Assembly: GCA_902783005.1 (NCBI GenBank)
Contig: CACZPI010000080.1
Coordinates: forward strand, 1-39,898
Source of the DNA: an uncultured Ruminococcus sp.
Lineage (GTDB): Bacteria > Bacillota > Clostridia > Oscillospirales > Ruminococcaceae
Reading direction: 5' to 3'
DNA: 39,898 bases
The notes under the pieces are model-generated. The model ran no database searches. It worked only from the letters and a program-made list of their open reading frames with translations, and was not told the origin of the DNA. Each line of letters opens with the position of its first letter. Positions within the stretch are counted from its first letter, which is position 1. A program made the translations under genes and the position numbers. Below are positions 1-39,898 of the stretch, in pieces.

Positions 1-141
1 GATCTCCTCTGCCATGAGATGATCCGCCAGCATTCCGGAAAAGAACCAAGCAATTACACACGACAGGCACACAAGCAGCACCGTCATCAGTAGGATCCGT
101 CTGCTTGCACGATTGCTCAGGAGCCGTTCTGTTTTGTCCAT
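1..141 (-). CDS. Sensor histidine kinase, N-terminal part only (cut by window edge)
   Basis: The frame starts with ATG at 141-139 on the minus strand, inside the 3' end of the response regulator gene (25-nt overlap), and runs off the left edge after 47 codons. The visible part has a short basic N-terminus (MDKTERLLSNRASRR) followed by one hydrophobic segment of about 20 residues, the usual start of a membrane sensor kinase. No kinase motif is in the window. Calling it the cognate kinase rests on the tight overlap with an OmpR-type regulator, a standard two-component arrangement. The signal it senses cannot be read here. Confidence 0.65.
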   Translation of the reverse strand, partial: MDKTERLLSNRASRRILLMTVLLVCLSCVIAWFFSGMLADHLMAEEI

Positions 142-731
142 TTGTACCCCATTCCCCGCTTTGTAACGATTTGCCCCATACCGGATTCCCGCAGCTTTTC
201 CCGAAGCCGGGAAATATGGACGGATAAGGTATTGTCATTGACGAATTCGCCCTTGCTGTCCCAGAGATGATTCAGAAGCTGTTCCCGGGTCAGGTATTGC
301 TCCCGGTTACACATCAGGTAATCGAGCAGTTTTTGCTCGACCGCTGTAAGCTCCGGCATTGCGGGCGCAGCAATCTGCCGCCGTAGAACCGCGCGGACAC
401 GGGAGAGCAGCTCACGCAACCGGAATGGCTTTGTGATATAGTCATCTCCGCCGGCATCCAGCCCCTCCACGATCTCACGCTCCTCACTGCAGGACGTCAG
501 GAAGATCACAGGCACATCGGAATGCATCCGGATTTCTTTACAGAGCGCCACACCGCTTCCGTCCGGTACCATTACATCAAGCAGCAGCAGATCTGCTTCT
601 GAAAAGTGTTTTCTTGCTTCGGCGCAGCAGGAAGCCGTAATCGTTTCGTATCCTTCCGTCTGCATTGCCAGCGCGATATTACCGCAAAGCATCGGATCAT
701 CGTCCATAATCAGAATCACAGGCACTTTCAT
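117..731 (-). CDS. OmpR-family two-component response regulator
   Basis: A 204-residue regulator with a receiver domain (about residues 3-115) and a C-terminal winged-helix DNA-binding domain (about 128-200). The acidic pocket (MDDD near residue 10), phospho-acceptor Asp52 in LLLLDVMVP, Thr79 and Lys101 in ITKPF are all present, so it should be phosphorylatable. The C-terminus carries the TLSVHISRLREKL recognition-helix signature and the ..KRGMGYKW wing. I chose ATG at 731 over the upstream in-frame GTG at 734. A GAGGTG sequence lies just before the ATG. It is followed by an overlapping membrane sensor kinase. The target genes are unknown; the divergent small membrane protein at 920 is a possible neighbour target, but that is only a guess. 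Confidence 0.93.
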   Translation of the reverse strand: MKVPVILIMDDDPMLCGNIALAMQTEGYETITASCCAEARKHFSEADLLLLDVMVPDGSGVALCKEIRMHSDVPVIFLTSCSEEREIVEGLDAGGDDYITKPFRLRELLSRVRAVLRRQIAAPAMPELTAVEQKLLDYLMCNREQYLTREQLLNHLWDSKGEFVNDNTLSVHISRLREKLRESGMGQIVTKRGMGYKWTKQNGS

Positions 732-743
732 CACCTCAGAACC

Positions 744-772
744 ATTATACCATATCTTTCGCCTGCCTTCAA
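744..772 (-). promoter_or_regulatory. Candidate promoter of the response regulator operon
   Basis: On the minus strand there is TATAAT (749-744) preceded by TGG, an extended -10 form, with TTGAAG (772-767) 17 bp upstream. Transcription would begin only about 6-7 bases before the ATG at 731, giving an almost leaderless message, so this call is tentative. Confidence 0.4.
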
Positions 773-823
773 CCCCTCAAACCGGTGTTCTGCGTTTTTT
801 ATCGTGAATTTCTCGGAATCCTA

Positions 824-852
824 TTGACATAATTTACAATTCATGCTATAAT
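824..852 (+). promoter_or_regulatory. Sigma-A promoter for the DUF3592-like gene
   Basis: A perfect consensus pair: TTGACA at 824-829 and TATAAT at 847-852 with a 17-bp spacer. It lies about 70 bp upstream of the start at 920 and is divergent from the response regulator. Confidence 0.9.
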
Positions 853-919
853 ATGATAGTAAACTATGACGATTATGTAAAAGAACATAGCGTTGAATGT
901 AAAGAAGGGAGGAATGGCA

Positions 920-1390
920 ATGCCCGCTTCTGTGGACGAAAAGGCGTATATGAAAGCCTATATGTCACGAAAAATACGGACGTTTCCGTTTCTGATCCTG
1001 ATGCTTTTTTCTTTGCTTCCCTTGATTTCCTTCAGCTTTGAATGGGCGCGGGGACAGCTGGCATGGCACAAAACAGTTGCAGAAGTTGTTATGACGACCG
1101 ATGACGGCGGCGCATTTTACCGGTATACCAATGATAAGACAGGGGAGACTTATTCTGGTACATTGCAGCAATACAAGATCCTGATTTATTATCCGGTTGG
1201 TCATACGCCGCAGGTACATGATACCATTTCAATGGCTTACAAAACCACCGACCCGGTGCAGCATGTGATCTTTTCGAGATTAGAGGCACGCATGGCAACC
1301 TGGGCTGCGGTGTTTGTTTTTTGTTTTGTGATCTATTTCTGGCTGGAATGGGAGCTGAAAAAACGATCGAAAATCAAGATCGCCGGTTAG
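920..1390 (+). CDS. Small two-TM membrane protein, DUF3592-like
   Basis: A 156-residue protein with hydrophobic segments at roughly residues 20-38 and 126-146 and a polar domain between them. The middle domain contains YRYTNDKTGETYSG and YPVGHTPQVHD, which resemble the DUF3592 pattern of a YRY-type strand, a glycine-rich strand and a YPVG turn between two helices. The C-terminus is strongly basic (ELKKRSKIK). ATG at 920 is preferred over 914 and over the upstream frame because AGGGAGG at 906-912 sits 7 bases before it and only 1 base before 914. It has its own promoter and a terminator hairpin downstream. Its function is unknown. Confidence 0.75.
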   Translation: MPASVDEKAYMKAYMSRKIRTFPFLILMLFSLLPLISFSFEWARGQLAWHKTVAEVVMTTDDGGAFYRYTNDKTGETYSGTLQQYKILIYYPVGHTPQVHDTISMAYKTTDPVQHVIFSRLEARMATWAAVFVFCFVIYFWLEWELKKRSKIKIAG

Positions 1391-1419
1391 GATCATTACA
1401 GTATATTTTGTGTATCAGA

Positions 1420-1456
1420 GCAGGAGCGTCATCCCACAGGACGCGCTCCTGCTTTA
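1420..1456 (+). terminator. Rho-independent terminator after the DUF3592-like gene
   Basis: GCAGGAGCG (1420-1428) pairs with CGCTCCTGC (1444-1452), followed by a short T-rich tract. It lies between the stop at 1390 and the mannosidase start at 1488, so the mannosidase may depend on read-through or on a promoter I cannot identify. Confidence 0.7.
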
Positions 1457-1487
1457 TAGATGCCGTGAGAAACAGGAGGAAACCCAG

Positions 1488-3938
1488 ATGCAAAGAGTTC
1501 TTCTCAATCAAAACTGGATGATGCAGCAGGCAGGTTCCGATAAGCGTTATCCTTGCAGCATACCGTGCAGTATGTATGACACCTTGCAAAAATGCGGAGA
1601 GATCGAAGATCCGTTTTACCGGGAAAACGAATCCGCAGCCCTGCCTCTTTCCGAAAGCGATTATCTGTTTGAAACGACGTTCCAGCGTCCGTCTTTTTTT
1701 CCGGGGGCGCATGTGGTTCTGTGCTTTGACGGCATTGATACCATTGCCGACATTTCTCTGAATGGAAAAGCCCTCTTTTCGGCAGACAATATGCACCGCA
1801 GATGGCGGATCGAGGTTACGGATCTTCTGGAAGACCAGAATACACTGACAGTTCTGATCCATTCTCCGCTGCGGTACATTGCCGAAAAGCAGGCAGAGCA
1901 TCCGCTCTGGGGCGTAGATTCCACCGTGGCGGGCTTTCCACACATCCGCAAGGCACATTACATGTTCGGATGGGACTGGGGCCCGAAGCTGCCGGATCTG
2001 GGCATCTGGCGCGATGTATACCTTGAAGCATGGGCAGACGGCCGCATCCGGAACGTGCAGTATTTACAGGAACACAGTGACGATGCAGCCAATCTGACGG
2101 TATGTCCTGATTTTGAGCAGGAGAGCGAAGGCCTGGAGTGGATCTTTGCGCTTTACGATCCGAATGGTGATATGATTTTCAAGACCGAACCCATGCCGGT
2201 TTCGAGAAGCTCTCTGGTTGTCCGGATCGGCCGCCCGCAGCTCTGGTGGGCACACGGATTTGGCAAACCGGATCTTTATACCGGTGTCGTTCTGCTGACA
2301 GACGCCGGCGGCAATGCGGTGGACAGCCGAACCGAAAAAATCGGCCTTCGTACCCTGACGATCCGTCAGGAACCGGATCAGTGGGGAGAATCTTTCTGTA
2401 TCAATCTGAATGGCAGGGATATTTTTGCCATGGGTGCAAACTGGATCCCGACAGACAATCTTCTGCCCCGGTGTACCGCCGAAAAGACAAGGCAGCTCCT
2501 TAAAAGCTGTATTGATGCCAATTTCAATGTCATCCGTGTATGGGGCGGCGGCTTTTATCCGTCGGATGCATTTTACGATTTCTGCGATGAAAACGGTCTG
2601 ATCGTCTGGGAGGACTTCATGTTTGCCTGCGCCAATTACCGGCTGACAGAAGATTTCTGGGCTTCGGTCGAGGCAGAAATGCGCGACAATATCCTGCGTC
2701 TTCGCAATCATGCCAGCCTTGGTCTGTGGTGCGGCAATAATGAAATCGAAACTGCCCTGGAGACCTGGGGACTGCCAGATGATCCGGTGGTTAAGGCGGA
2801 TTATATTGAGCAGTTTGAGCATCGTATGCCGGCAGTTGTTCAGGAACTGGATCCGCAGCGGTTTTACTGGCGTTCCTCGCCCTCTGCCTACGGCGGATGC
2901 AAGGATACGGATTCCAATGCAGCAGGCGATATGCATTACTGGGAGATCTGGCACAGCTTCAAACCGTTTGAAGCGTTCCGTGAGCTGTACTACCGTTTCT
3001 GTTCAGAATACGGCTTTGAATCTGTTCCATCCGTCAGAACGCTGCTTCCTGTATGCGACCCGGAACAGGGGGATCTCAATCTGATGTCCCCTGTGATGGA
3101 GGCGCATCACAAATGTGCGCAGGGAAGCCAGAAAATCATGTATTACCTTGCACAGATGGTGCGGTATCCGGAGAGCTTTGCACAGTTGTCCTATGCATCC
3201 CAGCTTGTTCAGGCGGAATGCATCCGCTCCAATGTGGAGCATATGCGCCGTCATCGCGGCAGGTGCATGGGATCGGTCTACTGGCAGCTCAATGACTCAA
3301 ATCCTGCGATTTCCTGGTCAAGCGTGGACTATGCCGGACGCTGGAAGGGCGTGCATTACTATGCACGGCGTTTTCATGCGCCGGTGCTGCTGACGGCTGG
3401 CGCATTCGGAGACCCCGAGTTCAATGTTTCCAATGAAACGCTGGAAAGCATCAGCGGAACCATCCATTGGATGATTCGCAACAACCGATCCGAAATTCTC
3501 CGGGAAGGCCGGATCCCGGTCGATGTCCCCGCGCTTTCTGCACAGAATTATCCTCGTCCGGAAGGACTGGAGGAATTCTATACGCCCGAAAACAGACGCA
3601 GGTATTATCTGTCCTATGAGCTGGAAGCAGACCATGTGATTCTGAGTGCCGGCACCTCCTTGCTGACCGTACCGAAGCAGTTTGACTTCTGTGAGCCGCA
3701 TATCTCATTTGAATTGCGCAAGCTCCCGTCACATTATATCGTGACCATTACATCCGATGTATTTGTACAGGCAGCAATGCTCGAATGCGGCGATCATGAT
3801 GTACAGTTCTCCGACAACTGGATTGACCTGCACGGCGGTGTGCCTGTCACGGTCACGATTCCGAAGCAGCAGGATCTGACACTGGAAATCCTGCGCCGGG
3901 AATTGCGTGTTGTCAGCCAGATGACCCCTGCTGAATAA
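1488..3938 (+). CDS. Beta-mannosidase, glycoside hydrolase family 2
   Basis: An 816-residue cytoplasmic enzyme (no signal peptide) that removes terminal beta-mannosyl residues from manno-oligosaccharides. The order is an N-terminal GH2 sugar-binding domain, an immunoglobulin-like domain, a TIM barrel and C-terminal beta domains. The barrel has the family features YMFGWDWGP near residue 163, VWEDFMFACANY, the acid/base Glu419 in CGNNE, and the nucleophile Glu507 in FCSEYGFE. The start is ATG at 1488, with AGGAGG at 1474-1479; an open frame extends further upstream across the preceding terminator and has no ribosome site. It fits use of mannan breakdown products by a plant-fibre degrader. Beta-galactosidase or glucuronidase is less likely given the GWDWGP and SEYGF motifs. 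Confidence 0.93.
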   Translation: MQRVLLNQNWMMQQAGSDKRYPCSIPCSMYDTLQKCGEIEDPFYRENESAALPLSESDYLFETTFQRPSFFPGAHVVLCFDGIDTIADISLNGKALFSADNMHRRWRIEVTDLLEDQNTLTVLIHSPLRYIAEKQAEHPLWGVDSTVAGFPHIRKAHYMFGWDWGPKLPDLGIWRDVYLEAWADGRIRNVQYLQEHSDDAANLTVCPDFEQESEGLEWIFALYDPNGDMIFKTEPMPVSRSSLVVRIGRPQLWWAHGFGKPDLYTGVVLLTDAGGNAVDSRTEKIGLRTLTIRQEPDQWGESFCINLNGRDIFAMGANWIPTDNLLPRCTAEKTRQLLKSCIDANFNVIRVWGGGFYPSDAFYDFCDENGLIVWEDFMFACANYRLTEDFWASVEAEMRDNILRLRNHASLGLWCGNNEIETALETWGLPDDPVVKADYIEQFEHRMPAVVQELDPQRFYWRSSPSAYGGCKDTDSNAAGDMHYWEIWHSFKPFEAFRELYYRFCSEYGFESVPSVRTLLPVCDPEQGDLNLMSPVMEAHHKCAQGSQKIMYYLAQMVRYPESFAQLSYASQLVQAECIRSNVEHMRRHRGRCMGSVYWQLNDSNPAISWSSVDYAGRWKGVHYYARRFHAPVLLTAGAFGDPEFNVSNETLESISGTIHWMIRNNRSEILREGRIPVDVPALSAQNYPRPEGLEEFYTPENRRRYYLSYELEADHVILSAGTSLLTVPKQFDFCEPHISFELRKLPSHYIVTITSDVFVQAAMLECGDHDVQFSDNWIDLHGGVPVTVTIPKQQDLTLEILRRELRVVSQMTPAE

Positions 3939-3944
3939 AAAGCT

Positions 3945-3978
3945 AATCCCTCTGAACAGATCGTTCAGAGGGATTTTT
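3945..3978. terminator. Bidirectional terminator between convergent mannosidase and glyQS
   Basis: AATCCCTCTGAAC (3945-3957) pairs with GTTCAGAGGGATT (3963-3975) around a 5-base loop. There are T runs on the plus side and A runs on the other, so it can serve both genes. Confidence 0.9.
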
Positions 3979-3982
3979 GCAA

Positions 3983-5368
3983 TCAATATGCGAGCTTTTC
4001 GGTCAGATAAGCCTCCAGCTCCGCGATCGGCATACGAACCTGCTCCATGGTATCGCGCTCGCGGACGGTTACGCAGCCGTCGTCACCAGACTCGAAGTCA
4101 TAGGTAATGCAGAACGGCGTACCGATCTCATCCTGACGGCGGTAACGCTTGCCGATGCCGCCGGCATCATCGAAGTCGATGTTCCACTTCTTGCTCAGTT
4201 GCGTGAAGACCTCTGTTGCCTGCTCCGAGAGCTTCTTGGACAGCGGCAGAACAGCAGCCTTGAACGGAGCCAGAGCCGGATGAAGATGCATAACGACACG
4301 GGTATCATTCTTTTCGGCATCCAGAACCTCTACGTCATAAGCCTCGGTCACAATGGTCAGGAACAGACGCTCCACACCGAGAGACGGCTCAATGACATAC
4401 GGTACATACTTGGAGTTGTCCTCCGGATCGAAGTATTCCATGGACTTGCCGGAATGAGTCTGATGCTGCGTCAGGTCGTAATTGGTTCTGTCAGCAATGC
4501 CCCAGAGCTCGCCCCAGCCGAACGGGAAGAGGTACTCAAAGTCAGTGGTTGCCTTGGAATAGAAGCTCAGCTCCTCCTGATCATGGTCGCGCAGACGGAG
4601 GTTCTCCTCCTTGATGCCCAGACCCAGCAGGAAGTCGCGGCAGTAGCTTCTCCAGAACTGGAACCATTCCAGATCGGTGTCCGGCTTGCAGAAGAATTCC
4701 AGCTCCATCTGCTCGAACTCACGAACACGGAAAATGAAGTTACCGGGGGTGATTTCGTTACGGAAGGACTTGCCGATCTGTGCGACACCGAACGGAACCT
4801 TCTTGCGGGTGGTTCTCTGGATATTCTGGAAGTTAACGAAAATACCCTGTGCAGTTTCCGGGCGCAGATAAAGCTCGCTCTTGGTATCCTCGGTAACACC
4901 CTGGAAGGTCTTGAACATCAGGTTAAACTGACGGATGTCGGTGAAATCGCACTTGCCGCAGTTGGGGCATGGAATCTGCTTTTCACGGATGTAATTGGTC
5001 AGCTCCTCGTTCGACCAGCCGGCCGGATTGGTGCCGTCGAAATCCTCAATCAGGTTGTCCGCTCTGTGGCGGGTCTTGCAGGCCTTGCAGTCCATCAGCG
5101 GATCGGAGAAGCCGCCGAGATGACCGGAAGCCACCCAGGTCTGCGGATTCATCAGAATCGCGGAATCCAGTCCCACATTATAGGGGCACTCCTGGATGAA
5201 CTTTTTGCGCCATGCATTCTTGATATTGTTCTTCAGCTCCACACCAAGCGGGCCGAAGTCCCAGGTATTGGCCAGACCACCGTAGATCTCGGATCCTGCA
5301 TACACAAAACCACGGGATTTACAAAGGTCAACGATCTTGTCCATGCTCTTTTCACTGTTTTTCAGCAT
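3983..5368 (-). CDS. glyQS: Glycyl-tRNA synthetase, dimeric type
   Basis: A 461-residue class II synthetase that charges tRNA-Gly. It is the single-chain alpha2 form found in many Clostridia, not the alpha2beta2 glyQ+glyS form. The start of the catalytic core ([18 protein letters not shown]) is near residue 26. A cysteine-rich zinc-like insertion follows (CKAC ... CPNCGKC, about 95-160). Motif 2 is [10 protein letters not shown], motif 3 includes GVERLFL, and the C-terminal anticodon-binding domain ends with [16 protein letters not shown] and DTMEQVRMP. The start at 5368 is supported by AGAAGGA upstream. It stands alone with its own promoter. The leader is about 50 bases, too short for a T-box. 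Confidence 0.97.
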
Positions 5369-5395
5369 AGTTTTTTCCTTCTTTCTCGTGAATTG

Positions 5396-5415
5396 CTGCC
5401 GCTGGATTGCGGCAG
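5396..5415 (-). promoter_or_regulatory. Hairpin at the 5' end of the glyQS transcript
   Basis: CTGCCGC (5396-5402) and GCGGCAG (5409-5415) form a perfect 7-bp stem with a 6-base loop. It lies a few bases downstream of the predicted transcription start, so it would cap the 5' end of the mRNA. A stabilising or regulatory role is inferred. Confidence 0.5.
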
Positions 5416-5427
5416 ACCATACATCTT

Positions 5428-5456
5428 ATTATACATGAAATCACCGGATCTGTCAA
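5428..5456 (-). promoter_or_regulatory. Sigma-A promoter of glyQS
   Basis: On the minus strand, TTGACA (5456-5451) and TATAAT (5433-5428) are separated by 17 bp, a perfect consensus. Confidence 0.9.
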
Positions 5457-5580
5457 GTGATTCCGGCAGACTCTTCTTTTTTCCGGAATTCTGTCACATT
5501 TTCTGTCCGGATTCCGTCTTAAAAGATAGAGGGTGCAAAACTCTGTAACCTGATTTTCACCAAGCTGCATATATTTGTAC

Positions 5581-5609
5581 TTGACATTTTGTACAGAATG
5601 ATGTATAAT
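5581..5609 (+). promoter_or_regulatory. Sigma-A promoter of the cohesin-like gene
   Basis: TTGACA at 5581-5586 and TATAAT at 5604-5609 with a 17-bp spacer, about 75 bp before the start at 5683. Confidence 0.92.
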
Positions 5610-5682
5610 AGGTATGACAGTCAGGAATCCCGCAAAATGACGGCGTTCTTTGACGCTGACGAAGAAAGAAAGAGGTCGAATT

Positions 5683-6606
5683 ATGATGAACAAGAATATG
5701 AAGAAGATCATGGCTATCTGTCTGGCCGTTACCATGGCAGCTCCTGCTTTTGCCTGCTCCTCGAAGCCGCAGCAGCCTGTTGAGGTAGAGACCATCTCCC
5801 TGGAGGATACCAAGAAGGAGCTGACCTTCAGCTTCAATAACGGTGCTTCCGCAGATGCTACTGAGGCAAATGAGGAAAATGCAGAAACAACTGCTGCCGA
5901 TGCCGAGACCGCAGAGGGCGATGCAACGACGCAGGAGGGCGACGCTGCGACCGAAGCAGGTGAGAAGGAAACGGTCATGGAGGATGTGACCCAGTACATG
6001 AATGTCACCGATGCTGACGGTCAGAATGTTACCGATGCCGACGGGCAGAGCGTAACGGAGCCGGTTGTTGTCGGCACCCGCCCGGTAGAGGTCAGCAACC
6101 AGACTCCGGCTGCCACTACAAAGGCAGACGAGCCTGCGAAAGCAGATGCAACCGAAGCTCCGGCATCCTATACCCCGCAGTATGACACCTGTAAGGCATA
6201 CTGGCTGGATATGACCCAGATGGGCGACTTCAAGTTCAACGGCGAATTCCTGACCTTCACCTTTGAGGTCAAGGATTCTGCTCCGGACGGCAATTATCCG
6301 ATCACCATTACTTATACCGACATTGCAAGCTGGGATCTGGTACAGTATGACCCGGTTCGTATCGACGGTGAGATTGCCGTCAACAAGGATCCTGCCAAGC
6401 AGGCTGATCTTCCGACTGAGGATTTTGCGCTGAAGATCAACAGCGAAAAGGCGAAGCAGGGCGATACTGTTGTTGTTAAGATGGATCTTGCCAATAACCC
6501 GGGCTTCTGCGGATTTGTCATCGACGTACAGTATGATATGAATGCACTCAAGCTCATCGAGGGCGATGCAGGCTCCGATTTCGGCGGTGCTGTCAGCCTG
6601 AACTAA
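5683..6606 (+). CDS. Secreted, probably lipid-anchored protein with cohesin-like halves in swapped order
   Basis: A 307-residue exported protein. Residues 1-25 form a signal peptide ending in AFA-Cys25-SS, a plausible but atypical lipobox (Phe at -2). Residues about 45-165 are a low-complexity Ala/Glu/Thr/Asp linker with a repeated VTDADGQ. Residues 172-234 match the second half of a cohesin fold (LTFTFEVKDSAPDGNYPITI). Residues 246-307 match the first half (KAKQGDTVVVKMDLANNPGF, then IDVQYDMNALKLIEGD). The order is therefore C-half then N-half, and the chain stops where the first half would run into the second. This could be a circular permutation or a truncated tandem. Start is ATG 5683 with AGAGG at 5671-5675. 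Dockerin binding is untested; it may be a cell-surface attachment or scaffold protein. Confidence 0.75.
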   Translation: MMNKNMKKIMAICLAVTMAAPAFACSSKPQQPVEVETISLEDTKKELTFSFNNGASADATEANEENAETTAADAETAEGDATTQEGDAATEAGEKETVMEDVTQYMNVTDADGQNVTDADGQSVTEPVVVGTRPVEVSNQTPAATTKADEPAKADATEAPASYTPQYDTCKAYWLDMTQMGDFKFNGEFLTFTFEVKDSAPDGNYPITITYTDIASWDLVQYDPVRIDGEIAVNKDPAKQADLPTEDFALKINSEKAKQGDTVVVKMDLANNPGFCGFVIDVQYDMNALKLIEGDAGSDFGGAVSLN

Positions 6607-6620
6607 GAATAGATATTCAG

Positions 6621-6650
6621 AAAGCGGATGCCTCACGGCATCCGCTTTTA
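6621..6650 (+). terminator. Terminator of the cohesin-like gene
   Basis: GCGGATGCC (6624-6632) and GGCATCCGC (6637-6645) with a 4-base loop, followed by TTTTATTT. Confidence 0.92.
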
Positions 6651-6665
6651 TTTGTCTAAAAGCAG

Positions 6666-6696
6666 AGCGCCATTCATCTTTACGATGAATGGCGCT
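6666..6696. terminator. Terminator of the UPF0237-UPF0210 operon, possibly bidirectional
   Basis: AGCGCCATTCATC (6666-6678) pairs perfectly with GATGAATGGCGCT (6684-6696). It lies 8 bases after the minus-strand stop at 6704. T tracts exist on both sides. Confidence 0.85.
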
Positions 6697-6703
6697 TTTC
6701 TGA

Positions 6704-8062
6704 TCAGTTTTTGATACTGTGCATCGGCGCCGGGATCCGGCCGCCGCGGGAAATAAACTTTGCAGGGGATTTGGTATTGATCGGCATGACGGGACCGGAG
6801 CCGAGAAGGCCGCCGAATTCCAGCATTTCGCCTTCCTTCATGCCAATAGCGGGGATCAGCCGGACAGCCGTGGTCTTGTTGTTGACCATGCCAATGGCTG
6901 CCTCATCTGCAATGATGGCCGAGATCGTCTCCGCGGTAATGTCGCCGGGTACGACGATCATATCCAGGCCGACCGAGCAGACAGCCGTCATGGCTTCGAG
7001 TTTTTCAAGCGTCAGGGTGCCGGCAATTGCCGCATCGATCATGCCCTGATCCTCCGACACCGGAATGAAAGCACCGGACAGGCCGCCGACATTCGAGGAG
7101 GCCATAACGCCGCCCTTCTTGACAGCATCATTCAGCAGGGCGAGGGCTGCGGTCGTGCCATGCGTTCCGCACTGTTCAAGGCCCATTCCCTCAAGAACCT
7201 GTGCCACAGAATCACCGACAGCAGGTGTGGGCGCAAGCGAGAGATCCACGATGCCGAACGGAACGCCGAGCATCTTGGAAGCACGGGCGCCGACAAGCTG
7301 ACCCATACGTGTAATCTTGAATGCAGTCTTCTTAATGACATCTGCCAGCTCGTCAATGGTCGCGTCCGGATACTTGGTGATTGCCGAGCGGACAACACCG
7401 GGCCCCGATACGCCGACATGGATCTCACAATCCGGCTCACCGACACCATGGAAGGCACCTGCCATGAAGGGGTTATCCTCGACGGCATTGCAGAAGACAA
7501 CGAGCTTTGCAGGCCCGATGCACTGGCGGTCAGCCGTGATCTTTGCAGATTCCAGCACGACCTCGCCCATGATCTTCACGGCATCCATGTTGATGCCGCT
7601 GCGGGTGGAGCCGACATTGACGGAGGAGCATACGTTGGAGGTGCGGGAAAGAGCCTCCGGGATCGAACGGATCAGAGCCATGTCACCGGCAGAAAAGCCC
7701 TTGTGTACCAGCGCAGAATACCCGCCGAGGAAATTGACGCCGCAGGTATCCGCCGCACGCTGCAGGGTAAGAGCGAATTTCACCGGATCGCCGTTCGGGC
7801 ATGCAGCTGCAAGCATGGCGATTGGTGTAATGGAAATGCGTTTGTTCACGATCGGGATGCCGTATTCCTTTTCAATCTGCTGTCCGACTCTGACCAGATC
7901 CTTGGCCTTGGTCGTGATCTTGTCATAGACCTTGTCACAGGCCTTGTCAATGTCCGGATCAATGCAGTCGAGCAGGGAAATGCCCATGGTAATGGTACGA
8001 ATATCCAGACACTCATCCTGAATCATTCGGATGGTTTCCAGAATATCAAAAGTATTCAGCAT
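6704..8062 (-). CDS. UPF0210 / DUF711 family protein
   Basis: A 452-residue soluble protein of the DUF711 (UPF0210) family, which is related in fold to glycyl-radical/PFL-like proteins but has no established enzymatic role. Family hallmarks include [16 protein letters not shown] near residue 20, [28 protein letters not shown], the [14 protein letters not shown] block, and glycine-rich C-terminal stretches ending MHSIKN. It follows the ACT-domain gene with a 19-bp gap, with GAGGTG just ahead of ATG 8062. The pairing with an ACT regulator suggests a ligand-controlled two-component enzyme or regulator, but the substrate is unknown. Confidence 0.92.
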
Positions 8063-8081
8063 GTTTTCACCTCATCCGTTC

Positions 8082-8351
8082 TCAGATCTTGTGCATGGAA
8101 TTGAAAATGTCCTCGTGCATGCAATGGATTGCCAGACCCTCTGTCTTTCCGAGAGCGGACATTTCGTCAGAAAGTGCAGAAAAATCGGTACTCAGACCGG
8201 AAATATCCACCATCATGATCATGGCAAACATATCCTGCAGAACACTCTGGGTCACCTCAATGACATTTGCATTGTGTCTTGCACAGATGCCGCTGACCTT
8301 GTGCAGGATTCCGACAGTGTCCTTACCGATAACTGTAATAACTGCTCGCAT
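8082..8351 (-). CDS. ACT domain protein, UPF0237 family
   Basis: An 89-residue single ACT domain protein beginning MRAVITVIGKDTVGIL. The KD.VGI turn and the following helix are typical of amino-acid-binding ACT domains. I chose ATG at 8351 because GGAGG lies 8 bases before it; five extra upstream codons are in frame but have no ribosome site. It is the first gene of a two-gene operon with the UPF0210 protein, an arrangement conserved in Firmicutes. It probably senses a small molecule, perhaps an amino acid, for its partner. The ligand is unknown. Confidence 0.92.
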   Translation of the reverse strand: MRAVITVIGKDTVGILHKVSGICARHNANVIEVTQSVLQDMFAMIMMVDISGLSTDFSALSDEMSALGKTEGLAIHCMHEDIFNSMHKI

Positions 8352-8404
8352 ATCTTTTACCTCCAATATCGTAATGCCCGCCGCACGGCAGGCTTATCTT
8401 CCTT

Positions 8405-8433
8405 ATTATAACACATATCCGCATAAAAGAAAA
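8405..8433 (-). promoter_or_regulatory. Candidate promoter of the ACT-UPF0210 operon
   Basis: On the minus strand, TATAAT (8410-8405) is preceded by TGT, an extended -10. The -35 region (TTTTCT) is weak, which is common with extended -10 promoters. Confidence 0.6.
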
Positions 8434-8505
8434 GTGATTTTTTGAAATTTCCTGAAAAAATTAACAGAACAAGTCATTTTGACCAAAATTATTCATAAAT
8501 TGTCC

Positions 8506-8534
8506 TTGACTTTTTACGAAGGACATGCTAAAAT
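8506..8534 (+). promoter_or_regulatory. Promoter of the CAP-dockerin gene
   Basis: TTGACT at 8506-8511 and TAAAAT at 8529-8534 with a 17-bp spacer. A second TATAAT at 8574-8579 (preceded by TGG) is too close to the ribosome site to be the main promoter. Confidence 0.7.
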
Positions 8535-8599
8535 ATAGTTAATAACATATTGCTTTTTGCAGTCAGTGTGTGGTATAATTTAGAAATGGGGTGCTTACC

Positions 8600-9385
8600 A
8601 TGAAATCACGTTCCAGAATTTTCTGTTCGTGTTTCGCGGTTTGCTTTGCTCTGTCCTCTCTTTTGCCGGTGACTGCCGGTGCCGAAACGGAAGAAGAACG
8701 TGCAAAGCGGATAGAATATGCAGAAACGGTCGTAGGATGCGTCAATGATGCGCGTGCGGCCAGGGGACTCGGGGAACTGGATATGGTTCCGGATCTATGT
8801 GATGTAACGCAGATCCGAGCAGTTGAAATATCCGAGGTATTCTCCCATGACCGCCCGGACGGCAGGGATTTCACGACAACGCTCAAGGAAAACGGGTACA
8901 GCAATTACAGCTTTGCAGCCGAAAATATCGCTGCCGGCAACAGCCTTCCGCAGAAGACATTCAATCAGTGGATGAATTCTCCCGGACACCGCGACAATAT
9001 GCTGAGCGAGGATCTGACACATATCGGAATCGGCTATTATTACAATCCCGATGTTAAGTATAAGTATTTCTGGGGTATGTTCCTGATCGGCGTCTATGAC
9101 GAAATGGGGATGCCGTGTGTGTACCCGACGCAGTACAAGCCTGTACGGGCGAAGGGTGATGCGGACGGAACCAAGGTCATTAACGCTGCGGATGCCGCCT
9201 ATGTTCTGACATTTGCCGCAGAAAAGGCAGTCGGGAATTATATCAATGCATCCGTCAGATTCAGCGAAGCAGCCGACATCAATAACGATGGTAAGGTCAA
9301 CGCTGTGGATGCGTCGATCATCCTGGCATATTCTGCGCAGGCAGGCCTGGATCCCAATGCTGCGATTGAGGATTATATCTGGTAA
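8600..9385 (+). CDS. Secreted CAP/SCP-domain protein with C-terminal type I dockerin
   Basis: A 261-residue exported protein. Residues 1-28 are a signal peptide (basic start, hydrophobic core, AGAET cleavage region). Residues about 40-175 form a CAP (SCP/PR-1-like) domain with FSHDRPDGRDF, FAAENIAAG and a PGHRDNML block leading to HIGIGY. Residues about 188-255 form a dockerin with two calcium loops (GDADGTKVINAAD and DINNDGKVNAVD), so it should dock onto a cohesin and join a surface or cellulosome-type complex. ATG at 8600 is chosen over GTG 8591 because GGGGTG at 8588-8593 is correctly spaced. It is monocistronic with its own terminator. The role of CAP domains in such complexes is not established. 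Confidence 0.92.
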   Translation: MKSRSRIFCSCFAVCFALSSLLPVTAGAETEEERAKRIEYAETVVGCVNDARAARGLGELDMVPDLCDVTQIRAVEISEVFSHDRPDGRDFTTTLKENGYSNYSFAAENIAAGNSLPQKTFNQWMNSPGHRDNMLSEDLTHIGIGYYYNPDVKYKYFWGMFLIGVYDEMGMPCVYPTQYKPVRAKGDADGTKVINAADAAYVLTFAAEKAVGNYINASVRFSEAADINNDGKVNAVDASIILAYSAQAGLDPNAAIEDYIW

Positions 9386-9410
9386 GTAAATTGAAAACAC
9401 AATGAATGAT

Positions 9411-9433
9411 AAAGGGGGCTTTGCCCCCTTTTG
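9411..9433 (+). terminator. Terminator of the CAP-dockerin gene
   Basis: AAAGGGGGC (9411-9419) and GCCCCC (9423-9428) with a TTT loop, followed by TTTT. Confidence 0.92.
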
Positions 9434-9497
9434 ATATGCGGTAGGACACTATCGTTTACAAGCATTGAACAGAATTTGATAAAAAGGAGTTATCACC

Positions 9498-10688
9498 ATG
9501 GATATTATGCAGGCATCATTAGAAAAGCACAAGGAATGGGGCGGCAAGATCGAAATTGTTTCCCGCACCCAGATCCGTGACCGTCAGTCTCTTTCTCTTG
9601 CCTATACACCGGGCGTTGCGCAGCCCTGTCTGGAGATCGAGAAAAATCCGGATCTGTCCTATGAGCTGACCCGCCGCCATAATCTGGTAGCTGTTATCAC
9701 CGATGGTACGGCAGTTCTTGGACTGGGCGACATCGGCCCGCGTGCAGCCATGCCTGTCATGGAGGGAAAATGCGCCCTGTTCAAGGAATTTGCGGATGTG
9801 GATGCATTCCCGCTGTGCGTCAATTCCAAGGATACCGATGTGATCGTGGAGACAATCGCCAACATCGCCTACAGCTTCGGTGGTATTAACCTGGAGGATA
9901 TTGCAGCGCCGCGCTGCTTTGAGATCGAGCGCCGCCTGAAGGAAAGACTGGATATTCCGGTATTTCATGACGACCAGCACGGTACGGCCATCGTTGTGGC
10001 TGCTGCCCTTTCCAATGCCTGCAAGTGTGCCGGCAAGGAGATCGGCAAGCTCGAAGTGGTCATCAACGGCGCAGGCTCCGCGGGTATTGCAATTGCCAAG
10101 CACCTGCTGTCCCTCGGCGTCGGCAATATTGTCATGGTCGATCTGTACGGCATTCTTGCCAAGGATACACAGTATGACAATCCGGCACATAACGAGATCG
10201 CTGCTGTCACCAACAAGGCAGTTAAGCACGGTACGCTTGTCGATGCCGTAAAGGGTGCCGATGTATTCATTGGTGTATCGAAGCCCGGTCTTCTGACGCC
10301 GGAGATGATCGGTACCATGAATGAAAAGCCGCTGGTTTTTGCCATGGCAAATCCGACCCCGGAGATCATGCCGGATCTTGCATTGCAGGCAGGTGCCTAT
10401 ATTGTCGGTACCGGAAGAAGTGATTTCCCGAATCAGATCAACAATGTCGTTGCATTCCCGGGTGTCTTCAAGGGTGCTCTTGCCGTGCGTGCCCGTGACA
10501 TCAATGAAGAAATGAAGGTCGCAGCTACCAAGGCAATCGCCGGCTGTGTCACAGATGACAAGCTCCGTCCGGACTTTATTCTGCCGGATGCATTTGACCG
10601 TTCTGTTGCCTACGCAGTCGCCAAGGCAGTTGCACAGGCAGCCATTGATTCCGGTGTGGCTGGACTTGCGGAAAATCCGCTGAAGTGA
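9498..10688 (+). CDS. Malic enzyme, oxaloacetate-decarboxylating
   Basis: A 396-residue short bacterial malic enzyme that converts malate to pyruvate and CO2 with reduction of NAD(P). Present are AYTPGVAQPC (N-terminal substrate domain), GLGDIGPRAAMPVMEGK, the metal and catalytic region FHDDQHGTA, and a Rossmann motif VINGAGSAG followed by VDLYG. The cofactor preference cannot be decided by eye. The start at 9498 has AAGGAG at 9484-9489. It is probably the first gene of an operon with the YdcF-like and HAD genes. It would supply pyruvate and reducing power in a fermentative metabolism. Confidence 0.95.
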   Translation: MDIMQASLEKHKEWGGKIEIVSRTQIRDRQSLSLAYTPGVAQPCLEIEKNPDLSYELTRRHNLVAVITDGTAVLGLGDIGPRAAMPVMEGKCALFKEFADVDAFPLCVNSKDTDVIVETIANIAYSFGGINLEDIAAPRCFEIERRLKERLDIPVFHDDQHGTAIVVAAALSNACKCAGKEIGKLEVVINGAGSAGIAIAKHLLSLGVGNIVMVDLYGILAKDTQYDNPAHNEIAAVTNKAVKHGTLVDAVKGADVFIGVSKPGLLTPEMIGTMNEKPLVFAMANPTPEIMPDLALQAGAYIVGTGRSDFPNQINNVVAFPGVFKGALAVRARDINEEMKVAATKAIAGCVTDDKLRPDFILPDAFDRSVAYAVAKAVAQAAIDSGVAGLAENPLK

Positions 10689-11464
10689 TGCCGGAGATCC
10701 ATTCTATCGTTTTGCGGATGATCCTGGCTGGGGTATGCGTCGCATTTCTGATCCTGTTTATCACCCCGCTGTTTCTCGGGATCCGCAATCTTGGCGTATT
10801 TGCCGGTGCCGGAATCTCATTGGCAGGCGCATGCTTCTTTATCTTCAATCCGCTGATATCCGCCTGGATCAGGAATATCTGGCAAAACGATGCGGGACGC
10901 ATTGTTGTCTGCATCGTGACAGGAATTCTGTGCTTTTGCTGTATCCTTGCCGTTGTGATCAGCGGCATGATGATCGGCGCAGCAAATAAATCTCCAAAAT
11001 CGGATGAACCGGTTGTCATTCTCGGCTGTAAGGTACGCGGCACACAGCCGAGTCTGATGCTGGCCAGAAGACTCGATGCAGCGATCGTATACCTGAAGGA
11101 TCATCCGGATGTACCGGTGATCGTCTGCGGCGGCCAGGGGGCTGATGAGCAGATGACAGAGGCACAGTGCATGGAGGAATACCTCATTGCACACGGCATC
11201 CCGAAAGAACGCATCTATCAGGAAAACCGTTCTACCTCCACCCGTGAAAACCTGCTCTTTGCAAGAGACATTCTTGATGAACAGGAGTGGGAGCATTCCG
11301 TTGCGATCGTGACGGATGGCTTTCATCAACTCCGTGCTTCTATGATCGCATCGGATCTGAAAATCCAAACCTCTGCAGTTTCGGCCAGAACCCCCTGGTT
11401 CCTGACTCCTGCCTACTGGGTACGGGAATGGTTCGGCGTCTGCTACCAGGTAATTCTGGGATAG
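10688..11464 (+). CDS. YdcF/SanA-like membrane protein (DUF218)
   Basis: A 258-residue protein with three predicted membrane helices in the first 105 residues and then a DUF218 domain. The domain begins with VVILGCKVRGTQPS and continues with VIVCGGQGADEQMTEA, the ENRSTSTRENLLFA block and VTDGFHQLRA, all typical of the ElyC/SanA/YdcF family. Members are linked to cell-envelope functions, but the reaction is not established. The ATG overlaps the malic enzyme stop codon by one base (TGATG), so translation is probably coupled; GTG at 10685 is an alternative start. Confidence 0.88.
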   Translation: MPEIHSIVLRMILAGVCVAFLILFITPLFLGIRNLGVFAGAGISLAGACFFIFNPLISAWIRNIWQNDAGRIVVCIVTGILCFCCILAVVISGMMIGAANKSPKSDEPVVILGCKVRGTQPSLMLARRLDAAIVYLKDHPDVPVIVCGGQGADEQMTEAQCMEEYLIAHGIPKERIYQENRSTSTRENLLFARDILDEQEWEHSVAIVTDGFHQLRASMIASDLKIQTSAVSARTPWFLTPAYWVREWFGVCYQVILG

Positions 11465-11473
11465 GAGAGACAT

Positions 11474-12130
11474 ATGCGTTACGATACTGTATTATTCGAT
11501 CTGGACGGCACGCTGACCGATCCGGGGCAGGGAATCAAGAATTCCGTTCGCTATGCGCTCCGGAAGTCCGGTGTGCCGATTCCTTCGGAGGATATTCTGG
11601 ATCAGTTTATCGGCCCTCCGCTGTATGAGAGCTTTGAAAAGCTCTGCGGCATGCCGCAGGATACTTCCTTGCAGGCGGTGGCTTATTACAGAGAATATTT
11701 CAGTGCCGGCGGCATGTTTGAAAATGAAGTGATCCCCGGCATTCCGGAGCTGCTTGGTGCGCTGAATGATGCCGGAATTCGCTGCATAGTTGCTACCGCA
11801 AAGCCGGAGGTGTTCACCGTTCAGATCCTTCGGCATTTTGAATTGGATCAGTATTTCTCCTTTGTCGCGGCCGCAACGCTGGACAAATCACGGGCGCATA
11901 AAGATGAAGTCATTGCCTATGCACTTGAAAACGGCGGCATCCCGGAAGGCAGCAGTATTGTCATGGTGGGAGACCGCGACCAGGATGTGAACGGTGCAGC
12001 TGCAAACGGATTGCCTTGCATCGGCGTTCTGTTCGGCTATGGCAGCCGGGAGGAGCTGGAATCTGCCGGTGCGATTCAGATTGCCGAGACGCCTGCCATG
12101 CTGCGGCAATATCTTCTCGATGAAAATTGA
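11474..12130 (+). CDS. HAD-superfamily phosphatase, phosphoglycolate phosphatase-like
   Basis: A 218-residue HAD hydrolase with motif I DLDGTLTDPG near residue 8 (nucleophile and acid/base aspartates), a helical cap of the subfamily IA type, motif II in IVATAKPE, motif III lysine in the KSRAHKDEV region, and motif IV in MVGDRDQDVNGA. This matches the Gph/PpaX group, which acts on small phosphate esters or pyrophosphate. The exact substrate cannot be read. AGGAGA at 11463-11468 precedes ATG 11474. It is the third gene behind malic enzyme, and no terminator is visible before the valS T-box promoter. Confidence 0.92.
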   Translation: MRYDTVLFDLDGTLTDPGQGIKNSVRYALRKSGVPIPSEDILDQFIGPPLYESFEKLCGMPQDTSLQAVAYYREYFSAGGMFENEVIPGIPELLGALNDAGIRCIVATAKPEVFTVQILRHFELDQYFSFVAAATLDKSRAHKDEVIAYALENGGIPEGSSIVMVGDRDQDVNGAAANGLPCIGVLFGYGSREELESAGAIQIAETPAMLRQYLLDEN

Positions 12131-12139
12131 GAAAACTAC

Positions 12140-12168
12140 TTGACAAATCCGGTTTCATCGGTTATAAT
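12140..12168 (+). promoter_or_regulatory. Sigma-A promoter of the valS leader
   Basis: TTGACA at 12140-12145 and TATAAT at 12163-12168 with a 17-bp spacer, directly ahead of the T-box leader. Confidence 0.93.
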
Positions 12169-12180
12169 GATAGTACCAAA

Positions 12181-12592
12181 AGCGATGATGGGGAGGAGTA
12201 GTCCTCTGCATAAGCACAGAGAGCATCTGGCTGGTGGAAAGATGCGTGAGCAGAGTGTTCCGGTTTAAATCAGGTTTATGACTGGATTTATAACCGGTTT
12301 TATGAAGGTAGCCCCTGAGCTCCGGCTCGAAAGCCGCTTTGCAAAAGAAGCTGGCAAGTAGTACCCGGCGGGTGTTCCCGTTACAGGACAGACAGTCGGC
12401 ATGATTGTATTTTCCGTTTATTTAAGCCCGGCCGGCACAAGGCAGGCATTCCGGAGAGATCATACCCGCTGCGCAGAGTGCGGATGTGACAGGTCATTTC
12501 TGATCCTGCACCAGCGTCCGAATTCAGGTGGTAACACGGATAACAACAGTTATTCGCCCTGAAGCAACCACATGCTTCGGGGCGTATTTTAT
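12181..12592 (+). promoter_or_regulatory. T-box riboswitch controlling valS (tRNA-Val sensor)
   Basis: A leader of about 400 bases with the T-box hallmarks. The apical stem I region has AGAGAG and GGTGGAAAG (12219-12241). The likely specifier is GTA at 12308-12310 in GAAGGTAG, a valine codon. The conserved T-box AATTCAGGTGGTAACACGG is at 12521-12539, with UGGU able to pair with the ACCA end of uncharged tRNA. TTCAGG (12524-12529) can pair with CCTGAA (12558-12563), which is the left arm of the terminator, so antiterminator and terminator are mutually exclusive. Uncharged tRNA-Val should therefore turn on valS, and probably folC and the two following genes by read-through. Confidence 0.95.
12555..12592 (+). 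terminator. Regulated terminator of the valS T-box
   Basis: CGCCCTGAAGCA (12555-12566) pairs with TGCTTCGGGGCG (12573-12584), with one G-U pair, followed by TATTTTATT. Confidence 0.93.
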
Positions 12593-12628
12593 TGCCCCGG
12601 AAACACAATGAAAAGGAGTCTGAAACTT

Positions 12629-15247
12629 ATGGCAAAGGAACTTGCAAAAAACTATGCCCCCGAAGAATTCGAGGACAGGATCTATGCCCAGTGGGTCAAC
12701 AAGCGCTGCTTTCATGCGGAGATCGACCGCACCAAGAAGCCGTACACCATCGTTATTCCGCCCCCAAACATCACCGGCCAGCTGCATATGGGTCATGCAC
12801 TGGATGAGACCCTGCAGGACATTCTGATCCGCTGGAAGCGTATGAGCGGCTACTGCACCCTCTGGCTGCCGGGTACGGACCATGCTGCGATCGCTACAGA
12901 AGCCAAGATCGTGGCAGCAATGCGTGAGGAGGGCATCACCAAGGAAGATCTGGGACGTGACAAGTTCATGGATCGTGCCTGGGCATGGAAGGATAAGTTC
13001 GGCGGCAGGATCGTGGAGCAGCTCAAGAAGCTCGGCTCCTCCTGCGACTGGGAGCGTGAGCGCTTCACAATGGATGAGGGCTGTTCCAAGGCAGTCAAGG
13101 AGGTTTTCGTCAAGTATTACGAAAAGGGATTGATCTACCGCGGCGAGCGCATCATCAACTGGTGCCCGAAATGCCGCACATCCCTGTCCGATGCCGAGGT
13201 CAACTATGAGGATCAGGCAGGCCATTTCTGGCATCTGCGCTACAAGTTCAAGGATTCCGATGAATACCTCGAGCTGGCGACCACCCGTCCGGAAACGCTG
13301 CTGGGTGATACCGCAGTTGCAGTCAACCCGAACGATGAGCGTTACAAGGATCTGGTCGGCAAGATGCTGATTCTCCCGATCGTTCACCGTGAAATCCCGG
13401 TAGTAGCCGATGATTATGTAGAAATGGATTTCGGTACCGGCGTTGTTAAGATCACTCCTGCACATGACCCGAATGACTTTGAGGTCGGCAAGCGTCACAA
13501 TCTGGAGGTTATCAACGTTCTGACCGAGGATGCACGCATCACGGAGGATTATCCGAAGTATGCCGGCATGGACAGATATGAGGCACGCAAGGCCATTATC
13601 GCTGATCTTGAGGCAGAGGGAGCACTTGTCCGCACAGAGGATTACAACCATAATGTCGGCACCTGCTACCGCTGCGGTACAACTGTCGAGCCGCGAGTTT
13701 CTACTCAGTGGTTCGTCAAGATGGAACCGCTTGCCAAGCCCGCTATTGAAGCTGTCAAGAAGGGCGCTACCAAGTTCGTTCCGGAGCGTTTTGACAAGAT
13801 CTATTATCACTGGCTGGAGAATATCAAGGACTGGTGCATTTCCCGTCAGATCTGGTGGGGTCATCAGATTCCGGCCTTCTACTGCGATGACTGCGGTGAA
13901 ATGACCGTTACCAAGGAATCTGCATGTACCTGCCCGAAGTGCGGCAAGCCGATGCGTCAGGATCCGGATACGCTCGATACCTGGTTCAGCTCTGCACTCT
14001 GGCCTTTCTCTACCCTTGGCTGGCCGGAAAAGACCGAGGATCTGGATTATTTCTACCCGACCAATACACTGGTCACCGGCTATGATATTATCTTCTTCTG
14101 GGTAATCCGCATGATGTTCTCTGCATTGGAGAATATGGGCGAGGTTCCGTTCAATACCGTTCTCATTCATGGTCTGGTACGCGATGCACAGGGACGCAAG
14201 ATGTCGAAGTCTCTCGGCAACGGCATTGATCCGCTGGAGGTCATCGACCAGTACGGCGCCGATGCCCTGCGTTTCATGCTGGCAACCGGCAATGCACCCG
14301 GCAATGACATGCGCTACATTGATGACAAGGTCAAGGCTGCCCGCAATTTTGCCAATAAGCTCTGGAATGCATCCCGCTTCATCATGATGAACCTGCCGGA
14401 TGATTTCAAGTTCACCGGCCTTCCTGAAAATCTGACAATGGAGGACAAGTGGCTGGTATCCAAGTTCAACCAGCTTGCCAAGGAGGTCAATGCGAACCTC
14501 GATGCCTTCGAGCTCGGTGTAGCCTGCACGAAGCTGTATGACTTCATCTGGGATGTATTCTGTGACTGGTACATTGAGCTGACAAAGCCTCGTATCCAGG
14601 CAGGCGGCGAAGCAAAGGCATCCGCGCAGGCAGTCCTCGTATGGGCAATGCAGGGAATGCTCAAGCTGCTGCATCCGTTCATGCCGTTTATTACCGAGGA
14701 AATCTGGCAGACGCTTGTCGGGGACGACAGCATGATCATGCTGCAGGATTACCCGGTATATGATGAAAAGCTGCAGTATACTGCCGAGGAAGAGGCATTC
14801 GAGAAAATCATTGCCGCCATCAAGGCTGTCCGCAATACCCGCACGGAGCTGAATGTTCCGCCGTCTGTCAAGGCAAAGCTGTACATTGAAACGGCTGATG
14901 CCGATTTGTTCAAGGGCGCATCCCTGTTCTTTGAAAAGCTCGCATCAGCTTCCGAAGTTGAGGTTGGCGATCACTTTGACATTCCGGATTCTGCCGGTGC
15001 TGTTACCCATGCAGCCCGTATCTTCATCCCGATGGATCAGCTTGTTGACAAGGAGAAGGAGCTTGCGCGTCTGAACAAAGAACGCGAGAAGGCACAGAAG
15101 GACATCGACTTTCTCTCGAAGAAACTGAATAATCCCGGATTCCTTGCCAAGGCACCGGAGCAGCTTGTCAATGCGGAGAAGGAAAAGCTCGCTAAGGCGC
15201 AGGAAAAGATGGACAAGATCATGCAGTCGATCAAGGCTTACAGCTAA
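12629..15247 (+). CDS. valS: Valyl-tRNA synthetase
   Basis: An 872-residue class I synthetase that charges tRNA-Val. The HIGH motif is HMGH at residues 53-56 in [15 protein letters not shown] and the KMSKS motif is at 524-528. The CP1 editing domain contains [18 protein letters not shown] cysteine-rich zinc-like insertion is near residues 430-450 (CDDC ... CPKC). The C-terminus is a basic coiled coil ([21 protein letters not shown]). ATG 12629 is chosen over 12608 because AAGGAG (12613-12618) is 10 bases before it and the protein then starts like typical ValRS. It is controlled by the T-box and followed by folC with a one-base overlap. Confidence 0.98.
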
Positions 15248-16497
15248 TGATGGACTTTGCAGGGGCAATGGCGTTTGTGGAGGGCTTTTCCCACTCGGGA
15301 AAGCCTGTCCGCGATCTGTCACGCATTGCCTTGCTTCTGGAGCAGCTTGGAAATCCGCAGGATCATCTACAATTCATTCACATTGCCGGAACAAACGGGA
15401 AGGGTTCTGTTGCCGAATACCTGACCAATGCCCTGATCCGCTGCGGATACCGTACAGGCACCTTCACATCACCGTTTATTCTGCGGTATACCGACCGGAT
15501 CAGACTGAACGGGCGGGATATTCCCGGGGAGGCGCTTTGCCGGATCTGTGAGCGTGTCAGTCAGGTCGCATCTCCGGATGCAGGCTATTCGCAGTTTGAG
15601 ATCACCTTCGCGATCGCGATGCTCTGGTTTGTGCAGGAACGTGCAGAGATCATTGTTCTGGAAACTGGTATGGGCGGCCTGCTCGACTGCACCAATATCA
15701 TTGCTCCGCCTCTGTGTACGGTGATTACCTCTGTTTCCTATGACCATATGGCGATTCTCGGCAATACCATCGAAGAAATAGCCGCGCAGAAAGCCGGCAT
15801 TCTCAAAAAGGGGAGTCCTGCAGTATTTGCAGCAGATTCGCTTCCGGGTGCAATGCAGGTCTTGAAAGAACGTGCAGCATCCCTGGAAATTCCATTTAGG
15901 ATCGCGGATCCTTATCAGCCGTCCTGCATCATCCGGGAAACGGACGGGCTTTACGGGAATCGCTTTGAATGGCATGGCTTGCTTTTTTCTACCCGCATGG
16001 GCGGGATACACCAGATCTATAATGCCATTACGGCACTGGAAGCATTGGACAGCCTTCCTTTGGAAATAAACTGGGAACAGGTGCAGAAGGGTATTTCGGA
16101 AACACAGGTTCCGGCAAGGATTCAGATTCTACACCGGAATCCTCTGATCGTTCTGGACGGCGGCCACAATGCCGCCGGAATCCGGGCACTTGCAGATGTC
16201 CTGGAAGAAAGCGGCATCCGTAGCTGGTGCGGCATCTGCGGCATGACACATGCCGATGCAGTGGATACGGCAGGGGAAGTGCTTTCACCCTACCTGGATC
16301 ATGTGATCTGTGTGGACGGCTTCATTCCGAATGCGGTACCGGCACGGCAGCTCTCCAAGGTCTTCACTTGCCCGGCAGAGGTATCCTCTCCGTCGAAGGC
16401 TTTGTATCTGGCAAGAGAATGGGCTGCCGGTCATCACGGTGCCGTTGTGATCTGCGGCTCTTTGTATCTGGCAAGTTTCTATTTGCAGGAGGTATGA
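15247..16497 (+). CDS. folC: Folylpolyglutamate synthase / dihydrofolate synthase
   Basis: A 416-residue Mur-ligase-like ATP-dependent enzyme that adds glutamate to folates and may also make dihydrofolate from dihydropteroate. The P-loop is HIAGTNGKGS near residue 47, followed by FTSPFILRYTDRI, the ETGMGGLLDCTN block and SYDHMAILG with the metal-binding His. The C-terminal domain contains VLDGGHNAAG. The ATG overlaps the valS stop (TAATG), so it is translationally coupled and shares the T-box control; a second ATG at 15250 is possible. valS-folC linkage is common in Firmicutes. A folate transporter under a THF riboswitch lies about 20 kb away. Confidence 0.95.
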   Translation: MMDFAGAMAFVEGFSHSGKPVRDLSRIALLLEQLGNPQDHLQFIHIAGTNGKGSVAEYLTNALIRCGYRTGTFTSPFILRYTDRIRLNGRDIPGEALCRICERVSQVASPDAGYSQFEITFAIAMLWFVQERAEIIVLETGMGGLLDCTNIIAPPLCTVITSVSYDHMAILGNTIEEIAAQKAGILKKGSPAVFAADSLPGAMQVLKERAASLEIPFRIADPYQPSCIIRETDGLYGNRFEWHGLLFSTRMGGIHQIYNAITALEALDSLPLEINWEQVQKGISETQVPARIQILHRNPLIVLDGGHNAAGIRALADVLEESGIRSWCGICGMTHADAVDTAGEVLSPYLDHVICVDGFIPNAVPARQLSKVFTCPAEVSSPSKALYLAREWAAGHHGAVVICGSLYLASFYLQEV

Positions 16498-16498
16498 T

Positions 16499-16951
16499 AT
16501 GGAGATCCTCATTGCGGCGGTCATTATCGTTGTATTGCTCTTGATTCTGGGCGTGTCGCCGGCGGTGATCATTGCAGGTGTGCTGTGCCTGATCGAACTT
16601 CTGCTGGTGGCTATGACGCTGTTTTTCGTTGTGACTCTGATTCTGCTGCTGATCTCCAGACCGGTCAGAGCGAAATTTCTGCGGATATTTGTCCATGAGG
16701 TCGTAGGCACCTATGCCATCTATGAAATTGACGGCGAAGAATACAAAAATACATTCCCTGCGGAGATCATGTTCGTCAACAAGATCTACAAGGAAGGAAA
16801 GACCTATCCTGCCAGAATGCGCAAGGGTAAAAAGGGATATATGCTGTATGACTGGTACAGCTATATTGTAATCGGCATCGGCCTGCCGGTATCGGCGGTG
16901 CTGGCCGGAGGACTTGGATGGTTCCTGCTCATCATGCTCGGAGCCCTCTGA
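16499..16951 (+). CDS. Small membrane protein of unknown function
   Basis: A 150-residue protein with two adjacent hydrophobic helices in the first 55 residues, a basic polar segment (RPVRAKFLRIF), a mixed domain with YEIDGEEYKNTFPAEI and RMRKGKKGYMLYDWYSY, and a C-terminal hydrophobic helix rich in glycine. I do not recognise the family. AGGAGG at 16487-16492 is 6 bases before ATG 16499 and overlaps the end of folC, so it is part of the valS operon. The architecture is vaguely like NfeD or DUF3592 membrane proteins, but without a convincing motif. Confidence 0.72.
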   Translation: MEILIAAVIIVVLLLILGVSPAVIIAGVLCLIELLLVAMTLFFVVTLILLLISRPVRAKFLRIFVHEVVGTYAIYEIDGEEYKNTFPAEIMFVNKIYKEGKTYPARMRKGKKGYMLYDWYSYIVIGIGLPVSAVLAGGLGWFLLIMLGAL

Positions 16952-16972
16952 CAGAGAAAGGATGTAGGATTT

Positions 16973-17440
16973 ATGGGCTATTTTCTGACACTTCTGATTT
17001 CCATGGTACCGCTGGTTGAGCTTCGCGGTGCAATTCCGATCGGTGTAGGCTTCGGCGTGCCGTGGTACTGGGCGGTGCTGATCTCTATGGTCGGGAACAT
17101 GATCCCTGTGCCGTTTATTTTCTTTTTTGCCCGCAAGGTGCTGGAATGGGGCGCAAACAAGCCGGTGATCGGCAAGTTCTTCTCCTGGTGTCTGGAAAAG
17201 GGACACAAGGGCGGCGAAAAACTCAAATCCAAGGCTGGAAAGGGCATGTTCTGGGCGCTTTTGCTGTTTGTCGGCATTCCGCTGCCGGGTACGGGCGCAT
17301 GGACAGGCACGCTGGCTGCCAGCATGCTGGATCTGGACTTCAAGAAAAGCGTCCTTGCCGTCATGTGCGGCGTGCTGCTTGCTGCAGCGATCATCACGGT
17401 ACTGACACTGCTGGGATTTGCAGCACTGTTTGGTTTCTGA
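16973..17440 (+). CDS. Small multidrug export-like membrane protein (COG2426)
   Basis: A 155-residue polytopic protein of the Sm_multidrug_ex family (PF06695). The hallmarks are a short first helix followed by VPLVELRGAIPIG, NMIPVPFIFFFARKVLEW, and the LFVGIPLPGTGAWTGTLAAS block. The charged middle stretch (KGGEKLKSKAGKG) is cytoplasmic or a re-entrant link. The transported substrate is unknown, and the drug-export name is historical. It is the last gene of the valS-folC operon, 21 bp after the preceding gene and followed by a strong terminator. Confidence 0.88.
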   Translation: MGYFLTLLISMVPLVELRGAIPIGVGFGVPWYWAVLISMVGNMIPVPFIFFFARKVLEWGANKPVIGKFFSWCLEKGHKGGEKLKSKAGKGMFWALLLFVGIPLPGTGAWTGTLAASMLDLDFKKSVLAVMCGVLLAAAIITVLTLLGFAALFGF

Positions 17441-17447
17441 TTCAAAA

Positions 17448-17477
17448 AAGCCTGAGAGGATCACTCTCAGGCTTTTG
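17448..17477. terminator. Bidirectional terminator between the valS operon and the GNAT gene
   Basis: AAGCCTGAGAG (17448-17458) pairs with CTCTCAGGCTT (17464-17474) around a 5-base loop, with A and T runs flanking. It sits between convergent genes. Confidence 0.92.
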
Positions 17478-17480
17478 CTG

Positions 17481-17921
17481 TCAGGTATTGATTTTTTGCA
17501 TTTCCGAAAGGGCTCTGTTACGATACACAAGATCCTCTCTCGTGGTAAAGTCCATCCTTTCCCAGAAGGCATTCCCGGTTGTGTTATCCGAAAAGACCAC
17601 CAGTGCCACCTTATGGATCCCACATCCGTGCAGGGCGTCGAGTGCGGCATCGGACAGCATTCTCCCAATGCCCTTCCTACGATGATGCGGATGGACACAG
17701 GTATGGTAAATATAACCCCTCCGTCCGTCATGGCCGCTCATAATACAGCCGATGAGCTGCCCATTTTCTTCCGCCACGAAGCAGGTTTCCGGATTGCGTG
17801 CAAGAAATCTCGCGACACCCTCCTCGGAATCATCCAGCGTATTCAGTCCCATGCCTGGCACAGAGAGCCAGAGGTCATAAAGCAGCGGATAATCTGCAAT
17901 CTGCATTTGTCTGATCGTCAT
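17481..17921 (-). CDS. GNAT-family N-acetyltransferase
   Basis: A 146-residue acetyltransferase that uses acetyl-CoA on an unknown amine. It begins MTIRQMQIADYPLLYDLW. The acetyl-CoA binding motif A is HTCVHPHHRRKGIGRML around residues 74-90, preceded by the strand IGCIMSGHDGRRGYI and followed by LVVFSDNTTGNAFWERMDF. AGGAGG lies 8 bases before ATG 17921. It is monocistronic, with its own promoter divergent from the sigma-factor gene and a shared terminator with the valS operon. Confidence 0.93.
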   Translation of the reverse strand: MTIRQMQIADYPLLYDLWLSVPGMGLNTLDDSEEGVARFLARNPETCFVAEENGQLIGCIMSGHDGRRGYIYHTCVHPHHRRKGIGRMLSDAALDALHGCGIHKVALVVFSDNTTGNAFWERMDFTTREDLVYRNRALSEMQKINT

Positions 17922-17953
17922 ACAGGTACCTCCTCATGAAAAAAGATAATTTG

Positions 17954-17982
17954 ATTATAGCACAAATGCAGCCGGAAGTCAA
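17954..17982 (-). promoter_or_regulatory. Sigma-A promoter of the GNAT gene
   Basis: On the minus strand, TTGACT (17982-17977) and TATAAT (17959-17954) with a 17-bp spacer. Confidence 0.87.
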
Positions 17983-17988
17983 GATAAA

Positions 17989-18015
17989 TGCAACACTTTT
18001 CATATCAGGTGCGTA
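17989..18015 (+). promoter_or_regulatory. Candidate ECF-type promoter of the sigma-factor operon
   Basis: TGCAAC at 17989-17994 and CGTA at 18012-18015 are 17 bp apart. This resembles the TGAAAC-16-CGTA form used by SigW-type ECF factors. No sigma-A promoter is visible in this gap, so the operon may drive itself. This is an inference from two short motifs. Confidence 0.4.
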
Positions 18016-18052
18016 TGTGTAGATAGAAGGCGCCGGAAGGGAGGAATGCCGG

Positions 18053-18607
18053 ATGAAAGAACAGGAACTGATCCGATTGCTGCGTGCATCGCCTGAAGAA
18101 GGATACAAGGCCGTTTTTGACGAATACTGGAGCTATGTCTATGCGATCTCGCACCAGATTCTGCATCGTGTCGGAAGCCGGGAGGATATTGAAGACTGTG
18201 TGGTGGATTCCCTCTGTGATGCCATGCAGCACTTTGATCCCGGAAATTCTAATGCATTGAAAGCATACATCGGTTCGACCGCCCGAAATAAGGCGATCAG
18301 CATGTACCGGACACTGACTTCGCATCCGACTGTTTCTCTGGAGGATACAGGGCTGCCGGAGCATCCGGATGCTACCGATGTGGAAGAATCCGTTGAGCGC
18401 TCGGAAACGGCACAGCAGGTCATGGAACAGATCCGCGCACTTGGTGAGCCGGATGCAGCGATTATCCTGCATAAGTATTTCTATGGACACACCTCCACAG
18501 AGATTGCCCGTATCCTGCATATGAATCCGATCACCGTCCGGAGCCGGTGCAGCCGCGCCGTCAGGAAGCTGCGGGAAGCATTGGCCGCTCTGGACATCAC
18601 CCTGTGA
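18053..18607 (+). CDS. ECF-type RNA polymerase sigma factor
   Basis: A 184-residue sigma-70 family protein with only regions 2 and 4. Region 2 (about 20-90) contains the FDEYWSYVYAISHQIL helix, EDIEDCVVDSLCDA and the IGSTARNKAISMYR helix. Region 4 (about 125-180) has the helix-turn-helix TSTEIARILHMNPITVRSR followed by RAVRKLREAL. AGGGAGG (18038-18044) is 8 bases before ATG 18053. A membrane protein with a large outer domain follows 15 bp downstream, the typical place of an anti-sigma factor. The stimulus is unknown; in this organism type such pairs often respond to envelope conditions or polysaccharides. Confidence 0.92.
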   Translation: MKEQELIRLLRASPEEGYKAVFDEYWSYVYAISHQILHRVGSREDIEDCVVDSLCDAMQHFDPGNSNALKAYIGSTARNKAISMYRTLTSHPTVSLEDTGLPEHPDATDVEESVERSETAQQVMEQIRALGEPDAAIILHKYFYGHTSTEIARILHMNPITVRSRCSRAVRKLREALAALDITL

Positions 18608-18622
18608 AGGAGGAGGGGTACT

Positions 18623-20062
18623 ATGAAAAAACTCCAAGACATTCTGGATCATGTGGATCCTTCTGAAATTGCGGATATTTGTCAAGCCGGAGATTCCCGC
18701 ACGGAAAAGCGCCTGTATTCGCGGATCGAAATGCACCTGCAAAACCCGGAGGAGGAATTGCTCGTTCCGGCACAGGAGCACACGCACGGTATTGCATGGC
18801 AGCGTATTGTGATGACAGCAGCCTGCCTGACCATCGTCGGCGGTGCGGGAACGGCAGCCGTCCTGCTGTCCCACCCGCAGCATGTCAGTCAGGGTTCGCA
18901 GGAAGCCGCTGAACAGACAACAACGGCCACTGTCGCAGCAGAGGAGCAGACGGCAGCGCAGGCGGACCGGGCAGAGGAGCAGACGGCTGAGCAGGCTGAT
19001 AGGAATGACGAAGAACCCGCTGAAACAACTGATACACAGCCGATGCGGATTCCGGTCATTGAATCCGGAATGGCAGAGGATCCTGTGGCAGAAACGACCG
19101 ATACCACCGAACCGCCTGCCACAACTGCGGCGGCCAGACAGCAGGGAACCGGGACATTCAGACCTGAAACGACAACTGCACCCCGCCGCACAACAGCGGC
19201 TGTCGGAACAACGACTTCCGGTACTACGGCAGCTAACCAGACAACCACTGTAACCACAAGTCCTGATCCGATCAACCGGCAGATAGATGAGCTTACCCGC
19301 AAGGGGAATGAGGTAAACGGCTTCTATAAGCGTGCGATCAGTATTCTCAATGGAAGCCTGCCTGCCGACCAGGCGCGTCTGACGGTTGAAACGGCCAAGG
19401 AGATCATCATGCGGCGCGAGGCTGAAAAAACCGAATATACGGCGGTGCGGATCTATCAGGATTTCATCGATATTGCGGGCGTGTATGACCTGATGTTCTA
19501 CGACAGGGAGCAATACCAGTTCTGGATAGATGATTCCGGAGAGAATTATATTGAATATTCCACCACAGACGACCGCACCCGCATCACCTATGTTTCGCAG
19601 AATCAGGTGCAGTCGGTGCTTTATCAGACCAGTCCGGAGCCGACAACACTTCCGGACGACCAGCAGACAGCGCTTGAAGAGCTTGAACGCAAGGGGGATG
19701 CTATCTACGGTATCTACATGCGGGGCATCATGCAGATCAAAGGCGAGCTTCCTGTCGACCAGCCGCGCCTGACACTCGAACAGGCAAAGCAGATCATTGA
19801 AGAAGAGCGTATGAAAGAAGGCTTTGTCACGGAATCCTGCCGGTACCGGTTTAATGAGATCGCAGGCGCCCCTGATGTGATGTATGGCAGCGGCATCGAC
19901 CATGAAGTCTACTGGCTTGATGACACCGGAAAGGAATACATCGAGATCATTCCGCAGTGGCAATATGGGGATATTATCTATTTCCGCTGTGAATCCGGCT
20001 TTGAGGATAGTCTCCTGAACTCTGTCAAGCCCGAATACGAATACCTCTACACCAATCACTGA
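18623..20062 (+). CDS. Probable anti-sigma factor: one-TM protein with duplicated outer domain
   Basis: A 479-residue membrane protein. Residues 1-60 are a cytoplasmic segment that would bind the sigma factor; it lacks the HxxxCxxC zinc motif. Residues about 62-82 form one membrane helix. Residues about 90-215 are a long Thr/Ala/Glu/Gln-rich linker able to cross the cell wall. The rest is two tandem copies of one domain (residues 219-312 and 349-442), sharing L..KG....G.Y.R....I.G.LP.DQ.RLT...AK.II and (W/Y)..D.(S/T)G..YIE. It follows the sigma gene by 15 bp with GGAGGAGGGG upstream. It is analogous in layout to RsgI-type sensors, but I do not recognise the repeated domain. The anti-sigma role is inferred from context. 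Confidence 0.8.
   Translation: MKKLQDILDHVDPSEIADICQAGDSRTEKRLYSRIEMHLQNPEEELLVPAQEHTHGIAWQRIVMTAACLTIVGGAGTAAVLLSHPQHVSQGSQEAAEQTTTATVAAEEQTAAQADRAEEQTAEQADRNDEEPAETTDTQPMRIPVIESGMAEDPVAETTDTTEPPATTAAARQQGTGTFRPETTTAPRRTTAAVGTTTSGTTAANQTTTVTTSPDPINRQIDELTRKGNEVNGFYKRAISILNGSLPADQARLTVETAKEIIMRREAEKTEYTAVRIYQDFIDIAGVYDLMFYDREQYQFWIDDSGENYIEYSTTDDRTRITYVSQNQVQSVLYQTSPEPTTLPDDQQTALEELERKGDAIYGIYMRGIMQIKGELPVDQPRLTLEQAKQIIEEERMKEGFVTESCRYRFNEIAGAPDVMYGSGIDHEVYWLDDTGKEYIEIIPQWQYGDIIYFRCESGFEDSLLNSVKPEYEYLYTNH
19277..19948 (+). repeat. Tandem 94-codon duplication in the anti-sigma-like gene
   Basis: Copy 1 spans 19277-19558 and copy 2 spans 19667-19948, an offset of 390 bp (130 codons). The match is clear in protein (RKG, LP-DQ-RLT, AK-II, DD-G--YIE) and diverged in DNA, so it is an old duplication and not a recent slippage product. 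Confidence 0.85.
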
Positions 20063-20065
20063 CAG

Positions 20066-20102
20066 AAAAGCTGCTGCAAGGCTCACCCTTGCAGCAGCTT
20101 TT
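20066..20102. terminator. Bidirectional terminator between the anti-sigma gene and fucI
   Basis: AAAAGCTGCTGCAAGG (20066-20081) pairs with CCTTGCAGCAGCTTTT (20087-20102) around a 5-base loop. It lies between convergent stops at 20062 and 20115. Confidence 0.93.
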
Positions 20103-20114
20103 GGTTATCTGAAA

Positions 20115-21878
20115 TCACTTGTACAGGGGTCCGTATGCCTCACAAGCGCGGTAATCTGCGGATTCGAGTTCCTTCGTGCCGAATGCACCCCATGCATGCG
20201 GACGGTAGATGTCGCAGTCAGGGATATTGTGCATGGCAACCGGAATGCGCAGCATGGAGGCCAGCGTGATGAGATCCTTGCCGATATGGCCGTAGGTGAT
20301 CGAACCGTGGTTAGCTCCCCAGTTGGCCATGACGGAATACACATCCTTGAAAGGCTCGCCGCCTGCTTCACCGGTGCGCGGCACAAACCATGTGGTCGGC
20401 CAGGTCGGGTCGGTACGCTTGTCGAGCTTCTCATGGATCTCATCCGGGAGAACGCATGTCCAGCCTTCAGCGATCTGAAGAACCGGCTGTGTACCGTTGA
20501 CGATGTTGACGCGCATCATGGTCATCGGCATCTCTGCCTGCGTGCGGAAGTGCGACGAGAAGCCGCCTCCGCGGAAGTACCCAAGGTCTGCCGGGCACCA
20601 GTCAACCGCATCGGTGATCGCCTCAATGTCCGCATCGGTCATCTCCCACCAGCGCTTCATAAGGTGGTTACCGTTCTCATCTACGGCGCACCCCGTGGCG
20701 TCAAGTGCAGCTGAGCCGGAATTGATCAGGTGAATGAATCCGCCCTTTGCCAGACCGGTCGGCTTGATGCCGGTCACACGCTCCACTGCCTCCGGAGACC
20801 AGTAGGTACGCACATCTGCAAAAAGGGAAGCACGATTCGAGAGTAGATGGCCGAAGAGCATGGATACGCCGTTAAGGGTGTCGTTCTCGGTGGCCAGCAG
20901 TGTCGGCTGCTTCTTTCCGTTCCAATTGAAGGTCGAATTGAGAATTGCTTCGGAGAAATCACCGTTCGGAAGCCAGTCAGTCCACTGACGCTGTCCCTGG
21001 AATCCGCCGAGGATCGCATTTCTGCCGCGGCTTTCCTCTAGCCAATCCATTTCCGCGAGCTTTTCATTGCCAAGCATGATGTCGCGGATGACAAGTGTCA
21101 TCTTGACAACGAATTCCCAGTTTTCCTCCTGATGCTCAGGCGGAAGGGGCTGCGCATTCTTGTCGAAGCCCATGGGACAATTGTCCATTGTCCATTTGTA
21201 GGCCTTTTCAAATTCGTCATGATCGTAAATTTCGAGATTGATCCGGCGCAGCACCTCGCTCATATCCACCCATTCTGCACGAATGCCGAGATACTTCTGG
21301 AAGAAATCACTGTTGCAGTACGATCCGCCGATGCCCATTGCAACACCGCCGATATTGACATAAGCCTTGTTTCTCATGCAGCCCACGGCAATCGCGCATC
21401 TTGCAAAACGCAGCAGCTTCTCGCGAACATCCTCCGGAACGCTGGTGTCATCTGCTTCCTGTACATCATGTCCGTAAATCGCGAATGCAGGCAGGCCTCT
21501 CTGCGTATGAGCAGCCATTGCTGCTGCCAGATAGACAGCGCCCGGGCGTTCGGTGCCGTTGAAGCCCCAGACTGCCTTGATCGTCAGGGGATTGAGGTCA
21601 ATGGTCTCGCTGCCGTAGCACCAGCAGGGAGTGACGGAAAGGGTCGCGCAGACATTCTGGGTCGAGAAATATTCCTCAGCCTTGTATGCTTCTGCGCCGC
21701 CGCCGATGGTGGAGGGTGCGATCACGCATTCCACATGTGTACCGTCCGGATAAAAGCACTCCGATTCGATGAGCTCCTTGGCGATTTTCGCCATGTTCAT
21801 CGTTTGTGCCTCCAGGCTTTCGCGGACGCCCTTCTGTCTGCCGTCAATAATGGGGCGGATACCGATTCTTGGATACAT
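20115..21878 (-). CDS. fucI: L-fucose isomerase
   Basis: A 587-residue cytoplasmic isomerase (E. coli FucI is of similar length) that converts L-fucose to L-fuculose and often accepts D-arabinose. It begins [23 protein letters not shown], the usual family start. [31 protein letters not shown] and [19 protein letters not shown] are characteristic, with acidic metal ligands near the middle of the chain. The start at 21878 has only a weak ribosome site (GAAGAAAAG), and translation may be coupled to the kinase gene that ends 7 bases upstream. It is the last gene of the fucA-kinase-fucI operon. Confidence 0.95.
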
Positions 21879-21885
21879 CTTTTCT

Positions 21886-23367
21886 TCACATCTCTTTCTT
21901 AAATATAGATTGATAATTATCATAGATATACGCGTTTCGCATTTCCGGCGCATATCGTCTGACCGTCACTGAACGTCCGATGATCGTTCTGGCTTCTCTG
22001 AGATCAGCGATCGTTCCGTCTGAGATCATCTGGACTGCTGCATTGCCGAGGGCTGTTGCTTCATCGGGTCCGGTATAAACCGGGATCCCGCAGACATTCG
22101 CCGTCAGCTGGCAAAGCAGTCCGTCCTTGACACCGCCGCCGAGCATGTAGATCTTTTCAAGTCTGCGGCCAGTGCAGGTTTCAATTTCATCAAGCGCCTC
22201 CCGGAATTTGCAGGCAAGGCTTTCGTAAATACACCGCAGTATATCGGCCATATCCGCAGGCTCCGGCTGTCCGCTTTCCAGGCACCATGCCCGGATCCGT
22301 CCCGGCATATCCCCGGGCGCTGAAAATGCAGGCGCATCCACGTCGATAAAGCGCTGTCCCGGTTCTGCCTGAGTTGCCATCTTTTCCAGGTCTGCATAGG
22401 TGTATTCCTGTCCCTTCCGGTGCAGTGCTCTTTTGGTTTCCTGGATCATCCAGAGTCCCGTGATATTTTTCAGGAATGTCACAGTACCGCCAAAACCGAC
22501 CTCATTGGAAACACAAAGTCCGGCGGATTGTTCGTTCATGACAGGGTGATCGAGCTCCGTTCCGAAAAGCGCCCAGGTACCGCAGCTGATAAATGCAAAT
22601 GCTACATCGTCCGTACAGGGTACTGCAACGGCTGCACTCTGTGTATCGTGACCGCAGACAGCAATGACGGGCATTTGCGGGATGCCGAGCTCCTTTGCAA
22701 TGCTCTCTGTCACAATGCCCTTGACCGTTCCTGTCTGAGCAAGGGCAGGGAAGAGGCGTTCCGGCAGTCCGAATGCGTGAACGACCTCCTCCGACCATCC
22801 GCCGTAATTCGGATCATAAAGCTGTGTCGTACCTGCAATGGTATGTTCCGTGGAAACATCACCGGTCAGGAAATATCCAAGCAGATCCGGCATCGGCAGA
22901 AAGGCCTGGGCAAGTTTGAGCAGCTCCGGCGTTTCCTGCTTCTGTACAAGCAGCTGAAATGCCGTGTTGATCTGCATGATCTGGTTTCCTGTGTGCTGAT
23001 AGAGCTCCTCCGGCCGGATCAGTGCTTCTGCCTGATCCAGGATGCCTTCGGTTCTTTTGTCCCGGTAATGGAAGGGGTTTCCGAGCAGGGAACCGTCCTT
23101 TCCGATCAATCCGTAATCTACACCCCAGGTGTCGATCCCGATGCTGTCAAAGCCGCCTGCGGCTTGTGCTTTTCGCAGACCTGTCTTGATCTCATGCAGC
23201 AGGCGCAGCACATCCCAGTACAGATGGCCGCCGCAGGAAACAGGCTCATTCGGAAAACGATGGATCTCGGTCAGACGGATCCTGTCATTTTCAAGACAAG
23301 CCAGAACAGCACGCCCGGAGGAAGCACCAAGATCAAAGGCAAGTACACGTTTTTTTCTGTTCATCAT
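21886..23367 (-). CDS. FGGY carbohydrate kinase, rhamnulokinase-like, probable L-fuculokinase
   Basis: A 493-residue sugar kinase. The phosphate-binding start is [13 protein letters not shown], followed by [30 protein letters not shown], and the C-terminal ATPase signature near [13 protein letters not shown] with the [11 protein letters not shown] block. The RFPNEP and GHLYWD segments are most like RhaB rhamnulokinases. Its place between fucA and fucI makes L-fuculose the likely substrate; many anaerobes use a RhaB-like kinase there. ATG 23367 overlaps the fucA stop (ATGA); ATG 23364 has slightly better spacing from GGAG. Whether it also phosphorylates rhamnulose cannot be told from sequence. 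Confidence 0.88.
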
Positions 23368-24062
23368 GTTTCTCCGGAATATTTCTTATAACCCGGATGC
23401 TTTCCGGTTACCTTGTACTGTGAGCGCATGTCGATCAGACGGTCGATATTCGCACGGGAAAGCTCCTGTGCTCCCCCGAGCAGATGCGCGGTCAGACTGA
23501 TCTTTGCAAAAAGCTCGAGCGTTTCCATCCGGTAGTAAGCTGTCAGTACATCGGCGCCGACCGTCAGAGCGCCGTGATTCTGCAGCAGCATCACATCATG
23601 CTCCTGCAGATAGGGCGTGATCGCCTCCGGCACCTCATCTGTGGACGGTGTACCGTAAGGGGTCACCGGAACGGAACCAATGGCAATCACGGTTTCGATC
23701 ATCGAGTAATCATCAAGCGGTTTGTTGGCAACTGCATATCCGGTTGCTGTCGGTGGGTGCGCGTGTACCACACCGCCGATATCCGGGCGTTCCCGGTAGC
23801 AGCGCAGGTGCATTTTGATCTCAGATGAGGGACGATAGCCTTCAAGTCCTTCGAGTACCTCGCCGTTTTCGTTGATGCGGACGAGCTTTTCCGGGGTAAT
23901 AAAGCTTTTGCTGATACCCGTAGGTGTGGCAAGAAAGGTGCCGTCCGGAAGGCGCACCGAGACATTCCCGTCATTCGCTGCGACCCAGCCGAGCTGCCAC
24001 ATCTTGTGGCAGACATCGCAAATTTCCTGTTTGATCTGCGTCAGATCAAGAGATTTATCCAT
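23364..24062 (-). CDS. fucA: L-fuculose-1-phosphate aldolase (class II)
   Basis: A 232-residue zinc aldolase that splits L-fuculose-1-phosphate to dihydroxyacetone phosphate and L-lactaldehyde. The motifs are NDGNVSVRLPDG, ATPTGISK, the catalytic Glu in PSSEIKMH, the zinc ligands of VVHAHPP, and the third zinc His in LLQNHGALT. ATG 24062 is preferred because GGAGG lies 7 bases before it; an open frame extends 11 codons upstream. It is the first gene of the fuc operon. No lactaldehyde reductase or propanediol pathway gene is in the window. A related ribulose-phosphate specificity is possible but less likely next to fucI. Confidence 0.92.
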   Translation of the reverse strand: MDKSLDLTQIKQEICDVCHKMWQLGWVAANDGNVSVRLPDGTFLATPTGISKSFITPEKLVRINENGEVLEGLEGYRPSSEIKMHLRCYRERPDIGGVVHAHPPTATGYAVANKPLDDYSMIETVIAIGSVPVTPYGTPSTDEVPEAITPYLQEHDVMLLQNHGALTVGADVLTAYYRMETLELFAKISLTAHLLGGAQELSRANIDRLIDMRSQYKVTGKHPGYKKYSGET

Positions 24063-24077
24063 AGCATAACCTCCATC

Positions 24078-24097
24078 GTGTGCAGTCTGCTGCACAC
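24078..24097 (-). promoter_or_regulatory. Perfect hairpin in the fuc operon leader
   Basis: GTGTGCAG (24078-24085) and CTGCACAC (24090-24097) form an 8-bp stem with a 4-base loop, immediately upstream of the fucA ribosome site at about 24070-24074. It could be an mRNA structure or an operator. Confidence 0.55.
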
Positions 24098-24173
24098 AGC
24101 ATCTTCTGTTTCGGAGCGCGGTATCAGGCTTGTGATGCCAGATTCAATCCGCTTTGTATATTCTCCAGTTACT

Positions 24174-24202
24174 ATTATACATGATTTTGTGAATTTTGTC
24201 CA
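24174..24202 (-). promoter_or_regulatory. Promoter of the fuc operon
   Basis: On the minus strand, TGGACA (24202-24197) and TATAAT (24179-24174) with a 17-bp spacer. The leader to fucA is about 105 bases. Confidence 0.82.
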
Positions 24203-24231
24203 GTCATTTTTCAGAAAATCATGAAGTTTTT

Positions 24232-24250
24232 GAAACAAAGCGTTTGTTTC
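24232..24250. promoter_or_regulatory. 19-bp perfect palindrome between fuc and rpe promoters
   Basis: GAAACAAA-GCG-TTTGTTTC is fully symmetric about C24241. It lies 30 bp upstream of the fuc -35 and about 43 bp upstream of the rpe -35, a suitable place for a regulator of either or both. It does not fit the standard cre consensus. Confidence 0.55.
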
Positions 24251-24292
24251 GGAAGCCAGGAAAAGAATCCAAAAAATTTCCGCTGCATCCTA

Positions 24293-24321
24293 TTGACGGC
24301 GGACGGATTTTCCGCTATAAT
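24293..24321 (+). promoter_or_regulatory. Sigma-A promoter of the rpe operon
   Basis: TTGACG at 24293-24298 and TATAAT at 24316-24321 with a 17-bp spacer. Confidence 0.88.
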
Positions 24322-24357
24322 AGAATAGGTAAACAATGTTTGAAAGGAGCCAAAACA

Positions 24358-25017
24358 TTGAATCGAGCTGTTTCTGCTTCCATATTGAGCGCGGATTTCC
24401 TGCATCTGGAGGATGAGGTACGCCGGTTGGAGGAAGCAAATGTAGATATGCTGCATTTTGATGTCATGGATGGATGCTTCGTACCGAATATTTCGTTCGG
24501 GATCCCTGTTCTGCAGGCGATCCGTAAAACAACCGGGATGTTTCTGGATGTGCACCTGATGATCCGTGATCCTTATGCATATATAGAAGAATTTGTCAAA
24601 GCAGGTGCGGATATGATCACCTTCCACCTGGAGAGTGACAGTGATCCTCTCCGGACTCTGGAGCGGATCCATTCCTTTGGCTGCAAGGCCGGGCTTGCAT
24701 TGAAGCCCGCAACACCGGCCGGGGCTGCACAGCCCTTCATGGAGCATCTGGACAATCTGCTGGTCATGACGGTCGAGCCTGGCTTCGGCGGGCAGAGCTA
24801 CCTGCATGACATGAACGATAAAATCCAAAAAGCTGCTGAAATGCGCGGATCTCGCCCTTGCTATGTGCAGGTGGACGGCGGCATCAATGCAGAAACGGTA
24901 CAGGAAGCAATTGCAGCCGGTGCCGATCTGCTCGTAGCAGGCAGCTACCTGTTCCGGCATCCGGATCTTGCTGAAGGCGTCAATTCGCTGCGCGGAAGCA
25001 GGGAGGCTCTGAAGTGA
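24358..25017 (+). CDS. rpe: Ribulose-phosphate 3-epimerase, TTG start
   Basis: A 219-residue TIM-barrel enzyme of the pentose phosphate pathway that interconverts ribulose-5-phosphate and xylulose-5-phosphate. The family motifs are SASILSADFLHL at the N-terminus, MLHFDVMDGCFVPN (metal and catalytic Asp), DVHLMI, MTVEPGFGGQ and the catalytic VDGGIN near residue 175, ending in the VAGSYLF phosphate grip. The start is TTG at 24358: AAAGGAG at 24343-24349 is 8 bases before it and the usual protein start follows at once. The ATG at 24336 is out of frame, and in-frame upstream codons would add a long tail that lies over the promoter. It overlaps the Rnf D-like gene. Confidence 0.95.
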   Translation: MNRAVSASILSADFLHLEDEVRRLEEANVDMLHFDVMDGCFVPNISFGIPVLQAIRKTTGMFLDVHLMIRDPYAYIEEFVKAGADMITFHLESDSDPLRTLERIHSFGCKAGLALKPATPAGAAQPFMEHLDNLLVMTVEPGFGGQSYLHDMNDKIQKAAEMRGSRPCYVQVDGGINAETVQEAIAAGADLLVAGSYLFRHPDLAEGVNSLRGSREALK

Positions 25018-25949
25018 ACCGCCTTCAGGACGCACAGCCGCTCAGAAAGCCGGAATACTGGCTTGTGCTGTGTGCAGTTTCATTGATCGCTGTCTGCTAT
25101 TACGGGCTGCGTGCCGCTGCGGTTTGTGGACTTGCGGCAGTGACTGCGGTGCTGACAGATCTGATCTGCCTGTTCCTGCGCGGAAGATCCTACCGGCTTG
25201 TTGACCTTACGAACATCGGATCGGCTCTGATCCTCGTATTGATGTTCCCGGCTACGATCCCCTATTCCATTGTGATCCTCAGCACGGTTTTCGCAGTTGC
25301 TGTCGGAACGCATGTATTCGGTTACCGGAAGGATCATCTGTTCCCTCCGGCTGCGGTCGGTTATCTGTTTGCGCTGCTCAACTGGAGACAGGAGGTGCTG
25401 CAATTCCCGCATCCAGGCGCCCGCCTGATGTTCTTCGGGAATGATGTCGCAGTCAGTCCGTCATTCAGCGCCGCTGTAAATGAATCCGGCAGGATAACTG
25501 ATTCCGTCATGGATGTGATGCTGGGAACAGTCAGCTCTCCGATGGGAACAGGCTGTCTCCTGATTCTGGTTGTCGGAATCCTGGTGCTGCTCTTCCGCCG
25601 TCAGCTATCCCCCTGGGCCATCCTTGGGTATCTGGTTGGCATGATGCTGATGTCTGCATTCTGCCTCCAGCCGATTGTTCCGCTGCTGGTGACAAATATG
25701 ATCCTGTTCTCTGTACTGTTCCTGGTCGCGGATCCGTCCGTACTGCCCGGGTATTCGCTTGCAAGCTATTTCGGAACCATGGCGACCGGCATTCTGACGG
25801 TTTATCTGATCGTACAGTTTCATCTGGAATATGCACCCGTTGTGGCTGTAATGCTGACAGCACCGCTCTGGCGCGGTCTGGATACGCTGGAAGCGAGAAT
25901 CAATGCGCATCTGGATGAAGCAGATGAGGAGGTGCAGGAGGATGCGTGA
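25014..25949 (+). CDS. RnfD/NqrB-like membrane subunit lacking the FMN-attachment motif
   Basis: A 311-residue polytopic protein similar to RnfD (NQR2/RnfD/RnfE family). Matching blocks are the helix VFAVAVGTHVFGYRKDHLFPPAAVGYLFAL and DVMLGTVSSPMGTG, which aligns with the LG-IPGSIGETS region of RnfD. It also has the C-terminal LFLVADPSV block. In RnfD a Thr in an SGAT/SQAT motif carries covalent FMN; here the equivalent stretch reads SPSFSAAVNESG and has no such Thr. The second SGAT-like segment is also changed (VTNMILFSV). The start is GTG 25014 with GGGAGG at 25001-25006, overlapping the rpe stop. It is the first of three Rnf-like genes. It probably folds as RnfD but cannot carry the usual flavin. 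Confidence 0.82.
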   Translation: MNRLQDAQPLRKPEYWLVLCAVSLIAVCYYGLRAAAVCGLAAVTAVLTDLICLFLRGRSYRLVDLTNIGSALILVLMFPATIPYSIVILSTVFAVAVGTHVFGYRKDHLFPPAAVGYLFALLNWRQEVLQFPHPGARLMFFGNDVAVSPSFSAAVNESGRITDSVMDVMLGTVSSPMGTGCLLILVVGILVLLFRRQLSPWAILGYLVGMMLMSAFCLQPIVPLLVTNMILFSVLFLVADPSVLPGYSLASYFGTMATGILTVYLIVQFHLEYAPVVAVMLTAPLWRGLDTLEARINAHLDEADEEVQEDA

Positions 25950-26583
25950 TAAAAAGCACAGTCTGTTAGAAGGACTGACACGAAAGAACGCTGTTCTGAG
26001 TGAAGGCATGGTCATCGCACCGATCGTTGTGCTCTGTGACACGCTGCCGAAGAGCGCGATGCTGTCTCTTGCGTTCTCTCTGCTGACCTTTCTGGCAGTT
26101 GCCATCGGCTCTTATTATCCCAGAAAGCTGCCGTATGCAGTCAGAGTCATTCTGTATGCATTGACTGCTGCATTGCTGTACATTCCTGTGGCATTGTTCT
26201 GCGAATTTATCAGCCCGGATGTATATGCCTCTCTGGGCACCATGTATGTACCGGGAATTGAAGAGGCAGCGTCAGCGGCTGTCATGTATCTGCCGCTGCT
26301 TGCAGTTAATTCTTTTATTGTACTGCATTCCGAGCTGTATTTTTACAGGATGCAGCGCGGTCCGATGCTGATTTCGCTCCTGTGTCACTGCCTTGGATTT
26401 TCGCTGACGGCATGTCTGATCGGATTCCTGCGTGAAATTCTGGCTTATGGCAGCGTTGCGGGGCATGTTGTGGATATGCCGCTTGTCATGCATGCGCTTG
26501 CTACACCATGGGGCGGATTTATCCTGCTGGGCATTCTGTGTGCGCTGCATCGTGTTCTGTTTCTGAAAAAGGAGGAAGCATAA
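25942..26583 (+). CDS. RnfE/NqrD-like membrane subunit lacking both Fe-S cysteines
   Basis: A 213-residue protein of six predicted helices, similar to RnfE/NqrD. The alignment is anchored by LTRKNAVLSEGMVIAPIVV (KN-SALVQLLGLCPLLA in RnfE), MYLPLLAVNSFIVL (IPLIVTNCIVVG), FLREILAYGSV and PWGGFILLG. The two membrane cysteines that hold the [2Fe-2S] centre are replaced: LGLCP becomes MVIAP (Ala) and TNCI becomes VNSF (Ser). AGGAGGTG at 25927-25934 is 7 bases before ATG 25942, which lies inside the end of the D-like gene. The family assignment is firm at fold level; the loss of redox function is inferred. Confidence 0.82.
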   Translation: MRDKKHSLLEGLTRKNAVLSEGMVIAPIVVLCDTLPKSAMLSLAFSLLTFLAVAIGSYYPRKLPYAVRVILYALTAALLYIPVALFCEFISPDVYASLGTMYVPGIEEAASAAVMYLPLLAVNSFIVLHSELYFYRMQRGPMLISLLCHCLGFSLTACLIGFLREILAYGSVAGHVVDMPLVMHALATPWGGFILLGILCALHRVLFLKKEEA

Positions 26584-27228
26584 ATGTGGCTTCTGTCAGC
26601 GATCATTTCGCTGTTTACAACGAATCTGATTTTTACGCGTGCGCTGGGCACCAGCACCGTGCTGGCTGCATCCCGGAATCGTTCCAATTTGCCGGTGCTT
26701 GCATTGCTGATGACAGTTTTTTCTTCTCTGGGCTGCCTGCTGACCTGCATCGTATTCCGCCTGTTCAAGCTGCAGTCTCTGGTGGAATACCCGTACAGTC
26801 TCGGGCTGCCGCTGGTGTATACCGTCATTATTTCGATCATATATTGTCTGGTACTGGTGCTATTGTTTTTTGTGATGCCGGATCGTTTTTCCGGGTATAA
26901 AAAATATGTACACCTTTCCGTCTTCAATTGTGCGGTCATGGGAACTCTCTATCTGGCCTTTGAGCCCATGGAGCTTCTGGAGAATGCCTGGTTCTACAGC
27001 GACCGTTTTGTATTTGGATCGGTGTATGCAGATCGCTTTACCGTCGCCGGTGCATTGCTGTTCGGATTGCAGGAAGGACTTGGCTTTTTGCTGGCTGCGC
27101 TGATCCTTTCCGCTGTCCGGGAGAGACTTTATGATCCCGAGGTGCCGGCAGTATTCCGCGGATTCCCGGCTGCAATGATTTATATCGGACTGATCTCCAT
27201 GGCGATTTACGCCATTACTGTCAATTGA
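26584..27228 (+). CDS. RnfA/NqrE-like membrane subunit with one of two Fe-S cysteines
   Basis: A 214-residue protein of six predicted helices, similar to RnfA/NqrE. The C-terminal part is close to the family: GLQEGLGFLLAALILSAVRERL, then PEVPAVFRGFPAAMIYIGLISMA. The second iron-sulfur Cys is kept in VFNCAVMG (TTNCAVLG in RnfA). The first is lost: LGLCPFMGVSKK corresponds to LGTSTVLAASRN, with Ser in place of Cys. AGGAGG at 26570-26575 lies in the end of the E-like gene, and the ATG follows its TAA directly. The A and E subunits normally form a pseudo-symmetric pair around one [2Fe-2S] centre; with three of four ligands missing such a centre is unlikely. Confidence 0.83.
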   Translation: MWLLSAIISLFTTNLIFTRALGTSTVLAASRNRSNLPVLALLMTVFSSLGCLLTCIVFRLFKLQSLVEYPYSLGLPLVYTVIISIIYCLVLVLLFFVMPDRFSGYKKYVHLSVFNCAVMGTLYLAFEPMELLENAWFYSDRFVFGSVYADRFTVAGALLFGLQEGLGFLLAALILSAVRERLYDPEVPAVFRGFPAAMIYIGLISMAIYAITVN

Positions 27229-27278
27229 AAACCTATACCTTAGAACAGATAGAGAGAAGAGAGGGGAATTATCCATCT

Positions 27279-28430
27279 ATGAGGATCAAACCTAAAGGCC
27301 GCAGGATCTACCGGCAGAAAACCCGGTTTGAAAAGCTGCATGCCTTTCTGAGTAATACCGGAGCCGTGATATCCACCCTTGTCATCATAGCTGTACTCTT
27401 TTTTGTCGGCTACAGTGCCGGGCGTCCCGTTCTTCAATTTCTGGAGGAACGAAAACAGCCGCAGCCTACCGAACCCTTATTCACGGCTGAGGATCTGCCG
27501 GAGGAAACAGAGACTTCTGCCGAAATCATGACAGAGACAGAAGCACCTACGGATCCGGAACCCGTGACCGAAACAGAAGCGGTTCCGGTCAAAGCCGGGC
27601 TCCAGGGGTATCTGCTGCGGACCGATGCGCTGCTTTCCGAGGAATCGCTGCAGGCTGCGATCGCAGAGGTTCCTGCCGGAACGACGCATGTCCTGGTTCC
27701 GCTGAAGGTGAAGGGCGGCGGCATCTGGTATGCGTCCAGGTTGGAGGACGCTGCAAGGAGCGGTGCAGTCCAGGCGGTGCTCCCGCCGGAGACAATCAGC
27801 AGTATTGTGGCATCGTGCGGTGCAAAGCCGGTTGCTGTCATCAATACGCTGGAGGATCATATCTATCCGGTCAGCTTCTATGATGCAGGGTACCAGATCG
27901 CCGGTTCCAGCGACCGCTGGCTGGATGCAGCTCCGGATAACGGCGGAAAGCCGTGGCTTTCGCCTTTTTCCTCGTTAACAAAGGATTATCTCGGGAATCT
28001 GACCGCCGAGCTTGCCTCTGCCGGATTTGAAGGCATTGTCTGTGAAGGACTGGTATTCCCGGATTTCAAACGCACAGATCTGGAGAAGCTGGATACACGC
28101 TGCGGCGCTGATGATCGTTACACGGCTCTTGCAGATGTGGTTACGGCCATGCAGAATGCAGCACCGGATGTCACGTTCTACATCGGAATTGACGGAATGG
28201 ATGTCCTGCGCAATATCACGGATGCCGTGCAGGCTTCGGAACAATTGGAGATTTCCGCTGTGATCCTGTCTGTCACAGCAGCTACACAGGGCAATTCAGA
28301 TCTGCTGCGCAGCGCTGTAACGACGCATCCGGCAGTACTGGAATGGATCGATGTACCGGTTCCGGCCGGTGAAGGCAATTTTGTATACGCACCAATCAGT
28401 CAGTCTACTGAAACACAAAGCGGGGATTAA
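27279..28430 (+). CDS. Membrane-anchored DUF4015-like (putative glycoside hydrolase) protein
   Basis: A 383-residue protein with a basic N-terminus, one membrane helix at about residues 29-49, an acidic Thr/Glu/Pro-rich linker (to about 105) and an extracytoplasmic domain. That domain resembles the DUF4015 TIM-barrel family: WLSPFSSLTKDYLGNLTAEL followed by GFEGIVCEGLVFPDF matches the family's NPYS...YN..LA and GFDEIQFDYIRFP segments. The family's Asp-Tyr-Arg pattern is changed to CEGLVFP, so catalysis is doubtful. The start is uncertain. ATG 27279 has GAGGGG 12 bases upstream; TTG 27225 overlaps the RnfA-like stop but has no ribosome site. It is last in the rpe-Rnf-like operon. Confidence 0.68.
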   Translation: MRIKPKGRRIYRQKTRFEKLHAFLSNTGAVISTLVIIAVLFFVGYSAGRPVLQFLEERKQPQPTEPLFTAEDLPEETETSAEIMTETEAPTDPEPVTETEAVPVKAGLQGYLLRTDALLSEESLQAAIAEVPAGTTHVLVPLKVKGGGIWYASRLEDAARSGAVQAVLPPETISSIVASCGAKPVAVINTLEDHIYPVSFYDAGYQIAGSSDRWLDAAPDNGGKPWLSPFSSLTKDYLGNLTAELASAGFEGIVCEGLVFPDFKRTDLEKLDTRCGADDRYTALADVVTAMQNAAPDVTFYIGIDGMDVLRNITDAVQASEQLEISAVILSVTAATQGNSDLLRSAVTTHPAVLEWIDVPVPAGEGNFVYAPISQSTETQSGD

Positions 28431-28460
28431 CCCCGAATATTCTAAGAAGGAGTGAAAATC

Positions 28461-29420
28461 ATGTCTGAAAAGTTTACCATTTCACTGAAAAAAATCATTG
28501 ACGAATTCAAGCTTGAGGTCATCTACATGCCCAAATCTCCGGAAGAGCTTCTGATCGACGAGACGGACGTCAATCGTCCCGGTTTGCAGCTGATGGGCTT
28601 CTACGAGTACTTCAACCCGGAGCGGATCCAGATCATCGGCAAGATGGAGTTTGCCTATCTGTCTACAATTGATGAGAAAATGCGCCGGGAACGTCTTGAA
28701 CTGTTGATCTCCCAGAAGCTGCCAGCTCTCATTATCACCCGTGAGCTGCCGTATTTTTCCGAAATGCTTGAGCTTGCCCAAAAGTACGGCATGCCGCTGC
28801 TGCGGAGCAAGGAAAGCACTTCCAACTTTATGTCGGGTCTGATTGCATTTTTGAATCTGAATCTCGCACCCCGTATTACCAGACACGGTGTTCTCATTGA
28901 AATCTACGGCGAAGGTGTCTTCATTACCGGTGAATCCGGTGTCGGTAAGAGCGAGACTGCGATCGAGCTGGTCAAGCGCGGACATCGTCTTGTCGCGGAT
29001 GATGCTGTTGAGATCCGCAAGGTCTCCAATATCAGTCTGGTCGGATCCTCCCCGGATAATATCCGCCACTTCCTGGAGCTGCGCGGTATCGGTATTATCA
29101 ATGCCCGCCGGCTGTTCGGTATGGGTGCCGTCAAGGTGACCGAAAAGATCGATCTGCTTGTTGAGATGGAGCTTTGGAATCCGGAAAAGATCTATGACCG
29201 TATGGGCGTGGATACACAGTATGCTTCCATTCTCGGTGTTAAGATCCCGAGCCTTACGATCCCGGTCAAGCCCGGCAGAAATCTGGCTGTCATTCTGGAA
29301 GTTGCTGCTATGAATAACCGCCAGAAGAAGATGGGCTACAATGCTGCTACCGAGCTGCTCGACCGACTGGGTATGGATATGGAAGGTACCGAATCCGTCA
29401 AGGACTATGACGCATTCTGA
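28461..29420 (+). CDS. hprK: HPr kinase/phosphorylase
   Basis: A 319-residue bifunctional enzyme that phosphorylates and dephosphorylates HPr on Ser46, the switch of carbon catabolite control in Firmicutes. The N-terminal domain covers about residues 1-130. The Walker A motif GESGVGKS is at 157-164, followed by the catalytic DDAVEI and the family signature ELRGIGIINARRLFG. The C-terminal K.M...PVKPGRN region is typical. ATG 28461 is used because AAGGAG (28447-28452) is 8 bases before it; GTG 28452 would overlap the ribosome site. It starts the conserved order hprK-murB-rapZ-whiA-dnaE and may be regulated with it. No clear promoter or terminator separates it from the upstream gene. Confidence 0.97.
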   Translation: MSEKFTISLKKIIDEFKLEVIYMPKSPEELLIDETDVNRPGLQLMGFYEYFNPERIQIIGKMEFAYLSTIDEKMRRERLELLISQKLPALIITRELPYFSEMLELAQKYGMPLLRSKESTSNFMSGLIAFLNLNLAPRITRHGVLIEIYGEGVFITGESGVGKSETAIELVKRGHRLVADDAVEIRKVSNISLVGSSPDNIRHFLELRGIGIINARRLFGMGAVKVTEKIDLLVEMELWNPEKIYDRMGVDTQYASILGVKIPSLTIPVKPGRNLAVILEVAAMNNRQKKMGYNAATELLDRLGMDMEGTESVKDYDAF

Positions 29421-29449
29421 TGAATGCATCGCACGATAAGGGGAATGCT

Positions 29450-30391
29450 ATGAGAGAAATGCTGCTGGAAATCTGCGAACGCTACAAAATGAAACTGCTC
29501 GAACAGGTACCGCTGTCAGAGCATACCTCCTTTCATATCGGCGGTCATGCAGATTACTGGATCGAGGTCAACGACAAAGAGGGTTTATCTTGCCTTCTGA
29601 AGCTGTTTTCGGAAACGAGCACCTCGTTTTTCGTGATGGGACGCGGCACAAATATCCTTGCTGCTGATGACGGATTCCGCGGCGTGATCCTGCATCTCGG
29701 GGAGCACTTTGCAGTAAATGAATTCCGGGAGCAGAATGCCGGATCGAAACCCACACTTTGTCTTGGCGCAGCTTCGACCCTTGTAAAGGCTGCCAAGATA
29801 GCTGAGGAACATTCTCTGACCGGTATGGAGGGCTTGTCCGGCATTCCGGGTTCTGTCGGCGGCGCACTGTATATGAATGCCGGTGCCTACGGCTATGAAA
29901 TGCGTCAGATCGTGACGGAATGTGAGTATATGACCTATGACGGAGAGCTGCACACTGCTGCCGCAGATGCACTGGGGCTTGCTTACCGGCACAGCCGTTT
30001 CATGGAGGAGCCGGCGGTCATTCTGTCAGTTACGGTGGAGCTTGAACGTGGCGAAAAATCCGAAATTACAGCCAAAATGCAGGACTTTCTGAAACGCCGC
30101 AATGACAAGCAGCCGTTGAATTTCCCGAGTGCCGGCAGCACCTTCAAGCGTCCCGGAGAGAATGCCTATGCTTCGAGGCTGATCGACGAATGCGGGCTGA
30201 AGGGTCTGACCTTCGGCGGCGCACAGGTCAGTGAAAAGCATGCCGGTTTCGTCATCAACCGATCCGGCGCGACCTGCGAAGATGTCACGGCACTTTGCAG
30301 ACAGGTTCGTGAAAAAGTAAAATCTGAAACCGGGTATGTACTGGAGCTTGAACCGGTACTGCTTGGTGATGTAAAATGGGAGAGTGAATGA
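29450..30391 (+). CDS. murB: UDP-N-acetylenolpyruvoylglucosamine reductase
   Basis: A 313-residue FAD enzyme that uses NADPH to make UDP-N-acetylmuramate for peptidoglycan. The features are SFHIGGHADYWIEV, the FAD-binding MGRGTNILA and LSGIPGSVGGALYMNAGAYG blocks, catalytic Ser in FPSAGSTFKRP, and SEKHAGFVIN near the end with the final catalytic Glu in LELEPVLLG. The short middle region fits the Gram-positive (type II) form. ATG 29450 has AAGGGGA at 29438-29444; an ATG at 29420 overlapping the hprK stop has no ribosome site. It is separated from rapZ by 3 bases. Confidence 0.96.
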   Translation: MREMLLEICERYKMKLLEQVPLSEHTSFHIGGHADYWIEVNDKEGLSCLLKLFSETSTSFFVMGRGTNILAADDGFRGVILHLGEHFAVNEFREQNAGSKPTLCLGAASTLVKAAKIAEEHSLTGMEGLSGIPGSVGGALYMNAGAYGYEMRQIVTECEYMTYDGELHTAAADALGLAYRHSRFMEEPAVILSVTVELERGEKSEITAKMQDFLKRRNDKQPLNFPSAGSTFKRPGENAYASRLIDECGLKGLTFGGAQVSEKHAGFVINRSGATCEDVTALCRQVREKVKSETGYVLELEPVLLGDVKWESE

Positions 30392-30394
30392 TCC

Positions 30395-31252
30395 ATGCAG
30401 CTGGTAATCGTGACAGGCATGTCCGGTTCCGGTAAATCCACCATCATGAAGGTGATGGAGGATATCGGGTTTTATTGTATTGACAATCTGCCGCCGGAGC
30501 TGATTCCGGAATTCATCGAAATATCCAAGCGTTCCGGGATCACCAATATTGCGATTTCCGCGGATATACGCACCGGCGGAATGTTTTCGGAGATCTATAA
30601 TGTCATCCATGATCTGCGACATTCTTCGGCAGATCAGCCGAAGGTCATCTTTACAGAGGCCTCTGATGAGGTTCTCATCAAGCGCTATAAGGAAACACGC
30701 CGCAAGCATCCTCTTGCAGAAAAGGCAAATTCTCTGCGGGAAGCCATCCGTCTGGAGCGCATTCAGCTTGAGCAGCTCCGGACAAAGGCGGATTATTACC
30801 TGGAAACCTCGCATATGAGCACCTCGCAGCTTGGAACCGAGATCCGGAACCTGTTTCTGGAGAACAATTCCGATTCCATGCTTGTGAAGGTGATGTCGTT
30901 CGGATATAAGTATGGTGTATCCACAGAGTCGGATCTTGTATTTGATGTTCGCTGCCTGCCGAATCCCTATTATGTACCGGAGCTGCGGGAACACACCGGA
31001 TGCGAAAGCTGCATCCGTGATTATGTGATGCAGTCGGAGCAGTCCAGGATCCTCTTCTCAAAGCTGTCCGACCTGCTGCAATATCTGCTGCCCCTGTATG
31101 TGAAGGAAGGGAAAAGCCAGCTGGTCATTGCTTTCGGCTGTACCGGCGGCAAGCATCGCTCCGTCACATTTGCAGAGCTGATCGGAGATGCGCTGCTTGA
31201 AAGCGGGTATCGTGTCCATAAACTGCACAGAGATATTACACGGGATCACTGA
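30395..31252 (+). CDS. rapZ: RapZ/YvcJ family nucleotide-binding protein
   Basis: A 285-residue P-loop protein. The Walker A motif GMSGSGKS is at residues 8-15, followed by GFYCIDNLPPELIPEF and ADIRT in the N-terminal half. The C-terminal RapZ domain has FGYKYG, DVRCLPNP, and IAFGCTGGKHRSVTFAE. In E. coli RapZ guides RNase E to small RNAs and binds glucosamine-6-phosphate; in Firmicutes YvcJ is a GTPase-like protein tied to envelope metabolism and competence. The neighbours murB and whiA are standard. GGGAGAG lies just upstream in the murB end. Confidence 0.96.
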   Translation: MQLVIVTGMSGSGKSTIMKVMEDIGFYCIDNLPPELIPEFIEISKRSGITNIAISADIRTGGMFSEIYNVIHDLRHSSADQPKVIFTEASDEVLIKRYKETRRKHPLAEKANSLREAIRLERIQLEQLRTKADYYLETSHMSTSQLGTEIRNLFLENNSDSMLVKVMSFGYKYGVSTESDLVFDVRCLPNPYYVPELREHTGCESCIRDYVMQSEQSRILFSKLSDLLQYLLPLYVKEGKSQLVIAFGCTGGKHRSVTFAELIGDALLESGYRVHKLHRDITRDH

Positions 31253-31282
31253 TCCCCAAGGAACAGAAATCAGGTGAACGTC

Positions 31283-32200
31283 ATGTCCTTTTCCCATAAT
31301 GTCCGCGAATGTATCCGGAGTACCATTACCGATCACGACCGGCGGTTTGCCTGTTTGTACGGAATGCTGCTGTATGGGCGGTCTGTAACACGCGAGGAGA
31401 TCTGTCTGAAAAGCAGCAGTGAAGTCTTCCGCAGCATGTTTCCAGTGCTGATGAAGACAGTATTCGGCGCTTCTGTGCCGCTGACAATGGAGAGCTGTCC
31501 GCGCAAGGACGGAAGTACGCTGTATATTTACCGCATTGAAGGTGAAGAATCCGTGACAACGATTCGCCATGCATTTCATATTCATGAGGACAGACGGATC
31601 GATATGCGCAATCTGCCGACCAACAGCATGGGTGCCTTTCTTGGTGGGGTCTTTCTGACATGCGGTACGGTGACGGATCCGGAGAAGGAATACCATCTGG
31701 AATTTTCAGCTCCCACAGAGACGCTATGCTCAGATCTCTGCGAGGTGCTTCTGACTGTCGGGGTGCATCCAAGTGTCACCATACGCCGCTACGGGTGGTC
31801 TGCCTATCTGAAGTCCTGCGATGAAATCGGCGATCTTCTGACATTTATCGGCGCCCAGCGCTGTACGCTGGATCTGATTGACGTACAGATCGATAAGGAT
31901 GTCAAGAACCATATCAACCGTGTCAATAACTGTGACATGGCCAATATTGATAAGGCCATTTCTGCTGCTGCCAGACAATGCGGCGATATTGAGGAAATCA
32001 TTCGTAACGGCGGAATGAAGGATCTGACACCGGAGCTGCGCGAGCTTGCAGAGCTCCGCATGGAGAATCCGCATCTGAGCCTGGCACAGATCTCTGAAAT
32101 GCTGTCAAAGCCCATCGGCCGCTCCGGCGTCAACCATCGTTTCCGTAAGCTGGCAGCGATTGCGGAGGCTTACAGAAGGGGGCAGGTTCATGACGAATGA
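31283..32200 (+). CDS. whiA: DNA-binding protein WhiA
   Basis: A 305-residue protein with an N-terminal LAGLIDADG-homing-endonuclease-like domain (MGAFLGGVFLTCGTVTDPEKEYHLEF around residues 120-145) and a C-terminal helix-turn-helix. That C-terminal part contains NCDMANIDKAISAA, LAELRMENPHLSLAQISEML and GRSGVNHRFRKL. WhiA is a chromosome-associated factor that influences cell division and lipid metabolism in Firmicutes. ATG 31283 is chosen with AGGTGA at 31272-31277; GTG 31274 would overlap that site. Its end overlaps the dnaE start by 11 bases. Confidence 0.96.
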   Translation: MSFSHNVRECIRSTITDHDRRFACLYGMLLYGRSVTREEICLKSSSEVFRSMFPVLMKTVFGASVPLTMESCPRKDGSTLYIYRIEGEESVTTIRHAFHIHEDRRIDMRNLPTNSMGAFLGGVFLTCGTVTDPEKEYHLEFSAPTETLCSDLCEVLLTVGVHPSVTIRRYGWSAYLKSCDEIGDLLTFIGAQRCTLDLIDVQIDKDVKNHINRVNNCDMANIDKAISAAARQCGDIEEIIRNGGMKDLTPELRELAELRMENPHLSLAQISEMLSKPIGRSGVNHRFRKLAAIAEAYRRGQVHDE

Positions 32201-35200
32201 CGCATTTGTACACCTGCATGTGCATAGTGAATACAGTCTGCTCGACGGTGCCTGCCGTCTGGAGGAGCTCCCGGAACAGGTAAAAGCACTGGGACAAACG
32301 GCGGTGGCAGTGACCGATCACGGGAATCTGTACGCCGCCGTTGCATTTTATCAGAAGGCACAAAAGGCAGGCATCAAGCCCATTATCGGATGCGAAGTCT
32401 ATGTTGCTCAGCGAACGAGGCATGACCGTGATGCTCAGCTCGACGGAAAGAGCTATCATCTGGTTTTGTTATGCGAATCCAATGAAGGCTACCGGAATCT
32501 TGTCAAGCTGGTTTCTCTGGCCAATATGGAGGGGTTCTACAAAAAGCCCCGTGTCGATCTGGAGCTTCTGCAGCGCTACCATAAAGGGCTGATCTGTCTG
32601 TCCGCCTGCATCGCAGGAGAGATCCCGCGCTGTCTGCTTGACGGCAACTATGACGGAGCACGGGCAGCCGCCATGCGCTATCGTGATATTTTCGGGAAAG
32701 ACAATTTCTTTATTGAGATCCAGGATCACAATATTCCCGAAGAAAAACAGGTCATGCCTGGTCTCCTGCGCCTTTCCAGAGAATGCGGCATTCCGCTTGT
32801 TGCCACCAATGATGCGCATTATCTGCATCAATCCGATGCGCAGATGCAGCATATCCTGCTTTGTATCCAGACAAACAAAACCATTCACGAAAAAACAGGC
32901 ATGGGCTTTTCCACGCCTGAATTCTATCTCAAATCCACGGAAGAAATGGAGCAGTTATTCCATTCGATCCCGGAAGCCTTGACCAATACACGCCGGATCG
33001 CTGACCGATGCTGTGTGGATTTTCACTTTGGAGAACTGAAGCTGCCGCAGTTTCGGCAGGACGGCATCACTGACAACAGGCAGTACCTCCGGCAGCTTTG
33101 CACGAAGGGCATGTACAAGCGCTACGGTGCCACGCCCTCCGCAGAGGTGACAGCGCGGCTGGAGCATGAGCTGGATGTGATCGAACAAATGGGATTTGTC
33201 GATTATTTCCTGATCGTCTGGGATTTTATCCGCTATGCACGCAGTCAGGATATTCCGGTGGGTCCCGGTCGAGGATCCGGCGCAGGAAGCCTCTGTGCCT
33301 ACTGCATCGGCATCACGCAGATCGATCCGATTGCCGGTAATCTGCTGTTTGAACGCTTTCTGAATGTAGAACGCGGTAATATGCCTGATTTTGATGTGGA
33401 TTTCTGCATTGAGGGACGGGAACGTGTCAAGGAATATGTCATCCGCAGATATGGTGAGGATCATGTGGCGGGGATTATTGCCTTCGATACCCTGAAAGCA
33501 CGGGCTGCGATCAAGGATGTCGGCCGCGTTCTGGAAATTCCGCTTCAACAGGTCAACCAGACAACCAAAGCCTTTGAATTTGACGAGAGCATAGCGCATG
33601 CGATCGAGAAGAACCAGACGATCCGCAGCCTGTATACCTCCGACATGAAAATCCATGAGCTGCTTGATACCGCTGCACGCATTGAAGGCATGCCGCGGCA
33701 TATCTCCAAGCATGCAGCCGGTGTGGTCATCACGCCTGCTGCTGTCAGTGATTATGTCCCGCTGCAGCGTGACGAAGAAGCAGCACTTACCCAGTATACC
33801 ATGAAGGAGCTGGATCTGCTCGGATTGCTGAAGATTGATTTTCTGGGTCTGCGCAACCTGACCATTATCCGCGATGCGGAACGGGCGATCCAGCGGCATA
33901 CCCCCGGCTTTTCCGTGCAGAAGATCCCGACAGATGATCCGCAGGTCTATGCCATGCTTGCAGCAGGGGATACCTCGGGCGTATTTCAGCTTGAAAGTAA
34001 CGGGATGCGCAGCTTTATGATGCGTCTGAAGCCCGAAAACATGGAGGATCTGATCGCAGCGCTGGCCTTATACCGACCCGGCCCGATGGATGCGATACCA
34101 ACATATATCAAAAACCGGCACACCCCCGGCGCTGTTACCTACCTGCATCCGGCACTCGAAGAGATTCTGAATGTCACCTACGGCTGCATTGTCTACCAGG
34201 AACAGGTCATGCAGATCTGCCGGAAGCTGGCCGGATATTCCTACGGACAGGCCGATCTGGTCAGACGTGCCATGTCCAAGAAAAAACCGGAGCTCATGGA
34301 GCAGGAGCGGCAGCGTTTCCTGTATGGCTCCGGCAAGGATGACGGCTGCATCGGCGCACTGGCCAACGGCATTCCGGAGGATACTGCGAGAGCGGTTTTT
34401 GACCAGATGGAACGGTTCGCATCGTATGCCTTCAATAAATCCCATGCTGCTGCCTATGGTCTGGTATCCTATCAGACAGCGTATCTGAAATATCATTATT
34501 TCGGTGAGTATATGGCAGCGCTGATGACGAATGTGATCGGTGACACCGGCAAGCTGCTGGCGTATATAGAGGAATGCCGGAATCATGGCATCAAGGTATC
34601 CATTCCGGATGTCAATACCGGAGAATGGGGATTTTCCTATCATGACGGACAGCTTGTATTCGGTCTGCTTGCCATCAAGGGTGTTGGAAAGGGACTGATC
34701 GACCGGCTGACGCTTGAAAGACGCAGCGGAGGGCAATTCCGGGGATTTGTCGATTTTTGCAGGAGAATGCTGCCGCATGGCCTGAATCGCCGTGTGCTGG
34801 AACCCCTGATCGAATCCGGCGCACTCGACTGCCTCGATTACAACCGCCGACAAATGCTGCTGCATTACGAAGAGGTTCTGGATGCTGTCAGCGACCACAG
34901 CGCGGGCGCAATTGAAGGACAGATGAGTCTGTTCGGAGAAGCCGAGGAAGCCAACGGTGATCTGGTTCTCCCACCTGCGGAGCCGTTCTCTCTGATCGCC
35001 AAGCTCGGTATGGAGAAAAAGGTGACAGGAATGTATATTTCCGGTCATCCTTTGGATGCATTTTTCTATTTGCAGTCGCTTCTTCATGTGATGCCGGTAT
35101 CCCAGGTGCTCACAAAAGGGGAAGGGGAGAAGGTCACGATTCTTGCCATGCTGCAGGAATGCAAACGTATCACAACCAAAAACGGCGGTGATATGGCTTT

Positions 35201-35636
35201 CCTGAAGCTGGAAGATACTTCTGCCGCGATTGAAGCGGTCGTTTTTCCGAAGCTGTACAGCATTTCCGCATCCAGACTGAACCGGGAAACGGTTGTCCTG
35301 ATCTCAGGAACGATTTCCCTGCGTGATGACAGCATCAGTATTTTGTGTGATTCGATTCTGGCTGAGGCGGATTTTCCGAGGATGCTGCGCGAACACATGC
35401 TATGTATCAAATCCGATGCCTCTTCTGCCGGCATGGAGCTGCTCCGGAAAACCTCAGAGATCTGCCGGAAGTTTCCCGGGGAAACAGAGGTTGTATTCTA
35501 TCTGACAGACCGCAGGCAGTATATTTACCCGAAACAGCCGATCTTTACGGAGGTCGGAGACACTTTGTTTTCTGAACTCGGACAGGTTATTTCCCCGGAA
35601 TCCATGGGCTGCATTCCAAAAATACGGAAAAGATGA
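32190..35636 (+). CDS. dnaE: DNA polymerase III alpha subunit, DnaE type
   Basis: A 1148-residue replicative polymerase of the DnaE family. The N-terminal PHP domain begins FVHLHVHSEYSLLDGA and keeps the VTDHGN metal site. The catalytic aspartates are in PDFDVDF (D400, D402, D404). GPGRGSGAGSLCAYCIG, AGVVITP, and the FNKSHAAAYGL block mark palm and fingers. A helix-hairpin-helix region (IKGVGKGLIDRL) and an OB-fold (about residues 1000-1080) follow. No exonuclease insertion is present, so it is not PolC. AAGGGGG (32176-32182) is 7 bases before ATG 32190, inside the end of whiA. Confidence 0.97.
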   Translation: MTNDAFVHLHVHSEYSLLDGACRLEELPEQVKALGQTAVAVTDHGNLYAAVAFYQKAQKAGIKPIIGCEVYVAQRTRHDRDAQLDGKSYHLVLLCESNEGYRNLVKLVSLANMEGFYKKPRVDLELLQRYHKGLICLSACIAGEIPRCLLDGNYDGARAAAMRYRDIFGKDNFFIEIQDHNIPEEKQVMPGLLRLSRECGIPLVATNDAHYLHQSDAQMQHILLCIQTNKTIHEKTGMGFSTPEFYLKSTEEMEQLFHSIPEALTNTRRIADRCCVDFHFGELKLPQFRQDGITDNRQYLRQLCTKGMYKRYGATPSAEVTARLEHELDVIEQMGFVDYFLIVWDFIRYARSQDIPVGPGRGSGAGSLCAYCIGITQIDPIAGNLLFERFLNVERGNMPDFDVDFCIEGRERVKEYVIRRYGEDHVAGIIAFDTLKARAAIKDVGRVLEIPLQQVNQTTKAFEFDESIAHAIEKNQTIRSLYTSDMKIHELLDTAARIEGMPRHISKHAAGVVITPAAVSDYVPLQRDEEAALTQYTMKELDLLGLLKIDFLGLRNLTIIRDAERAIQRHTPGFSVQKIPTDDPQVYAMLAAGDTSGVFQLESNGMRSFMMRLKPENMEDLIAALALYRPGPMDAIPTYIKNRHTPGAVTYLHPALEEILNVTYGCIVYQEQVMQICRKLAGYSYGQADLVRRAMSKKKPELMEQERQRFLYGSGKDDGCIGALANGIPEDTARAVFDQMERFASYAFNKSHAAAYGLVSYQTAYLKYHYFGEYMAALMTNVIGDTGKLLAYIEECRNHGIKVSIPDVNTGEWGFSYHDGQLVFGLLAIKGVGKGLIDRLTLERRSGGQFRGFVDFCRRMLPHGLNRRVLEPLIESGALDCLDYNRRQMLLHYEEVLDAVSDHSAGAIEGQMSLFGEAEEANGDLVLPPAEPFSLIAKLGMEKKVTGMYISGHPLDAFFYLQSLLHVMPVSQVLTKGEGEKVTILAMLQECKRITTKNGGDMAFLKLEDTSAAIEAVVFPKLYSISASRLNRETVVLISGTISLRDDSISILCDSILAEADFPRMLREHMLCIKSDASSAGMELLRKTSEICRKFPGETEVVFYLTDRRQYIYPKQPIFTEVGDTLFSELGQVISPESMGCIPKIRKR

Positions 35637-35678
35637 GCGGATTTCGGATAAAAACTGACGGGAAATATGGAAAAGGGC

Positions 35679-35707
35679 TTGACAGATTGGAATAAATGTA
35701 GTAAAAT
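35679..35707 (+). promoter_or_regulatory. Promoter of pfkA
   Basis: TTGACA at 35679-35684 and TAAAAT at 35702-35707 with a 17-bp spacer, about 50 bp before pfkA. No terminator is visible between dnaE and this promoter. Confidence 0.83.
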
Positions 35708-35755
35708 AAATGTGTAAATCCCAACTATTGCATATGCAGAATGGAGAAATGGATC

Positions 35756-36721
35756 ATGAAAAAAATTGGCGTACTGACCAGCGGCGGCGACGCACCGGGC
35801 ATGAATGCAGCGGTAAGAGCAGTTGCTCGTGCCGGTCTCAGCAAAGGTATGGAGGTAATCGGTATCGAGCGCGGCTATGTCGGCCTGCTGAACCGTGAAT
35901 TTGTTACCCTCGATGCCAGAACTGTTTCCGGTATCATCCAGAGAGGCGGTACCTTCCTTTATACAGCAAGATGCCCTGAATTCCGCAACATGGACGGTGT
36001 TCTGAAGGGTAAGGCTGTCTGTGAGGAGATCGGCCTTGAGGGTCTGGTTGTCATCGGCGGCGACGGTTCCTTCCGCGGTGCCGGCGACCTGTCGAGCGTT
36101 GGTATTCCGTGCATTGGCCTGCCTGGTACCATCGACAACGACATTCAGTGCACTGAGTACACCATTGGTTATGACACTGCTATGAATACTGCAATGGAGA
36201 TGATCGACAAGCTGCGTGATACCACACAGTCTCATGATCGCTGCTCTGTTGTAGAGGTTATGGGCAGACGTGCAGGCTATATTGCAGTCAACGTTGCAAT
36301 GGCAGTCGGCGCAGAAGCAGCCATCACGCTCGAGCGTCCGTATGACCTCAATGAGATCGCTGCCAGAATGACCAAGACCAAGAATGAGAAGAACGGCAAG
36401 CATCATTTCATCCTGGTTGTATCCGAAGGCGTTGGCCAGACTGAGAATATTGCCCGTGAGATCCAGGAAATGACCGGTATCGAGTCCAGAGCTACGATTC
36501 TCGGTCATGTACAGCGCGGCGGTTCTCCGACACTCCGCGACCGTATCATGGCTACCGAGATGGGCTACCATGCTGTTGAGCTGCTTGAGCAGGGCATTGG
36601 CAACCGTATCGTAGGCCTGAAGGACGGAAAGGTCTATGACATTGATCTGCAGGAAGGTCTGGAGATGAAGAAGCCCTTCATTGATCATCGCTATGACATT
36701 CTGACCGAAACTGCTTATTGA
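35756..36721 (+). CDS. pfkA: ATP-dependent 6-phosphofructokinase
   Basis: A 321-residue glycolytic enzyme that phosphorylates fructose-6-phosphate. TSGGDAPGMNAAVR at the start, GGDGSFRGA (the Gly after GGD fits ATP use and not pyrophosphate), the catalytic PGTIDNDI, GYDTAMNTA, EVMGRRAGY and LGHVQRGGSP are all present, and the length is standard for bacterial PfkA. ATG 35756 is the typical start (MKKIGVLTSGGD), with GGAG 9 bases upstream; ATG 35741 would include that ribosome site. It has its own promoter. No terminator follows, so the downstream THF riboswitch and folT could be read from it. Confidence 0.97.
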   Translation: MKKIGVLTSGGDAPGMNAAVRAVARAGLSKGMEVIGIERGYVGLLNREFVTLDARTVSGIIQRGGTFLYTARCPEFRNMDGVLKGKAVCEEIGLEGLVVIGGDGSFRGAGDLSSVGIPCIGLPGTIDNDIQCTEYTIGYDTAMNTAMEMIDKLRDTTQSHDRCSVVEVMGRRAGYIAVNVAMAVGAEAAITLERPYDLNEIAARMTKTKNEKNGKHHFILVVSEGVGQTENIAREIQEMTGIESRATILGHVQRGGSPTLRDRIMATEMGYHAVELLEQGIGNRIVGLKDGKVYDIDLQEGLEMKKPFIDHRYDILTETAY

Positions 36722-36740
36722 TTCACTTACAATCTGAAAG

Positions 36741-36850
36741 ATACACAGAGTAGAGATCTGTGCGTGAAGTGCCAGCCGGACGGGGAGTTGCCGGTCGGAC
36801 GAAAAGGGGAAAGCCCTTGCGGTATAGATCTCGCATCCCGCTGAATGTAT
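36741..36850 (+). promoter_or_regulatory. Tetrahydrofolate (THF, folE-motif) riboswitch aptamer
   Basis: The conserved folE-motif elements are in order: GAGTAG (36748-36753), GCGTgAAGTG-like core (36762-36771), GGAC..CGAA inner segment with small hairpins, and GCATCCCGCT (36833-36842). P1 can form from ATACA/TGTAT plus CAG/CTG (36741-36748 with 36841-36850). P2 forms from GAGATCT (36753-36759) and AGATCTC (36826-36832). It lies directly upstream of a FolT-like folate transporter component, the classic context, and should lower expression when reduced folate is plentiful. No separate promoter is evident; transcription may come from pfkA. Confidence 0.88.
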
Positions 36851-36856
36851 AATTTC

Positions 36857-36933
36857 AAAGCTCTTTATCATGTCCTTTGGATTATGCACGATGCACACGC
36901 ATGACTGGAGGTACATGATGAAGAGCTTTTTTT
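36857..36933 (+). promoter_or_regulatory. Expression-platform hairpin covering the folT start codon
   Basis: AAAGCTCTTTATCATG (36857-36872) pairs with CATGATGAAGAGCTTT (36914-36929) over 16 bp with one G-U pair, and a T run continues to 36933. The 3' arm contains both possible folT start codons (36915, 36918) and the loop contains the GGAGG ribosome site. It can act as a start-codon lock, as a terminator reaching into the gene, or as both. Confidence 0.75.
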
Positions 36934-37520
36934 CGATGTTTTCCCGTTCCCTTGAGGAATTCAAGGATATTCGTTCCCTGACAATGACGGCACTGTTCAT
37001 CGCAATTTCGATGATCATTGAAAAATTCACGATCAACCTGCCGCTTTTCAAGATCAATTTTGCATTTCTCGCTATTGCCGTGATCGGCATGCTTTGCGGG
37101 CCTTCTGTTGGGTTCGCTGCAGGCATGATCTGTGATATTGTTGGATTCATTGCCAATCCGACAGGCGGCTTTATGCCGGTATTCACTCTGATCGCAGGAC
37201 TTCAGGGGCTCATCTACGGTGTGCTGCTGTACCACAAGCAGGACAAGCTCAGCCTGTTCGGTCTCAATGACACCAAGTCTATGGCGATTCGTGCTGTCAT
37301 TGCACGCCTGCTGGATGTGGTCATTATTAATCTGCTGCTGAACACCTTCTTTGCGGTGAAGCTCGGGTTCATTCCGGACAAGACCTTCTCGATGGTGCTT
37401 TCCGGCAAGCTGGTCAAGAATCTGCTGGAGCTTGCGGTCGATATCCCGATGCTCCTCGCATTGCTGCCCGCAGCTCTTCTGGCGTACAAGCGAACGATAA
37501 CCGGGCGGACTGCCCGCTGA
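36918..37520 (+). CDS. folT: Folate ECF transporter S component, FolT-like
   Basis: A 200-residue membrane protein with about six helices, the substrate-binding subunit of an energy-coupling factor transporter. After a short polar start it has SLTMTALFIAISMIIEKFTI, typical of S components (the helix that meets the T subunit), then KINFAFLAIAVIGMLCGPSVGFAAGMICDIVGF and an LLDVVIINLLLNTFF helix. Folate specificity is inferred from the THF riboswitch directly upstream and overall similarity to FolT; queuosine or pantothenate S components are alternatives. ATG 36918 is 6 bases from GGAGG; ATG 36915 is only 3. The shared EcfA and EcfT subunits are not in the window. Confidence 0.85.
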   Translation: MKSFFSMFSRSLEEFKDIRSLTMTALFIAISMIIEKFTINLPLFKINFAFLAIAVIGMLCGPSVGFAAGMICDIVGFIANPTGGFMPVFTLIAGLQGLIYGVLLYHKQDKLSLFGLNDTKSMAIRAVIARLLDVVIINLLLNTFFAVKLGFIPDKTFSMVLSGKLVKNLLELAVDIPMLLALLPAALLAYKRTITGRTAR

Positions 37521-37542
37521 AACGAAAATCGGTAATATCACG

Positions 37543-37597
37543 AAAAAACACTTGCTTTTTTGTACATTTTGATGTATACTATAAGTAAGTGTTTTTT
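37543..37597. repeat. 11-bp inverted repeat flanking the proC promoter
   Basis: AAAAAACACTT (37543-37553) and AAGTGTTTTTT (37587-37597) are perfect inverted copies, 33 bp apart. They bracket the -35 and -10 of the proC promoter. They may be operator half-sites or, less likely, a weak terminator for folT, since a T run follows. Confidence 0.5.
37552..37580 (+). promoter_or_regulatory. Promoter of proC
   Basis: TTGCTT at 37552-37557 and TATACT at 37575-37580 with a 17-bp spacer. Confidence 0.72.
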
Positions 37598-37621
37598 TAT
37601 TGCACAGAAAGGATGATAGAT

Positions 37622-38422
37622 ATGACAACAGTAGGATTTATCGGCGCAGGCAATATGGGGTATGCCATTATGAAGGGCATCCGTACCAGTGCAATGGCGG
37701 AAACGACCTCCGTATTTGCATTTGACCCCGCAGCAGACAAGGCAGATCGCCTTGCGGAGATCGGTGTTACAGCATGTGCAGACGGCAGGGAAGTGCTTGC
37801 AAAATGCAAATATGTATTTCTCGCTGTCAAGCCGCAGATGTTTGATACGGTGCTTGATGAGATCGCCGCAGGAGTGACAAAGGATACAGTTCTGGTTTCG
37901 ATTGCAGCCGGTATTACCGCTGAATATATCCGCAGCAAGACCATTCCGGACGCAAAGGTGATCCTCGTTATGCCGAATACGCCGCTTCTTCTTGGTGTGG
38001 GTGCCTCTGCACTGGCAAAGTGTGAGCCTACCACGCAGGAGGAATTCGATACGGTACGCGGGATCTTCGATGAATGCGGCGTTACGGCGACGCTTCCGGA
38101 GGATAAGATGAAGGAGATTATCGCTATCAACGGTTCCTCTCCGGCATTTATCTATCTGTATGCTAAGGCATTCGTCGATTATGCATCGAAGGAGGGCATT
38201 TCCCCGGAAACCTCCCTGCCTCTGTTCGCCCAGAGCCTGATCGGCAGTGCGAAAATGCTGACAGATTCCGGATATTCCATTGATGAGCTGATCAAGATGG
38301 TATCCTCTCCCGGCGGCACCACGCTTGCCGGACTCGACGAGCTTTACAAAGGCAATCTGGAACAGACGGTAGATGCAGCCTGCACAGCCTGCACCAGACG
38401 CGCCTATGAGCTGTCGAAATAA
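37622..38422 (+). CDS. proC: Pyrroline-5-carboxylate reductase
   Basis: A 266-residue enzyme that makes proline from pyrroline-5-carboxylate using NAD(P)H. The Rossmann start is FIGAGNMGYAI, followed by FLAVKPQMFDTVL, VSIAAGIT, the VMPNTPLLLGVGASAL block, and the C-terminal dimer and active-site region with NGSSPAFIYLYAKAF and SSPGGTTLAGL. ATG 37622 follows AAAGGATG and gives the standard start. It may be co-transcribed with the DUF624 gene 25 bp downstream. Confidence 0.96.
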   Translation: MTTVGFIGAGNMGYAIMKGIRTSAMAETTSVFAFDPAADKADRLAEIGVTACADGREVLAKCKYVFLAVKPQMFDTVLDEIAAGVTKDTVLVSIAAGITAEYIRSKTIPDAKVILVMPNTPLLLGVGASALAKCEPTTQEEFDTVRGIFDECGVTATLPEDKMKEIIAINGSSPAFIYLYAKAFVDYASKEGISPETSLPLFAQSLIGSAKMLTDSGYSIDELIKMVSSPGGTTLAGLDELYKGNLEQTVDAACTACTRRAYELSK

Positions 38423-38447
38423 TGAGCCCATTGAAAGGATGATGTAG

Positions 38448-39386
38448 ATGGCTCTTTTTGGAAACTATGAAAATGCCGGTCCCGGTATCGCCAAGAATGC
38501 GCCGAAGAAAAAGCCGTTCTTCCGGTACTGGGAGCTTGTGTTCCGGAAATTCTGGAAGCTGATCGAGGTCAATATGCTGATGATGACGGTTCTGCTGCCC
38601 ATTTTTGCGGCAATCGTCGTCATTTACAAGCTGATTGCCAATCACACCAACCTGGCACTGGGACTGGCAGGAATCCTGCTGATGGCCTCCGCGGTCTGCT
38701 TCGGGCCTGTCATGGCCGGATGCACACAGATCCTGCGGAAATTTTCGCTCGAAAAGCCTTGCTTCCTGCTCGATACCTTCTTTAAAACATTCAAGAGCAA
38801 CTTCAGACAATCCCTTGTGCTCGGTCTGATTGACATTCTTGTGGCCACCTCCGTTGCGAGCAGCTTCTATGTATATCCCAAGATCATCGAAGGAACCACA
38901 GAAGGTTCCACGGTTCTGGTGTATGTGTTGTTCATTGCAACTCTCAGTCTTGGTATTGCCGTCCTGATGATGAGCTTTTACGGATACCTGATGATTGTCT
39001 CAACAGAGCTGCCGATGAAGAATATTCTCAAGAACTCTCTGGCACTCAGTATCCTTGCATTGAAGAAGAATCTGATCACGCTGGTGATCGCTGCTGCCGT
39101 CATGTTGATCTTCACGCTGCTGACTGTCTATTTGCCGGCAATTTTCATTGCATTATGGGTGTTTATCCCTACTGCATTTGTTGCTTTTATGATCGTATTC
39201 AACTGCTACCCGGTGATCCAGCAGTATATCATCAATCCGTACTACACACAGCGCGGTGAAGTGAATCCGGAGCTGCAATTCAACGACACCAATGACGAAA
39301 ATCTGTTTGAAGACCGCGGCGGCAAGGAAGCACCGATCGAGGTGAAGAAGGAGAAAAACAGCAAAAAGCGCAAGGTGATCTCCTGA
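38448..39386 (+). CDS. DUF624 (YesL-like) membrane protein
   Basis: A 312-residue polytopic protein. After a polar start, KPFFRYWELVFRKFWKLIEVNML is the typical entry to YesL/DUF624 proteins, followed by about six helices, GFVMAGCTQILRKF-like and FFKTFKSNFRQSLVLGLID segments, and a final cytoplasmic, charged tail ending KEKNSKKRKVIS. YesL proteins are often found with carbohydrate-uptake genes, but their role is unproven. No such transporter lies next to it here. AAAGGATG upstream serves as ribosome site. It follows proC closely. Confidence 0.85.
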   Translation: MALFGNYENAGPGIAKNAPKKKPFFRYWELVFRKFWKLIEVNMLMMTVLLPIFAAIVVIYKLIANHTNLALGLAGILLMASAVCFGPVMAGCTQILRKFSLEKPCFLLDTFFKTFKSNFRQSLVLGLIDILVATSVASSFYVYPKIIEGTTEGSTVLVYVLFIATLSLGIAVLMMSFYGYLMIVSTELPMKNILKNSLALSILALKKNLITLVIAAAVMLIFTLLTVYLPAIFIALWVFIPTAFVAFMIVFNCYPVIQQYIINPYYTQRGEVNPELQFNDTNDENLFEDRGGKEAPIEVKKEKNSKKRKVIS

Positions 39387-39456
39387 TTTGTTTGCTTCTG
39401 AGCTGCATATCCGTTACAGTGCGGCGGACTTCTGCTCTTTATAGGCATTATGCTGA

Positions 39457-39485
39457 TCTGAGGGCAATTTCACATCAGAGATTTT
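39457..39485 (+). terminator. Weak candidate terminator after the DUF624 gene
   Basis: TCTGA (39457-39461) and TCAGA (39475-39479) give only a 5-bp stem, with ATTTTT after it. The rest of 39387-39508 shows nothing I can assign. Confidence 0.3.
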
Positions 39486-39508
39486 TACAAAAAATTTGAA
39501 AAAAGCTC

Positions 39509-39537
39509 TTTACAAATCCCCCAAAGTATGTTATAAT
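39509..39537 (+). promoter_or_regulatory. Sigma-A promoter of rpsO
   Basis: TTTACA at 39509-39514 and TATAAT at 39532-39537 with a 17-bp spacer. Confidence 0.88.
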
Positions 39538-39544
39538 AGTTAGT

Positions 39545-39693
39545 GTTCCGTGTACTTGGACTGAGGGTTTCGCCCGTAATGGGAATTTTACCTGCCTCAC
39601 TCTATGTTACGGAGTATCTGAAAAGCCTGAAACGGTGTTTTTATCTGCGTCACAAGCAGCGGCCGGGATGTGCTTTTCACTAAATTTATTTCA
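39545..39693 (+). promoter_or_regulatory. Structured leader of rpsO, candidate S15 autoregulatory RNA
   Basis: About 150 transcribed bases precede the ribosome site. An outer helix TCCGT/ACGGA (39547-39551 with 39609-39613) encloses TGAGG/CCTCA (39562-39566 with 39595-39599). A competing GGG-TTTCG-CCC hairpin (39565-39575) overlaps it, and CTGC/GCAG (39645-39648 with 39656-39659) follows. S15 represses its own mRNA through such leaders in several bacteria; the assignment here is by position and structure only. Confidence 0.5.
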
Positions 39694-39709
39694 AAGAGGT
39701 GAAACAAAA

Positions 39710-39898
39710 ATGCTGCGTAAGGAAGAAAAGACAGCTGTCATCGTTGATAACCGCAATCATGAGACCGATACCGGTTCTCCTGAGGTGCAGATCGCGATCC
39801 TGACACGTCGAATCAATGATCTGACTGAGCACCTGAAGGTACACAAGAAGGATCATCACTCCAGAAGAGGTATGCTGAAGATGATCGGCCGCAGAAGA
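39710..39898 (+). CDS. rpsO: 30S ribosomal protein S15, N-terminal part (cut by window edge)
   Basis: The first 63 codons of S15, a small-subunit protein that binds the central domain of 16S r[14 protein letters not shown] is followed by [23 protein letters not shown] and the strongly conserved [11 protein letters not shown] and LKMIGRRR. The full protein is normally near 88 residues, so about two thirds is present. AGAGGTG lies 9 bases before ATG 39710. It has a good promoter and a structured leader. Confidence 0.97.

Follow-up and report, generated by a model that had tools for sequence, protein, structure and literature searches.

Genes at the Locus

The window analysed here is a stretch of 39,898 nucleotides from an uncultured Ruminococcus sp. 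with a genome of 2.87 Mb (88% complete). The genes under study lie on its forward strand:

24196..25017, + strand: rpe, ribulose-phosphate 3-epimerase (PF00834, 2.2e-70; TIGR01163 over cut-off)
25014..25949, + strand: D, RnfD-like membrane subunit, 311 aa; its GTG start overlaps the rpe stop
25942..26583, + strand: E, RnfE-like subunit (PF02508, 9.2e-19, over cut-off)
26584..27228, + strand: A, RnfA-like subunit (PF02508, 5.1e-19, over cut-off)
27279..28430, + strand: c4, membrane-anchored TIM-barrel protein of DUF4015 type (by DUF4015, PDB 4s1a and a structure model)

The rpe coordinates are those of the open reading frame as listed, in which the Pfam match begins near 24379. The start of E was taken as the ATG at 25942, the listed frame beginning at 25903, and c4 is listed from a TTG at 27225. 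D overlaps E and E abuts A, and the overlapping genes suggest that translation is coupled.

D matches PF03116 (NQR2_RnfD_RnfE) at 3.6e-30 and both E and A match Rnf-Nqr (PF02508), in all cases over the cut-off, while the NCBIfam rnfD, rnfE and rnfA models score far under theirs (61, 32 and 45 versus 207, 213 and 229 bits). Profile matches to solved structures were obtained for D (7zc6_D, E 6.2e-51), E (7zc6_E, E 2.7e-31) and A (9eri_A, 7.3e-34). Moreover, the AlphaFold model of D (pLDDT 88) has RnfD of 9eri as its top PDB match (TM 0.79). By sequence homology, and in the case of D also by fold, the three proteins are members of the Rnf/Nqr homologous superfamily, in agreement with a preliminary description of this DNA, made from the letters alone, in which three consecutive genes were taken for homologues of RnfD, RnfE and RnfA. 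That description also saw no RnfB, RnfC or RnfG beside them. The overlap of D with E indeed leaves no room for a gene between the two, and neither RnfC nor RnfB was seen at the locus; RnfG and RnfB genes were not seen in the loci of relatives that carry the module either.

Cofactor Sites and Selection

Residues were assigned by alignments anchored on solved structures, and family counts refer to about 145 unique relatives after merging copies with identical last 80 residues. A functional Rnf has four cysteines in A and E that hold a membrane [2Fe-2S] cluster, and three of these ligands are lost here. At the positions of E Cys26 and Cys109, the window has Ala26 and Ser124, and cysteine occurs in 0/145 relatives at each; A Cys25 has become Ser24 (cysteine in 0/144), and only A Cys113 is kept, as Cys116 (cysteine in 123/144). 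A functional Rnf also carries covalent FMN at Thr153 of RnfD, and here this threonine is replaced and its pocket lost. Arg130, Thr153, Glu185, Gly237 and Ser284 line the FMN in the C. tetanomorphum structure, as far as the text of PMC9588780 was available. In the window, positions 153, 130, 185, 237 and 284 hold Ser, Tyr, Thr, Met and Val, the serine (Ser148) lying outside any SGAT context. Among the 145 relatives, Arg130 is kept in none, Thr153 in 4, Glu185 in none, Gly237 in 5 and Ser284 in none, and 137 have none of the five, which are invariant across 18 canonical RnfD. Five random invariant RnfD columns were equally badly kept in only 14 of 100,000 draws, so the losses fall on the cofactor contacts. 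The pocket has been refilled in the relatives, with Tyr or Phe for Arg130, mostly Met for Gly237 and mostly Val for Ser284. The early claims that both Fe-S cysteines of E and the first cysteine of A are replaced, and that D lacks the SGAT/SQAT threonine, are thus borne out. Besides these losses, new cysteine pairs appear at D alignment columns 289 and 377 (51/78 each); they were considered as a new metal site, an idea set aside because the window has neither cysteine.

The genes are nevertheless maintained. Median dN/dS, from 37–40 close and mutually non-independent pairs each, is 0.086 for D, 0.094 for E, 0.093 for A, 0.096 for c4 and 0.095 for rpe, which indicates purifying selection on D, E and A equal to that on rpe and fits the earlier view that selection maintains the fold. 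We consider it very probable that D-E-A is both redox-dead and functional.

Distribution and Origin

The module is common to the ~145 unique relatives and so extends far beyond the window; many Ruminococcus-type gut bacteria keep it, under strong selection. In two loci from other families of the order, the neighbourhood holds a canonical operon instead: in one (L303), c4 is preceded by canonical C and D, a TGAT-bearing frame where G would stand, then E, A and B, and in the other, rpe is followed by canonical C, D, G, E and A. Since a complete rnf lies before c4 in the first and a canonical rnf lies after rpe in the second, the module probably arose in place, by decay of an rnf operon. Canonical and module loci stay unmixed in trees from FastTree or short IQ-TREE searches on our own alignments, in which support values may sit on the wrong branch after re-rooting. 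The D scores of module and canonical proteins are separated by a clean gap in the family set and among the class matches listed, and by none across the order. Among 20 order-level loci chosen by score near that boundary, 10 are canonical and 10 are not, as judged by residues. The ten non-canonical loci keep E Cys26 in two cases, A Cys113 in two, Thr153 in three, and Glu185, Gly237 and Ser284 in one each, and the Asp248 position is acidic in only seven of them.

A Possible Transport Path through D

The proposed Na+/riboflavin site of Rnf at Asp248 is acidic in 137/145 relatives (Asp in 124, Glu in 13) and corresponds to Asp240 in the window, and the gate positions of D are still mostly hydrophobic in the relatives. 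After Rnf/Nqr chains, the D model matches urea transporters in the PDB (probability ≤0.87, E 0.05), with AmtB lower among the matches. This likeness is weak and lies in the fold (E 0.05 and weaker), for D has no Pfam match to urea or ammonium transporters. Taken together, these three features favour a transport path.

We think that D, E and A, as descendants of the Rnf ferredoxin:NAD+ pump, may still assemble in the membrane as they do in Rnf, into a complex in which electron carriage would have ended in the window lineage. D would consist of two inverted five-helix halves, a build likened to urea and ammonium transporters, and a gated path through it could run past hydrophobic layers and Asp240, by which the complex would move a small solute or an ion (Na+ or H+) with no redox gating. 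We give this whole reading, an Rnf-descended and electron-free complex that moves an ion or small solute through D, a probability of about 0.5; conduction or transport by D, considered by itself, could go either way. The historical version, in which an Rnf core became a redox-independent ion channel or transporter by removal of its wiring in place (C-D-G-E-A-B to C'-D-E-A to D-E-A) with the gated D path kept, falls slightly short of even odds. The preliminary description had likewise proposed an ion-pump core reused without electron transfer, which the shared losses at cofactor contacts and the purifying selection support, the transport step being conjectural.

Several observations speak against this whole reading. 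The acidic and gate residues could be kept for structural reasons, and A Cys113 persists in 123/144 relatives, which is unexpected at a freed cluster site. The position of Thr153 is Ser in 118/145, and ApbE, which can use Ser/Thr in other substrates according to the part of PMC10979944 available, is present in the window genome, where it adjoins another FMN_bind protein; this serine could in principle accept FMN. An argument from absence of ApbE was abandoned: G314, a genome with D-E-A only (100% complete, 5% contaminated), has no ApbE match, yet encodes an SGAT-bearing FMN_bind protein, so its ApbE may be unassembled. Finally, the module is dispensable, because 14 genomes of the genus lack it and keep c4. 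The order-level non-canonical loci, for their part, retain some cofactor residues.

Alternative Functions

The complex might instead be a scaffold or membrane partner that holds an envelope protein such as c4, with no transport. The c4 protein matches DUF4015 at 8.5e-6 in the window, just under the cut-off, and at 2.4e-35 and 4.5e-40 in relatives; at the position of its catalytic Asp (n=65), D occurs 20 times and E 16 times, the others being varied. Its model shows one long N-terminal helix (34–76) and a soluble barrel of high confidence, a layout resembling that of RnfG, which the module lacks. Among 60 family loci, drawn from the upper portion of the D-match list with 12 high-scoring ones omitted as available only as short loci, rpe lies upstream in 59 and c4 downstream of A in 48. 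The same order of A and c4 is found in 17/17 loci of the window genus and most of the best 80 of 179 named loci, 75 of which have the full set of rpe, D, E, A and c4; these named loci overlap with the other genome set, and many of the genomes are fragmented and incomplete. Such constancy, together with the coupled translation that the overlapping genes suggest, speaks for a partnership. However, c4 is independent of D-E-A: it is present in the 14 genus genomes without the module, abutting rpe in 10/10 such loci fetched, and follows a canonical rnf operon in L303, while in 7 family loci with >4 kb of sequence past A it was not found. These cases weaken an obligate complex of D-E-A with c4, and we regard the scaffold as unlikely.

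Nearly the same low standing is given to a regulator or assembly partner of the real Rnf, a D-E-A pseudo-core that would bind or compete for canonical C, G or B. Co-occurrence is what recommends it. Among 38 genomes of the genus, D-E-A is found in 12/12 where canonical rnfD is present and c4 assembled, and canonical rnfD in 0/14 with c4 and without D-E-A; in the family, 77 of the 96 genomes with module-type D give a second D match. Yet the ten loci lacking D-E-A that were placed in the genus tree form one clade there, so that the apparent co-dependence may reflect a single clade-level event, one joint loss. Moreover, D-E-A occurs in seven genomes of the genus (the majority incomplete) that show neither canonical rnfD nor an rnfC over cut-off, and some family genomes, such as G063 (99% complete) and G005 (100%), give a canonical-type D match only. 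The window genome (88% complete) gave no PF02508 or PF03116 matches beyond the module, nor were two further parts of a functional Rnf found in it, the RnfG flavoprotein and an RnfC with the FMN/NADH site: no rnfC (TIGR01945) over cut-off was found, and of its two FMN_bind proteins, a lipoprotein weakly resembling PplA and a membrane protein of 471 aa, neither has an NCBIfam RnfG match. Dispersed rnfC and rnfG genes matching the set, among the grounds that the preliminary description had named for giving up its proposal, were thus not found. A dispersed rnfC that completes the set was likewise sought in the window genome and in six other genus genomes with D-E-A only; none was over cut-off, and 5/5 canonical controls were positive.

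A reduced electron carrier is somewhat less likely still. Electrons would pass from cytosolic ferredoxin through the clusters of C', an RnfC relative, to a non-covalent flavin in D, with no iron in E and A. C' occurs in 25/60 family loci. Seven columns of its two 4Fe-4S cysteine motifs are kept in 26/26 and the eighth in 25/26, so this branch may still carry or sense electrons. On the other hand, the Gly-rich FMN/NADH loop pattern is found in 0/26 C' versus 12/17 canonical RnfC, and the N-terminal barrel domain is missing from the C' scanned. C' likely docks on D, judging from the RnfC-docking motif at the D N terminus, present in 23/25 family loci next to C' versus 0/53 without it (Fisher 9e-18 on raw counts, the C' differences amounting to a single independent pair when only supported branches of a tree of E and A alone are counted, and to three on the best tree). 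In further order-level loci, the pattern occurs in 4/11 with C' and 0/4 without; the window D has no such motif. A non-covalent flavin has also been proposed, in the portion of PMC10979944 available, for a two-subunit Nqr/Rnf-like system without the flavinylation site on D. Against this carrier, C' is missing from the window lineage, RnfB and RnfG are missing at the locus, the FMN pocket is refilled, and only 43/145 relatives retain the Asn124 of the riboflavin site. As for the history of C', the family tree gathers 51 loci without C' into one clade, with L144 as a further case, whereas a larger tree divides such loci into groups of 39, 16, 3 and 1, and C' presence requires at least three changes on the E-A tree, so a single loss is not proposed here.

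A functionless, decaying pseudo-operon is highly improbable, since loss of the module in one genus clade, and of parts elsewhere, is set against dN/dS as low as that of rpe and the full gene set in 75 of the best 80 of 179 named loci.

Comparison with Known Systems

With the Rnf complex (RnfABCDGE; C. tetanomorphum 7zc6, A. woodii 9eri), the module shares homologues of D, E and A in the same order, the fold of D and, in the C' branch, an RnfC homologue, partly with the docking motif on D. It differs in having no RnfG or RnfB at the locus, in the loss of three of four [2Fe-2S] ligands and of the RnfD FMN pocket, and in a C' that lacks the Gly-rich loop or is missing, as in the window. NqrB, NqrD and NqrE of Na+-NQR are homologues of D, E and A, and NQR too is thought, in the part of PMC4014512 available, to derive from a duplicated rnf operon after rnfB loss; however, it keeps its redox cofactors and gained NqrF, and the module has neither. 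The two-subunit Nqr/Rnf-like systems, mainly from Actinobacteria and CPR in what PMC8238504 and PMC10979944 describe in the parts available, also have an RnfD/NqrB-like subunit without the flavinylation threonine, combined with an RnfG-like flavoprotein and a NAD-binding domain. The module instead joins E and A to D and lacks both the flavoprotein and the NAD-binding domain: in terms of the features seen in PMC8238504, D carries no PF00175 fusion (PF03116 only) and no FMN_bind gene was found among the adjacent genes scanned.

A further counterpart is the 'rnfDEA' of the abundant human gut bacterium Faecalibacterium duncaniae A2-165, where, in the figure legend of PMC10781979, the same three genes stand beside a separate rnfCDGEAB and are taken for another operon encoding the energy-conserving NADH:ferredoxin oxidoreductase. 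Matched by gene set, it is probably the same module.

Significance

The mechanism that couples electron flow to the movement of ions in Rnf and Nqr is not yet settled. Because the module was stripped of most of its electron half during evolution while its membrane half survived, it provides ready-made proteins for asking if the core conducts alone. If our reading is true, this is a natural separation of the transport half of a pump from its electron half, and the same membrane machine seems to do a different, non-electron job. The consequences for annotation are also of interest, as family models still call these genes RnfD, RnfE and RnfA. Estimates of Rnf energy metabolism based on rnfD, rnfE and rnfA in genomes from gut and rumen would then be too high.

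The D-E-A genes of the window

The window is contig C80 of a genome of 2.87 Mb in 180 contigs that is 88% complete. Three of its genes encode homologues of RnfD, RnfE and RnfA, followed by c4, a DUF4015-type TIM-barrel gene:

25014-25949, forward strand: D, Pfam NQR2_RnfD_RnfE above cut-off
25942-26583, forward strand: E, Pfam Rnf-Nqr above cut-off
26584-27228, forward strand: A, Pfam Rnf-Nqr above cut-off
27279-28430, forward strand: c4

The three proteins score far under the cut-offs of the NCBIfam rnfD, rnfE and rnfA models, and family profiles match the solved structures of RnfD (6.2e-51), RnfE (2.7e-31) and RnfA (7.3e-34). The predicted D structure (pLDDT 88.1, pTM 0.87) is matched best by RnfD (9eri, TM 0.79), followed by other Rnf/Nqr chains and then by urea transporters and AmtB; the urea transporter matches are weak (probability up to 0.87, E 0.05). 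The available text of the Rnf structure paper likens RnfD topology to that of urea/ammonium transporters (PMC9588780). Over 37-40 close pairs, median dN/dS is 0.086 for D, 0.094 for E and 0.093 for A, next to 0.096 for c4 and 0.095 for the upstream ribulose-phosphate 3-epimerase gene (rpe), which agrees with the preliminary description that selection keeps the three genes.

On the reverse strand, 20115-24095 encodes sugar catabolism proteins: an L-fucose isomerase above cut-off, and a rhamnulokinase/fuculokinase-like kinase and a fuculose-phosphate-aldolase-like protein, both under cut-off. On the forward strand 3' of c4 (28452-35636) lie hprK, a gene taken for murB, rapZ, whiA and dnaE.

Loss of the cofactor residues

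In the available text on the C. tetanomorphum structure, the cofactor ligands are RnfA Cys25 and Cys113, RnfE Cys26 and Cys109, and RnfD Thr153 (PMC9588780). The window has Ser at A25, Cys at A113, Ala at E26, Ser at E109 and Ser at the Thr153 position. Relatives were aligned in two sets: one from the family and genus, in which 78 D, 77 E and 75 A stand beside 18 canonical sequences (ordinary Rnf with cofactor residues), and one from named loci, with 78 D, 79 E and 80 A. Pooled and collapsed to unique sequences, they give 145 D, 145 E and 144 A. Cys occurs at E26 in 0/145 (two gaps), at E109 in 0/145 and at A25 in 0/144, so that the replacement of both E-subunit Fe-S cysteines and of the first A-subunit cysteine, first read from the window, extends to its relatives. 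The same is true of the missing FMN threonine: among the five RnfD FMN contacts, each present in 18/18 canonical sequences, the 145 D of the module (the D-E-A type with cofactor residues lost) keep Arg130 in 0, Thr153 in 4, Glu185 in 0, Gly237 in 5 and Ser284 in 0. None of the five is kept in 137, one in 7 and two in 1; Ser stands at the Thr153 position in 118 and Met at the Gly237 position in 95. Over 156 uncollapsed rows, the 72 columns invariant in canonical RnfD have a mean retention of 0.33 in module D, and when five such columns are drawn at random, retention is as low as that of the FMN contacts in 14 out of 100,000 draws. These counts point to losses that are common to the relatives and targeted to the cofactor sites.

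A Cys113 is retained in 123/144 relatives. In the window, Cys116 of the RnfA-like protein (26929-26931) is the sole remaining cluster cysteine, its three partners being gone. RnfD Asp248 is described in the available text as strictly conserved in Rnf and as a proposed Na+ site beside riboflavin (PMC9588780); module D has Asp there in 124/145 and Glu in 13/145, and its gate positions are mostly hydrophobic still. Counting against a uniform picture, riboflavin-site Asn124 is kept in 43/145 and, among ten further non-canonical order-level loci, whose divergent rows align with less certainty, E Cys26 is kept in two (L291, L292) and Thr153 in three (L285, L287, L302). Of the same ten, one keeps Glu185 (L288), one Gly237 (L287), one Ser284 (L291) and two A Cys113 (L285, L302), and seven have an acidic residue at the Asp248 position.

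New cysteines at D alignment columns 289 and 377 each occur in 51/78 module D, and the window has neither; a disulphide or a metal site is possible. Elsewhere in the window's own genome, an ApbE-like gene on contig C115 (L314, 4269-6789) adjoins that of a 471-aa membrane protein with a C-terminal FMN_bind domain, a pair that is a separate flavin system. Contig C31 (L316, 377-2665) encodes a small FMN_bind lipoprotein, weakly PplA-like, with an ABC transporter ATPase and a small membrane protein as neighbours (read from ORFs).

Distribution and neighbourhood

PF03116 matches occur in 280/297 genomes of the window's family, many with at least two. With window D as query against 124 genomes (123 genera), the best match is stronger than 1e-15 in 96 among the matches listed, and a second D match is listed in 77 of these 96. 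Neighbourhoods were fetched for 60 of these genomes, taken from high in the match list, and D is module-type by model score in 60/60. Ruminococcus flavefaciens FD-1, MC2020, ND2009 and ATCC 19208 are among the named loci (the best 80 of 179). Across 391 genomes sampled from the class, listed matches of at least 271 bits are confined to 4 genomes of the window's family and 5 of one other family of the order; the listed scores then drop to 222, and all 11 matches inspected below the gap are canonical by model score. An order-wide sample of 295 genomes adds further families and blurs the score boundary between module and canonical: of 20 boundary loci fetched, 10 are canonical and 10 non-canonical by residues.

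Among the fetched family loci, rpe is present in 59/60 and c4 in 48/60; 7 of the 12 without c4 have >4 kb beyond A. A reverse-strand gene, which we take to be MecA-like, frequently separates rpe from the module. In the modelled c4 protein, a long membrane helix at the N terminus is joined by a linker to a barrel. The solved structure that it matches best is 4s1a (Cthe_0052), with many glycoside hydrolases among the matches that follow. At the aligned position, which we assume to be that of the FDY-type Asp motif, residues vary (D 20, E 16, rest various; n=65), so that glycosidase activity may be absent from many of these proteins.

No RnfG or RnfB was seen inside module loci in scans with models made for this analysis and some Pfam families, as the preliminary description had it for the window. 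C', an RnfC relative, precedes D in 25/60 family loci (25/78 D rows of the wider set) and was lost in the window's lineage. C' of L084 matches TIGR01945 at 5.6e-45, from profile position 114 on. Seven cluster-cysteine columns are kept in 26/26 C' and one in 25/26, counting a second, off-strand copy in L078. This copy (11810-12940, opposite strand upstream of rpe) is a second C-model match without the D-E-x-D-G loop, which in most C' replaces the Gly-rich loop (0/26 C' vs 12/17 canonical).

In the available text on Rnf, the RnfD N-terminal arm is buried in RnfC (PMC9588780). The motif P-[HYF]-[ILVM]-[RKQ] of this arm is found in 23/25 D adjoining C' vs 0/53 without it, with a Fisher value of 9e-18 that ignores relatedness; corrected for relatedness, one independent pair stands on supported branches and three on the best tree. 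At order level, the pattern occurs in 4/11 loci with C' and 0/4 without. The corrected support is thin, and a C'-D contact is likely, short of proof.

Origin and loss

Locus L303 has canonical C, D, E and A with every cofactor residue; the ORF that separates D from E carries a TGAT motif and is taken as G, RnfB is recognised by Pfam, and c4 follows. In L298, rpe and one 248-aa ORF precede canonical C, D, G, E and A, G being FMN_bind by Pfam with TGAS. L288 combines a full-length C above the rnfC cut-off, without the Gly-rich loop, with altered D-E-A and c4, and is intermediate between canonical rnf and module. In a tree rooted on a canonical row, where L288 is canonical by model score, 0 canonical-E-type rows fall within the module clade. 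From gene content we infer the direction of change, by which the module probably arose in place from an rnf operon. The number of C' losses is unsettled, as their grouping differs by tree: one clade, several groups in others, at least three changes in another.

Of 38 genomes of the genus, 19 have D-E-A and 13 canonical rnfD: both in 12, D-E-A only in 7, canonical only in 1 (where c4 was not found) and neither in 18. c4 is present in 33/38, including 14 without D-E-A; rpe abuts c4 in all ten loci fetched of these 14, and the ten also have hprK, murB and rapZ homologues. The module is therefore dispensable, and c4 independent of it. As the ten loci form one clade, module and rnf may have been lost together in a single event.

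Possible roles

For the C' branch, a reduced electron carrier is a rival but improbable reading. A redox-free core leaves the retention of A Cys113 and of the C' clusters without explanation. A scaffold role of D-E-A is improbable, given that c4 occurs without D-E-A in the genus and is missing from family loci with ample sequence beyond A. That D-E-A is a partner of canonical Rnf, with which it coexists in some genus genomes and not in others, we think about equally improbable.

No description of such a D-E-A module was found in the literature searched, which leaves out most subscription papers. In the available texts, 'rnfDEA' is one of two rnf operons of an energy-conserving oxidoreductase (PMC10781979), NQR is regarded as a further case of an rnf operon that was duplicated and lost rnfB (PMC4014512, PMC12174285), and two-subunit Nqr/Rnf-like systems already known resemble module D in missing the D flavinylation site (PMC8238504, PMC10979944).

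The idea put forward from the window alone, a membrane core reused without electron transfer, has good support in the window's lineage from the shared cofactor losses and a dN/dS like that of rpe. We think that this lineage has an Rnf core that is functional yet redox-free, in which, as the likeliest mechanism, D would conduct.
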